Part shown: one piece after another, positions 1 through 64,000 of the stretch
How the letters are laid out: each line of letters begins with the position of its first letter
Position numbering within the stretch: position 1 is the stretch's first letter
Source of the DNA: Dysidea avara
Lineage: Eukaryota; Porifera; Demospongiae; Dictyoceratida; Dysideidae
Length of the DNA: 64,000 nt
Reading direction: 5' to 3'
Assembly (NCBI RefSeq): GCF_963678975.1
Contig: NC_089275.1
Coordinates: forward strand, 11,439,682-11,503,681
Program-made: the position numbers and the translations under genes
The notes under the pieces: model-generated
What the model was told of the DNA's origin: nothing
What the model saw: the letters and a program-made list of their open reading frames with translations, nothing else
The model's database searches: none

Positions 1-316
1 ATGCAATATGTTATATAGTCCAGCCCCCTTGTACATACGTATTACGTACTCCCTCAATCACTTACATGGTATGTGATGATCTTATATATATACGTATATA
101 CAAGGGGGTTGGACTATATATAACATATTGCATTTGGATAATGTTATTTAGACTACAGCTAGATAAGGTGCTTGAATTTCATTGACTATACTTAGAGGTA
201 TCTAAATCCTGTAGATCTCATGTTTTCATCAATTATATCCCTGTTTCTGCGGCGACACAAAACACAGCACCTTTAACAATGGCAATACACGGGCCTTCAA
301 CTGGATGACAACTGTA

Positions 317-362
<46 letters not shown>

Positions 363-660
363 AGTATACACTAGCATACCTCATTGTAACCTTTAGTGCT
401 TGACTTTATGCTTTACGAGTCTTGAAATTGTGTGATCTTATTTTGAAGACGTGTTTTCAGGGTTATGTACACTCATTATGCATGTAACTGAAATCAGTCT
501 TTTCCTATACATCATTTGTTTGGTTGGTTTCATAATAACAATAGTTCATTCATATTGAATTAAGGCAATTTCTTATAGACAAGACTTATGTACAAGCACA
601 CAATATGTATGCTCAATTATGAGACATCTAAATGTCTGTATAATGACTTGCATACTGTTT
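1..660. repeat. Foldback repeat, right half, plus flanking segment (copy 1)
   Basis: Bases 1-40 reappear as reverse complement at 92-133 (ATGCAATATGTTATATAGTC and its complement), making a strong hairpin. Bases 134-305 are the reverse complement of 5631-5790, while 361-640 matches 5876-6120 in the same orientation. The simplest reading is an element with order B-A-A'-B' whose left B arm lies upstream of the window; the second copy retains only B-A. Both ends are therefore approximate. Confidence 0.7.
320..359. repeat. (TA)n microsatellite
   Basis: About 20 uninterrupted TA units lie between the foldback arm and the downstream unique part of the repeat. Copy 2 near 5870 lacks this tract, so it expanded or inserted after the copies separated. 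Confidence 0.95.
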
Positions 661-825
661 AATTAATAGTTGCTATATCCAAATGTGCAAATTTAAAAGA
701 AAATTACTGGTATTTTCAATTGAGTTTTTTTCCTATAAATCTTGCATGTGTGCATGGAAATTGATGATTTTTATGGTCACATAGTACGTACATGTAGCTA
801 ATATCAGTAGTGTATAATATTTATT

Positions 826-1000
826 TTTTTATTTATTAAGGCTTTACAGCACAAGTGTTGAAAGGTCTATAGGACACTTGGTCCTACAGCCTGTTTAATG
901 TTGTTACATAAAGTGTGTTTGTAAAGGTGGGGAAAGTAGAAAAAATCCATGACTGAACCTGGGCAGCCTCAAACCTGCAGCCATCCGATCAATGCTCAAA
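826..1000 (-). repeat. tRNA-derived SINE, family A (minus)
   Basis: Homologous to 17461-17689 and, inverted, to 8317-8543. The plus-strand start is the TTTATTAAGG tail followed by GCTTTACAGCACAAGTG and TTGGTCCTACAGCCTGTTTAA. The tRNA-like B-box lies near 975 on the minus strand (GCAGGTTTGAGGCTGCCC, one change from GGTTCGAGGC). The tRNA-related 5' end is cut short compared with the 17461 copy. Confidence 0.75.
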
Positions 1001-1189
1001 TATGTACACTATATATTGTTGTACTAAAAATAATTGATTGACTGTAAAGATTTGCTAAACTCCAGTTGCTACATCACCTGTTGTTGTAACCATAAATATA
1101 ATAGAATTACAAGTTTTAAATTGTTGATCCATTCATGTATGTGTATTTACCTAGTATTACTGTAATTAGCTTTTTTTCGTTGTAAAATA

Positions 1190-1355
1190 ATTTTCATATG
1201 CAAAATTTGTACAAAAATTTCTTGCACGAAAATTTTATACAAGATCGAACTACTCTAATAGAACAGTCATTTACGTAAATCATACGAAAATATTTTTACA
1301 CGAAAATTTTATCACAAAGTTTTTTGCACGAAAATAAAGCGAATTACGGTAATCA
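1190..1355. repeat. CGAAAATTTT-rich dispersed repeat with CTCTAATAGA module
   Basis: Contains repeated TTGCACGAAAATTTTA blocks, ends in AAAGCGAATTACGGTAATC, and carries AAGATCGAACTACTCTAATAGAACAGTCA at its centre (written here only as a description of 1241-1269). A diverged copy at 8545-8725 has the same order: CGAAAAT block, CTCTAATAG blocks, then AAAGCGAATTATGGTAATC. No terminal repeats or ORF are visible. Confidence 0.6.
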
Positions 1356-2827
1356 GTGTCTACTGCTCACCCCACACTTTACATCAGCAACATGACTATA
1401 GCAATTAATCAGCAAGACAGTACAATTGATCATTAACTGTGCACACCTATATATTAGACAACCTGCAGTATTTATGTATTTAGCTTAAGTGAATCTCAAA
1501 AGGCAGCTCCTTTACTGCAGAGTTTACAATTATTGTACAGTTTCAAGAAAAAGGTATCCAGAATGCAGTTTAGTATAAAAGGTTATATAATTTCGTTGCG
1601 ATAATATTGAGGTTTTCTTTGCACAAAATGGTTGAATGTACATCTGTGAAAAGCATGCACTTTACTGCATTGTCCTTGATATTCATTACCATCATGCTGA
1701 AACTAAACCATGCAATGTTTGGTATTTTTAATAATGTACATGATGTTGAAACATGACAGAAAACCTATAAACATACATGGAAGGATTTTTGGAAGGGCAC
1801 ACCTTCCAAAAAAATTCCTTTGAAACTTTGTGGAAAGGACAACAATTAATAAGAATTGACTAATATTGTACAAGACTGCTGAGAATTTTCAACAGCTTTA
1901 AAAGTGATTGAAGAGTGAATATTGTTGAAGATAGAAACACTGCACAATGCATATTAATTTGTAAACTGCATGGATACCACCGATAAAGTAACCACATACA
2001 TTCAGCACACTTCTGTAGAAACACTGCTACCCAAATAGTCTGTATACAAAAAGAAGGATCAAGAGTTATTCAATTTGGCATTAAGTACAAAAAGTACTGA
2101 CATGCACTATTAATTGCTCAAAAGTTATGCTTCAGTTTATGTTGTGCTGGTACAGTAACTTAGTATTTTCTGAATAATTTTCAGGTTTGTGAATAATAAT
2201 TTATTAAAGTGCTGATGTTTGTAGAAAACTTATGAATTAGGCAGCTGGTTTTATGAAGTATCTAAAACAATCATGTTAAAAGCAGATTGACTGCTCTATT
2301 AGAACTGCTGACCGCTCAGTAAGAATATGTTTTACTTTTCTGTGACATCCATTATCTCTACTATTATGTACTATTCTGTTTATTATGCTAGAACCGTGCT
2401 TAATGCTTCAGCCACCTATTGTGCCTAAAATATGCATATGTTGGCATAATCTGCTGCTGCAGCTGCTGCCTGTTTATCCACATTTCAGGACTGTAAACTT
2501 CTCTATTATAGTTTATACTAAATCTAATAATCATATACCATCACACTAGCTACTTTTAATGGTGAAAAACACAAATTCCTGTACAAAATTCATGCACAGC
2601 ATTCATCTGTGGATGCCTGCACAGCATTCACTTCTCTTACCCACCATAGAGCAAACAAAATAATATAACAGGAGATAGAATTGAGTTCATTTATGAGATT
2701 CATAATAAGTATATAGGTATGTAGCTAGTTTACCTCATGCATACATTTTGTATATAATAAGGTTCATTGCATTTTTAAAGCACCAAAACCCATTTCATAC
2801 TGCACATGTATTGAGTGTATATATGTA
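1356..2827. other. No gene recognised
   Basis: AT-rich sequence without a credible coding exon. It includes a reverse-orientation CTCTATTAGA module at 2284-2310 and a degenerate TTATGC-rich stretch near 2390-2450 related to the hAT MITE at 8898-9333. Nothing else is supported. Confidence 0.5.
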
Positions 2828-2952
2828 ATAGTTATACCACGGGCACGAGTGCTTTGCCTGATATATATATGCACTAGCACGAGGGCCGTAGGCCCGAATG
2901 CGAGTGTGTATATATAGGCAAAGCATGGGTGCCCATTGTATAACTAATATGT
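2828..2952. repeat. Foldback MITE (TAGTTATACCACGGG family)
   Basis: The left arm TAATAGTTATACCACGGGCA, followed by GCTTTGCCTGATATATATA, is answered by the complementary TATATAGGCAAAGCATGGGTG and TTGTATAACTAATA on the right. Relatives at 3421-3573, 34047-34160 and 36958-37240 share the GYTTTGCCTGATATGTAYGC core and TAGTTGTAACACGGG ends. Confidence 0.75.
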
Positions 2953-2997
2953 TCTACTTTAGCATGTAGACCCACCTAATTGGCAAAATATTTAGTT

Positions 2998-3302
2998 GTT
3001 ATACCCTTCTCTTATGTAGGGAACCAAGTAAGCTGTGATTGTGGGATTCAATTTTAATACACCAAACGGTAGTTTTATTTTATTTTTGCTATTATAGCAA
3101 TTTTAAGAAACTATAATAGCAATTTTAAGAGACTAGTGTTAATTATGTTATTTTAATTGCTACATTTACAAAAGTAAAAAACAAACTACTGTTGATGTAT
3201 TAAAAGTGAATCCCACAATCAGAGGTTGTTTGGAAAATTTAATCCAACAATCACAGATTTCTTGATTCCCTATATAAGAGAAGAGGATAACAGTATAACA
3301 TC
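2998..3302. repeat. MITE with about 130-bp terminal inverted repeats
   Basis: Left end GTTATACCCTTCTCTTATGTAGGGAA and right end TTCCCTATATAAGAGAAGAGGATAACAGTATAAC are complementary, and so are the inner GATTGTGGGATTCA / TGAATCCCACAATC blocks and the flanking TTTTAATACA / TGTATTAAAA. No ORF. Short GATTGTGGGTTC fragments recur at 38288, 42084 and 51420. Confidence 0.65.
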
Positions 3303-3360
3303 AAAAAAATCTGATGATTTCTGGATATAGTGTGCACTCCTATTAGGTGTGCAATGTCTC

Positions 3361-3410
3361 AAGTTAACGAGATATATGCACTGGTGGCAGTGCGTATATC
3401 TCGTTAAGGC
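3361..3410. repeat. Hairpin: AGATATATGCACTG stem
   Basis: ACGAGATATATGCACTG and CAGTGCGTATATCTCGT face each other across a 4-base loop. The same GAGATATACGCACTG / CAGTGCGTATA words recur, rearranged, at 4276-4328, so this is a dispersed fragment, not a unique structure. Confidence 0.65.
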
Positions 3411-3420
3411 AGTGTGTAAG

Positions 3421-3573
3421 TAATAGTTGTATCATGTACCCGAGTGATTTGCCTGATATGTACACCCACGCTCTCGGGCCGTTACACCCAAGCTCGAGGG
3501 CCGTTAGGCCCGAGAGCGTGGGTGTACATATCAGGCAAATCACGAGGGAACGTGATACAACTGATATGTACCA
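3421..3573. repeat. Foldback MITE, same family as 2828-2952
   Basis: GTAATAGTTGTATCATGTACCC ... GATTTGCCTGATATGTACACCCACGC is answered by GCGTGGGTGTACATATCAGGCAAATCAC ... GTGATACAACTGATATG. The central part (TCGGGCCGTTA) is itself palindromic. It is slightly longer than the 2828 copy because the arm has been extended by a GC-rich inner stem. Confidence 0.75.
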
Positions 3574-4114
3574 TGTAGGCTAATAGCCTACTGTGGTGGG
3601 CGACTAATCACCCAAGCCAATACGAGGCAACCCGCTGGATTTATTATATAGAGAGTCTTGTAAAATTCGATTATGGGTCAGCAGCAAGTAACGTTGCAGT
3701 TACGTTTGTTAACATAAACGGGAAAATCCTATGAATATCACGGAAACACTCAATTTTGCGATTTAACAAGTGTTTCAAAGTTGCTACATCGTTTAACCAC
3801 TGTTTACAATGTTTTCTAAACATCCAGAGGGGTAAGCTTCGCTGTAGAGTGGTTACCTCGTGATATACGAAAAGTGGGCGTGGTACGTAATCAAATTGGA
3901 CACGCGATTGTAAATTAACCATGACACCAGTTCTCACCTTAAACTTCCGTCTGTCAACTCATAGTGTGGTAAGGGTGTTGAATCGCCTTCGTATGAGTGC
4001 TGTAGAATGCAAAATCGGGTTCATGGTTTTCATCACGTGAGTAATAATAAACTCCCACAATCGAATACTGCCAGGATTCTTATAAAAACAAACAACGTTA
4101 CCTCATCAGATATA

Positions 4115-4222
4115 TCAAGGCCATGGTACATGTAAATGTATCATGGCCAGCCATGGTTTATTTTAAATGTACCATAGCCAGCCATGGTTTAACTTAAATG
4201 TACCATGGCCAGCCAGGGCTTA
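4115..4222. repeat. Short tandem repeat, about 36-bp unit x3
   Basis: Three imperfect units share AATGTACCATGGCCAGCCATGG and TTTAWTTTAAATGTA. The unit contains the palindrome CCATGG. No coding role is apparent. Confidence 0.7.
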
Positions 4223-4330
4223 TAAGATATGTACCCTGGAATTTGGCTTTGAAGTTAGGTGGTTTCATGGTACATTGAGATATACGCACTGCCTTAATGA
4301 GATATACGCACTGGTAGCAGTGCGTATAAT

Positions 4331-4742
4331 TATATTGTTAACATTTTGAATCGGTGCAATATGTGATATATATATGCACTGGCTTTCCCTTGATCTGAGG
4401 TGTGAAAGTGGTACATACGTATATTGTATTAGCAATCAGTCCAGTTGAATTGATGTGGGGTGGTGAATAGGTCGCAATTTGGCCAAATTCATTTTTACGC
4501 ATTTCTCTTTCCTACGAAACTGCCCTGTTGGGAGGCAGTACGTATCTTTTAATGCCTAATAACTCACCTACATACTTTATTCTATCACTGGCATCTATTT
4601 TACTTACGTATAAATTAAGTCTTGACATGAATTTAGTGAGGAATTCAACTTGCAACATCAAGCAGTCTGGTACAAAAACATGGCGATTTGGGTGTGGTCC
4701 ATTGCGTAATTTTTGGTTACCATGGTTTTGAAACTGCTCTAT
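4331..4742. other. No gene recognised
   Basis: One open stretch at 4528-4731 has no start context, splice signals or recognisable domain. I see no repeat structure here. Confidence 0.4.
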
Positions 4743-4930
4743 TGCGATAAGTGGGCGTGGCTCACGAAAGAGCTACGCGATAGCGTTTATAAGTTTCCAC
4801 GTCGTCAAACGACAATTTCGTTTCTCACGTGATCCAATCCGGGTCAGACCCGGATAAATTGTAAACCGGGTCAGACCTGGATGACCCGGAGAAAATGTGA
4901 CCCGGATGACCCGACCCGGTTTCAACGCTG
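4743..4930. mobile_element. Truncated copy of the CCGGGTC hAT-like element
   Basis: Matches the outer parts of 48911-51207. It begins inside that element (GATAAGTGGGCGTGGCTCACG), runs through TTTATAAGTTTCCACGTCGTC and GACCCGGATGACCCG repeats, and ends with the same right terminus (CCCGGTTTCAACGCTG). At 4787-4797 it preserves the uninterrupted sequence into which the LINE at 49264 inserted in the other copy. The left terminus is missing. Confidence 0.8.
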
Positions 4931-5630
4931 GTCACCATCTTTGTCAGTAGCTGTGTCACAGGGGTTAATATGCAACATTATTCTATCACAATAATTCATC
5001 ATGACACATAGAAATCTGTTGAGTCTTAAATTATTAAAATATTCATAATCTGTCAGCAACTGGGGGCACACCCCTGCATGCTGCTGGAAACTTAGTGTTG
5101 CCTTGGAAACCCCTCCTTGGCTTTTAATCCTAAATTCAGTAATGGCTATAGATTGAAGTTAAGTGATTAAATGTCTGGTAATATATCTGCAGGTATAGGT
5201 AACCTTCATTGTTTTACCACTGTTAACTATTACCTTGCTTCACTAATTGATCCCTAATCCATCTTAAAATTCCTAATTTTTACTTCTACTGTTACTTGTA
5301 AATGAACAACATTGCTAATAATTATAATAATAGCATTGATGCAGGTAGGAACGCTTTTAGGTAAACTATATAACGTAGATAGCTAGACTTCAAAAACACA
5401 GTGTTCTATGGAATTTAATAACCTGAAGGCCCTATGTTGTGGTGCCTGAGTGTGCTAGTACAGGACCTGAGGGTTTCTAAATTCTGTGGAACTCTTGCGT
5501 TTCAAAGTTTAACTTATTAGACTACAGCTCAAACCTTTACAGCTGCTTGTGACATGGCATTCAGTAGTAGAAGCAAGCCTAATTCATGTCACTCTAATTA
5601 GTACAGCATTTGTCATCCATTTAAAGGCCC

Positions 5631-6150
5631 ATGTATTGCCAATGTTAAAGGTGCTGTGTTTTGTATCGCCGCAGAGACAGGGATATATTATATAATTGAT
5701 GAAAACATGAGATCTACAGGATTTAGATACCTCTAAGTAGCCAATGAAATTTGAGCATCTCATCTTGCTGTGGTCTAAATAACATTATCTAAATGCAATA
5801 TGTTATAGTCCATCACCTTGTACATACATGCTCCCTCAATCACTTACATGGTATACGATGATCTTAATGTATATCACAGCATACAGTAGCATACCTCATT
5901 GTAACCTTTAGTACTTGAATTTTTATGCTGCATCTGTCTTGCAAATAATATTATTTGAAGATGTGCTTTCAAGGTTTATGTACACCCATTATGTATGTAA
6001 CTGAAATCCTATACATTATTTGGTTGGTTGGTTTCATAATACCAATACATCATTCATATTTGAATTAAGGCAATTTCTTATAGACAAGACTTACAATGTG
6101 TATGCTCAATTATAAGATATCACAAATGTCTGTATGATAATTTGCACAAA
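5631..6150. repeat. Foldback repeat copy 2 (one arm plus flank)
   Basis: 5631-5792 is the reverse complement of 134-305, 5793-5875 is direct to 1-90, and 5876-6120 is direct to 361-640. This copy lacks both the second hairpin arm and the TA microsatellite of copy 1. Divergence is spread over the whole length, so the duplication is not recent. Confidence 0.75.
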
Positions 6151-7594
6151 ATAAAAGGTAGCTACATACTTCAATAAGCTTTTGTCATCGGTATTAACTT
6201 AAAGTGTTCAATCTGTTCATAAAGTATTGCTATAACTTTGCTCATGTTCACTGACAAAAAATACAGTGCAGTTAGGTGATACATATGATCACACCCAATA
6301 TTTTTTTTCTTAGACTAGAACATGCATGTTGTAAACGTGTTTGCATGCCTGAATTGTCCATACTTAATGTTGGAATATTTAAAACCTCATAGCTTACTTG
6401 TTAAATATGTACATATTTATTTATATTATTACTGGGCAGGTGGTTCAGCTGATATTCCCAGGAAAAAAATTTACAGATATTGCAGATATTAGATACAGCT
6501 ACTACTAGTATAGTAATGCTTTTTTGTAATTCTGGAATTTACAGGGTTTCACAGTGCTACTAAATATTTGGGCAGCTGGTAAATCATGTAACAAGAGTTA
6601 TTAAGGAAGAACAAGGAGCCAGGTGAATGCGAACTACTGTGTTTCCAGATCATTAAAACCATCGTGATAAAACACAGCCAATTCTTATGCTCTTGATGCA
6701 CTGCTGAGTCATTGGGATGCTGCAAAATTCCTCCTAATTAGTGTAATTTAAATTTCTACTTTGACCAGTTTATAGTGTTTAATAAACTATTCATATAGCG
6801 TATCTCATCACCACCAATTATTGACTAGAAGTATCCAAACAATCATGTGAGCTTGTTTAATCTTGTAATGGTAATGCTTCAACATTAAGGAATCCACTCA
6901 GTAAAACACTGATTTTCAGCATAGCCCTGCATACAAGCAACAAACACACATACGTACATACTCTCTTTTCAGATTATTCAGTGTTCTTACAATATTACAT
7001 GTATGTAGACAACAAATCAACTGTCAAAAGGGTATAACGTGTAGTAGAGTTGAACTGGCATAACAAGATAATGAAGCCTGAAAGGTGACAACCTTCATGA
7101 GATCAGGCATTGAGTGAGATGCAGTAAATGAAGCAGAAGGATTACATGGCCTTTCATCTACACTACAGTCCTAAATACAGAATTTCTCAATGGCCGAAAG
7201 ACCTCATTAGAAATTATAATTAGCTACCTGATGCTTGAGGAAGATGAAATCTCAATAAAAGAGTAGTCCAAAGCTCGCAACATTACCCCATGATGGCCCA
7301 TGTTGATGTTCACAAGGAATATGTACATTGTACGCAGCATGTGCAGTAACTCGAGCAATGGCTAAGTCTCTGCTAAGCCAACAAAACCCACGAATGTTGG
7401 AACAGACTACTGATGTAGACAGAGATGGTAGAAACAGTACTGCACTAATTTTGCAGATGACTTTAGTTTAGGTAAAACTTTTATTTTTCATAAACAGGAA
7501 ATACCTAACCAGTCAAAATCCATGGGAATTTTCCTTTTAGAACTCCTTTTATAGGTCAACAGATGGACACTGAACTGCTGCAGTAAGTTATGAA
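6151..7594. other. No gene recognised
   Basis: AT-rich sequence. Because 7595-7921 encodes integrase remains, the preceding kilobase might hold a decayed pol gene, but I could not align any RT or RNase H motif in any frame. Confidence 0.4.
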
Positions 7595-7921
7595 GTTGTT
7601 ACACCAGGCTGCTATCAACGTAACATCTTACATCTGTCCTATGACACACCCTCGCTGGAAACCTTGACATTAAGAAAACTTATAAGAAAGTGCTAATTAA
7701 AGCCATTCTATTTTTAATGAATGGAAATCTACGAAGACATGGCCAAATTCTGTAAATCTTACTATGTTTGCCAGATGATAGGTAAACCAAACCAGAAATT
7801 TCCAATAGCACCCCTTAAGCCCATTCCAGCATTTGATGAGCCTTTCAGTCATGTCATTGTAGATTGTGTTAAACCGTTGCCTGAGTCCCCCCAAAAAAAA
7901 AACAGTGTGAAAAAGTTGTGA
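7595..7921 (+). pseudogene. Ty3/Gypsy-type integrase remnant (zinc-binding domain and start of core)
   Basis: In one frame, with three stops between 7694 and 7720, the translation shows the pattern of a Ty3/Gypsy integrase N-terminus. VVTPGCYQRNILHLSYDTPS matches the usual region before the HHCC finger. From 7721, FCKSYYVCQMIGKPNQ retains the two-cysteine half of the finger with one Cys replaced, followed by PIAPLKPIPAFDEPFSHVIV and D-C-V-K-P-L-P, the place of the first catalytic Asp. It ends abruptly at 7921 in a different repeat. It is far from LTRs and is not part of the element at 9419-12193. Confidence 0.75.
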
Positions 7922-7924
7922 AAT

Positions 7925-8110
7925 TAAAAGTGGCAGCCAAAAATGGTTGCACTGATGTCAATTTGAATAGTAACATGACGATGCTGTCATTATTAACATT
8001 GACATTATTGCAGCCATTTCTTGACTGTCACCTTTTATTTCATGCCTTTGGATGGCTTCTTTTTCAATTGTAAGCCTAAAGTTAACCTATAGCTGGCTTT
8101 ACTTGTATTT
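7925..8110. repeat. Degenerate copy of the 21257-21579 foldback element
   Basis: GTGGCAGCCAAAAATGGTTGC and TTGCAGCCATTTCTTGACTGTCACC mirror the GTGGCGGCCAAGAAATGGCTG / CAGCCATTTCTTGGCCGCCACC arms at 21340 and 21478. The tail (AACCTATAGCTGGCTTTACTTG, TTCTTTGCTACA) also resembles 21600-21667. Confidence 0.6.
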
Positions 8111-8209
8111 TCTTTGCTACAAGACTATACAAAATGGATAGCTGTGTATTTGTATGTGACTATAATTACGTAGCTGAATGTTTTGCAGAGTGACATATGT
8201 AACTTCTTT

Positions 8210-8272
8210 GACCGGGCAGGTGTCCTACAGACCTTCAGTACTTGTGCTGTAAAGCCTTAATAAATAAAACGA
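8210..8272 (+). repeat. SINE family A, 3' tail only
   Basis: GTCCTACAGACCTTCAGTAC, TTGTGCTGTAAAGCCTTAATAAATAAAA equals the 3' end of the SINE at 8317-8543. It is immediately followed by a fuller copy in the same orientation. Confidence 0.7.
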
Positions 8273-8316
8273 TATCCATTTGGAGTATACTTTGAGATAA
8301 TAAGTCACTCTCTCTG

Positions 8317-8543
8317 ACGTTCCTGTAAATACAAATACACAAATCAACATGGAGAAAATATCCTGACTGCCTGACAGACTCCTGTAAGTGTTTAAGCAAA
8401 AATCAGGTGGCTGCAGGATATCAAGTCCAGTCAAGGATATTTGCAACTTTTCAATCATACCTAATATAACAGGTTGTGGGACCACGTGTCCTACAGATCT
8501 TCAGCACTTGTGCTGTAAAGCCTTAATAAATAAATAAATATTA
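8317..8543 (+). repeat. tRNA-derived SINE, family A (plus)
   Basis: Complement of 17461-17689. It opens with AAATACACAAATCAACATGG, carries CCTGACTGCCTGACAGACTC CTGTAAG and a decayed B-box region near 8404-8425 (GGCTGCAGGATATCAAGTCC against GGCTGCAGGTTCGAGGCTGC elsewhere), and ends GTGCTGTAAAGCCTTAATAAATAAATAAAT. The A-rich TAAA tail marks the 3' end. Confidence 0.8.
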
Positions 8544-8544
8544 T

Positions 8545-8725
8545 ATATATGCATATGCAAAAATTATAATTTCTTACACGAAAATAGATTCAGATACTCT
8601 AAAATAGAGCAGTGATTTGCTCTAATAGGGTAGTCATTCATGTTAATCAGATTAAATAATTATATGAAATTTTTAATCATAAAATTGTTTGCACAAAATT
8701 AAAGCGAATTATGGTAATCGTAGCA
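8545..8725. repeat. CGAAAAT dispersed repeat, second copy
   Basis: Same order of blocks as 1190-1355: TTCTTACACGAAAATAG, two CTCTAATAG-type modules (8599-8636), ATTGTTTGCACAAAATTAAAG and GCGAATTATGGTAATCG. Divergence is high. Confidence 0.6.
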
Positions 8726-8897
8726 TACAGTAGCTGAACTCTACAGAATGAGATGAAGCATGTTATACATGCATGATACTTCATGTATAGAAAATATATA
8801 TTAATGGCCTATTCATGCCTTTGTATGCATGAAACATATACCAAACAATAGATAAATCCCATTTGATTTAATCGTTTCATTGATGAATAGTTGAGGC

Positions 8898-9333
8898 TAG
8901 GGACCCGCCGATTATGCTCATAATTTTACCTAGTATGCTATGCTGCACTGCTCAAAAATTTACCTATTATGCTTAAATATATGTTCAATACTTACCCATT
9001 ATGCTCAAATTATGCCCAATTATTTATGCTTCAGTTCCCATGCTCTAGTAATAATTTCCAATTTAATAAGTGGCTGAAGCACAAACCGACTTGTAAAAAT
9101 GTATATCACAGAAAAGATCGATATACTCTAATAGAACAGTCAGTTATATGATTGTTCTATTAGAGTTACTGACTGTTCTATTAGAGTATATCGATTTTTT
9201 TGTGATAGCTATTTTGATAAGCAAGAATTCATACCATTACACAAATATTCTACTTATTATGCTAGCATTATGCTCAATGCTTTCAGACACCTATTATGCT
9301 CATAATTATGCCAGCATAATCGGCGGGTCCCTA
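8898..9333. mobile_element. Non-autonomous hAT transposon (8-bp TSD)
   Basis: Inverted termini TAGGGACCCGCCGATTATGC are perfect over 20 bp. Exact 8-bp target duplications GTTGAGGC lie at 8890-8897 and 9334-9341, as expected for hAT transposases. The interior is rich in TTATGCTCA words. It also holds a 26-bp-arm hairpin (9118-9144 with 9171-9197) made from the CTCTAATAGAACAGTCA module. There is no transposase ORF. Confidence 0.9.
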
Positions 9334-9418
9334 GTTGAGGCATCACAAAAGAATTATGTGTTTCCTCTATAGTGCTCTTGCAAAATAAGATTCAGATAGT
9401 TTTCCTTGTTTCACTATG

Positions 9419-9535
9419 TGTTATGGTATGGTGCGCATGCGTAGAGGGGGCTGTAATAAGAGTAAACCGCTGAGTATGTCTACTGTGGATGTTAGTGTGT
9501 ATCCTTCGTGCCAAGCCGAATCCTCTCACGTAACA
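9419..9535 (+). repeat. 5' LTR
   Basis: Begins TGTTATGGTATGGTGCGCAT and ends CACGTAACA. It is about 95% identical to 12077-12193 (six differences). At 117 bp it is short for a Ty3/Gypsy LTR. No clear TATA box is visible; any promoter may be initiator-type. Confidence 0.93.
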
Positions 9536-9537
9536 AA

Positions 9538-9556
9538 TTGGGGGCTTGTCCTGGAG
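9538..9556 (+). promoter_or_regulatory. Primer-binding site, tRNA-Pro-like
   Basis: Two or three bases after the LTR lies TTGGGGGCTTGTCCTGGAG. It resembles the proline-tRNA primer site used by many retroviruses, TGGGGGCTCGTCCGGGAT, at about 15 of 18 positions (comparison from general knowledge). Its position fixes the element's orientation as plus. Confidence 0.7.
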
Positions 9557-9869
9557 CACCAGAAGACAAATTGTTTGAAGATTTTGGTCGCGGAGACATT
9601 TGTTTTCTACTTTCACTGCTCAGTCCCTCGTGTTCACCCTGTCCGATTCTAACCACTAGTTTTTAATCCTTAGTACCGGGCGAGTGGTACCTCAACAGGT
9701 GTGAATAGTTGTACAGTTGGTGTTGTTGTTCGTGTGTCTCGACTAGGTAGGATTTGTTGTTATCGGCGCCAGTGTGCATTATTTTGAATTACAAATTTGT
9801 AGTCAGGCAAATCATTCTCATCGTCGTTACTCTCATCGTTCCTATTACGTTGTTGTGGAGTGGATAATT

Positions 9870-11010
9870 ATGTCGTTCTCAGTAGACTCTTTTATACAAT
9901 CGCCCAGTCTATTGCCCTTAAATCCTTTAAAGAGGTGGAGCTGCTCTCCCTTGCTCAACACTACAAGTTGGAAGCCACTCAAGCTATGAAAAAGGGTGAA
10001 ATTCGAACATTGATCATAGAGTATTTAGTTGAGGTAGAGATCGTGTCTGAAGATGAAATACCATCAACCACTGATACTATCGAACTGAAGAGGCTAGAAC
10101 TGCAAGACAAGGAGATGGAGCGTGAAGCCCAGTTGAAGATGAAAGAGATGGAATTATGAGAGCAGGAGCTTGCTCTGCAGTTGGAACTTAAGGAACTCAA
10201 AATTGCAGCAGCTTCTACAGCTTCACCTGTACCTCGTACCAATCGACAGGCTGAATTTGATGTGACTAAGCAAGTACGGTTTGTTCCACCCTTCCAGGAG
10301 ACAGAGGTGGATAAGTATTTCTTGCATTTTGAGAAAGTTGCGTCAAGTCTGTCATGGCCTAAACAAGTTTGGACATTACTCCTTCAGAGCTCTCTGTTAG
10401 GTAAAGCCCGTGAAGCCTATTCAGCCCTATCGATAGAACAGAGTTCTGACTATGACACAGTGAAACGCTGTATTCTCAAGGCCTATGAGCTTGTTCCTGA
10501 AGCCTACCGACAGAGGTTCCGAGCCACCCAGAAGACAGATACTCAGACTTTTGTGGAGTTTGCACGGGCAAAGGAAACTTTGTTTGACTGCTGGTGTACC
10601 TCTAAAGGAGTTGATGGAGACTTTAACCGGCTCAGACAACTGTTGATGATGGAGGAGTTCAAAAACTGCCTTCCTAGTGATATTCGGACCTATCTGGATG
10701 AACAGAAAGTAGACAATTTACATGAAGTAGCAGTTTATGCTGAGGACTACTCCTTGACACATACCACTTCCTTTGGAAAGCCCCATCCCTGTGATGGTAA
10801 CTCAGCAGATATAACACTTGAATTAGCTAAAGATGGTCAGCCAGGTGCTCTTATCACCAGTAGCTTTACGGGTGGAGGCCCATCAGGGAACTACAGTAGC
10901 AACCACCTACCTGCTGGACCAACATGCTTTTCTTGCAGGAAGAAGGGTCACATAATGTCAGAGTGTCAAGCCTTACCAAGAAAGAACGAGAGGTCTGAAA
11001 AGCCTGATCT
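9870..11010 (+). pseudogene. Retrotransposon gag (capsid plus CCHC zinc knuckle), broken
   Basis: The likely start is the ATG at 9870. After about a dozen codons the reading frame shifts near 9905-9915 and continues in frame with 10181. A TGA at 10157-10159 lies within a Glu/Lys/Leu-rich coiled coil (KRLELQDKEMEREAQLKMKE on one side, EQELALQLELKELK on the other). Then comes a capsid-like helical domain: FDVTKQVRFVPPF, VDKYFLHFEKVASSLSWP, LLQSSLLGKAREAYSAL, AYRQRFRATQKTDTQTFVEF. The knuckle CFSCRKKGHIMSEC lies at 10927-10968. Gag binds and packages the element RNA. The domain order is that of Ty3/Gypsy-type gag. Confidence 0.88.
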
Positions 11011-11089
11011 CATTGTTTCCCCAAGTTTTCAGACAGACCATAAGAAGACAAGTAAGTTGCCAGATGAATACACTCCATTTATTTCATGT

Positions 11090-11410
11090 GGTAGTGTCTC
11101 CCTTGTTGGCTCACAAGTGGAATCTCCGATCACCATTCTCAGAGATACTGGTGCGACGTAGTCTCTGATATTGTAGGGTGCCCTTCCCTTCAGTTCCCAT
11201 TCGGACACGAGAATGACTGTGTTACTACAAGGAGCAGAGTTAGGAACTTTTCGTGTACCACTTCATAAGGTTCACTTGAAGTGTGGTCTAGTGACTGGAG
11301 CTGTAGTTGTCGGAGTGAGACCTTCCTTACCAGTCCAGGGTGTGAGTCTCATACTTGGTAATGACTTAGCTGGAGGACAAGTGGCCAATGTGCCACAAAA
11401 CTCAGTGTCG
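11090..11410 (+). pseudogene. Retropepsin-like aspartic protease, broken
   Basis: The frame continues from gag without a shift. SPITILRDTGAT carries the catalytic D-T-G-A signature near 11144-11155. It is followed by stops at 11159 and 11174 where the family has a short SLI-type strand. Downstream VSLILGNDLAGG (11342-11377) is the flap-distal ILG-N-D motif of Ty3/Gypsy proteases. The spacing is normal for a monomeric retropepsin domain of about 90 residues. The two stops abolish it in this copy. Confidence 0.85.
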
Positions 11411-11527
11411 CCAACTGTTGCAGCAGAGCAAGTCCCAACGAAGGTGTATAGGGTCAGTAACAGTAATTCACAACAGGATGTCAGTAGAGAGCAGATCGGG
11501 CGCGTTAGATGTTTGCCAGGAAAGAAA

Positions 11528-11893
11528 ATGGTAGACAACCAAATTTTCGTAGGGCGGTTACCCAAACACATTTGCAATAGGGACTTGGAAGACATTTTCT
11601 TTCCCTATGGAAAACTGACACGTTGTGAAGTGAAACAAGGAATACGACTAGCTTATGGTTTTGTTGAGTTTGAAAACAGAAGAGATGCTGAGGATGCAAT
11701 ACGTCTGGAGAATGGCAGAGAGATCATGGGTACTATGATAGTTGTGGAATGGTCTAGAGGACACGAGGACAAGAATAGCATACGTGATTATGATCGATAT
11801 GACTGCCGTATTCATGATCGGAATTGTTATGACAGAGGAGGACGAGATCACAGATACTCTCGAAGGAGGTCTTATTCATGGTCACCACCCTGA
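11528..11893 (+). CDS. RRM plus short RS tail: captured SR-splicing-factor-like gene in an LTR element
   Basis: In the same frame as the protease but with its own ATG (MVDNQIFVGRLP). A full RNA-recognition motif follows: RNP2 IFVGRL near residues 5-10, RNP1 LAYGFVEF near 42-49, then NRRDAEDAIRLENGREIMG and IVVEWSRG. The layout matches the first RRM of SRSF4/5/6-type SR proteins. The tail is Arg/Asp/Tyr-rich (RDYDRYD, DRGGRDHRYSRRRSYS) and stops after SWSPP. The next in-frame codons continue HKHHKYR before a second stop, so the tail may once have been longer. No introns are present. The coding frame is uninterrupted from 11213 while upstream gag-pro is broken. It occupies the position of pol. 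An element-encoded RRM of other origin is possible, but the RS tail favours capture of a host mRNA. Confidence 0.8.
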   Translation: MVDNQIFVGRLPKHICNRDLEDIFFPYGKLTRCEVKQGIRLAYGFVEFENRRDAEDAIRLENGREIMGTMIVVEWSRGHEDKNSIRDYDRYDCRIHDRNCYDRGGRDHRYSRRRSYSWSPP

Positions 11894-12057
11894 CATAAGC
11901 ATCACAAATACCGGTGACTGATTGACTTGTGCATTTCACTTAGTTATTAACCTTTTCCATACCTTGCTGGTGTATTTAGGTCTTTTATCATGTAATTTTT
12001 AGACAACTTTAATTTTTATACCCACGTGTGTGTGTATACCTTTGTTGTGTGTAGGGG

Positions 12058-12076
12058 TAGTTTTGTAGGGGGGGAG
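12058..12076 (+). promoter_or_regulatory. Polypurine tract
   Basis: GTAGGGGGGGGAG ends immediately before the 3' LTR (TGTTATGG). This is the expected plus-strand priming site, and it has survived. Confidence 0.75.
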
Positions 12077-12193
12077 TGTTATGGTATGGTGCGCATGCGT
12101 AGAGGGGGCTGAAATAAGAGTAAACCGCTGAGTTTGTCTACTGTGGGTGTTAGTGTGTATCCTTCGTGCCACGCCGAATCCTGTCGCGTAACA
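12077..12193 (+). repeat. 3' LTR
   Basis: Same length and ends as 9419-9535; six substitutions (for example GCTGAAAT for GCTGTAAT, CACGCCG for CAAGCCG). Followed by the CTATG target duplication. Confidence 0.93.
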
Positions 12194-12198
12194 CTATG

Positions 12199-13462
12199 GC
12201 CATATTAAGTATAGCAATTCAGTTTCAGAATGTAGATGATTAGCTTTATTTAATCTTGCTCTGTCATACAGGGTTGAGATTGATAAATCTTGTATATTGC
12301 ATATGAGTAAGTGATAAAGAGAACAACTATATATTGCAGTTTATAAAATTAATGTTTTTAAAACACTTAAAAGAAAATCTCATATCTCATGCCTATGTAA
12401 AACCCTAAATAAGACACACACATATATATACGTATATTGAAAGCAAAAAATATGAGAGCTTAAGTGACACATCATTTTAGCTGCCACTATAAGGACCCTA
12501 GGCTAAAAGGCTGTTACAGTATAGCTGAGCCAGAATGAAGCACAAGTCCATGAATAGCAACTGTGATGCCAAGTATGCAAATATCACCAAAAAACTCAAA
12601 ACTCTATTATCACTATTAAACGGAACATTTTTATTCTTGTAAGCACCATAAATCCTGGTACAGTGTACACAGAGTAATTTCTGTACATGTATTGATGTGC
12701 TACCATTGAGTTCATTTGTTACAACCATTAATGGCATAACTAGCTATGTGTGGATCCTTCAAATGTCATCACTGCTCCCAATTACAGTCGTATAATTCCA
12801 AACTTTATACAATTGAATAATGTATGTCATAGTTGTAATCTGGAGAAGCCAGATATGTAGTTAGTGTGTTATGTATGTAAACACAAAATTAATGTTGTGA
12901 GAGTCTGGCTGATCATTTTGGTTGCTTGCTACAATGTACCATAACACTGGCTTTTACAGCATGATTGTTTGAATGCACATTACTCTTATACTCCATTCCT
13001 TTTGAACCATATCTATTATATTCATAGTAATGCATACATACCAATCCCAGTTATATGTGAACACACCTAATTCATGAGATTGCAGAATTAATTCTGTTGT
13101 ATATAGCTTTAGCAACAAAAAAAATAAAATGTGGGCAGTGTGTCATTTGACACCTTATTGAAAATTGATGTCTTAACAGGAATCAGGAAAATGATTAGAA
13201 TTGTGTATAAGGAAAAGGAGTTTTAAGTTTTCTGTTACTTTCATTTACTATGCACATTGTAGGATTCATTTTTAGGATAGTTGATAGAGTGTCCATCACT
13301 TGTATGGTTCTATATGCTGTTGTGTGTCTTCATGTTTACATACCAGCATGTAGAGCAAATGATATGCTACATAAACAAATGAATATAATATGCTAAATAT
13401 CAAGGACATATAGTCATTGGTACCAGTATACCACGAATGGTTCACACACACACACATATATA
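12199..13462. other. No gene recognised
   Basis: AT-rich intergenic sequence. Short open stretches, for example 12498-12737 minus, lack start context and domain signal. A CA/TA microsatellite (13444-13464) abuts the next element. Confidence 0.45.
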
Positions 13463-13464
13463 TA

Positions 13465-14038
13465 CCGTATAGCTGGTAATTTTCGAAAGGTTTTTATTTT
13501 CGGATATTTCGAAGAGGCCCTTCTCTTCGAAAATAAATTCCCACGTCCGGTTGTTTTTCGAAAATAAATTCCCACAAGTGAAAGCTCGAGTAAAAGCAAC
13601 CGTCCAACTTTCGGCGATTCTTTCGTGTATTCCTTGAGTTTTAGCTCAGTATTGCTGATGATAATGGGTAAACTATATCATTACTGTACCAATAACCAGA
13701 AAACAGGTGATCCAGAATGGGGATTGATGCCGTATGCTCTAGAATCTATGGTAGGATAGCTAGCTATGATCGAGCGTGATCGTGCTAGTGAATTCACTCC
13801 ACCCGAGACTCCCTCAGTCTTCTCTCCAGTGCACAGGAATGGGGATTATTCGTTATTCCATCAGTAAGTCAATTTTCGTCAAGCATTCACGCTTCTTCAT
13901 AAATTGTGACACGAATTTCCGTTTATTTGAAATCCATCCGGACTTCGAAATATGCGCTCTTCGAAATTAAAATCTTTCGAAATTCAGATTTTGCTTCTTG
14001 TGCGAAAATTTCTGTTTCGAAAATAACCCGCTATACGG
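13465..14038. mobile_element. Tc1/mariner-like MITE with TA target site
   Basis: Termini CCGTATAGCTGGTAATTTTC and CCGTATAGCGGGTTATTTTC (right end read as complement) are inverted, each flanked by TA (13463-13464, 14039-14040). Several internal TTTCGAAAATAAATTCCCAC blocks repeat. A 31-codon ATG frame at 13664-13759 (KLYHYCTNNQKTGDPEWGL) looks unlike its AT-rich surroundings and is followed by a possible splice donor, but has no identified relative. Confidence 0.8.
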
Positions 14039-14050
14039 TAAGTGCATAAG

Positions 14051-14100
14051 CAAGAGTTCATAATATTTATATGGGGGTATACAGATATTATGAACTCTTG
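14051..14100. repeat. Hairpin AAGAGTTCATAATAT
   Basis: AAGAGTTCATAATAT and ATATTATGAACTCTT form a 15-bp stem with a 20-base loop just downstream of the tyrosinase 3' end and directly after the MITE. Confidence 0.6.
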
Positions 14101-14245
14101 GTATAAGCTTACTGTGTTTTTACAATCACTTAAATAATAATTATAACAAAGATACAATCTGAAGAGACAGTTACATGTATGCAAATTTTCAGCAGCATAA
14201 TTCTCCATAATACAACTAGAAACAGATGCTTGAAAACACATATTA

Positions 14246-14251
14246 TTTATT
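14246..14251 (-). terminator. Polyadenylation signal AATAAA for tyrosinase
   Basis: AATAAA on the minus strand overlaps the proposed stop codon. Its use depends on the last-exon call. Confidence 0.35.
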
Positions 14252-14387
14252 CAGTGCAAATTGTGTAAATACTAATGCAGAACATGATGAGTCTTATCAG
14301 TAGATGACAGTTGACAATACAGTTAACAGCAGCAGACTGTATCCCAGTGTGGAAATCAGTTGATGCTAAAATCGGATATATCATACA
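14247..14387 (-). CDS. Candidate last exon of tyrosinase with hydrophobic C-terminus
   Basis: Exon 2 ends in phase 0 at a strong donor. The first suitable acceptor that stays open downstream is CCTATTACAG|TGT at 14387. It gives 46 codons, ending in a hydrophobic run (NCHLLIRLIMFCISIYTIC) and TAA at 14249-14247, overlapping AATAAA. A C-terminal membrane segment is what a TYR-type protein needs, and the total would be 564 residues. The pyrimidine tract is poor, and a different exon further on cannot be excluded. Confidence 0.4.
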   Translation of the reverse strand, partial: CMIYPILASTDFHTGIQSAAVNCIVNCHLLIRLIMFCISIYTICTE

Positions 14388-16259
14388 CTGTAATAGGCAC
14401 TTATTAATTTATACATAATACTGTAGAGCTACATATGCATGTGGTGTACTGTATACAATGCATGGTCTTGCAGGAATAAATGCTTGAAATAATTGTGTAT
14501 ACAAGTATGTATTGTTACAGTATTATATGTATGTGTACATTATCCCACAGGTACTTACCATTCCATGAATAGTTATAGAGCCACTAGTACTTGTAGTTGT
14601 ATGGGCATACATGTAACCCAATGAGGTTGCCCGTTGGTTCATATCTCTGTTTGTAATAGCAGGGAAGAATGGTACCAGGTGTTCATCAATGTTATGGCCA
14701 GGATTCACAACATAGGTAAATGTATTAGGCTCATAGCTAGGGAAGTTATCGTCAGAGTATGTATCAAGCCATTCTTCATAGAGACGATCAACATTGCAGT
14801 GGTGCAAATAAAATATAGGATCATTGCTGGATATTGGGACTCCAAGCATTGTGCCTCCTACATAGATGTGCACCCTGTTGTGGAGTTCAGTAATTCTAAA
14901 GCCGCCAGAAAAGTCTGGACACACATTTGGATCTCGTGGAACTAAATACTCAAAGCCCTCCAGAGAATTTCTAAATCCCATGTTGGTGTCATTAATGCTG
15001 AATGGGTGATTGTCATAAGATCGCTGTCTCAGTGCTATTGTGAAGTCTTGCCTGCTTGGCAGCATCTTTTGAACACGACACTGCACACCAGTAGTCCCAC
15101 CAATACATCTTTCAATTGGACCAGTGGGTATGCTTGGATTACACACCTGGTTTTGTGCATTGCATACAATTTCTTGACTGTTCGTACATATGGTAGTCCA
15201 GTTAGAAAAGGGGCCATTGACTGGAGCTTCAACAGTGTTGTTATCTGCTGGTGGTTCAGCAAAAATGCCACAATTACTGGTACCCATTAAGTCCCATATA
15301 TCATCTCTTGTTTCCTTATCAGTCCAATCCCAGTAAGGCAAGCCAAATGTAGGATCATTCAAAACTCGTTGCATTTCCGTCTCTACAAACAGGATGTATC
15401 CTCTATGCCAGGTTGGAAAAGCTGGACCTTCATGAGCAAAATTAGGAACAGGACATGGATTCTTTTCATTACAAAACTGTGATATGATTGAAGTGTTATC
15501 ACAGCAGTTAATTTCTTCATCTCTGATGGCGTTGAAATGAAAAGACACAAATATGTCAAAGAGAGAAATTTCAGCAAATGATTCACTAGGAACAGTGGTG
15601 ACTGGTTGTATAATTGGCACCGTATACCCAGAGGCAGTGTTTCTTTTGATTGCTTGCAGTACTCGTACAACTTTGTCTAGTTCAGTGTCATTAAGGGTTA
15701 ATACATTTCTTCTAACCACTAGTAATGGTTGAGAACAGTTTTCACCAGTGTAACCACGTTTACAATCCATACAGTTGTATCCAGCATAGTTCCCATAGCA
15801 TGTGCATGCTCGCTGAAATATTTGGTTTGGCCATTTATACCTAAAATCGGTGTTGTTGGTGCCAGGCCTACTCTTCAGGAATTGTTGTGCCATACAATAT
15901 TTGCTACCAGCATTGCCCCCATTTTCACAAGGGTCTACAGCTTCAGTTGTAATGTTAATACATATTCCCCTTGTAGTCCCTCCACAGACTCCAAGTGCAG
16001 TTTCTGGACAACATTCAAAATCAAAGACTGCTTTGTCTAGAGTGCATTCCTTTGGCAGTGGCTGTCCAAAGCTTCAAAGTAAAAATAGTTGAAAAGTTAA
16101 CATTGTCATTGATATGTGCATTCAATGCAACAAAAGTACGCAATGCCTAAATTTACAAGTGTACACATGTGTATAATGGTAAACTGTAAAAACATAAGGA
16201 TTAATTATATAGATGTACCTTAATGAGAAAGTAGCAGTCACAAAAACTAGCCAGAGCAT
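14247..16259 (-). CDS. Membrane-type tyrosinase (type-3 copper oxidase)
   Basis: Exon 1 (16259-16219) encodes a signal-peptide start, MLWLVFVTATFSL, and ends at AAG|GTACAT. Exon 2 (16071-14559) is entered after TTTGAAG and ends at ATG|GTAAGTAC; together they give 518 residues. Next come a Cys-rich region (ECTLDKAVFDFECCPETALG) and an EGF-like stretch (ACTCYGNYAGYNCMDCKRGY). The catalytic domain has copper A His192, His227 and His236 (FAHEGPAFPTWHRGY) and copper B His411, His415 and His437 or 438 (LHNRVH, DPIFYLHHCNVDR). All six ligands are present. The layout follows vertebrate tyrosinase, which oxidises monophenols and o-diphenols toward melanin in a membrane compartment. Whether the product here is melanin, cross-linked protein or defence quinones is unknown. 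Confidence 0.9.
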
Positions 16260-16308
16260 CTTTGGTATTCCTACTTCAATACTATGGACATTCGTACCTT
16301 ACTCCCTT

Positions 16309-16317
16309 CTTATATAG
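16309..16317 (-). promoter_or_regulatory. TATA box of tyrosinase gene
   Basis: CTATATAAG on the minus strand lies about 50 bases upstream of the ATG at 16259, allowing a 20-30-base leader. A second TATATAAGG lies about 40 bases further upstream (16349-16357). The spacing makes the proximal one more likely. Confidence 0.5.
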
Positions 16318-16359
16318 CTGCCTGATTAGAAGCGGAATTGTAGAATGCCTTATATAGCT

Positions 16360-17160
16360 ACAATGTATGTAATGTATGTGTACTTTAATACTGTGTGATT
16401 CATATAATCTAACTCCCACTAGATGACATTAAATCATACAGGAAATGGTTATTATTCCTGCAAACATTCAAGTTGTTACACAACTATTGCCACACCAGCT
16501 CACAATATTTGTAATCGGACCCCTCATGGCAACCAAATGCATATACAGTGAGGGGGCAGTCATTTTTCCCTTCACTCATGTAAAAAGATAGTGGCTGCAT
16601 ATGAATTACATACATATAGCTACATTATAAAAAGAGATAGTGTTATATAGCTGTATAGCCACAAGTATATAAAGTAAAAATGTATGTGCTAGACCTAATT
16701 GTAAAAGTAAACGCTTTGCAAACATTGTAAAATACTATATAATTGTAAAACACTGCGCTTTGAAAAATAGGTACTTAGGTACAGGTCTTGTTACTAGCAT
16801 TAAATAATTTCACAGGAAAAAAAATCACTTTTCATGACAAGCATAAGATCAGTCTTCGTTGAATTTACCATATAAAACCTGGTGTAAGTGGTGTACTGTG
16901 GCAATGGTGTGGTTAACATATTCCTCACTCTATCTGCTCCACACCATGTACATTGCACATTTCCTTTTAAATGGCATAAACTTCATGTACTCATAAAAGA
17001 AAACACATGTGACATTAGATGTCTCTCCTGTCCTGGTTGACAGTGATATGCACACAAACACAATTATAGTTGTACTTTTTGCATTTAGTCTGCCTGACAC
17101 TACATGGACTGACCGTATCATATATACACCATTCTAGGCATAGGAAAGTTACATTTAACA
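16360..17160. other. Upstream region of tyrosinase, no gene recognised
   Basis: AT-rich intergenic sequence. It may contain tyrosinase control sites, but no motif can be defended. Confidence 0.4.
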
Positions 17161-17460
17161 TGGACACATACATGTAGATCTTGGAACCCACTCTGCATGT
17201 GTGGCTTTTCAGGTGCTTGCCTAGGCTGCAAGCTGTCTGTGAATCTCAGAGATTTTTCTCTGCATTCAAAGAGTTTTAGTATAGACTTTTGACTCACTGC
17301 TACACATGCTTTCAGTGGCATTCCATAGTGGGATAGCGACTAATAAACATCATGCACCTTTCTTGAAGTCCCATGAAATGTCTGTCAACATCCAGGGCAT
17401 GCCATGGAAATAATTGTGCTCAGTACTACTTCATAATATGTCAAAGAAGTGTTAAAAATA
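17161..17460. repeat. Dispersed repeat, copy 1
   Basis: CTCAGAGATTTTTCTCTRCATTC, AAAGAGTTTTAGTATAGACT, GGCATTCCATAGTGGGATAGCG and CCAGGGCATGCCATGGAA recur in order at 19226-19440. A weaker copy lies at 26040-26165 (GCTGTCTGTGAATC, GTTTCTGACTCCCTTCTACAC). Confidence 0.7.
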
Positions 17461-17689
17461 CTTATTTATTTATTAAGGCTCACCTGAAGGTTTTTAGGAC
17501 TCCTGGTCCTACAGCCTGTTTAAAGTTGTTGCAGAAAGTATGTTTGAAAAGATGGAGAAAGGAGAAAAAATCCATGACTGGACCAGGGCAGCCTCGAACC
17601 TGCAGCCATTTGATTAATGTTCGAATGCTTACAGGAGTCTGCCAGGCAGTCAGGATGTCTTCTCCTTGTTAATTTCAAGTATTTGTATT
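17461..17689 (-). repeat. tRNA-derived SINE, family A (best copy, minus)
   Basis: Read on the minus strand: AAGGAGAAGACATCCTGACT, CTGGCAGACTCCTGTAAGC, then the B-box GGTTCGAGGCT within GGCTGCAGGTTCGAGGCTGC, an anonymous body, GGACCAGGAGTCC and a TAAATAAATAAG tail. The hAT element at 17690 inserted directly at its 5' end, splitting off the TTTGTATT duplication. Confidence 0.8.
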
Positions 17690-19056
17690 TAGAGGTGTAC
17701 CGATAATCGGATCGGCTGTAATATCGGCCACCGATACGGTAATTTTTACCAATATCGGTATCGGTACAAAACAGTTGGAGGACCGAATCGCTACCGATAT
17801 TTATACAGGAAATAGTTTGTACATAAACGGATTGTGCATTAGTTTTCTACGTTATTCATGTGACTCTTTAGTGCCAGTGGCATATTGTTCCGCTACGCTA
17901 CGAGAAGCCATATAAATACACGCGATTCAAAGGTCTAGTGTTAGTTGCTACAAAGCTTATTACAGTCTTTACAAATGAAGCAGTTATAGAGTAAGGTAAA
18001 TGAGGGTAATTCCGGACACTCTTTGATAAAATCAATCTAACATTGGACTCACAACGAGTTAAGACAAACTCTAGGAATCGTTGTAAAGCCTATCTTATGG
18101 TGCATCTGCAGTACAAGTTTCGTTTCGATACGATGAACTGCTGAGGAGTTATGAACCAAAATTTAACAGCGTGTAAAAATGCAACGTGCGGCTAATTCCG
18201 GACACTTCGAAAAACAAGCAAGTAGAGCCTTCCACAGGTTACCAACTCTCTTTTACAAGTATGCAGACTAAAGTACCACTCATCTGCAGCTTATAAATCA
18301 AGTAGAAAGTTCATACCATTTGGGAGAAAGCAGCAGTGCGTATTTTTAAAAGTTTATGTAATTCGCGAATATTCTCTTTGTATTTCAACCGAACAGCTGC
18401 TGATAAATCGACTGCCACTCCGCCTGTGCTGCATGGATTCTTACGGTTTTTGGTGTGCAATTAGCTGAGGGTGTGGTCTTTCTATAAATCTTTGAAAATC
18501 GAAAACATGAGCTGACAGGTTAGATTAACATTTTCAAAGTTTATATTGAACAAAATTACCCGTGATTGCGCTACAAATTCGCGTCAAACTTCGCAATGGA
18601 ATAACGGATTCGCTTCAATTTTGGTTTGTAGATAGGCCATAGGCTACTGCATTAGCATACCAAATTATAGGCCGAGGGATTCTACCATTGTTGAGAACGA
18701 TCTAAGTGTCCGGAATTAGCAGCTGTCCGGAATTACCCGCACTTACCTTACCTTGTAATAAAAAGAAGAGTCACAGGATAACCAAGAAAATTTGCTGTAC
18801 CAGCTTTCTCACAAGCCATTAGAATGCGGAAATATTCGTTTAAGGTTTCATGGGAGTATACATAAAAATGTTGTGTGGGTGCCTGATTGTACAATAGAAA
18901 CCCAAGATGTATACCACCACAGGAAGAGTATAGCAATGAATACATGCACATAATTGTAGGTAAATGTACACTTTTAACTATAATGCAAATATCGGATCGA
19001 CTATCGGTTATCGGCTTCTTTTGGTGGCATCAATATCGGATATCGGTACACCTCTA
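17690..19056. mobile_element. Non-autonomous hAT transposon with exact 8-bp TSD
   Basis: TAGAGGTGTACCGATAATCG and, at the right, CGGATATCGGTACACCTCTA are complementary termini of a hAT type with ATCGG-rich subterminal repeats. TTTGTATT is duplicated exactly at 17682-17689 and 19057-19064. The interior lacks a transposase frame and is largely filled by the nested element at 17994-18748. Confidence 0.9.
17994..18748. mobile_element. MITE nested in the hAT element (TA target)
   Basis: Termini AGGTAAATGAGGGTAATTCC and, right, GGAATTACCCGCACTTACCT are inverted and followed inside by repeated TAATTCCGGACACTT. Each end is flanked by TA (17992-17993, 18749-18750), which fits Tc1/mariner-type insertion. 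No ORF. It is younger than the host hAT element. Confidence 0.75.
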
Positions 19057-19135
19057 TTTGTATTCATATATATACATAAGAACCTTAGAGAGCGACTTTA
19101 TTATCTCAAAGTACCTCAAGTGAAACCAAGTGGAC

Positions 19136-19225
19136 ATTATTTTATTTATTAATACTTTACAGCACAAGTGTCTGTAGGACTCTTGGTCCTACAGCCTGTT
19201 TAAAGTTGTTACAGAGAGTATAGGA
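19136..19225 (-). repeat. SINE family A, 3' fragment (minus)
   Basis: TTATTTATTAATACTTTACAGCACAAGTGT and TTGGTCCTACAGCCTGTTTAAAGTTGTTACAGA match the tail half of 826-1000. The tRNA-like half is replaced by the 19226 repeat. Confidence 0.75.
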
Positions 19226-19440
19226 TCTCAGAGATTTTTCTCTACATTCAAAGAGTTTTAGTATAGACTTTTGACTCCCTGCTACACATGTTTTCAGTAG
19301 CATTCCATAGTGGGATAGCGACTAATAAACATCACCTCAGACACCTCTCTTGAAGTCCCATGAAATGTCCAGGGCATGCCATGGAAGTAATTGTGCTCAG
19401 CACTATTTCATGAGATGTCGAAGAAATGCTGTACACAGAA
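19226..19440. repeat. Dispersed repeat, copy 2
   Basis: Parallel to 17218-17450. Each copy is adjacent to a SINE-A piece, so the pair may be a segmental duplication interrupted by the hAT element. Confidence 0.7.
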
Positions 19441-19651
19441 TATGCAGACTTGTACATTTAAAGGCATTTACCTACAGTATGCAAGAAATGCAAAATAATA
19501 TTATGTGTTGCATATAACTGCTCACATTATAGACTATGTAACTAATGGCTAAGTAATGTCATCTGTATCTTTTTAATGAACAGTTTTTAGAGTAGTGAGT
19601 GTGAAAATGATAAAGTAAATTTATGTAGTCTAGCTCTTTATGATTCATAAA

Positions 19652-19898
19652 GATGACTTTGGGATTCTATGTCTCTGCTTAACAACAATGACATGGCAAC
19701 TACATAGCCAAACAACACTGCTATTTGTGATGTTTTCCTGCTTAAAATTACAATATGAAATCACTCAACCCACATTAATTTAATCATTGTTTGTGTAACC
19801 TTTGTTGAGTGGGTGGATTAGAATATAAGGAAATAGCAGTGTTGTTTGGCCATGCAGTTGCCATTCACTGTTGTTAAGCAAAGACAAAATCATCTTTC
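19652..19898. repeat. MITE with about 75-bp terminal inverted repeats
   Basis: AAGATGACTTTGGGATTC, TGCTTAACAACAATGACATGGCAACTRCATAGCCAAACAACACTGCTATTT on the left is answered by AAATAGCAGTGTTGTTTGGCCATGCAGTTGCCATTCACTGTTGTTAAGC and AAAATCATCTT on the right (segments listed separately in register). No ORF. Confidence 0.75.
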
Positions 19899-19899
19899 C

Positions 19900-21250
19900 A
19901 GGTTGCATGTGTTTGGGCTTCACAATATAACCAATCAAGCTATATAATGTGTTGCTGTAAGCTTACTGTTGATGGCCACTGCATGCTGACATGATCTGCC
20001 ATTAAATATAAAGGTAATGAATTGAAGATGAATTAGTTCATTATTGAGATAAATTCAAATGTTGCAAAGTACAGTTACTAGCTATAAATGGACTGCTTTA
20101 TGACACAGTCACTAATCTAAAATATTACTACCTCAATTACATTTCATTTATTGAACCCGTGATTATTATATACTTGCACAGGGCTTGCATATGCGGCTTT
20201 TATGTACAAGTGCATGTATACATCACATACAGCCTTAACATTTAAACTCAATGCTAGTGGCCAGCATAGCTGATATACATATACTAGAGAGAGGTACATG
20301 CATCATGTAGCTACCTACAATGTATAATAATAAGCTTGCACACTGTATATATATGTCACTAGCTATAACACAAGAAGCCAATAACTATAGCAGTAGATAA
20401 AAATGTATAATATTTCATATGCTTAAAATTGGAAACCTCTCATCAAATTAAATTAACTTTAATGGAACATACAGTACTGCAATAATATTGCTTCACACCA
20501 TTTCCTATCCCTTGGTGGCTACAAACAATTGCTATACGCACTGAAGAGTTTTTGCTCAGGTAACAATAATTATATTTTTGCACCTCAGCATTGTATTCGC
20601 ATATGGTGACTGGACATGATTATGTACGGAAATAATCAGGAAATGAATAAAATAATGATGATGCAATATGTAATATCCCCATATCGCAATAATCATCACC
20701 CACACAAGACAGTGTGTCTATCACTGACAAAATAAAATATTGAAATTACACATCAGGATAGTGTGGGTGATCAGAAATTATTTTAATCATATACAGTGTA
20801 AGTGTGCTATAGTATACAAATCAAGGATTTTCCTCATTCACAGTGCTTCAATGTTGTACCTGGCCATACTGTCTTGTCTCTCTCATCGGTGTAACAGTTA
20901 GGCAGCAGTGTGCTGTAGAGAATCCTATAGGTGCAAAGTATACAAATATATATTGTCAAGTCCCTTATATGTGTGTATACCAAGGGCTATACTACACTAG
21001 AAATTAATGAATTGTGAAATTTGATTTTCTAATAAGAATCTTACCATTTTACACTAATGAAAAGAGCAGTATTAGTTAGTTTTATTTATGCTGTAAGTGC
21101 TATTTTGATGGGACCCTCTTATCAAATGGATTACACAAAGCTCCTACTTTCAAGCGTCCACATATTTACAAGTTCTACTGTAGACTGATTTACTGGTAAT
21201 TGCTATTCATACATATATATAATATGTTTAATATGAAAATTAGTGTGGTA
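19900..21250. other. No gene recognised
   Basis: AT-rich. A short inverted pair, AATCATCACCCACACAAGAC near 20690 and GTGTGGGTGATCAGAAATT near 20765, suggests one more small MITE. Otherwise nothing is supported. Confidence 0.4.
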
Positions 21251-21256
21251 AAATTC

Positions 21257-21579
21257 AATCTAATCCAAAACAGCCAAGCTGTAAAAAAAGTGTGCGGCCC
21301 TCAGAAAGGCTATGGTGAAAAAAGATGTGAAATCCAAGGTGGCGGCCAAGAAATGGCTGTGATGGTAGGTTAATGGTAAAAAATTTAATAATGACAATTC
21401 AGGTAAATTTTGTGAAATGGCACAAAAATTTACCTGAATTGTCGTTATTAATTTTTTTACCATTAACCTACCATCACAGCCATTTCTTGGCCGCCACCTT
21501 GGATTTCACATCTTATTTCACCATAGCCTTTCTGAGGGCCGCACACTTTTTTTACAGCTTGGCTGTTTTGGATTAGATT
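21257..21579. repeat. Near-perfect foldback element, about 160-bp arms
   Basis: AATCTAATCCAAAACAGCCA ... GTGCGGCCCTCAGAAAGGCT ... GTGGCGGCCAAGAAATGGCTG is mirrored almost base for base by its complement, with the axis near 21418. Two open frames of 67 codons on opposite strands encode nearly the same peptide, a direct consequence of the palindrome and not evidence of genes. Copy 7925-8110 is much older. Confidence 0.9.
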
Positions 21580-21600
21580 TCATTTCTTTTTGTATTTATA

Positions 21601-21633
21601 TACCCCAAAGCCGGCCTATGGCCAGCTTTGGGA
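21601..21633. repeat. GC-rich hairpin
   Basis: CCCCAAAGCCGGCC and GGCCAGCTTTGGG are separated by three bases, just outside the foldback element, and also appear in decayed form near 8090. Confidence 0.7.
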
Positions 21634-21839
21634 CTTTTTTAACCTATGCTTTTTTTCTTTACTACAGGAAGAAGAAAAGATGAAGTAGATGTACTTTAAA
21701 TATTTATCAGTAAATGTACAAATTATATATATATAATAAATATGTGATCGGATTTGCGAAAAGGGGCCTTCCACACACATCCAATTTGCCAACTTTGACA
21801 ATTGATAACTTCAGATTGGAAAGAGCTATTGCCTTGAAA

Positions 21840-24110
21840 TTTGGGCAGTGGCGATTTCTTTGCAGCTGAACTCTCTACAAGGTAGTTTCTTCTAGCTGAT
21901 CTCTCTACAGGGAGATTTGTTTGTAGCTGAACTATCTACAAGGTAACTTCTTCTAGCTGATCTCTCTACAGGGTGATTTGTTCGTAGCCAAATTCTGTAC
22001 AGGTGATTTGTTTGCAGCTGAGCTCTTTACAAAATGGTTTCTTTGTAGCTGAACTCTCTACAAGGTAACTTCTTCTAACTGATCCTTCTACAGGGCAATT
22101 TGTTAGTGGCAGAATTTTATACAGGGTGATTTCTTTGCAGCTGAACTCTCTACATGGTGGTTTCTTTGTAGCTGAACTCTCTACAACGTATCTTCTTCTA
22201 GCTGATCTCTCTACAGGGTGATTTGTTTGTAGCTGAACGATCTACAAGGTAACTTCTTCTAGCTGATCTCTCTACAGGGTGGTTTCTTTGTAACTGAACT
22301 CTCTAGAAGGTAACTTCTTCTAGCTGATCTCTCTACAGGGTGATTTGTTTGTAGCTGAACGATCTACAAGGTAACTTCTTCTAGCTGATCTCTCTACAGG
22401 GTGGTTTCTTTGTAGCTGAACTCTCTAGAAGGTAACTTCTTCTGGCTGATTCTCTACAGGGTGGTTTCTTTGTAGCTGAACTCTCTGAAAGGTAACTTCT
22501 TCTAACTGATCTTTCTATAGGACAATTTGTTTGTGGCTGCATTTTCTACAGGGTGATTTCTTTGCAGCTGAACTCTCTACATGGTGGTTTCTTTGTAGCT
22601 GAACTCTCTACAAGGTAATTTCTTCTAGCTGATCTCTCTACAGGGAGATCTGTTTGTAGCTGAACTATTTACAAGGTAACTTCTTCTAACTGATCTTTCT
22701 ACAGGGCAATTTGTTTGTGACAGAATTTTATACAGGGTGATTTCTTTGCAGCTGAACTCTCTACATGGTGGTTTCTTTGTAGCTGAACTCTCTACAAAGT
22801 AATTTCTTCTAGCTGATCTCTCTACAGGGTGATTTGTTTGTAGCTGAATTCTGTACAGGTGATTTGTTTGCAGCTGAGCTCTTTACAGAATGGTTTCTTT
22901 GTAGCTGAACTCTCTACAAGGTAACTTCTTTTAACTGATCTTCCTACAGGGCAATTTGTTCGTGGCTGCATTTTCTACAGGGTGATTTCTTTGCAGCTGA
23001 ACTCTCTACATGGTGGTTTCTTTGTAGCTGAACTCTCTACAAGGTAACTTCTTCTAGCTGATCTCTCTACAGGGAGATTTGTTTGTAGCTGAATTCTGTA
23101 CAGGTGACTTGTTTGCAGCTGAGCTCTATACAGAATGGTTTGTTTGTAGCTGAACTCTCTACAAGGTAACTTTTCTAGCTGATGTCTCTACAAGGTGACT
23201 AGTTTGTAGCTGTACTATTTACATAGTAGTTTCTTTGTAACTGAACTTTCTACAAGGTGACTTCTTCTAGCTGATCTAACACAGGGTGATTTGTTTGTAG
23301 CTGAACTCTCTACAAGGTAACTTCTTCTAGCTGATCTCTCTACAGGGAGATTTGTTTGTAGCTGAACTCTATACAGGCGATTTGTTTGAAGCTGAACTCT
23401 CTAAATGATGGTTTCTTTGTAGCTGAACTCTCTACAAGTTAACTTCATCTAGCTGATCTCTCTACAGGATGATTTGTTTGTAGCTGAACTATCTACAATA
23501 TAGCTTCTTCTAGCTGATCTCTCTATATGGTGATTTGTTTGTAGCTGAATTCTGTATAGGTGATTTGTTTGCAGCTGAGCTCTTTAAATAATGGTTTCTT
23601 TGTAGCTGAACTCTCTCAAGGTAACTTCTTCTAGCTGATGTCTTTACAGGGTCACTAGTTTGTAGCTGAATTCTCTACATGGTGGTTTCTTTGTAACTGA
23701 ACTCTCTACAAGGTGACCTCTTCTATTTGATCTTTCTATAGGGTGATTTGTTTGAAGCTGAACTCTCTACAATTAGGTAACTTCTTCTAGCTAATCTCTC
23801 TACAGGGAGATTTGTTTGTAGCTGAACTCTCTACATGATGGTTTCTTTGTAGCTGAACTCTCTACAAGGTAATTTCTTCTAGCTAATCTCTCTACAGGGA
23901 GATTTGTTTGTAGCTGAACTCTCTACATGGTGGTTTCTTTGTAGCTGAACTCTACAAGGTGATTTTTTCTAGCTGAACTATCTCTTTCCATAGTTGCATG
24001 AACTCCCTACAAGGTAACTTCTTCTAGCTGATCTCTCTACAGGGTGACTTGTGTGTAGCTGATCTCTATACAGGTTTCTTATTTTTAGCTGATCTCTTGA
24101 ATTCTCTTCA
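21840..24110. repeat. 30/31-bp minisatellite, about 70 units
   Basis: Every 30-31 bases the core GCTGAACTCTCTACA (or GCTGATCTCTCTACA) returns. Three linker types follow the core: AGGTAACTTCTTCTA, GGGTGATTTGTTTGTA and TGGTGGTTTCTTTGTA. They follow each other in a semi-regular order, giving longer higher-order units of roughly 60 and 90 bases. There are no long ORFs. Small indels occur at unit borders. Confidence 0.95.
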
Positions 24111-24160
24111 GGGTGACTGCTCTATTAGGATGACTGCTTTATTAGAGTATCTCGATCTCG
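24111..24160. repeat. CTCTATTAGA module pair at minisatellite edge
   Basis: GGTGACTGCTCTATTAGGATGACTGCTTTATTAGAGTATCTCGATC (read at 24111-24156) is the reverse complement of the module found inside several MITEs. It lies exactly where the satellite ends. Confidence 0.6.
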
Positions 24161-25480
24161 CACTTGCTGCACCCAGTTGGATTTTGTGTTATAACTCCGT
24201 GGCTTTAAGTCTGATTCTTCTACACCATTGATGATCCTTTCTAAGATGATTACCCCATCTGTACAACGATTTTCAAAGCATTACCCCAAGCGGTTTATCT
24301 GGTAGGCGTGGCAAGCAGTCGTTTTTTTTTTATTAGCTAATCTCGATTGCGTAATTGTTACACATTGTTGGTTTTTTCGTTGTATCTTCCTGTTTTTTAG
24401 CTCGATTTCTTTCAAACCACAAAAGGTTTGAGGTTCAATAGTTAACCTATTCACCCACCGATTTTCAGCTTCTTCCCATACGCGGTTTACCCTGTAGGCG
24501 TGACAACATATTGGTGTTATTTTTCGTGAATAATCGCTCATAACTCTTTGCCTGTTTATCGTATTCCAGCCAAAGTTGGTACCGAGATGCGCCGTTATAT
24601 CTCCCTTCTGTGTGCCAAATTTCAAGGCAAACGGATATGGCGTTCGAGGTTTATAGCAGTTTTTGTAAGTGTGCGACAAGAAAAAGAAAAATAAGAAGAA
24701 AAAAAAAGAAAGAAACTGAGCCAATTTTTGAAGTCGCATATCTCGGGAACGCGCGAAGCGATGTCGCTCAAATTTGGAATGTGGAGTGCTGCAGTTGGAG
24801 GGCATGTCCACAGCAAAAATCGTCCTGTTTCATCAAGGAAGCACAGAGCTACGGAGGTACGAAAATTGCGTTTTCTTTCTTCCTGTCAATATACTCACGG
24901 GTGTTACGCGCCGGCTTCTTGGGCCGCACGACACACTACCGTGTGTCTTGATATAATATTTAAAATACAGCCGCTACTGCAGTATATAACACTTCAGATA
25001 CATAATTATGTACATAAAACGCAGTCAAAAACTTCACTTTCATCAAAAATATTTCTCATATATTTAAAGGGCTAGGATAGCTGAGTGTATAGACATGGTA
25101 GTTGTTTATCATCTGGTTGTGGTGTAAAAGATGATTACTTCTTTGTGATGCTTTGCCAACAAGCACTAAAGAATGAAAAAAAATGTATATTTATACAAAG
25201 AGCATCAGTACACACTTGTACTGTATATGCCTGCATTTGTCTATAGCAACATTGTAACATGTATGTATGTATACCTATGTATCAATGCGCTGCTTGTACA
25301 CCTTTGGCAGCATGTATGCACTTACATACAGTATGTATATATATCAATATAATATATTATGTGATCATCTCATCAAAAAACATGCGTACATAATTTTATT
25401 TGCACAAGCATGATTATGCAAATTATGTACTTTTGGCATAACACATGCTTTAAAAGAAACATAATCGAGCCATTACTCAT
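24161..25480. other. No gene recognised; poly-A/poly-T and repeat-like
   Basis: The long open stretches on both strands (24281-24811 minus, 24610-25075 plus) overlap, contain a poly-K/poly-F tract from an A-rich run at 24676-24715, and show no domain. Phrases such as ATCTCGGGAACGCGCGAAGC suggest a dispersed repeat. Confidence 0.45.
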
Positions 25481-25502
25481 GGAAGCAAGTCTCTAACCTT
25501 AC

Positions 25503-25670
25503 CATCATAATTATTTGTCAGCTCATGGAGAGCTTGAATGTCTTTGTTCACTCCTGTAGCTCCAAAGGTATGCTTGCCACATGTGTTTAATTGACGACGA
25601 AGTATATACGTATAAAGAAAATCATTGTCATTAACTTTATCATGCTCATTATGTGCAAGTGAACACTGAG
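25503..25670 (-). CDS. Candidate orphan exon, phase 1-1
   Basis: On the minus strand, TTTTAG|CTCAGTGTTC opens a 168-base frame without stops that ends at GATG|GTAAGG. Both ends split a codon after its first base. The peptide (CSLAHNEHDKVNDNDFLY, RRQLNTCGKHTFGATG, VNKDIQALHELTNNYDG) has ordinary protein composition, unlike nearby chance frames. No family is recognised and neighbouring exons were not found, so it may be part of a decayed or long-intron gene. Confidence 0.35.
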
Positions 25671-26762
25671 CTAAAACTATAATAATACATTGGCCAATTT
25701 GTCAATTAGTGGTGAACATTTTATACCAAATTCCAACACTGTAGACCAATGTAAACAAAATTTATGGCCGCAAATGTATAAGCACCTGCATGTAGTTTAT
25801 TTTCAGTACAGTTGCTGTACAGATCAATTTCTTTGCTCTTCCTACTACAATTCCAAGACCACTGCATGAAACTTTGGTAACCCATTCTTTGGACACCACA
25901 GATAATACTGAGACAATAAAAACACTTTGCAAACTATGCAGGTTTATGCTGAGACGGTTACAGATAAGTGTGTGCATGTGTGTATGTACTTTTACATAAA
26001 AATATACAATATTGAATGCAGTTGAAATCTTGGCTGTATCCCAGGCTGTGTGGCACCTCAGGCACTTGCCTAGACTAGAAGCTGTCTGTGAATCAAGTCA
26101 TCATCTGGTCTGGAATTTTTTTCAAGTTTTAGCAACATGTTTCTGACTCCCTTCTACACAGGCTTATATACAGTATACTGTGTATTATCAGAAAAAAATG
26201 TTTTGTTAATTTTATTTTATTCATTAAAATTTTTGCCTTTAATCTGTAGCTACTTAACATTATTCAGTAGTACTTTGTGGGACTAGCCAAGGGCTTTCCA
26301 AAAATTCAATTAGTCTCGAAGAACATAGTTTTGTGTTAAATAAATGAAGAACTACTGTCTACTGTACCTTTTACGGAGAATACAGAAGTCACTACCGCAG
26401 TTAGTCGGTCCAGTGGGGTCGCAGCCAAAGAGGAAGCAACTAAATCAGCGTATTTGAAGTGTAACTAAGTGAGTGTATTGTGTAGCCAATGAGGGTTGTG
26501 GATTTTAAATAACTGAAAAATGCCTAGTTATTGTAACACCTTCCTCAGGTAGAGTTGATGCCGCCGAACCATAAAGTTCTAAGACTGCTATAAAGTTCTT
26601 AGTTACCTGACTATTGACAATACCACTGTCTGAGTCTACTGGAATTCTAAGTGTCTTTACAGATCTAGAGTTCCTCTTTAGTCTTCAATTTACTCTTAAT
26701 AAATATAATCAAGTTTATTTGCATATAAACTAACTTTTGATATTTTATTTCCATAAGTAGAA

Positions 26763-26899
26763 ACTAGGAGGACTTGTATGCCTCCAGTCTCCTGGATGAG
26801 TTTACCGACGTGATCACAGAGACACCATCTAAACTGAAATCTCAACGGTCATTCTCCAAGGATACTGAATATACCTTGGGTCTGCAACCATTCAATCAG
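26763..26899 (+). pseudogene. Exon-like repeat unit 1 (acidic, SLLDEF)
   Basis: After a stop-containing 5' edge the frame reads EDLYASSLLDEFTDVITETP then SKLKSQRSFSKDTEYTLGL, ending at CAG|GTAGAG. A diverged parallel unit lies at 27128-27231. The units sit in a roughly 360-bp tandem repeat. No family is recognised. Confidence 0.4.
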
Positions 26900-27127
26900 G
26901 TAGAGTCGATGCCGCTAAACCATATTATTCAAATACTAGTATGAAGTTCTTAGTTACCTGACTATTGACAATACTATTGTCAGTCTCCTGGAATTCTGAA
27001 CAGTGTGACAGAGTTCTGTCTACCATCTCTCTAACATTAAACACACATCATAATAATTATCCCTAGTTACTATATTATTGAAATTAACTTTTAAATATTT
27101 TTCTTCTCCATCCCATAAGTGGCATTA

Positions 27128-27231
27128 TTGAAGATATGGACAACAGTCTCCTGGATGTTTCTGTGGATATGATCAGTGAGACCCCAAAAAGAAACCAACA
27201 TCTCCACAGTCTTTTGCTAAGGACATTGTAA
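27128..27231 (+). pseudogene. Exon-like repeat unit 2 (acidic, SLLDVS)
   Basis: The frame IEDMDNSLLDVSVDMISETPK aligns with unit 1 (E-D-x-x-x-SLLD...D-x-I-x-ETP). It is preceded by the same CATAAGT-type context and followed by a stop. Conservation of protein over DNA suggests that it once coded. Confidence 0.4.
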
Positions 27232-27469
27232 CATGCCTAGCTATTGTAACACCTTCCTCAGGTGGAGTTGATGCCGCTGAACCATTAAGTTCTAATCATG
27301 TAGTTATACGTAGCTCTTATTTTTAAATTTTGTTCCTTCAGCTTCTATTTTCTTAAATAATTTAGTTAAATACTTCCAATCTTTAAAATTTTTCCAGATT
27401 CAATGGTGTTTCAAAATTTTCCTTGGGGAGATGCCAGACCCCACTAGTTAGTCAGAAATCCCTACAGTT

Positions 27470-28060
27470 TTCTTCTATACTGACACTTTGTCACAAAAGC
27501 CCTCTCTTTACTTTGACAATCATAGCAATATACACCACGGCAAGTATTTACTTCAAGCAGTGTGTGTTCCTCCCAGTCTCCATAGCAGATCTTACTACTC
27601 TTTATTCTCAACCTCACAGTAACTGATGGAAATATCAGTGCCTTTAATTTATATTCTATTATATATAACATTGTCAGTATTAACTCTCCTATTTTCTTTC
27701 TCCAATCACATGGATTTACACTGGTTTACACATTCATTTCACTAACTAATCTTAAATTTAGATTTTCAAATGTACGTGTTTCTTCAATGGTATGGATGAT
27801 TATGCTAAGATGTGGTTACAATTAGCATTTCCCTTCTATAACTCATCTTCATTGCTACATCACTCAATGACATCATAACAAGTCGATTACAATACACACG
27901 TAGGGCACTACCAGTACGTACTTGCTACACTTTTCATCCTATACTATACTAAAATTCTTCTTATGTAGTATCCAATGTCTTGTTCTCTTACTCCAAAATA
28001 CTTCACCTATACCCATTGGCAATACCACACTAGTGTAGTCAGTTGGTGCTATGAAAATAT
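27470..28060 (+). pseudogene. Broken copy of the multi-pass membrane protein at 62857-64000
   Basis: Pieces of the same protein appear in order: a TM-like TLYSQPHSN frame covering LLFILNLTVTDG (27600-27625), then TDGNISAFNLYSIIYN (27620 on), then FFNGMDDYAKMWLQLAFPFY (27785-27842), then the HVGHYQYVLATLFILYYTKI region near 27895-27960. Several frameshifts and stops, for example after AFPFY, separate them. The gene at 62857 runs the other way, so this is a separate decayed family member. Confidence 0.8.
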
Positions 28061-28315
28061 GAACATAATTATGTAGTTTATGTTCATACTGCATGGGTAC
28101 CTATGTGCAAGAAATCCTGTGTACATCTGAACTGTAAGCCTTTTGCTTTCAATAATAATAGTAATTGGAATGAATTGCAAGGTATTGACCCACTTAATAC
28201 GTTTGAATAGACAATAGTTGCATGTTGATCAGTAAAGATGTATACACAGGATTTCTTGCACGTAGGTACCAATGCAGTATGAGCATAAACTACATATAAT
28301 TGTTCATATTTTCAC
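28050..28315. repeat. MITE with about 77-bp inverted repeats
   Basis: AAATATGAACATAATTATGTAGTTTATGTTCATACTGCATGGGTACCTATGTGCAAGAAATCCTGTGTACATC on the left is complementary to the right arm at 28238-28313 with few changes. It inserted at the end of the pseudogene. No ORF. Confidence 0.85.
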
Positions 28316-28319
28316 ATAC

Positions 28320-29100
28320 GGAAACTTATTTGTATTCATCATAGCTAGCTAAGCAGTGTTCGAAATTAATTCATAGCTTGGTACTATTCAGCTATTGTTA
28401 TTGATGTGCATATCAAGACTGGCAGTAGTGATTTGTGTGGTTAATAAGAAGGAAAAAATACGCATGACTCAAATTGTTATAATCCATTTTATCAAGTTGA
28501 CTGACTTAGCTATCATTTTGTGTGCATGCAAAATTGTCTATGGAATCAACTAGTCCATTCTTTTAACCTCTGTAAAGCCTAAGTTTCTAAAATCCATTCT
28601 ACATGCAGTATTAATTTTAATATTTAAGCAGAGTTAATTGGTGAATGGCTTGTAGATGTATATTACTCAGTGCACTGGTACACAACTCAAATGGTGCTTC
28701 CATATATAGCCACATGCATATGGTTAATCTGATTTTGTGTATGTAGTTGTCAAAATTACTTAGTCACCACAGTTGATTGCTGACTCTGACCCTGCTAACA
28801 CACCCTAAACATATAATTTTGTGTCAAATTGTTGGGACTCCTACCTCCACTCTCAGACAGGCTGCAGATGTGATAGCACAGGATCCCTTATGCCCAATAT
28901 ATCATACACATAATCTATTGTAAGCTATGATTAAGGATTAAGTTAAACTTAATGGAGAAAAAACTCTGGTACTCTGAAAATCTACAGTACCAAACAACTG
29001 CCATTATGTGACACAGGATGATTACTTCAAATGGTTGTGCTGAAGTGAGCTGTATTAAATAAAAGCATTAATTTAGGCATGCGGTGTAATTAATTCTATA
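28320..29100. other. No gene recognised
   Basis: AT-rich sequence without repeat or exon signals that I can support. Confidence 0.4.
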
Positions 29101-29110
29101 GCTGTATGCT

Positions 29111-29727
29111 CATAGGCGGATCTGAGGGGGGCCAAGGGGTGCTGTGCCCCCCTGGCCCTTCTGTTTCCCCCCTTGGACCTACAGGACTATATTGGCACCT
29201 GAACAAGAATCATGTATTCACACTGTATTCAGAAGTACAGAAAGCCAACAGGTAAATAGAAGACAACAGTTAAAATGCTTGTAAATTGTACTCTCTGAAG
29301 AGAATAAGACAATTAAGTTCGAATTAATTTTTGTGCTAAAGATCGAGATACTCTAATAGAGCAGTCACTACTCTAATAGAACAGTCACAATTCTAATGTC
29401 ATTAACTGACAATCTTTGTAACAATAGCTACTACCTTATTTTTGTTTAGTACACTTTACCATCAAACAAGTTTTATCTAACCAATTTATATGAAGCATGC
29501 ATTTTGTTAGCAAAATAACCATCAAAATGTTCCCAAATTCAAACCTAGGGAGGTCTAATTTTAACTTTTTCAGAAGATATCCACTAGTCTTATAGAAAGT
29601 GTATTCCCTTCATTCATCCAGCTTGTGTACTAGATCCCATTCTTCTCTTAATGAAACGGACACTGTTATATCACATACTTCTTGCCCCCTTCAGCCCCCC
29701 TAGCAGTGTCTCCTACATCCGCCTTTG
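29111..29727. mobile_element. hAT-like MITE (AGGCGGATC family), 8-bp TSD
   Basis: CATAGGCGGATCTGAGGGGG on the left and ATCCGCCTTTG on the right are inverted; both ends are rich in CCCCCC/GGGGGG. TGTATGCT (29103-29110) and TGTATGTT (29728-29735) match at 7 of 8 bases. Inside, 29338-29392 carries GATCGAGATACTCTAATAGA and two further CTCTAATAGA-CAGTCA modules. No ORF. Confidence 0.8.
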
Positions 29728-30079
29728 TGTATGTTGATACATACACTGCTTGAAGTTTCTTAGTTTACTAGAGTGGTATATCCCCAGTATATGGAACAGT
29801 TAATTGTTTGTTATTTTAGTAGTTTTTCAGTAAACCCGCATTCACTGATGTTTTACTGAGTGTTTAAAACTTAGTAAAACAATTATGTTCCATATACTAA
29901 AAGTTACTGACATTTTACTATCAGTATAACTGGGTACAACTACAGTAAAGCAGCTTAACAAACTAAGAACCTTCAAGCAGTGATAGTTGTAGGAGAAATG
30001 GTGATACATATACCACAACTGCAAATTTGCATTATAATGCTGTTTAGTAGTGCCAGTTGGTTCATAGTCCTCATTATGA

Positions 30080-30510
30080 AATGGAGATTTCAGCAGTTAT
30101 AGCTAAACAAAATAAAACTGTTCTGATAAAGATGACTGGAATGTATTCATATGCAGTATGCATCATTGCACATTTTAAATAGTCGGTTGTGATCAGCTGA
30201 AGTTCAGTTGGATATTTTGAAAAGCAATAATTACACTAAAAACAAACTAAAATATGAAAATGGTTATTATAGTGTATTTTCAATTTACATATGGACTGCT
30301 GATCATCTGTGAAGTTTTCACCAACTTGTTAAGGATTTACAACTATATAAGCTCATGTAAGTTGTGCTAATTGTTAATGTGGTACTAGCAAATGCGTACC
30401 ATGTTAATTATGGTTTACTCACAGCTCTGTTTATCACAATGTGATGGTCATCATTGCAGTTTCAATTTTCATAGCATCATTACAATAATAAATGTATATT
30501 TCAATACACT
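30080..30510. repeat. Dispersed repeat without insertions (empty-site copy)
   Basis: AGTTCAGTTGGATATTTTG, GTGTATTTTCAATTTACATATGGACTG and GGTTTACTCACAGCTCTGTTTATC align with 37560-37674, 37918-37935 and 40072-40250. This copy is continuous where the other holds two transposons, so it documents both empty sites. Confidence 0.8.
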
Positions 30511-30796
30511 TTGTACTTAGGGACAACAGTGACATCCAAGTTGGTTCATCCTAAAGGATGATCCATTTTACCTTGATTATATCATATATATGATAAGGAT
30601 TCCGTAGAATGTGTGAAGTTACACCATATATGGTAAAAGTAGCCACAAAAGCGTGGCATATCAGTTATATACCACAGCACGGCGCTTTTGATCTCAACCA
30701 CAGGTGTGGTATATACATACTATATACCACTTTCACTCCTCACTTCAAAGGGAAAAGAAGGTGTATAACTGGTATAATAGCACTGCTATCAGTGCT

Positions 30797-30908
30797 CAGG
30801 AATGCATTAACGAGAAATGGAGGTGGTATAATATATACAAGTTATATCCCTCCTAGGAGTGATATAACTTGTATATACTACCTCCTATTCTCATTAATGC
30901 AATCCAAT
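30797..30908. repeat. Foldback repeat, about 53-bp arms
   Basis: GGAATGCATTAACGAGAA, GGAGGTGGTATAATATATAC, AAGTTATATCCCTCC is followed by its imperfect complement through GGATTGCATTAATGAG. There is virtually no loop (CCTAGG axis at 30856). Confidence 0.8.
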
Positions 30909-31464
30909 CATTCTCAGAAATCATTCGATTTCTTTGATGAAACTGTGTGATCTCCTCTGCTTTAATATAGCGACACTTCACAGAATCAATAGTGGGTTTT
31001 AATTTTGTAAAGTGAGCCAAAGCATATAGGTCATGGACTTGGGGAAGAAGATAGTTCATTGTTTTACTGAATGAAGAAGGTAACAGGTTAGTTTATATTG
31101 ATCATGTTGCATTCAATAGTCACGTGGCTATGTTCAGACACTGGGTGTAGTGCTTAATTGATATTGCCATTAGTGTTAATTGTATTCACTACTTTAGTTT
31201 ATTCTAAGTACTTTAGTGCACTTGAATTGTCTTTATATTGCTGTTTTGACAGCTGGTACGATGTAGTAACTGGGCATGGTACTTAATTGGCTAGGCCATT
31301 ATAGAGCTATAAACATATTTACTGCTTTCGTTTATTCATGGCTAGTATAGTAAGTACTTTATAGTGCACTTAACCCTTCATTGTGGGCTGTTCACCTCGT
31401 ATTTGGGCTTCCTGTGTTTAATTGTGTACCCACAATCGAAGCGGTCTGCATGCTTGTGACAGTA

Positions 31465-31466
31465 CA

Positions 31467-31500
<34 letters not shown>
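31465..31500. repeat. (TA)n microsatellite
   Basis: About 17 TA units just downstream of the LINE fragment in its sense. Confidence 0.95.
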
Positions 31501-31504
<4 letters not shown>

Positions 31505-31549
31505 AATGTACAAACTCAATCATGAGTATATTCGTACATATGTAGTTAG

Positions 31550-31830
31550 CTACTTATTTACAAATGTTAATAAATCAAGAGATGGAGCTTGGATAATATG
31601 ATAATCTAGTTGGTTCCATAATTTTATTGTAAAAGGAAAGAAGGAGTTCATATAAGCATCTACCCTTGTTGGCAACTGCAGAAATCTTTGATGGTGACCT
31701 CTAGTTGTGGTGTTGCTTGGTCTAAACTGTTGGTGCACATTAATATCTACCATGTCATTAATTATTTTATACATTAGTGAGGCTCTCAAATTATTTACGT
31801 TCGGCCTCTCAGCAGCACCTTGTCGTTGCT
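31550..31830 (-). pseudogene. 3' end of a CR1/L2-like LINE ORF2
   Basis: The minus-strand frame ERPNVNNLRASLMYKIINDM, followed by TRGHHQRFLQLPTRVDAY, SFFPFTIKLWNQLDYHIIQ and PSLDLLTFVNK-stop, shows the C-terminal signature of non-LTR retrotransposon polyproteins (MYKI...TRGH..RF...SFFP..I..WN.L). It is 5'-truncated. It differs clearly from the LINE at 55543-57638, so it is another family or an older copy. Confidence 0.8.
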
Positions 31831-31839
31831 CTTAAGATG

Positions 31840-33065
31840 TTATCCACAATCGAAATTCACCATATCAGACAATTCAATGTATTTTAATGTCATTCAGCTA
31901 CAGTATGAAAATGTACTGTTTGTTCAATTAGAATTTTAAAAATAAAATTGATTCTACAAAAACCTGTTAATTTTAGCAACTTTTATATGCTCAGCTGTAT
32001 AGCACGTATATCATATAGGGGGTGGGTGGGTGGGAGGGTGCGGAGGGGAGGGGTAGTGGGCCGCCCACGCGCAAGAAGTGGTTGACAGTGAAAAAACAGT
32101 CTATAAGTATCATACAACTGTTTAAATATATACGTTCTTTGATATAGTATATGCATTAGTTTGCCAGTGATAGTTATAAACGGCGAAAAGAATGTAATGA
32201 ATTGCCCGCCCACGCCCACGCCCAATTTGCGCCTTCGTTAAAATGGCCTTGCTCAAAGACGATTAAATGTCTATGACATAGTTTTCTGTATAAATACTTT
32301 GGTTTGTTTATCATGCTGTAATATTGTGCTGCTGTGTTATGCTATAATAATATTAATGCTTATATTATTTAATGATGTTTGTTTCTATTACTTTAGTGCA
32401 CGGTGGGAGGTGGAAGCGTCCATGATGATGATTGGGCAATGTGCAAATAAGGTGAGTGTATGCTTTGTAAAAAGAAGCCCACGTAGCTGTGCAGGGCTCA
32501 TCTTCTGTACAGATCAGCTTCTGTATAGTCTTTCATTATTTTATTTTTCCCGAGGGGTAGCCAACGCCCACGCAAAACACAGAAATGGTGTACCAGAGGG
32601 GTTGCCAATGCCCAAGCAAAGCACCAAACTGGCGTATACGAGACTCCCAATCTTTATGTATTTTTAAAAGCATTTAGTGATATTGCTAACTAGTAACTAC
32701 CTGTACAGTTGTTGATCTACATCTTGTTCTAGTTATTCATGATCGATCATTGTCTACTTTGTTAAACTCACTTTCTCCTTTATTTTTACATGATTTTGGA
32801 TTTAGGATTTGGTTTCTAATATATTTGTGTATTTCTGATTGGATTTCTCACATAGCATACAAGATTCCCAAGGCATTGGCTACCCCTCGCTTTTTACCAA
32901 TAGCCAGTTCTTCTCTAGTTGACAAAGATTGATATTACAAACTAAATTAAATTCTTGATCACAGATACACATTTCCCTTGTTGCTATATGTGGCACACCA
33001 CAAAATTAACCAATGTAAACAACCATTACCATACCTTGTAGTGTTTTATTTTTATGTGAATATGT
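31840..33065. other. No gene recognised; GC-rich CCCACGCC patches
   Basis: A G-rich run (32020-32075), CGCCCACGCCCACGCCCAA (32205-32224) and GGGGTAGCCAACGCCCACGC / GGGGTTGCCAATGCCCAAGC (32555, 32597) point to a dispersed repeat. The frames over it (32299-32667 plus, 31983-32225 minus) are unconvincing. Confidence 0.4.
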
Positions 33066-33072
33066 AGTGAAG

Positions 33073-33080
33073 TGTGTGTG

Positions 33081-33148
<68 letters not shown>

Positions 33149-33248
33149 TGTGTGTGTGTAGTGTGTGTGTGTAGTGTGTGTGTAGTGTGTGTGTAGTGTG
33201 TGTGTAGTGTGTGTGTAGTGTGTGTGTGTGTGTGTGTGTGTAGTGTGT
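33073..33248. repeat. (GT)n microsatellite with TAG interruptions
   Basis: A long GT run followed by repeated TAGTGTGTGTG units. The minus-strand frame it creates is a Thr-His run and not a gene. Confidence 0.95.
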
Positions 33249-33249
33249 G

Positions 33250-34046
33250 CGTGATAAAGATTTTTTTAAATTCACCAATTTAAATGTGACTGTTTTTCCA
33301 CAGGTTTATACGTTGGAGAACTGCAACAAGTAACTTGAAATTTTTATAATGACCATTTTTCAAAATATTTATTTGATTACATGTACAAAATACAAAGATG
33401 TATCACGTGATCAAAAAAAGCATGATGTACAAGGACTATTGACCATTGAAAAGTTGATGAATTAAACTTTCAAGAACGTAATACTTCTCCATTGCAACTC
33501 GCCCACGCAATATAGCGCGCGCGTCATTAATAATCAGTGCTCAGCCAGGGTATGCGACTATTGGATTGAGATAGTGATTTTTATAAAATTATTTGTACCG
33601 TGTAAAACGTTCGTCACGAACGGTATAGCTAGCTGAAGTATTCAAGAAAGGATAGATCTAGCCTGGTATAACCTGGAATCGTTAAAAAGTTCGCGCCTGG
33701 ATTGTTGAGGTGAGCCAATATTTTCATGGCCAATGGTTCTATGTGTAATGTTAAACCCCCTACTTTGTACCATGAAGAAGGCCGTATTAAGCTGTTACAT
33801 TTTACGTGAAAGTAGATGTCATGCTGGCCATTCCTGCTAGAACCTGGAAAGGGTTTAAAAGTTATCTGACGATCCATAACAGAGCCTTGAAAACCTGCTT
33901 CCAGTGTAGACGCGTGTATCTTGCCAATAAAATTTTTTTTATTAAAAGTCGCTTAATTGTTGGATATGCATGGTCCCATATAAATACACTCACAAAGCAT
34001 TCCTGCAGTTTCCATGTACACTTGCAGGTGAGTCACCCAAATGGAA
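33250..34046. other. No gene recognised
   Basis: CGCGCGCG-containing and AT-rich patches. An 82-codon minus frame (33629-33877) has no start or splice support and no known domain. Confidence 0.4.
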
Positions 34047-34160
34047 TATATTAGTTGTAACATGGACACTTGTGATTTGCCTGAAATATATGCACTCGGG
34101 CTGCACCCTCGTGCTCGTGTGTATACTTCAGGCAAATCACTCGTGCCCATGTTACAACTA
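34047..34160. repeat. Foldback MITE, TAGTTGTAACACGGG family
   Basis: ATTAGTTGTAACATGGACAC, GATTTGCCTGAAATATATGC is answered by TATACTTCAGGCAAATCAC and CCATGTTACAACTATTACAT. The LINE fragment inserted directly beside its right end. Confidence 0.8.
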
Positions 34161-34174
34161 TTACATGTAACACT

Positions 34175-34810
34175 GCTGAATTACTTTCAAATGTTTGTAC
34201 TAATGTTGCAATTGAGCCACCACTTCAATCCCTGAGTGGCGATGAACTTACCCCTCGATCAGCTAACTGCCAAGATGATGCCAGGGCTGACATTCATGCA
34301 CGCGGATTTTGGGGGCGGCGGCAAAGTGCCTTTTTCGATGTAGGGGTTTTGCACCCAAACGCACAAAGCTACCGCAATGTTTCGATACCATCTGTGTATA
34401 GGCGTCATGAGATGCAGAAGAAGAGGGAGTATGGTGACCGTGTCCGTGAGGTGGAGTTTGCATCTTTTACTCCATTGGTGTTAGCCACAACTGGGGGCAT
34501 GGGGAAGGAAGCCATCACATTTTATCGCCGGCTTGCTGAGCTCCTTTCCAAACGTAGTGCTTTATCGTACAGTAGTACTTTGGCGTGGATTCGCTGTACC
34601 CTGTCTTTCTCCCTGTTGAGGTCAGCGACGATGTGCATCCGTGGAAGCCGCTCCATCTCGTTTAGATCACCAGATGCTTCCACGGAAATGGGCCTAACAA
34701 ATGGCCCTAGGGACTTTTAGATGTCCCGCTTTTCAGTTCTTGTCCAGCACGTTTGCCTCTTGTGCTGGGGGTGTTAGGAAAGGGCATTACATCTAGCCCG
34801 GGAAAAAAAA
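34175..34810 (+). mobile_element. 5'-truncated LINE of the GTTQGDPLA / RHNE-nuclease family, 14-bp TSD
   Basis: TTACATGTAACACT is duplicated exactly at 34161-34174 and 34811-34824, and the insert ends in AAAAAAAA. From 34178 one frame runs to TAG at 34718-34720: NVCTNVAIEPPLQSLSGDE, ARADIHARGFWGRRQSAFFD, RREYG-like charged stretch, then ASFTPLVLATTGGMG and FSLLRSATMCIRGSRS. This matches the C-terminal part of the LINE at 49264-51053 residue by residue. A GCAC-stem hairpin (CCAGCAC...GTGCTGG, 34744-34769) lies in the 3' untranslated part. The frame is intact except for missing its N-terminus. Confidence 0.88.
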
Positions 34811-34824
34811 TTACATGTAACACT

Positions 34825-35590
34825 TTTATACCTCAGATCAAAGGAGCCACCCGGCTACATTTCGTATGTAGCCCAGCTAGCCGGGCTACAACTGGGCAGT
34901 GATTACATAGACGTTGATGCTGAAATCGATTGTGGGGATCGATCAACACTCACGTGATTGGGATGCACGACTTGGATTTCGCTATGAAAACCACTCAGAC
35001 GGAGAACGTTTTGTTATCCTCGCCATCCTACAAGTTGAAGAACGTTGGACTAAGGTGAAAACTAGTGCTATAGCTTATTCATTCGATCGTTTCCGCACGT
35101 TTTCGAATACGGACACACCCCCATCACGAAGCTACTACTATGCACGGAGTAACCACTCTACAAGCAAGCTTACCTATCTAGGCCTTTAGTGGAATACGTA
35201 GTTTTCCCATAAACGATTCAATAGCGCTGATTAAAACATTAAACTCGTGTAAACGAAATTCTCCGTGATATCTCTAGGATATGTCTGTTATCATAACCGG
35301 ACATAACCACTTTTGTCCGTTATACAATCACTTTTAATTTAATGTACATTAGCACTTATGCCCCAGGCGGGCTCTGCTAATTAAACAATATAATAATAAT
35401 AATAACCAGAACGTACGTACTAGCTAGTTGCTGACCCATAATCGAAAATTTTATGTATGCATATATACTAGACAAATGCTAAAAGCATTGTGGGGCGAGC
35501 CTGATCAATTGATGTTGATACTGACATTTGCCGGTCTGTATGAAGTAGAAGTACCAGTACATGTAGGAATAAAATCAAAGTACTGTCCTG
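34825..35590. other. No gene recognised; repeat-like
   Basis: GTAGCCCAGCTAGCCGGGCTAC (34868-34889) is a near-palindrome. A 91-codon frame at 34914-35189 is not supported by any domain or splice signals. Confidence 0.4.
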
Positions 35591-35596
35591 CAAATT

Positions 35597-35776
35597 TACT
35601 TTGATTCTCTTTCTTCAGCAGTTTCGGTCCGTCTTGTTGTCCTAGCCTGCTCTCTTCTTGTCCTGAGACTCTCTTCTATTTCTGACTGACTCTGTCTGTC
35701 TGCGAATTCGGTCGCGCTCTCTCCTTCTTCGTAGCCTCTCTTCTCGTGCTTCATCAGTCTCCACATTACTTGCCAT
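35597..35776 (-). pseudogene. Arg/Glu-rich repetitive coding fragment, frameshifted
   Basis: From the ATG at 35776-35774 the minus strand reads MASNVETDEAREERLRRRRE, then RDRIRRQTESVRNRRE. After a frame change near 35640-35700 a similar repeat (RTETAEERESK) follows to a stop at 35596-35598. Degenerate ETAEER-x-RL-RRRER repeats of this kind occur at the N-terminus of some transposon-encoded proteins, but I cannot assign a family. It is cut by the hAT MITE starting at 35811. Confidence 0.45.
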
Positions 35777-35810
35777 GTGGCACAATCTGCACACGTGGTA
35801 GCATGGACTG

Positions 35811-36283
35811 CAGGGGCGGATCCAGGACCTGGCAAGGGGAGGGGCACAAACGGGCAAGTCACTTGTAGGTAATCACGTTTATAGGCCAGATCATCTTGTT
35901 AATTGTTGCATTTTTGGAGCAGCAAATAATACACCTCTTAGTAGTATCTCACTGTTGATTTTTTACCATTTTGGCCTTTGCAGAAGGCTGTGAAGTCTTT
36001 CTCAAACAACAGCAACACGATAATTATTTTTAGAGGCGCTTAGTACGCACAAAGGTGCTGGATGACGCATTTCATAGTTAGTTTGACTTTGGTTCACTTT
36101 AGTAGCAGGAGAATTCGTAATAAATGCTAGTAAAATGTGTTTATTTCGTGAGTTTAATAAGCTGATCTTGCCTGGCATAAAGTTTAGTGTTTTAATCAGA
36201 AATATGGCTCCTCCACAAGGTGAGTGGGGGGGGGGGGGGGGGGGGGCATTTGCCCCAAATGCCCCATCCTGGATCCGCCATTG
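35811..36283. mobile_element. hAT-like MITE (CAGGGGCGGATCC), 5-bp TSD
   Basis: CAGGGGCGGATCCAGGA and TCCTGGATCCGCCATTG are inverted ends. GACTG is duplicated at 35806-35810 and 36284-36288. A run of about 20 G residues (36227-36246) lies near the right end. No ORF of its own. Confidence 0.8.
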
Positions 36284-36295
36284 GACTGGTAAATT

Positions 36296-36492
36296 CTTGT
36301 TCGCTATCCGTATACGTGACGCTCGTACATACCTTGGACCGCTACATTCTCGTTTGCCATCCGTGTTTGTGACGCTCGTACATACGTTCTACCGTTACAT
36401 TCTCGTTCATCATCGTAAACGTGACGCTCGTACATACGATGATCGCCGCATTTGATCGTTCACTATTCCGTATACTTGACGCTCGTACACAC
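36296..36492. repeat. Tandem repeat, unit about 55 bp, four copies
   Basis: GTGACGCTCGTACATAC (last copy TTGACGCTCGTACACAC) returns four times, alternating with TACATTCTCGTTYRYCATC-like spacers. Higher GC and CpG than the surroundings. Confidence 0.75.
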
Positions 36493-36957
36493 GGGTTTGA
36501 CCAGCTAGTGTGGGGCTCGCTCAGGCTCACCCCAAATACATCCAGTGGCTGCACTTGTATTGGCTAGGGTGATTGATTGCCCTGTACAGGCTATCAGCCT
36601 AATAAGTGTCATTTTATGCCAGCAACAGTAGCAAAATTGTCAGAAGTGTTCCATCAATCAAAACATTCTATTCGTGACATCTTTCAGCAAGCAGCAAAAG
36701 TTGCTATATCTTGTTCTTATAGGATCTTCAATGCCAGATCCTCAACATCATGGGACGTTACTGATCTGTTGGACTAATTATTGTGCTGTACTGTGTCTTG
36801 GTGTTGTAGTGATGTGTTTGTGTTGTTATTGTGTGTGTACTTTTTTGTATTTATGCCTTGCCAGGACCCTTGTTATTTCAACTTGGTACCCCTGAGTCTG
36901 GGCCCACATTTTCTCTTTTATGTTGTCACACTTTCATGACGTTATCATCATCATTAC

Positions 36958-37240
36958 ATATTAGTTGTAACACGGGGAATTCAGGCTTTGCCTGATATGT
37001 ATGCCTGGCATACATATCAGGCAAAGCCTCATCATCATTACATATTAGTTGTAACACGGGGCATTCAGGCTTTGCCTGATATGTATGCCTGATATCAGGC
37101 AAAGCCTGAATGCCCTGTGTTACAACTAATATGTAATGATGATGATAACGTCATGATATGTATGCCCTCTTCCCTCGGGCAGTCTGGCGTACATATCAGG
37201 CAAAGCCCTTATTCCCGTGTTACAACTATTACATAATATC
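36958..37240. repeat. Cluster of foldback MITEs (TAGTTGTAACACGGG), rearranged
   Basis: At least three arms of ATTAGTTGTAACACGGG plus GGCTTTGCCTGATATGTATG occur in alternating orientation, interleaved with the host sequence CATCATCATTACATATTAG and ATGATGATGATAACGTCATGA. This looks like one MITE inserted into another copy, followed by local inverted duplication of the flank. Confidence 0.75.
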
Positions 37241-37674
37241 ATGTCATTCACATTTAACACAAAGATATTACTTCCTCATAGAGTAGCAATGCGTGTATTA
37301 TATCACAGTTTAAAATGACCTCTTATGCTGTCCACAGATATAATACATATTCTTCCTTTTAATGTTTGCTACAACAGTGCAACACAACCCAACATATATG
37401 TAATTATAATGTTTGTCCAATATTTATTGTGATGTTATGTACCATGCTGAGTGAATTTCCAGCTTGTTAGAGGTGATGATTGTGATGTGTATATGCAGTA
37501 GAGTTAATTTACTGTATGCAACTATTTGTCAATATGAAATAGGGATCTAGAGTTCAGCAATTATACCTAAACATACGTACAGTAATAAAACTGTTCTATG
37601 CAGCATCATTGCACAACTTAAGAAGTAGATTGTAGTTAGTTGTAGTTCAGTTGGATATTTGAAAAGCATCTAAT

Positions 37675-37917
37675 TGTGACCAAATTTGACAAAACAAGGC
37701 TTCCACACACATCCACTTTTATGACTTTGAAGCACCATAACTCAATGTAGGAGTGTGCCATTAATTTAACTTTTGACCTAGTATTTTACAATGCTATGGA
37801 CAAATTGTGTGAAAATTATAAGTCAATAGCTCACTGAGTATTCAGGTTTTGGTTAAGTCAGAAAATTGGATCAGTGTGGAAGCCTTGTTTTGTCAAATTC
37901 AGTCACGCATTACACTA
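37675..37917. mobile_element. MITE TGTGAC...AAGGCTTCCACACA
   Basis: TGTGACCAAATTTGACAAAA, CAAGGCTTCCACACA is inverted to TGTGGAAGCCTTGTTTTGTCAAATTCAGTCACG. The paralogous segment 30215-30245 (AAAAGCAATAATTACACTAAA) lacks the insertion. Same family as 60535-61165. No ORF. Confidence 0.85.
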
Positions 37918-37935
37918 AAGCAAATTAAAATGACA

Positions 37936-40071
37936 CACTGTTAAAAAAAGGTGTTTGCGAAACACCTTTTGGGGTGCTATAGCTGCCATTTACACCAGGC
38001 TCCTCTGAGGGTGTTCTGTTATTCTGTTACACCCATAGGGTACTTCAATTACATCCATGGGGTGTAGAAGATATTTTAAAAGAAAATGGAAATGGACTGT
38101 TTTCCTTGTTATACAGCCAATCACATTTTCACCGAACAATTTCAAACATCATCATATAATTGACACAAAGAACACAAAGAAATATGGATATATGATAGTA
38201 ATACACACTTTCAGTATCATTAACTCTTCCTACCTCTTATGGTTTTTTCAGATTGTATTTATAACATAGCCAATAAGCATGACTTTCGATTGTGGGTTTC
38301 ATTTTAAAAAGCTCTGAAATGAATAACTGCATGGTTGTCACAAGAAATAATACAGTGTATATGTACAGGTACATGATGATACCATCACACTGTAATTAGC
38401 ACCTACACAAATCTATTGCATGTACATCTTATGCATGTGCATGAGATACATCAGTAGTAGAGTCACATGCTATATGCATGTCTTCCATTGTTTTGTCTTC
38501 TTCATTGTTTATGATTTACAAGGCCGGAGGAGACGGTCCGGTTGGTCAGGCCTGAGCCGGACCAATAATCTGGAGTTGAACCAACTAGCTGACCAGCTCG
38601 AACTACATTACTCTCATGCAATCTTTGGATGATCACATCTACATGTAGCTACGTACATTTTACAGATGTTATTGAAAATGCATGACACTAGTTACCTAGT
38701 TTCTCAGCCTAACTAAAGCACAGAACTACACGTATAGTACCTCCAATTACCTTACAGTACAGCATAGCATTTGTATCATTTTGTACAGAAATGATTGTGG
38801 GTTCTACGTACAGTATCACGTGTGCTGACAGTTGGCATTTATCACGTGTAAGGCAGGTGCCTTCTTTGATTCTAAACCAGCACACTTATATTACAATTCA
38901 ATCTTCATAAAATAATCATTAGCATTCCTTGGCTTGTCTCTCTTGGCTTCTTTTACTGGGCGAAGGGCTGGCAGTGACAAACCAGATGACTCATTCCGCG
39001 GCAAGGAGCTGTACACCCATACATTACATGGTGGCAACCTGGATGAGATGTTGAGTAGAAATCAACATCCCACTCGTCCTGTCGAGATACCGAGCAAACT
39101 CTCAGTCTCACCCACATCGCGCCATTTTCGAATACTGATTGGTCTCGTGACTGTCCACCAGTATATTTACGTGATGATCCGTTCACTTCATACAAACCAG
39201 TATAGTAGTATACTGTATTTTTGTAGCTGTGTAGCTTTTTATTGTAGCTGTGTGAATTCACTGTATAGTAATTATATCCTAGCTAAAGGGGGCCATGCTG
39301 CATGGGTTTTCTGTGAAATTTGGGGGGAAGTTGTAAGTTGTTAGCTAGTTTACTTTAAAATTTAGCATCAATTTTAAATGTTAAGGCATTTTCCAACCTT
39401 TAAATTGCAAAAATTCTGTAGCTCCTGGGGGTTGCACCCCCAGACCCCACTTGAACGTCTAATTGCTAGCTATAACTAAATAAACCATACAGCAAGTTTC
39501 ATGCTGTGTCCCCTGTATGTCAGGTCTACAATTATACATAGTATAGAAAGTCTGAAGAACAACAGATAGGCTTGAGCATATTTATATAGCTAGCTAGCAG
39601 TGAAATATCACTAAAATTGCATATCTGAGTGACTAATTTTCAAACATTTCCTGTGGGGGCATGCCCCCAGACCCCCTTAGAATGCTTGTGCTTTGCACAC
39701 TGTGCAACAGCTCCTCTCTCATTGGCATGTATATAGTAGCAATTTCAATATTATAGTCAATGGCCTGACCAACTCAATTTTCCCTCCTCCGGCCCTGATT
39801 TAATACAATATGCAATGCTAGAAGATATTTTTTGTATGTAAATGCTACCCTGTATGACTTACAAACTCAATGTGTGACCAAATTGTGTTAATTTTATTAA
39901 CTAAACCAGGTGTACATAAACACCTAAGAGTGTTGACAAACACCAAGGAGTGTTCAAAATTGAATTAGTGTAGTGCAAACACCCAAGGGTGTTCCTACTA
40001 CACCAAATCAGGTGTGGGTGTTTAGATAACACAGCAACATGGGTGTTCCCAGACACCCAACTTTAACAGTG
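37936..40071. mobile_element. 2.1-kb DNA transposon, CACTGTTAAA termini
   Basis: CACTGTTAAAAAAAGGTGTT and, complement of the right end, CACTGTTAAAGTTGGGTGTC define inverted ends. Multiple GGTGTTTGC / ACACCYAAGGGTGTT subterminal repeats occur (37948-38045, 39905-40060). The CACTG start recalls EnSpm/CACTA elements, but no short target duplication is evident and no transposase is recognisable. The repeat copy at 30250 shows the empty site. Confidence 0.65.
38519..39797. mobile_element. hAT-like element nested in 37936-40071, 5-bp TSD
   Basis: CAAGGCCGGAGGAG ... GGTTGGTCAGGCC is inverted to GGCCTGACCAACTC ... CTCCTCCGGCCCTG. ATTTA is duplicated at 38514-38518 and 39798-39802. Internal segments GGGGGTTGCACCCCCAGACC (39427) and GGGGGCATGCCCCCAGACCC (39656) repeat. 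The 136-codon plus frame at 38934-39344 has no recognised domain. Confidence 0.75.
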
Positions 40072-40977
40072 CATGGTTAGTGTATTTTCAATTTATGGAC
40101 TGTTGATCAGCTGCACAATCATATTGTGACGTTTTCACCAACAGTTAAGGATTTTATGGTTTACTCACAGCTCTGTTTATCACAATGCGACAGTCATTGT
40201 TTGCAGTTTCAATTTTCATAACATAATTACAATAATAAATGTAATATAATAATTAGATTGCTTCATGCAGCATGCAAGATTATGTATAGTCATTTGCTCT
40301 AACATTTTGGTCTGATCATGTGATGTTATCCTTTGACTGAAAAATGTCTTAAAACAGTCAAAATGTTGACTACTCACCCACATGTTATTGACAGAGAGTC
40401 AGATGATCAAAATTAATACAGTTGACCCAAGAAAGATATATTTATAGTGCCATTACTATTGACACAAAATGTTGCAAAATCTACTTTGCTTTGCAAATAC
40501 AATCAACTACGTACTGTATTATTACATAATTATGCATCTTATGCATCTACATTAGCTACAAGTAAAAAGATTTATTTACACTATGTGGTGAACATTGTTG
40601 CAAAGTCACAATATAGCAACAAAAGTATTTATCATGTCCAATAATGGTTCTGGAATTCCTTGTAGGTGTACCTAACTTTTGATATTTTACTACATAGTTA
40701 TGCATTGTGAGTCACCTGATGAAGTGGGTGCATAAAGCTGGGCCTTATAAGTATCATAAGATTTCTGTGCTGCAGCATTAGTCTGTACAATGCAAATGTA
40801 ATGAATTGCACCAAGGCTAAGCCAACAAATGTGTTCACTATATATAATAAAATGAGAAGTGGGATAAGTTAAAGTTGCAAAAGTATAAGAAGGTTACAAA
40901 TAAGCAGAAGTTCTTGGTAGTTTTTAATCATGCTTTTGAAAGGAAACTTTGTGCAATGTATACATTTCATTGCTCCA

Positions 40978-41128
40978 AGTATAATGATTCCTATCATCAT
41001 ACTAGTGTTCCTCTCATCATATTAGTGTTCCTCTCAAGAGCTGATATTCCATAAAATGCTGCTCTTAATAGTATTTGTATACGGTCCAATAGTAGAACCT
41101 GTCCTTGTATGGACCTTGGTATTGAACA
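40978..41128 (-). pseudogene. Fragment of the multi-pass membrane protein gene
   Basis: AATGATTCCTATCATCATAC, GTGTTCCTCTCAAGAGCTGATATTCCATA, CCAATAGTAGAACCTGTCCTTGTATGGACCTT aligns with 63240-63355 of the intact gene, covering the segment around KFYYWTGVQLVIRIVFYG. A 27-base internal duplication (ATCATACTAGTGTTCCTCTC twice) breaks the frame. Confidence 0.7.
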
Positions 41129-41519
41129 GTTATATTGACCTATCCTAGTTATTTTTACTGATTTAGTTCAAACACCTACCCTAGTTCACTTTTAGATGGT
41201 CATTTTAACCAAAAAATTGTAGTTTAAATTTACCCATGGTAGTCAAATTGATCCATTTGAATTTACTGTGTTAGTTTAAATATTTCTACTGTATTCTTAC
41301 CTGTAGGTTAGTTATGAATTTCGAAAATTAGTGGAAATATCTATAATGAATAATGGATATTGAACCGCCTGCCCGCATGTATTTTTGAAATCAGTGAAAT
41401 GGGAAACAAGGTTTATATATATATAATTTATTTTTAAAATTATTCATTATATTGGCTAATTGCTTGACATATTTCAAAATAATATGTCAAGGTACTATTG
41501 CATTGTAACACATTAACTT

Positions 41520-42150
41520 GATGGTAGTGAAACAAGAGATGAATGATGGTACTACAGCATACTGTAGCTCAGTGGGAAGTTCCTACTTTGGCATTGAACA
41601 AAACAATAATAACTAATGTGGAGAATGGGGGATGGAGCCAGCGAGGAAAAGCGGACTAGATCCCGGAGACGGCCGCCCGTTGATGCAAAGTACTCCTGGT
41701 TCCATTCCCTAGTGATGGTAGCTATACTGAGGGGATTGTTACCTCAAGACATAAACTTTGTTTTCATATCGGCACGTTTGTCTTGTAACATCTCAGGAAT
41801 GTGCTAACTGTTTTATCATTTTTGGCAATTTGTTTTTGTAGCTTGTGGTTTCTCGCGATGTTTCTTGTCTCTATAAAAGAGCGAGAATTTGATGTTCCAT
41901 GCTTTGTACACACCTTACAAAGGTAGGGTCTATTCTACGGAACGGAACGGAATGATGGACTAAACCACGGAACGGAATGCTTTCTCAAATTGAAGCTTGC
42001 AACTTACCATTGCTGAAACTGCCCTTACAAGTTATCAGTGGCACCTCCAGTAGGTGATTAAACATAAGATTACAAGAATTAAAGGATCGATTGTGGGTTC
42101 TTGTTGGTTGTCATTAGTAACAGAGTATTAATTGTGGGATGAGCTGTAAA
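41520..42150. repeat. Dispersed repeat (CTATTCTACGGAACGGAACG)
   Basis: Matches 51400-51790 in opposite orientation, block by block: GATGAATGATGGTACTACAG, CTATTCTACGGAACGGAACG, CAAATTGAAGCTTGCA, GGCACCTCCAGTAGGTGATT and GATCGATTGTGGGTTCTTG. A weaker copy is at 48445-48590. The frame at 41616-41807 within it is not supported. Confidence 0.65.
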
Positions 42151-43004
42151 GTGATGTTCATCCATAGTTCATCTACGGATATATCAAGAAGGGCACTTTA
42201 TGTGAGCTGTTTTGCTTGTTTTGACTTTAGAAATCAGTCTGGGCCAGCTTTTCAAGTCATACTTCAGTGTACAAATAAAGCAAGCAGGAAGACACTGGTA
42301 ACAGGAAAGAGCCAGCTGAATTAAAACTTGAAGAATTTTGTGCAGTGTGTGATGAGCAAATATTTTGGCAGACGGCAAGGAGGCTATATTCTGCAAACAT
42401 CACTGAAGTGTATGCATGGAGTTATTAACAGCCGATGCAATGGACTAATGCTGTGTTCAATAGTGAGCTGATATTTTCTGTTGCACAAATTTAAGGATGT
42501 GTCTGACTGCTAGCCTTGAATCAGGCTAAATACCGAAACTCCAATATCAACCAAATCTCAATTATAAGCCTTCTATGCATGTGAACCATGCTCATATCCA
42601 CCAGGAAAACGTGATTTGGACCAAGATGTGTGTGTAATTTCAATGTATCTAGTCAGACCTGAAATGGAACACTCACATTAAAGGGACAGTATGCCAAGCC
42701 ATACAAGTGCTAATTTCACATCCCGTTAAATATGTTCATGACGTGTAATTTGTTGTGTTTTATTACATCACGTCACGAAAAGGCGAACTTGTAGTGATCT
42801 TCTAATGGGATAATTGTAAACAAAGCTATGGTAATGGTATAAACTTGTGCTGTTTTACTCGTAAGGTATATCCCTTGCAGTTCACATCGTTGTTTGGTAG
42901 TGAATAACGAGCAAAAATTAGCCCCTTCTATGTATATAGTTAAGTAACTTATCATAATTGTATATATTTTTATAGTTTATTATTGTAATTGTACATATGT
43001 ATAT

Positions 43005-43258
43005 AAGAAAATCCATCCCTCCTGGAGGAAGACTGAGTGTGGCCCCGACTAGACATTGGGTGACCTGCAGTTCGAATCCTGGGGTTGGAGGGATTTTTTT
43101 CCTTTCTTTGGCCCCTTTTCTGTTACACCTTATTCAGTCAGTAAGTCAAGTCACTAGGTCTAAGTCCTTGTAGGTTAGGTAATTCTAAGGCTGCAGCGCA
43201 TGTTGCTGTCAGACCTTCAGTGCTGGTCACTGTAAAGCGCTAATAATAAATACTTTAG
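43005..43258 (+). repeat. tRNA-derived SINE, family B, copy 1
   Basis: The head AATCCATCCCTCCTGGAGG, GAGTGTGGCCCCGACTAG, GGTGACCTGCAGTTCGAATC CTGG contains a good B-box (GTTCGAATCC) and an A-box-like TGTGGCCCCGACTAGA. The tail CAGACCTTCAGTGCTGGTCACTGTAAAGCGCTAATAATAAA is homologous to the tail of SINE family A. Confidence 0.85.
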
Positions 43259-43266
43259 GTTTAAGG

Positions 43267-43518
43267 AAGAAAATCCATCCCTCCTGGAGGAAGACTGAGT
43301 GTGGCCCCGACTAGACATTGGGTGACCTGCAGTTCGAATCCTGGGGTTGGAGGGATTTTTTTCCTTTCTTTGGCCCCTTTTCTGTTACACCTTATTCAGT
43401 CAGTAAGTCAAGTCACTAGGTCTAAGTCCTTGTAGGTTAGGTAATCCTAAGGCTGCAGCGCATGTTGCTGTCAGACCTTCAGTGCTGGTCACTGTAAAGC
43501 GCTAATAATAATAATAAT
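43267..43518 (+). repeat. tRNA-derived SINE, family B, copy 2
   Basis: Nearly identical to the preceding copy (one substitution noticed, AATTCTAAGG/AATCCTAAGG), in tandem, and ending in (AAT)n. A TAAGTAACTTRTCRTAATTG block flanks the pair on both sides (42943 and 43520), so the flank was duplicated together with the insertion. Confidence 0.85.
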
Positions 43519-43557
43519 TAAGTAACTTGTCGTAATTGTACATACTTATATAGTTAA

Positions 43558-44211
43558 GGGTGCTCTGTACAGTTCGTACAAAGCTTCCCAAGACATAGTC
43601 TGTTTTGCACTAAAAGAAATATTATGGTCACTTAATTAGTCTGTGACATGTTGACACATTTTAATACCCATAAATTAGGTATCCCATAGCAACAAGGGCA
43701 CGCATCTTGCTATTCTACACCCTCTCACTCAAATTAGAACTACTCCATCATTTTTAATCCAATGGACATGAAATTTTCGCACAAGCTACTTTAGCAATTT
43801 TGCCAAAGAAGAGCATTTGCCATTTTTAAATAGCAAGTTCAGATGATGAATAACATGGAAGTAAAGAAAAGGATTTCTGGGAGTGTCAACCCAAAAGATA
43901 AATATGTGATGAATGAGAAGCTAAAAGACAAAAATAAAAACGCACAATGGTTTGTGCTGTTTAGTATAGTGTATCATAAAAGTATCAAGGCTCTAGTGTG
44001 TAAACTGTATGACTTGTTCTAGTATAAAGGGAAAAACTGTAACTCATGTTCTAAAGCAAATTTAGCAGTTGGGTTTGGACTAAACTGTGTACTAGTGTTA
44101 GCATATATCCAGTAAATTGAAAAGTACAGAACACTTGCTTAAACCATTTGTAAGTTATAGAACAAATTAAATTTCACATGAAGCCATATAAGCGGACTGT
44201 ACAGAGCACCC
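43558..44211. mobile_element. MITE GGGTGCTCTGTACAG, nested
   Basis: GGGTGCTCTGTACAGTTCG and CGGACTGTACAGAGCACCC are inverted ends within the TTAA element. No ORF and no clear target duplication. Confidence 0.75.
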
Positions 44212-45033
44212 AATAATAAATAATAAAAAGACTGCTCCATAAAGCCTCGCCCCATGCGGATTGCAAACAGCCACTTCAGCCAGGCTCTAGCAGCTGGTAC
44301 AAGCTTGTAATGTTATCACGATTGTTGCACTGACAAGAACTTGTAGTAAACAGTCTGTTGAGTTAATTAACAGTCTACAATGGGCTGGCGCTGCTGTTCT
44401 TGTGGCTACATTTCCAAGCGTTTCGTGCCGTTGCATTACCTTCAAGCATTCACACCGTTTACAAACTTCTACTTGGCTTAAATAACCTGTCTAGACATGT
44501 TGTTTCACAGCAAAATGATTCCAAGTCAATGTAGCAGGCTGTATGGAAGTGAGAATTGTTGTTCATTTCCAAAACCACAATTGCTCAGTAATTACGTAAA
44601 ATAGCGTAAAATGCTTGTCGCACATGTATGGGGTTCAGCACTTGTATGGCTTGACGTACTGCCCCTTTAATTACATATACCACCTAAGAATCCTAGGTGT
44701 AACATTTCACATACTTCACTTCAAACAAAACAGGTTAAATTTGTTCGTCTATTTTCAAGTGATTCCCAGTCCAGCTGGTTCATGAATTTACAGTGAGATC
44801 ACGTGTATTTGTTACAGTGCGGACTGCTCTGTGTTGAGTCTACTCTAGAGTTGAGATTTCAAGGTAGACTGCCAATGTACCGACACTGTTGTAGCATATT
44901 TAAGTGGAGGACAAATGAATACAGTAATGCTAGATTATTTATATACAAATTTTTAAACCAGGCGCACGCCTGGTTAACTGAAATTGTTTTCGTAAAAAAC
45001 GTGTGTGCGTGTAGCTACCTATCTACCTATCTA

Positions 45034-45602
45034 TAGAGGACTTGCAGCGTAACGTAAATCATCGTAATTGCTAAGCAACCGCAGCTGTCGGCCATGTTTC
45101 GGGACAGTGTTGTGGCTGAAAGGCGCTTTCTCGGGATTTGGTACAGGCTGTAATGAAGCGAATCAGTGTTGAGTTGTGTTGTAAATACCACCCAGCTCAT
45201 TAAAAACAGCGAAGAAGTTAGAATTGGTGAGTAATTTGTATTTGTATTTTAAGGATAAAGGCTTATGCCTGTACATCCATAAACAAAATTAATGTACTTA
45301 GCTATTCTAATTACTATACAAAATCAAATAAGCAATTACTATAGTGTCTGTCCAGCAGTGTTTTAAAATCATTTACAGAGGGAGAATCAACAGTAATGTA
45401 TCGAAATTTAATTAGCCACCTATTTCACAAAGCTAATGAAAAGATCTTCTATTTCAAAACCAGCCCTGCTTCCCAGTGTTACTATACCCAGCGCTTAGTG
45501 AATAAATCTCGTTACCTTTGTTCTGACCCAATATGCGCCATAGAAAGTTGTCCCGAAACATGTCCGCCTAGCAACCGTTGCTTCACGCGTGCAAGTCCTC
45601 TA
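45034..45602. mobile_element. DNA transposon with TAGAGGACTTGCA ends
   Basis: TAGAGGACTTGCAGCGTAAC ... CTAAGCAACCGC ... GGCCATGTTTCGGGACA is inverted to TGTCCCGAAACATGTCCGCC ... GCAACCG ... GTGCAAGTCCTCTA. About 70-bp arms; interior has no recognised gene. No exact target duplication seen. Confidence 0.7.
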
Positions 45603-45649
45603 TGTTTGTTCGTACGCACCCACGTGAGCAAAATCGTTAAATAATGGTA

Positions 45650-46400
45650 AAAGCAACTTTTACGTAAGGAGTAAAAGCGAAATGAAGTCTGTATTAAACT
45701 TCTACACAGGTGAACTTTGCTCTGAGGTGGTTTCTTTTCGGCGGACTGAAATACGGGTGTGGCGACTTTCCTCAGACTTTGTAAACTATACCTTCCCTTT
45801 GAGGTTTTCAGGCGTTTAACAACTGAAAAACAACGGTGCAGGCCTCGTACACTACCAGGAATAGCCTATCGCTTCGAGTTGAAAGGGGACGTATCCCTTA
45901 CGTACACGCGAACGAAAATGAAGAGTAGTTTTGAGGCTTTATCAAGAGAATTTGTGGGAAAAAACACGATAGTCAAACTATAAAACAGTTTAGAAGATAT
46001 TTCTGTGCGTAATATGTTGGTAAATGCGGTTTGTTTAACAAGCGCTTCCTTAGCAGTGCATAGCAACGTAATTGAATGAATTACGGAAATTTCATGAATT
46101 ACGAAATGCGAGAATTAGCTAATAATATTATTGCACAACCCAAAACTACCCTATTGTAAAATAGTTGGTTAATTCATAGTAGCGATTTCCAACCAACCAA
46201 TGTTTCACACATATTGTTGCTACTTAAATTACACACCTTCAATAAATGTTTCACAAGCTGCCGTTCCAGTTAATGGTAGTCAGTGCTTCGTACTTCGTAA
46301 TGCACCTTACTGGATTAAAATCCATGCGGTATTTATTGAAATATGTCAAATCAAAGTTTGAGAAATAAAAATCCCCATAGGAATCCCATACAAATAATTG
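45650..46400. other. No gene recognised; moderately GC-rich
   Basis: A 74-codon plus frame (45759-45983) is overlapped by an equal minus frame. Neither has a domain. It may be decayed transposon sequence. Confidence 0.4.
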
Positions 46401-46415
46401 CGTACGTAATTCTAA

Positions 46416-46673
46416 TTGGAGGAATACGGCACCGGTGATAGAGAAAGTTTCCGAGTGTTTCCGCGTGAATCTGTGGCAGATGAGGACGAAGAAAGTGTTC
46501 CTGGGCAAACTGTATATGCTGATTTCGATTTTTCCGTGTGTTTTTTGATTGGAGGACGATTGATGTTGGATTACGACGAAAATATGGCCCTTTTAAAGGT
46601 AAATCGCCATCTAACACTGCTCAGAATTCAGCATTACAATCACCCTGGACTTCAAGGCATCCCTCTGCATTGA
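46416..46673 (+). CDS. Hypothetical small ORF or exon, acidic
   Basis: ATT/GTG-context frame giving ESFRVFPRESVADEDEESVP, YADFDFSVCFLIGGRLMLDY, then LLRIQHYNHPGLQGIPLH and stop. Codons are less AT-biased than around it. A possible donor AAAG|GTAAAT occurs at 46596 within it, so it could be an exon ending there instead. No family recognised. Confidence 0.25.
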   Translation: MEEYGTGDRESFRVFPRESVADEDEESVPGQTVYADFDFSVCFLIGGRLMLDYDENMALLKVNRHLTLLRIQHYNHPGLQGIPLH

Positions 46674-46699
46674 TGCAAGTATAGTTTGAAGGTGAGCAG

Positions 46700-48900
46700 T
46701 TTGTTGTCTTGCGCGGAATTGCAATATAAGGTTCAAAGTTGAGCATCATCTTTTCAAAAGTGGAGACTGGCATGTGATACCAACCTTACATGGTTTCACA
46801 CTTACCTGATGTTATATTCTGGTGTATTTACTGCTATTTTGATCCATTTTATAGCAGCTTCAGTGATTGTAATTTTGGTCAGAAACTATTTATAATTTCT
46901 CTTTGTTGTATAGCAATGTCATTGTGTTATATAATAATTATTATCCTTAGTGCTTACAGTGTGACAAATAAAGTCGAACAGTGTCTAAACAAATCTATTT
47001 TAATAATAATATTGGTCTAATATTTTGTTATCTGATTGTCATGTTACCGAAGTATTTGTTAATTGTGACTTGTGATGCCATTACTTATCATGTTATATAA
47101 TAATACTGATTTTTCTAGTTATTTATCCCTGAAAATGCATTAGGTACCTGTGTATACTTAGTGTTACACATTACACACAGTTTTATTTGTGAATCACTTG
47201 CTTTATTCATGTAATATTCTGAGTGGTCAGTCTACAAAGAAGTGGTCACTTTTGAGAGGTTTTACCTAGTTCATATGCTGTTTTTCATAAAATAGATATG
47301 TGGTGAAAATTTCATGTCGTAATTAGTTTCCTATCTAGATTTATGACACTTTAAATATTGTGTTTGGTGCCATGCAATATACATAAAAAACATTGAAAAT
47401 TCTGTACACAAAAATCATCACACTGTCAACTTCTTTTGCTCATATCTTTTGATAGGAACCACCAATTGAGGTGAGGTTTGTACTAAAATGACCCTGAAAA
47501 ATAGCACAATATTTGTCATACCAATGAATGCATGGAATGTTAATTATTTAATTTAGTTGGAAATCTCTATTCATAGTAGCATATACTATCTATGGTTAGA
47601 GTTAGCTAGCTGCATGGCGCCTGGTTTTTAGAAGCAGTATAACATCAACTTGTTCATAATGAAATTGATATCCCATTTTGATTTGTACCTCCACTTTGCA
47701 ACATATTCAAGAACAAGAAGTTACCACCCTTTTAATCTCCAACCACTGTCATTAATTAACCAAGATCTCACCAGTCTTTGTTTTTTCCATCTACATGATT
47801 TTGCTTTGGAACAATTTATCTAAAGGCTCTAATTCACCTTATTTGTAATTGTACTAATTTTATTGATTTGTCTGTATGTTTTCTTCAGTTTCCTTTGAAG
47901 TTGTACAGAATAGGTAGCTAAACAAAGATAAATTTTCTCTCCCATCTTATTCTAGGAATTCCATTTACTAAGAAACATTAATTATTTGTATACAGGCTCA
48001 AAATGGAGAAAATATAAAGAAAGTGAATTAATATTATACAGTCAATTTGCTTTTGGATGTTTAATGCCTCCAACTGCAACAAAAATTCCATGAATCCATG
48101 CATCTCATTGCTGGTCGTTTGAACATTCTGAAAGTGATACCTCACTCAATCAACCATATAATTATTCCATTTATTAGACTGAATAAAGTCATGATCACCT
48201 AGCCTTTTCCTGTCACCAGTAACTTTCTAGTTAATTCTCTGTGGATATTATGCTCTGAAACTGAAGAAATTGAGTGGTCTTCTAAATTGTTTATCTTGTC
48301 AAGACCAGCAGAAACAAATGACATCCAATTGACAACTGTATTGTAGTAACAAAACTTGCCTTGGTCATGCAATAAATGAATTGAAGAGACTTGCTTGATA
48401 TATCAGGTAGTAGAACAATCACTGCATGAGACAGCTATTAATATTTTATTATTATCCTATTCCGTTTTCCTGGAGGCTCCACTGATAAAATGCAATTTCA
48501 GCAATGATAGTGGCTAGCCAAGCTGCAAGTTTTGATTCAGAAAGCATTCCATTCTGTAAAATAGACCCCATCCTGGATTCAACTCACTACTCAGGCTGAG
48601 ATATCTGGCATTAGTCAATTACTCTGTTAATGAATCATTGACATTATTATTAAATTTTATTGATTTATTGATTAGCAAAACCCATCAAGGGTATAACGCT
48701 AATGTGCAAAAAAAGTCATGTAAGTGATTAACTACAGTAGCTATAACGAGATAAATAATCTTTTAAAAAATCTAGACTTACAATTACTTAAATCCTCAAT
48801 ATTCAAGTTGATGTTCACACAATATAGCTTCCTTGAGGTATCTGAATATTTGCTCCTCACACACTACACAAAATTCCTTTAGATTCTGCTTAGACTGAGT
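46700..48900. other. No gene recognised
   Basis: AT-rich. Apart from the repeat fragment at 48445-48590 I see no exon-like frame, RNA gene or element ends. Confidence 0.45.
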
Positions 48901-49263
48901 TGGTTCAGCTCAACGTTGAAACCGGGTCACTACTGCTGACCCGGATGACCCACTGACCCGGATTGACCCGGATTAATTAGAGCCGAGACGTGTTTCGGCT
49001 AGTCTCGAGCGAGCGAACGTGTCTACATTTTGAGCGTTCGATTCGTGTTGAGTAAATATTGCAACTTCAGGCTAGCTGTAGGTTGAAGACCAAAAAAAAA
49101 AAAAGGCCTTCACCTATTGACAATAGCTACCCCTCACCATAGATACCCTCAGTTTCGTGCTACATACTACACTTACTAACAAATGAGCGTGGCTGAGCGT
49201 ATGTTGGTAATGCAATAAGTGGGTGTGGCTCACGAAAGAGCTACGCGATAGCTTTTATAAGTT

Positions 49264-51053
49264 TCGTTGAGGTCCTCTGCCCTTCTCTTGCTCCCATTTT
49301 AATTAACACTTATCGTACTGATGCTTTTTTGTTTACTGGAGGTCGTACCATCTTTTCTAGTGAAGGGACTACCCAGGGTGATCCTCTTGCTATGGCTATG
49401 TACACTATCGGTACTTTGCCCTTAATTTCTCGTCTTACTGGTCTAGTAAAGCAGTGCTGGTATGCTAATGACTCTGCTGCTGGTGGCAAGCTTTCCAAGC
49501 TTAAGCAGTGGTGGGACTTGTTATCTTCCATAGGGCCCAGTTATGGCTATTTTCCAAATGCTACTAAAACTATCTTGATAGTCAAGGAAACTGTTTTAAC
49601 TGATGCTAGAACAATTTTTGGAGACTGTGACATTCAGGTTACTGCTGAAGGACACCGTTATCTGGGAGGTGTAATTGGCACTCCTGCCTTTGAACAGCTA
49701 TTTTTGAGACGTAAAGTGGATGGCTGGATTGATGATCTTAAGACCTTGAGCCTCTTTGCCGAAACACAACCTCATGCTTCCTATGCTGCTTTTTGTCATG
49801 GTCTTTCTTTCCGATGGAACTATTTTTTTCGTGTTTCTTCTTGTTCTACAGACCTTTTCCTTCCTCTTGAACATTTTGTTAAATCTATTTTCCTTCCTAG
49901 TCTATTGGGTTGAACTGTCCCTGGTGATGTTGAGAGAAAGCTGTTTGCCTTGCCTGTGCCGCTAGGAGGCCTTGGTGTGTTTGATCCTTCGATTGTTGTG
50001 TCACAGCAGCGTTCCTGCTCTGTAGAAGTAAATGCTGGTCTCGTTGGCTTGATTATCTCTCAGGTACATCAACTAGGTGACTGTCTTGATGCACAGGTTC
50101 AGTTGCGATCCAAGTTTCACTCTAGGAGCCATCAAGAGCAACTTCAATCTGCCAATCATTTGTTCGATGAACTTCCTCCTAGCATGCGTTCCTCAGTCAT
50201 GTTGGCTCAGGAGAAGGGTGCATCGAATTGGCTCTCTTGTCTTCCATTGAAGTCGCATAATTTTGTGCTTCATAAAACTGCTTTTCGTGATGCAATTGCG
50301 CTTCGCTATCATTGGCTACCATCTGCCTGCCCTACTTCCTGTGCCTGTGGTCACTCTTTTACTATAGAACATGCTCTGTCTTGCCCAAAGGGTGGGTTTC
50401 CTTCTCTGAGACATAATGAAGTGCGTGATGTAACTGCCAATTTACTTTCCGAGGTCTGTAACAATGTTGTCACTGAACCCCACCTTCAGCCTCTTTCTGG
50501 TGAGACCCTTCAATACAAAACAGCTAATCGTGATGATAGCGCAAGGCTTGACATTGCAGCTAATGGTTTTTGGGGACTGGGACGATTTGAGAGGTCATAC
50601 TTTGATGTCAGAATTTTTAACCCTACTCAAATCAACCCCTACACTCTGCATACCGACGTCATGACAAGGAAAAGAGACGTGAATACCAACAACGGGTTCA
50701 TGAAGTAGAGAATACCTCATTTACTCCCTTAATTTTTACTACTACTGGTGGAATGGGTGATGCTGCTACTCAGTTTTATAAGAGATTGGCCAACCTTTTG
50801 AGTGCAAAGCACAGTCTTTCCTATGGAATAGTGATGGGATGGCTGAGGTGTAAATTGAGCTTCTCTTTGTTGAGGTCTGCAATTATGTGCATTCGCGGTG
50901 CCAGGTCCAGTTTGCCCTGTCCCATTGCTGAGGCACCGATTGCTGTGCAGGTCGCTGAGGCCCATATGTAAGATAATTTTTTTATATTTATTATGTACTG
51001 TTTTATCTTATTGTAACAATTGTTGCTGATACCAATAAAAAATTTTTAAAAAG
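49264..51053 (+). mobile_element. 5'-truncated LINE with unusual RT and C-terminal nuclease-like domain
   Basis: TTTATAAGTT is duplicated at 49254-49263 and 51054-51063. The 3' end is AATAAAAAATTTTTAAAAAG. The coding part starts in the middle of the reverse transcriptase. The undisturbed target is preserved at 4787-4797. Insertion therefore happened after the host DNA element was in place. Confidence 0.88.
49266..50971 (+). pseudogene. LINE polyprotein: RT palm to RHNE / RxDI nuclease-like C-terminus
   Basis: The frame opens at the truncation point: LCPSLAPILINTYRTDAFLF, then SSEGTTQGDPLAMAMYTIG (RT motif B-like), then CWYANDSAAGGKLSKLKQWW (motif C, YADD changed to YAND), HRYLGGVIG. A TGA lies at 49911-49913. 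After it come a Cys-His cluster CACGHSFTIEHALSC, GGFPSLRHNEVRD, EPHLQPLSGE and ARLDIAANGFW then YFDVRIFNP. A frameshift near 50645 leads to the last part, SFTPLIFTTTGGMGDAATQF and LLRSAIMCIRGARSS, to TAA at 50969. The Cys-His cluster followed by RHNE, EP, R-x-DI and FDV recalls the restriction-like endonuclease of R2-type LINEs. That analogy is my inference. Confidence 0.8.
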
Positions 51054-51399
51054 TTTATAAGTTCCATGTTGTCAAACGAACAATTTTGTTTCTCACGTGA
51101 TCCAATCCGGGTCAGACCCGGATAAATTGTAAACCGGGTCAGACCCGGATGACCCGGAGAAAATGTGACCCAGATGACCCGGATGACCCGACCCGGTTTC
51201 AACGCTGATTCAGCTTGTCACCATACTTGTTTCCTTTGTAGTGTAGCTACATACTGATTTATGCCGATTAGAAAGGCTGGACCCCAGACTGTACATTCTA
51301 AAGTCAAAATAAGCAAAAACAACTCACATACTAGTAAAAACGAGTTATGCATTAAGTTCCCTACTTGATACATCCGAAGATGAACACATTGAACTAGCT

Positions 51400-51790
51400 A
51401 TTCCCACAATTAATACTTCATTACTAATGACAACCAACACGAATCCACAATCGATCCTTAAATTCATTTTATCTTTCTTGGGATTACCTGCTGGAAGTGC
51501 CACCGATAACTTGTACAGCAATGGTAAGCTGCAAGCTTCAATTTAAGAAAGTGTTCCGTTCTGTAATTTAGTCCATCATTCTATTCCATAGAATAGACCC
51601 CACCCCTTACAAATGCTAAGCTAGGGGTTAAGAGTCTCTGGAAGAACGGCCCAAGTGGCCAGTCCTCGCTACTCACTGCCGAAGGGATACCCTTCAAGAA
51701 GAGTTTATGTGCCAAAGTAGGACTTTCCTACTGAGCTATATGCTGTAGTGCACCATTCATCTTTTGTTTCACTACTTTTTACTGCATCAT
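51400..51790. repeat. Dispersed repeat, inverted copy of 41520-42150
   Basis: CCACAATCGATCC, GAAGTGCCACCGATAAC, GCAAGCTTCAATTTAAGAAAG and CATTCTATTCCATAGAATAGACCCC correspond in reverse order and complement to the 41520 copy. Confidence 0.65.
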
Positions 51791-52194
51791 TCCCTACTTC
51801 ATTTTTATTTTTTTTTAATACTAGTTTGTTTAGTTTTTTGTTGTGGCACAGCTATATAGCTACAATGTAACTGGTATTAGTCCACTTGTATTTTCCATAT
51901 CTGTAGGTATGGGGAGGCAGATACCATCGCTTATAAACATCTTGCCCATTTGCTCAGTGAGAAGTGGAATTCCCCATATTGTGTGGTTATGGGCTGACTT
52001 TGCTGTAGTTTGGAGTTCTCCTTGCTGTGCTCTTCAATAATGCATGTGCATCAGGGGATCGTGTTCTAGACCCAAGCATCCCTGTGTGCCTCCAACTGTT
52101 GACCTTGTGTTGCTGAGGAGCACCTGTCTCCATTAGAACAATAATGTTTTTATATTGTCTTTTTCTTATAAAAATATGTCTACCAGAACAATGT

Positions 52195-52262
52195 AACTTG
52201 TAACTGTTCTATCATACGTGACTGTTGTATTAGAGTGACTGTCGTATTAGAGTATATCTCGG
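52195..52262. repeat. Triple CTCTAATAGA-type module
   Basis: GTGACTGTTGTATTAGAGTG, ACTGTCGTATTAGAGTATATCTC: tandem copies of the reverse-oriented module with CpG-containing variants, close to but outside the hAT element at 52321. Confidence 0.6.
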
Positions 52263-52320
52263 GTCAGCTAAGTGGTGTGCAGCTAGACTAGCTATCATGC
52301 AGTACGATAGTAGTACTGTA

Positions 52321-53272
52321 CAGTGGCGTAGCTACCATTGAGGCAACCGAGGAAGCTGCCTCGGTAAAAATTCTCAGGCTAAGTAGGCCTGAGTTTTGGC
52401 ACCCCTGATTTTCTACTCAAACGTTTATACTACTAGACAACATTGCTGTACCACACATCATCATAATAGAATCTATTATGGCTGTAGTACTAAGCAGGGC
52501 CAGAGCCTACTGTGACATGGTGCTAGACCACTTTTCAGCCACTGGAATTTGTAAAAGATTGAGAAACTCTAATAGAGCAGTCATCGTAACTAATATACTC
52601 TAATAGAGCATTCAGTACAGATTACCACCGTTCTCATTACACTGCTTGGTCTGAATTATTTACATTTATGTTAATTGTATTAAATTACTTTTCAAAAGTT
52701 CCAATGAGTCAACTGCATGGCATTGCATTGAGCTAATTGATCATACAAATCAGTTACAATAAAAAAATTGCCTCCACATGTCATTTCAAAGCATATATTT
52801 TCAAAATTTTCCTTGAGGGAGCATGCCCCCAGACTCCCTAGCCTGACATGCTTAGCACATACAGTTGATCATCACATGAAAGAGATAATCTCTGACTTAA
52901 ATATCACATCAGATAAATAAAAAGTATAGTGTGCATGACTATGACCTCTGTTGGAGTCCATGGATGGCTCGACCACTCAAACTATTTATGGAGTAATTCG
53001 GTTTTTTGTGCCAGTTGAATGCAATTAAACTAGTTTAATATTGAAGCATGGTATACTGTAGCATTAACTAAGCTGGAGCATTATAATTACTTATGACATG
53101 TAGAAAAACAGTTTCTTCCATCCAACCAGAGTCAACCTGCAAATTTTGTACCACCCATACTTGAAAGTATTTGTGAATCAGTTATAATTAGTTGAGTTAG
53201 AGGCAGACCCTTTCAATTAGGTCAATATATAAACTTTGCCTCAGTAAAGATTTATTCCTGGCTACGTCACTG
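52321..53272. mobile_element. hAT-like element CAGTGGCGTAGC, 5-bp TSD
   Basis: CAGTGGCGTAGCTACCATTG, AGGCAACCGAGG is inverted to GCCTCAGTAAAG ... CCTGGCTACGTCACTG. CTGTA is duplicated (52316-52320, 53273-53277). The empty site survives at 58653-58690: CAGTACGATAGTAACTGTAC followed by AGTAGGGACCAC. Internal CTCTAATAGAGCAGTCA modules lie at 52568-52615, and GGAGCATGCCCCCAGACTCC at 52818. No transposase frame. Confidence 0.88.
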
Positions 53273-53407
53273 CTGTATAGTAGGGACATTGAAGGTATAA
53301 CCCAATAACCTACCACGATTTTTCCTCACAACGACGTGACAGTATTGGTTGGGTAAAACCAAGGGATCATGTGCCTATCAGTACTGGACGACGTCTTGAA
53401 ACAATTA

Positions 53408-53443
53408 TAGGACATCGTCCTATAATTATAGAACGATGTCCTT
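53408..53443. repeat. Hairpin GGACATCGT
   Basis: GGACATCGTCCTATAATTAT and GAACGATGTCC form an imperfect stem just before the next MITE. Confidence 0.5.
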
Positions 53444-53444
53444 G

Positions 53445-53731
53445 CAGTGGTGGATCCAGGAGGAGCACAGGGGGCACGTGACCCCCTCCTTCATCCCTTT
53501 TTAAAAAATTGCATACAAGATCGAGATACTCTAATTGAGCAGTCACTCTAATAAAGCAGTCACAGTGTTCATGAGACAGTGTAGCTTAACTATGAAGCTA
53601 TGAATAAGGATCTTTACATACTTTATAGTAAATACATTTGGTAAAGGGCAGCCATTATTGGTGTGACTTTCTTTATTTCTTCAACTTTTCAGCAAAGTGC
53701 ACCCCCTTTCCAAACTCTGGATCCACCCCTG
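53445..53731. mobile_element. hAT-like MITE CAGTGGTGGATCCAG
   Basis: CAGTGGTGGATCCAGGA and CTCTGGATCCACCCCTG are inverted ends; CACGTGACCCCCTCC and GTGCACCCCCTTTCC form the inner parts. 53519-53566 holds GATCGAGATACTCTAATTGA and a second CTCTAATAAAGCAGTCA. No clean target duplication. Confidence 0.75.
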
Positions 53732-53798
53732 CTGTAAACAAAGTAGAATAATATTTGCAGTATACACATTAAGTCACTCATATGAATTTATTATTCTG

Positions 53799-54661
53799 CA
53801 GGGGCGTAGCTAGACGTTTAGTGACGGTAGGGCCTAGGTGGGGCACACCTTTGCATCAAGTCCTCCCATGCAATATAAATACACGACATACGAGTCCATC
53901 TCACTGTGGACTCTTACACATCTATATAGAAATCTTATTAAAGTGCATGGTTGTGCCTAGCTAGCTAAATATACTGCTTCACTGCTGTTTCTGCAGCTAA
54001 TCGACCCTACAACCTACGCTATTGCTCGGTCAGCATGCAATTTTACCTAATTTCTTCTTCCACAGCTCTCACGGATTAACTCTTGATCCCTAATCGGCTA
54101 GCAACATGTCACACATCAGCACTGCAGGAGATCCGCTTAACCACATCGGGCATTAAAAGGAATGCGTAGTAGCATGTGCCTCATCATCTTGACAATCTCC
54201 TTAGTATCATAGGTCTAATTTCCAATCACTACTCAATATTCACAACCTTTTTGCAGTGAGCATTAAAAGGAATACTTCATTTATTAAACCTCTAGCACGT
54301 CTTCTTTCAAGAACACCTCACTCAACACCTGTCATAGAGTAGTATGTTATCACCTTGACTTGATATAATCACGATGAAAACAGCCTCATTTTACTGACAC
54401 CTTCCCTCCAACTCATACACTTGAACTCGCGATCACATGATAGTGGGCATTTAAAGGAATTTTAATTTTCTTTGTCCGCTGATGTTAGTAATAGCGAAAT
54501 AACAAGAAATTGTATCTGCAGCGATGATATTCATATAAAAATCCGCATGGTAGCGTTGTGAAAATCGCCGCGCGTCGAATCACGTGACTTGCAACGTTTA
54601 CTGACGGTGGGGCCTGGAAAGCTGACGGTGGGGCACAGGCCCCAGTGTAGCTAGGCCACTG
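53799..54661. mobile_element. hAT-like element CAGGGGCGTAGCTAG
   Basis: CAGGGGCGTAGCTAGACGTT and GTGTAGCTAGGCCACTG are inverted ends. TTATTCTG (53791-53798) and TTATTCGT (54662-54669) match over their first six bases. Repeated TTTACTGACGGTGGGGCCTG and AAAGCTGACGGTGGGGC segments lie at the right, and GGCATTAAAAGGAAT / GAGCATTAAAAGGAATAC units inside. No ORF. Confidence 0.8.
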
Positions 54662-54898
54662 TTATTCGTCATAAATCATGTTACAAAAAAGTTAACAAAC
54701 AAGTGTAAGGAAAATTACTTTATATTGAGGAGGGATCCTTGGGAATCTTAGCAATCAATAAAGCAATGAAACAAGGGAGGTCATCTACACCACCTGCAGC
54801 AGTTTACATTTAACTCCTACTTTTTAATTAGCAATGGCTTTTAGCTATATGACTGAAGCAGGAGGGATTTAGAAAACCCGGACCGGACCAGGTCAATT

Positions 54899-55321
54899 GA
54901 TTATGATTATAATTAAAGTACCGGTAAAGGCACAGCCTGTATACCGGATCTGCACACAATAGTACAATTAACCATTATACAAAAGTAATTCTCGAATCAA
55001 ATAAGTAATTATCTAATAAGGATTTAAAATTATTTACAGAATTTACGTTGACTACAACTCCAGGCAAAGCGTTCCAATCATTAATTAACCTATTTAAAAA
55101 ATATTTTGATCAACAGTTTAATCTTGAGTGACATTTGAAAAGCTTAAACTGATGTCCCCTTGTAATGGTGGTATCGGAGTAGGTATATAGAGTCGAAAAA
55201 TCTGAATTAAAATAGTTATTAATAATCTTGTAAAGTAGTATCATATCACCTCTATGACGCCTGTGAGCCAAGGATGGTAGCTGTAGCGCTGCTAGTCTCT
55301 CTTCGTACGGTTTATCAATTC
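54899..55321 (-). mobile_element. 5'-truncated CR1/L2-like LINE, 3' end only
   Basis: About 420 bp nearly identical to 55543-55970. TCAATT is duplicated at 54893-54898 and 55316-55321. The uninterrupted target (CAGGTCAATTCTTCAAGTAA) is preserved as complement in the opposite arm near 58277-58296. The frame FDSRITFV-stop and the ATTATAATCATAATC tail are at the 3' end. Confidence 0.85.
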
Positions 55322-55542
55322 TTCAAGTAAGCCAATTTACACAATACCTATATTAAACATACAATTCACGCAATAGCTAGCTATAACATACACTCTTCAC
55401 CTTGTTTCCACTCTGCCAAGAACACAATTAATTAGCTATGATGGCTCAGACTGCAACAGCAATCACGCACGAAACTTCATCCACGATAAAACAACCTAAC
55501 TAAGCTATTAAACTATTTTCTACTACATTTAACTACACAATC

Positions 55543-57638
55543 ATGATTATGATTAAAGTACCGGTAAAGGCACAGCCTGTATACCAGATCTGCACACAAT
55601 AGTACAATTAACCATTATACAAAAGTAAATCTCGAATCAAATAAGTAATTATCTAATAAGGATTTAAAATTATTTACAGAATTTTATAATACGTTGACTA
55701 CAACTACAGACAAAGCGTTCCAATCATTAATTAACCTATTAAAAAATAATTTGATAGACAGTTTAATCTTGAGTGACATTTGAAAAGCTTAAACTGATGT
55801 CCCCTTGTAATGGTGGTATCGGAGTAGGTATATAGAGTGGAAAAATCTGAATTAACTTAAGAAATAGTTATTGATAATCTTGTAAAGTAGTATCATATCA
55901 CCTCTATGATGCCTGTGAGCCAAGGATGGTAGCTGCAGCGCTGCTAGTCTCTCTTCATACGGTTTATCCCTTAATGATGGCAATAAACGTGTAGCCCTAC
56001 GTTGGACTTTCTCCACTTTCCTTTGATCAAGAACAAAGGAAGGCCCCCATACTGCATTACTATATTCAAGTGTTGGACGCAAAAAAGCTGTAAATAATTT
56101 AGTCAACATATCAGAATCTAAATAATCAAAAAAATTCTTAATTAATCCTAGTAATCGATTAGTTTTTGCAGCAACCTCTGTGGTATGCAGGTGGAACTTA
56201 AGTTGGTGGTCCAAAATAATGCCCAAGTCAGTGTCTTTGTAAGAATCAATATTGTCAATAACTGTTCCATCCAAATAATATGGCCCATAGTGATGCATCG
56301 GTCCAAGGTGCATATGCTTGCACTTCAAGATATTGAACTTAAGTTGCCAACGAATTGACCATTCATAAAGTAAGTCCAAATCATGTTGTAGTACTGAATA
56401 ATCCTCACTAGTTCGTACAACACGGAAAATCTTAGTGTCGTCAGCAAACATATACACGGGACTTGATACAACCGAAGATAAGTCATTGACAAACACCGTG
56501 AATATGATGGGACCAACACTGAACCCTGTGGGACTCCACTTGTAACAGGAATGGGATTAGATTTCTTTCCATTAAACACTACTTCTTGTGTTCTGTCCTT
56601 AAGAAAATCTTTTATCCACTGTAGCATCTTACCATGTATCCCAAAAGAAGGCAATTTTTGAATCAAGCATTGGTGGGGAACTGTGTCAAAGGCTTTTTGA
56701 AAATCTAGATATATCACATCAACAGAATAACCTTCGTCTAAGTATTTAGTGAAATAATCAAGTACATGAAGTAATTGAGTAGTACACGATCTGCCAGGTA
56801 CAAATCCAAATTGGTAAGCTGAGTGCAAATTGTTCAATATTAAATGACTTATTAGATGATCTTTAACTATAGACTCCATTAACCTACCAAAAATGGACGT
56901 AAGACTGACTGGACGGTAGTTACTAACATTGTTTCTAGCACCTTTCTTGTGAATGGGTGTCACTTGGGAATTTTTCCAGTCATGCAGTAAGGTTCCACTA
57001 TGAAATGATTTGCTGAAGATAATGGACAATGGGATAGCAATAAATTCACCCACAGATTTTATTATAGAAATTGGCCAGCCATCTGGTCCTGGAGACTTAT
57101 TGTTATGCATGTTCATAATTTTATCTAAAACAATATCCGGGGTGAAATCTATCGACTCAGATATGGGAGGGGAACCATTAGGGTCTATTGCAGGGGTAGA
57201 AGTGATATCTTCATTAGTAAAAACAGTGGGAAAATAATTATTAAACAAGGTAACTATTTCAAAATCAGAGCATGTCACAGTGTCATCAGAACGGATCAAT
57301 TCAGTAATGCTGGGGCGTGTCTTAACTTTGGAGTTTACATACTGCCAAAAAGCTTTAGGCTTGGATTTAACATTCTGAACTAATTGCTTTTTGTAGTCTT
57401 TTTTAAGGTTGCAAGTTAGGCTTCTAAGTTGATTATTTACAGTTTTGAAGTTTAATAGATCAGTTGGAGAACGAGTTGAACGATACCTTTTCCACAATTT
57501 GTTTTTCTGTTTCTTTGAAGAGAATACTTCAAAATTGGAATACAAACTTTTCCTTTCTCTTTGTTTATAAGTAGGAACATACTTATCAATAATATCTTGA
57601 AAGATGGACTTAAACAATAACCAAGACTCATTAGCGTT
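55543..57638 (-). mobile_element. CR1/L2-like LINE, 5'-truncated
   Basis: Inserted into the left arm of the foldback element between ACTACACAATC and GTTACATAGCTACAAGCC. The opposite arm shows the joined sequence (CACAATCGCTACATAGC). No target duplication is obvious. The apurinic endonuclease domain is missing. It ends in the same ATTATGATTATGA tail as the neighbouring copy. Confidence 0.88.
55690..57638 (-). pseudogene. LINE reverse transcriptase (CR1/L2/Jockey-like), frameshifted
   Basis: The frame 57617-56325 begins upstream of the RT (FKSIFQDIIDKYVPTYKQRE), then NNKSPGPDGWPISIIKS, SNYRPVSLTSIFGRLME, YLDFQKAFDTVPHQCLI (motif A, catalytic Asp), and SGVPQGSVL (motif B). A one-base change near 56505-56530 moves the frame. 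The second frame, to 55852, has MFADDTKIFRVV (motif C, both catalytic Asp), KCKHMHLGP, LGIILDHQLKFH, the thumb and RRATRLLPSLRDKPYEERL. A stop at 55852-55854 precedes the conserved TRGHQFKLFKCHSRLN and NYFLNR..INDWNAL C-terminus, reached by further frameshifts. This is standard APE-type LINE machinery; this copy is inactive. Confidence 0.88.
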
Positions 57639-58652
57639 GTTACATAGCTACAAGCCTACAAGCTCTTTCTGCAGTACTCAACTGTTATATATACGAGTAA
57701 CCACCCGCATTTATTAGAATCGAGGTATACAAAGTGAAAGGAACTAAGATAGCAGCTAACCCCTTTGAATTTATTTCGGTAATGATGAATGAGGAATGGA
57801 GTATTTGTAGCTACATATCAAGGTAAGCTTTAAATAGAACAAAACCTTACTACTCCAGAAATCTCTATATAGCTACCCTGGGAATATAGATGTGTCACAC
57901 TAGCTTACCTTTCTTAGTTTAGCCAGTCATCCATGACCAAATAAATTCGAAGATTTGCTGTTATATTCACTTTGTATATCACGATTCTAATAAATTCGGA
58001 TGGTTACTCGTGTACTGATGTAACAGTTGAGTACTGCAGAAAGAGCTTGTAGGCTTGTAGCTATGTAGCGATTGTGTAGTTAAATGTAGTAGAAAGTAGT
58101 TTAATAGCTTAGTTAGGTTGTTTTATCGTGGATGACGTTTCGTGCGCGATCACTGTTGCAGTCTGAGCTATCGTAGCTAGTGTTCTTGTCAGAGTGGCTA
58201 CAAGGTGAAGAGTGTATGTTACAGCTAGCTATTGCGTGAATTGTATGTTATAGCTATTGTGCAAATTGGCTTACTTGAAGAATTGACCTGGTCCGGGTTT
58301 TCTAAACCCCCAAGTTAAATGTCCACAAGACTAAACATGGCTGCAGGTGTAGATGACCTCCCTTGTTTCATTGCTTTTTATTGCTATGATCGCTATTCAT
58401 GACAAAATTAATAGCCATAAACTCTCTTCTATTTTATTGCAAACTGAGGTTGGATCAACTTGTTGCATCTTCATTTTTGTATTCCTTATCCTGTGTTTGC
58501 ACTGTGGTAATTACAAATGCTAGTATGAATTACAATGATGAATGCTGAATCTTTTTTTTTTTGACAATATTAATAAAATGTGTTTTAACAACACATAAAA
58601 TAAAACATGTTTCAACAACGCATAATGCTGAATCTCATCCCTAATTCTCATA

Positions 58653-58770
58653 CAGTACGATAGTAACTGTACAGTAGGGACCACAAAGGAGTATGCGTAG
58701 CCCAAGAAATAACATCACCCAAAAACCAGCCTCAATTTATCCTAACGACGACGATGCAGTATTGGTTAGG
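58653..58770. repeat. Paralogous segment holding the empty site of the 52321 element
   Basis: ACAGTACGATAGTAACTGTA then CAGTAGGGACCAC, and later GCAGTATTGGTTAGGTAAAAC, align with 52299-52320 plus 53273-53360. It shows the sequence before the hAT element inserted. Confidence 0.75.
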
Positions 58771-60350
58771 TAAAACTATGCACAAAGAAGCTTTCAGATC
58801 AACCCGAAGCGCTTTCAACAAATTGCTACGGAATTTTAAAAATAATTTATTATACGGAATTTTCTACTGACTGACTGACTGATTCCTTCAGACAAGCGTA
58901 ACTCGATAAAGGCTCTGCGGCTAAGGCTATGGGCTTGATTTTTTCACTTTTCGACGTCGCTTCGGCCCGACAGGTGTCTTTTGGCATACTGCAGTACGTA
59001 CAATGCATTCTTCACAGAGGCGTACCCCCCATCACCGTAGTGATCTTTTTTTTAAATCTCCATCACAAGCTTACCAGTAATAAACTGACACACCAATGAC
59101 TATAAATTATATATGTGCGCTACTCAGCCCGTATTACCAGGGGTTGTTAGTGAACGCGCACACACAACATTCAACTCGCCGGTGAATCCACCGAACGAAA
59201 ATATTAGAGACACACTTCTATATTTACTCATGTGATAGAGCATTTTCGAATCTAAAGAGTGACCTGCTCTAAAGGACCTCGCCGCTGCAGGAGTCGCAAC
59301 TCACAAGTGACGAAGGAGACCAAATGACGCTACGAACCTACTGCCTACGAGGTGATAAAGTGTTAAATGTACCAAGTTTATTTTCTCGAGTCGATCACAC
59401 TAGATCTTTGTATGGCAGTGCAGTCTATTTTTTTACTTTATCAGTCAGTCAGGCGGATCAGTCACGAGCTTACAAGTTCTGCTAGCAAGAGAGACAGGTG
59501 CATGGGATTTCATACAATACGTGGCATTTGAATTTCGCGGTGTGTAGTGAGTGAACATGTCATCCTGTCGGCAGTGTGCTAGGACTGCAGCACAAGCTGT
59601 GGCTAACATAAAGTAACTTGTGTTAGCACTAAAATATTAACAATATAGTTCTACCGGACTGTGAATGAATTTGTTGGAGTACAGTTGTGGCACGTGCGAT
59701 GATGTTCGACGAATATACCTCCATTGATAAGCAACCAGTAATGAAATAGTTACGTAGCTAGTTGTGTAAGCTGTAATAATACAACACCGTATGTTGGCTA
59801 GCCCACCATTGGGTCATTAGCCCTTTTTGCAATCATGAGTAATTTTGAGTGTTTCGTGGGGGACATTCCTTCCCCTCCATCACCTTCTGGCTAGCTGCGC
59901 CCCTGATTCTTCATAGACTTACCACAGTTACCAGTGTCCTCCTTTGTGTACCATTCATGACGGCGAAAAGCGTCGATTTGGCGGTAGCACGTGATGGCTG
60001 GGAAATCGTCCGTATTTTTCATAGTGGCTATTTTGATAGCAGAGGTGCTTTTCAAACACTTCTTGATTCGTACTGGTTGAACATAGCCGACAACGAAGCG
60101 TAATGGATAATTCACATTTCATGGAGCGCGCGGAATCATTTCTTTTTTTCGGCATGCGTGGATTGCACAGATGCTTTTCGAACAGTTCTTGATTCGAAAT
60201 GCTGCGTAACGGGTTGAACATAGCTGACAACGAAGCGTAATGGATACTTCACTTTCAGACGATAATTGGGGAGCACTGCGCCATTTCAGATGCGGTATGC
60301 GTGGATTCACCAGTCATAATAATTATTTACAAAAAAAGGTTAACAAACAA
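58771..60350. other. No gene recognised; possible hAT right end
   Basis: Dispersed-repeat wording (ACTGACTGACTGATTCCTTC, GACGTCGCTTCGGCCC). GGCTAGCTGCGCCCCTG at 59889-59905 looks like the right terminus of a hAT element (complement CAGGGGCGCAGCTAGCC), but no left end was found. At 60020-60250 two diverged copies of TTTTCAAACACTTCTTGATTCG, TGGTTGAACATAGC...GACAACGAAGCGTAATGGAT are in tandem. Confidence 0.45.
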
Positions 60351-60351
60351 G

Positions 60352-60524
60352 TACACTGGAATTTTCAACTAGAGTAGGGACCATAGCATATCGATAAAAG
60401 TACTGAAACAAGTTGGAGTATTAAATCACAGTAAAACAATAAGAAGTGTTATATCCCTACTGTGCTCAAGATACCATAATGGAAATGCACTACTCTAGTT
60501 GAAAATTCCAAATTTTTCTGTGTA
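60352..60524. repeat. MITE GGAATTTTCAACTAGAGTAG
   Basis: GGAATTTTCAACTAGAGTAG and CTACTCTAGTTGAAAATTCC are perfect inverted ends over 20 bp, with outer TACAC / GTGTA. No ORF. Confidence 0.85.
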
Positions 60525-60534
60525 CTTGTATATA

Positions 60535-61165
60535 TGTGACTGAATTTGACAAAACAAGGCTTCGACGCACAAAGCTTTGTTAGGAGATATGGCGATTTTA
60601 AGGAATCATTGTGTAATAACTTCCCAGTGCCTACAGCTGTGCAAACAAAATTTGCACCAATTGTTCATCTGTTCACTAGCTATCACTGAGTGGGTGTATA
60701 CATTTCTGATACCCAAAATTTGCCCTGTTTTGAGCAGCTTTTTTCGAGCGGGTAGTAATATCACAGATGGTAGTACTAACGGTGGGAGGGTGGGGGTGGA
60801 CGGTGGTCTTAATATACGGGTATAAAATGGAGTAAGAAGACGATTGGAGTCCAGAGGCCAAGTTTGGGCTCTCCATGGCCCTCCAATTACTCCAAATTGA
60901 CTGAGAACACTATTGGCGAGCTCCCTGTGAAGTCCCAGCTCACTACACACCATTATCACAAAGCCATGGCCATTTACTGGTGCCAATCTCACACTCGTGG
61001 CTTTGACAGGGTCGGAAGAAAGCTGCTACAGAAACCAGACTTGCCAGTGCTAAAGGAAGTACAGTGTGAAATATGATGGTATATTAGACCAACAATCCAT
61101 TTCTGGTAAAATCGTAAGTTTGATTTTGTGTGTGTGGAAGCCTTGTTATATGAAATCCGGTCACA
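60535..61165. mobile_element. MITE TGTGAC...AAGGCTTC, TATA target
   Basis: TGTGACTGAATTTGACAAAA and the complement of the right end, TGTGACCGGATTTCATATAA, are inverted; both are followed by CAAGGCTTCSACRCACA. TATA flanks both ends (60531-60534, 61166-61169). It is 631 bp against 243 bp for the relative at 37675. The open minus frame at 60606-60992 has no domain. Confidence 0.85.
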
Positions 61166-61202
61166 TATAGTGCAGTACATAAGCCCTTAAAATTGACATA
61201 AT

Positions 61203-62574
61203 CGTTCACTTTTTGATAAAAGCACCAATTTTTTTACAGAGTATATGGAGCGTGCACTAAGTGTTTTAAGAGGGGGAGGCACGTAAAAAGTCCTCAGGAA
61301 CACCCCTTTTTGCACCCTGACAAGAAAACCATTTGTTACTATTAAAAATCAATCATGTTTCTATCAAGTTAACTGCTGGGCCTAGTATCATAGTAGTACA
61401 AAGCATACAGCTGGAACATAATAGCCTATTAGTAATCTATAAAAAACAAATAGTTTTCTCACCTAGGCAGTAAACAAAATCATTAAAATTTCCATTTGCA
61501 GGGATTCTGTTAAAGTTTTGGACCTTCAATGCTGATGATTGTGTAGTACTATGTACAAGGATCATCCTGATTTGTATCGTTTCTTTATTAAAGGAGTAAT
61601 GCTAAAGTCACAGGTGAATATCTCTGTCAACAGAAACCATGAACTACAGCAGTTCGATTATCAAGCACAGAGCTTGAACAAAAGGTCCCTTGTCCTTATA
61701 CTGGGCACCATATGAAAGGTAATTAAATTTCTAGTTTAATGAAGGCAGTTGCAAGTTGTTTCAACATCTTGTTCTCAAGTTACAGCACTTTCAATTCAGT
61801 GTAATATAGCATAAGCAAGAAAAGCACACAGATGAGTATTAAGGTATTTCTTAGTGCTGTGATAATGTTCAAAATAAGTATAAAGGAACTGGGTTCCAAT
61901 GAAGTGAGATTTTGAGCACTAAGAAGTACCTTATGACACATCCTTGTGCTTTTCTTGTTACACTGAATTGAAAGTGCTGTAACTTGAGAACAAGATGTTG
62001 AAACAACTTGCAACTGCCTTCATTAAACTAGAAATTTAATTACCTTTCATATGGTGCCCAGTATAAGGACAAGGGACCTTTTGTTCAAGCTCTGTGCTTG
62101 ATAATTGAACTGCTGTAGTTCATGGTCTCTGTTGAGATATTCACCTGTGACTTTAGCATTAAATAACTTTTGTTATACCCCTTTAATAAAGAAACGATAC
62201 ACATCAGGATGATCCTTGTACATAGTACTACACAATCATCAGCATTGAAGGTCCAAAACATTAACAGAATCCCTGCAAATGGAAATTTTAATGATTTTGT
62301 TTACTGCCTAGGTGAGAAAAATATTTTTGTTTTTTTATAGATTACTAATAGGCTATTATGTTCCAGCTGTATGCTTTGTACTACTATGATACTAGGCCCA
62401 GCAGTTAACTTAATAGAAACATGATTGATTTTTAATAGTAACAAATAGTTTTCTTGTCAGGGTGTAAAAAGGGATGTTCCTGAGGACTTTTTACGTGCCT
62501 CCCCTTCTTAAAACACTTAGTGCACGCTCCATATACTCTGTAACAAAATTGGTGCTTTTATCAAAAAGTGAACG
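61203..62574. repeat. Near-perfect 1.37-kb palindrome, about 660-bp arms
   Basis: Left arm 61203-61860 (CGTTCACTTTTTGATAAAAG ... CTTAGTGCT) and right arm 61913-62574 (AGCACTAAG ... CTTTTATCAAAAAGTGAACG) are reverse complements with few substitutions and small indels around a 52-base spacer. No ORF longer than chance. It could be a foldback transposon or an inverted duplication. A transcript across it would form long double-stranded RNA. Confidence 0.92.
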
Positions 62575-62856
62575 AATATTTGGCTTAGGCGCTGGACTAA
62601 TATAATTAAATTGCTGTCGACTATTTTTATTCTTGTATGAAATGTTGTAGCCACAATATGTACTGTACATGCATTCTGTTTACAGGTTTCTGTCGAACAT
62701 CATATTTCATTAGTGTTAGTAACTGTGTTGCTATTATTTCACCAAATTAAGTCCTTTGCATAAAAAATAATAAAGCTTACTGTCCACTACTGAAAGGCTA
62801 CATGCAGCATGTTAATGTGTACAATATGTATAACGAATTAGTCACAAGTCAGGGCA

Positions 62857-64000
62857 TTAGACAACACCAATCAGTGGTTCCTGGTACTCACTGTAATTAT
62901 AGGAAATCTCTGGGATATTACTGGGTCTGTTCTCTTGAAGCTCAAATTGTTGGACTACTTTTCTGCTACTGTGAAACAGTTTACTGAATAATATGGACAC
63001 CTTGTCTATGATTTCTCCTCCACAAGCATAAGTTACAAAGTGAAAGGTAACGATGCAAATAAAATGACCTCCAGCCAGGATGATCAATATGTTGACAATC
63101 ATGGCATTTATTACTTCACTGTGCTGCAAAACAACAATTAATATCCATTGAAGGTTAACTATGAACATCATCTCTTGATAGTTTTTGTATTTCACTTTAA
63201 ATGGTCGTACAAATCCGTGAAGAACAGCTACGATAGTAAGTAGCATGATTCCTGTAGTGAGGTTGATATTCCTCTCCAGTGATGATATTCCATAGAATAC
63301 AATTCTTATCACAAGTTGTACACCAGTCCAGTAGTAGAATTTGATCTTGTATGGTCCTTGATAAGCATCCAATAGTGGTTTGAATTTTGTGATGAATTTA
63401 AACCTTGACAATGTTCTTGTGAACAACAAGATTATATTAAATGGCAGAAGAATTGAGAAAATTATACAGCATACTATGAACAATATGGCAAATTTAACTC
63501 CAAGAAGTGGTACATTAGCATCAATTGACCACACCAGTATGGTGTGTTTACTAGGCAGATTAATAATGCTAGAGAAATGAAACAACACATTGGACACTGT
63601 TAAGAGAATCTTGGTATATGACAATAGGAAGAGTGTAGCAAGTACTGGTAGTGCTCTACGTGCAGTAAGCCTCTGTATTGTAGTAGAATAACGACTTGTT
63701 ATGATGAGTGATGTAGCAATGAAAATGAGATAGAAGGGAAATGCTAATTGTAACCACATCTTTGCATAGTCATCCATACCATTGTAGAAACATGTTTGAA
63801 TACCCAAATCAAGATTAGCCAGTGAAATGAAAGTGTACGTCAGTGTAAAGTTATTCAATTGAGGAAGAATCACTGATGTATTTATGCTGATGATGTTAAC
63901 ATAGAATATAAATGCATTGATAGTTCCATCAGTTACCGTGAGGTTGAGAATAAAGAGTAGCAAGACCAACACAAAACCTGCTATTGCAATTGGTACAATT
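62857..64000 (-). CDS. Multi-pass membrane protein, 3' part (sponge-type family)
   Basis: One uninterrupted frame enters from beyond the window (VPIAIAGFVLVLLLFILNLT at the edge) and ends at TAA 62859-62857, about 380 residues. There are eight to nine hydrophobic segments, for example LQLAFPFYLIFIATSLIIT, ALPVLATLFLLSYTKILLTV, AILFIVCCIIFSILLPFNII, GIMLLTIVAVLHGFVR and NILIILAGGHFICIVTF. Conserved-looking soluble motifs are YNGMDDYAKMW before the third segment and LLDAYQGPYKIKFYYWTG before the sixth. A cytoplasmic tail with tyrosines (ISYNYSEYQEPLIGVV) closes it. The large extracellular part expected upstream lies outside. The function is unknown. Two decayed relatives lie at 27470-28060 and 40978-41128, consistent with an expanded family. 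Confidence 0.75.
   Translation of the reverse strand, partial: IVPIAIAGFVLVLLLFILNLTVTDGTINAFIFYVNIISINTSVILPQLNNFTLTYTFISLANLDLGIQTCFYNGMDDYAKMWLQLAFPFYLIFIATSLIITSRYSTTIQRLTARRALPVLATLFLLSYTKILLTVSNVLFHFSSIINLPSKHTILVWSIDANVPLLGVKFAILFIVCCIIFSILLPFNIILLFTRTLSRFKFITKFKPLLDAYQGPYKIKFYYWTGVQLVIRIVFYGISSLERNINLTTGIMLLTIVAVLHGFVRPFKVKYKNYQEMMFIVNLQWILIVVLQHSEVINAMIVNILIILAGGHFICIVTFHFVTYACGGEIIDKVSILFSKLFHSSRKVVQQFELQENRPSNIPEISYNYSEYQEPLIGVV

Follow-up and report, generated by a model that had tools for sequence, protein, structure and literature searches.

How does part of a splicing-factor gene come to lie between the LTRs of a sponge retrotransposon, where the polymerase genes (pol) would be expected? 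The window, a stretch of 64,000 nucleotides within the 550.8-Mb assembly of the demosponge Dysidea avara, contains such an element at positions 9419–12193; coordinates here are positions within that window. The explanation that we favor, with a probability of about 0.9 for the whole, is that a Gmr1-type Ty3/Gypsy element acquired a segment of spliced mRNA from a host SR splicing-factor gene, most likely when reverse transcriptase (RT) changed templates, from the element RNA to a host mRNA packaged with it, and back again. The product would have lost IN-RT-RH (IN, integrase) and retained the LTRs, primer site, gag, protease and polypurine tract, with an RRM fused in-frame 3′ of the protease. 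It would then have spread non-autonomously, in trans, presumably with enzymes supplied by autonomous Gmr1-type relatives, with the captured part mainly a passenger in D. avara.

The element is an LTR retrotransposon of 2775 bp (Table 1). An earlier note on this DNA had listed LTRs, a target-site duplication (TSD), a primer site and a polypurine tract, and all are present. The LTRs have TG..CA ends (TGTTA..TAACA) and are identical at 111 of 117 positions, and the polypurine tract reads GTAGGGGGGGAG. The first 23 LTR bases, with up to three mismatches allowed, occur at only two sites within the window, one in each LTR (0/100 shuffles). When 13 copies were compared with tRNA-Pro(TGG), the primer site agreed at 18/18 positions in eight and at 16–17/18 in five, the window copy being one of the latter. 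No tRNA genes were found within the window; ARAGORN called a tRNA-Pro at one of the three genomic loci tried, yet nine matching 3′ ends are present.

Table 1. Features of the element and its flanks (positions within the 64,000-nucleotide window)
Feature	Position	Strand	Basis or remark
Target-site duplication CTATG, left copy	9414–9418	.	Flank reading
5′ LTR, 117 bp	9419–9535	+	LTR pair
Primer binding site	9539–9556	+	17/18 complementary to 3′ end of D. avara tRNA-Pro(TGG)
gag N-terminal open frame	9860–10159	+	Closes at TGA 10157–10159
gag	10181–11161	+	SCAN-type capsid domain ~10496–10765, CCHC knuckle ~10922–10969; closes at TAG in protease motif
Retroviral-type protease	11141–11377	+	DTGAT motif to LILGNDLAGG; homology to relatives; TAG at 11159 and 11174 in window copy
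Element-derived linker, 5′ of capture junction	11378–11492	+	
Host 5′UTR-derived stretch, in-frame	11493–11527	+	Host −36 to ATG; clear in 4/8 copies tested, weaker in window copy
Captured SR-protein cDNA	11528–11893	+	TGA 11891–11893; RRM domain ~11543–11737
cDNA exon blocks	Exon 1 to 11639, microexon 11640–11651, exon 3 to 11692, exon 4 to 11788, exon 5 to 11865, then part of exon 6	+	
Leftover host exon 6 homology past stop	11894–11909	+	Cargo end placed within 11900–11909
Polypurine tract	12065–12076	+	
3′ LTR, 117 bp	12077–12193	+	LTR pair
Target-site duplication CTATG, right copy	12194–12198	.	Flank reading

Several other features share the window. A MITE-like unit (8897–9334) adjoins the element upstream; it ends in perfect 22-bp inverted repeats and contains a hairpin (9112–9200) with 33-nt arms. 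On the minus strand, a single 456-aa open frame at 14523–15893 has a tyrosinase domain (E 9e-41), and a 371-aa frame at 62857–63972 looks by eye like a membrane protein and gave no Pfam match. Two open frames on the plus strand (49329–50708) appear by eye to hold parts of a reverse transcriptase, also with no Pfam match.

The coding part of the window copy matches the SCAN (E 5e-14) and RRM_1 (E 7e-14) profiles, and the protease of a relative, P0067, matches RVP just below the cut-off. As had been proposed, gag, protease and RRM share a frame, but in the window copy this frame is broken: stops interrupt it at 10157, 11159 and 11174, and the frame changes after 9870, near the start of gag as judged against the start of P0189, a D. 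avara protein. The TAG in the protease motif is found in two of the 14 copies with that motif (L009 and the window copy). Three of 19 loci (L013, L014 and L016) have an open frame of 493–680 aa that takes in most of gag and some or all of the RRM; for L016, 56 of 80 tested RRM residues fall within it. In L025 and L026, the RRM shares its frame with the end of gag only.

Neither RT, RH nor IN was matched between the LTRs of the window copy or of the 12 other two-LTR copies, with the integrase probe applied to four of these 13, and the element is non-autonomous. The cargo had been described as standing in place of RT-RH-IN; the order of pol in the clade is IN-RT-RH. An integrase upstream of the reverse transcriptase is described as the mark of the Gmr1 clade (PMC8220671, PMC2774666), and a survey of frogs reports SCAN in Gmr elements only (PMC4131045). 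The window element is like this clade in its SCAN-type gag, protease and CCHC zinc knuckle, the last slightly below the Pfam cut-off (E 0.0015, 19.0 bits against 20.8), and its relatives in the same genome have IN before RT; it is unlike the clade in having a host RRM and no pol. By structure, it is therefore classed as a non-autonomous Gmr1-type Ty3/Gypsy element, with the IN-before-RT order being that of the relatives L042, L045 and L049 and the element itself having no pol.

Where did the RRM come from? The cargo DNA matches 25 genomic stretches, of which 21 belong to 19 element loci on 12 contigs and the remaining four to one SR gene on C12. Within the captured part, this gene has introns of 64, 56, 1263, 4629 and 2454 nt, all GT to AG. 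The cargo corresponds to spliced host exons 1–6: all five introns are gone precisely at the splice sites, as expected from the intron-free cargo that had been reported, and a 12-nt microexon is retained. The joined exons encode residues 1–148 of P0005, a protein named splicing factor of Dysidea avara, and another exon encodes its last 16. Identity to the host gene is 83.4–86.9% over 363 nt in an alignment of 16 copies, with L019, L025 and L026, whose segments are in pieces, left out. The C12 gene is the nearest gene to the cargo among the matches listed, and in a protein tree it forms one group with all element RRMs (100/100) against ten other SR-type proteins; forks within that group are weak and the one separating the host has support of 84/45. 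Spliced host sequence therefore lies between LTRs in a genome that also has the donor-type gene. The earlier note had looked to just such an intron-containing gene as the check on a capture, and had named the lack of any closer host gene as the case against it.

An assembly artefact or chance join is a negligible explanation, for which no evidence was found; the cargo is at 19 loci on 12 contigs and the same junction occurs in proteins from other assemblies.

The edges of the cargo define how much of the mRNA was taken. Host homology begins about 36 nt 5′ of the host ATG and runs into exon 6, where it is lost about 16 nt beyond a new stop codon. Most of the RS domain therefore lies outside the captured part. 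The tail, which had been read as RS-type, is instead the region preceding the RS domain, and the product retains the RRM of an SR protein without most of the RS domain. These edges also bear on a second route, in which the cDNA entered the LTR element as a LINE-made processed pseudogene and then spread with the element. Intron loss alone is compatible with any reverse-transcribed mRNA, and machinery of this kind may exist, as the window has a reverse transcriptase frame on the minus strand (56325–57617, RVT_1 E 9e-24, LINE-like by eye), overlapped by a second frame at 55852–56496. We consider this route very unlikely, as the cargo ends within an exon and its alignment to the host contains no mRNA 3′ end and no poly(A) or A-tract.

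At the other edge, the host 5′UTR could be followed into the linker. Against 300 shuffles, the 5′UTR match was equalled by none in L018, L020, L021 and L024, and was weaker in L022 (2), the window copy (3), L009 (24) and L023 (61). When the 16 nt beside the ATG were removed and 500 shuffles were used, only L024 (1) and L020 (7) stood out, with 52, 72, 75 and 162 of 500 for L018, L009, L022 and L021, respectively. A host 5′UTR within the linker argues against the RRM being an old gene of the element family and not a host capture, as does the exon-precise match to one intron-bearing host gene. In addition, the three autonomous relatives that were read (L042, L045 and L049) gave no RRM match; relatives with both RRM and pol, which the earlier note had held would speak for an old element gene, were not seen among them. 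The association is not brand new, as related RRMs occur in P0006 and P0216 (69% and 72% identical to that of the host, respectively), and an old element gene is nonetheless highly improbable.

Capture from a spliced host mRNA, the reading that we prefer, raises the question of how often it took place. The same codon is missing at the exon 4–5 joint in all 16 aligned copies, which also share T15I and R16C. R119W is present in 15 of the 16, L024 being gapped at that site, and the new TGA is likewise present in 15, with L013 having CGA as in the host. As the missing codon is common to 16/16 copies and the new stop to 15/16, one spliced mRNA was captured once and is the source of all copies; the absence of the shared stop from L013 counts against our explanation.

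The further insertions that the earlier note had said to look for exist, and their flanks record movement. Nine of the 13 two-LTR copies have a perfect TSD, of 5 bp in five and of 4 bp in four, the 4-bp ones being identified by visual inspection of the flanking DNA; a near match of 4 bp flanks L016, and no duplication is seen at L017, L018 and L022. Identity between the LTRs of a copy is 0.89–0.99 in these 13, including the truncated LTRs of L017 and L022, and the pairs of L010 and L011 differ at only 1/117 bases. Because the cargo is found at 19 loci, with TSDs and with derived changes in common, transposition took place after capture, as had been proposed. The genome contains 38 LTR matches, some with little or no internal sequence (L031, L032, L033 and L036).

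The six loci outside the 13 two-LTR copies were seen in parts only, and some copies are rearranged. At L013 (688–3744), a copy of the RRM family has an inverted 5′ half, LTR included, perhaps via self-integration. The copy at L021 hosts an insertion (L037 2895–7542) with opposite-strand matches to RT and integrase at ~30%, RT before integrase, and at L024 the matched part is adjoined, on the opposite strand, by an RT match of 28%. The first half of P0004 resembles an antisense frame of the gag that precedes the RRM, as in a rearranged copy.

A non-autonomous element requires enzymes from elsewhere, and autonomous Gmr1-type elements are present in D. avara. Those that were read (L042, L045 and L049) have the order gag, protease, integrase, reverse transcriptase, and their gag DNA is identical to that of the RRM family at 70%, 67.5% and, in two short pieces of L049, 66–78%. 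L045 (1–6601) was recently active, as its 82-bp LTRs are 100% identical, and it has the same primer site (18/18). It could supply enzymes to the RRM family, and we infer that it or its like does so. The pol family of L045 has at least 10 loci at 88–100% to the L034 stretch, with that stretch counted in; here, 40/66 gag candidates and 40/126 pol candidates were scored and the counts are lower bounds.

A pol-bearing element with the same gag as the RRM family was not found among the 41 gag matches listed (40/66 candidates scored), and this also counts against our explanation. L034, with a gag at 96% and an adjoining IN-RT-RH, had been considered as an autonomous sister and was rejected: set beside L045, it fits the insertion of an L045-type element into an RRM-family copy and a later inversion. 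At L035, L038, L039 and L040, gag is fragmentary and no pol match accompanies it, and a gag tree of 19 rows gave no resolution. Scans of viral contigs, prokaryote genomes and phages found no relatives, as expected for a sponge.

The fate of the cargo can be followed in the differences among copies. Fixed differences between the host and all 16 copies amount to 2 changing and 16 silent over 78 codons of the RRM. During spread, the changing:silent counts in the RRM are 18:6 for shared variants and 43:16 for those in a single copy, with a neutral expectation of 2.6–3.7. In the tail, fixed differences are 7:1, shared variants 21:1 and therefore mostly changing, and single-copy variants 23:13 (shared versus single, p 0.01). 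For RRM and tail together, the counts are 40:8 versus 65:31 (p 0.05), and gag and protease gave no contrast between shared and single variants. These ratios show no sign of constraint on the cargo as it spread through the D. avara genome.

The early 2:16 differences could date from the host lineage, from the early history of the element or from both, and two observations point in contrary directions. At codon 46, a silent site, a host-like gene with a different intron (P0068) reads like the element, as determined by hand from its shifted frame, and the change at this codon is therefore on the host side. On the other hand, 12 of the 16 silent sites have G/C in the host and A/T in the element, with two the opposite way (counted by eye), which points to an origin in the element. 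If it arose on the element side, the excess of silent differences would be surprising in a pure passenger, and to that extent it counts against our explanation.

It also favors the alternative that the cargo was retained by selection, with the RRM helping the element, for example by adding a further RNA-binding part to Gag-Pro or by altering the splicing of element RNA. The shift to A/T is what would be expected of changes that arose in the element, and the same cargo is kept in P0006 and P0216, apparently on two backbones. The near-neutral RRM ratios during spread argue against selection, as do the excess of changing sites among shared tail variants, the same tendency in RRM and tail combined and the host-side change at codon 46. 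We regard selective retention as unlikely and prefer a cargo that is mainly a passenger.

The two metagenomic relatives, P0006 from a 4.3-kb JGI metagenome contig and P0216 from a 1.1-kb ENA contig, have a related linker as well as a related RRM. When their linkers were compared with those of P0001 and P0002, 0/1000 shuffles were as good for each pair; with P0003, the resemblance was weaker (32/1000 for P0006 and 4/1000 for P0216). P0216 is probably from another species, because its best D. avara matches are only 58–59% over residues 6–120 (at most 67% over shorter pieces). The protease of P0006, by comparison, clusters with that of autonomous L049 (99/96) rather than with the RRM family (AU p 0.005), in a tree of 78 columns and for a group named after the tree was seen. 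Its linker does not resemble that of L049 (576/1000 shuffles as good). The simplest reading is that the cargo may have moved onto a second protease backbone by recombination; P0006 is one contig and may alternatively be chimeric. Taken further, linker and RRM would form a portable cassette which, after one capture, recombined onto at least two Gmr1-type backbones, and its persistence in several sponge lineages would reflect a benefit that the element draws from an SR-protein RRM fused to Gag-Pro, for example through RNA binding in packaging or interference with splicing. We hold this to be quite unlikely.

Host-gene capture is well known in transforming retroviruses and has been described for some plant LTR elements. 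In the titles and abstract beginnings of the open-access literature, we found no earlier report of an LTR retrotransposon from an animal for which a donor-type SR gene had been identified. The main text of the 2026 D. avara genome paper does not contain the words "transposable", "repetitive" or "retrotransposon" (PMC12909245). Among animal LTR elements with added genes are those of bdelloid rotifers with extra ORFs, for which the authors favor exchange of DEDDy-type ORFs between elements over a host origin (PMC5408684); for the sponge element, in contrast, the host gene is identified. Bs1 of maize is reported to be a gene-transducing LTR element with parts of three plant genes (PMC13317346, PMC7264820). 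Both it and the sponge element are LTR elements with captured host gene segments; the sponge element differs in being animal-hosted and of Ty3/Gypsy Gmr1 type, and in its cargo, which comes from one gene only, as one spliced piece fused in-frame after the protease.

Acute transforming retroviruses depend on a helper. They carry parts of host mRNA, believed to come from recombination between co-packaged RNAs (PMC4997597). The sponge element likewise has part of a host mRNA inside it, but it is a retrotransposon with no envelope gene seen and with a splicing factor as cargo. As both cargo edges can be seen, together with intron removal, amplification and a likely second backbone, capture, helper use and the fate of the cargo can be studied in one genome, in an element whose mode of working would, by analogy, be like that of maize Bs1 and the transforming retroviruses.
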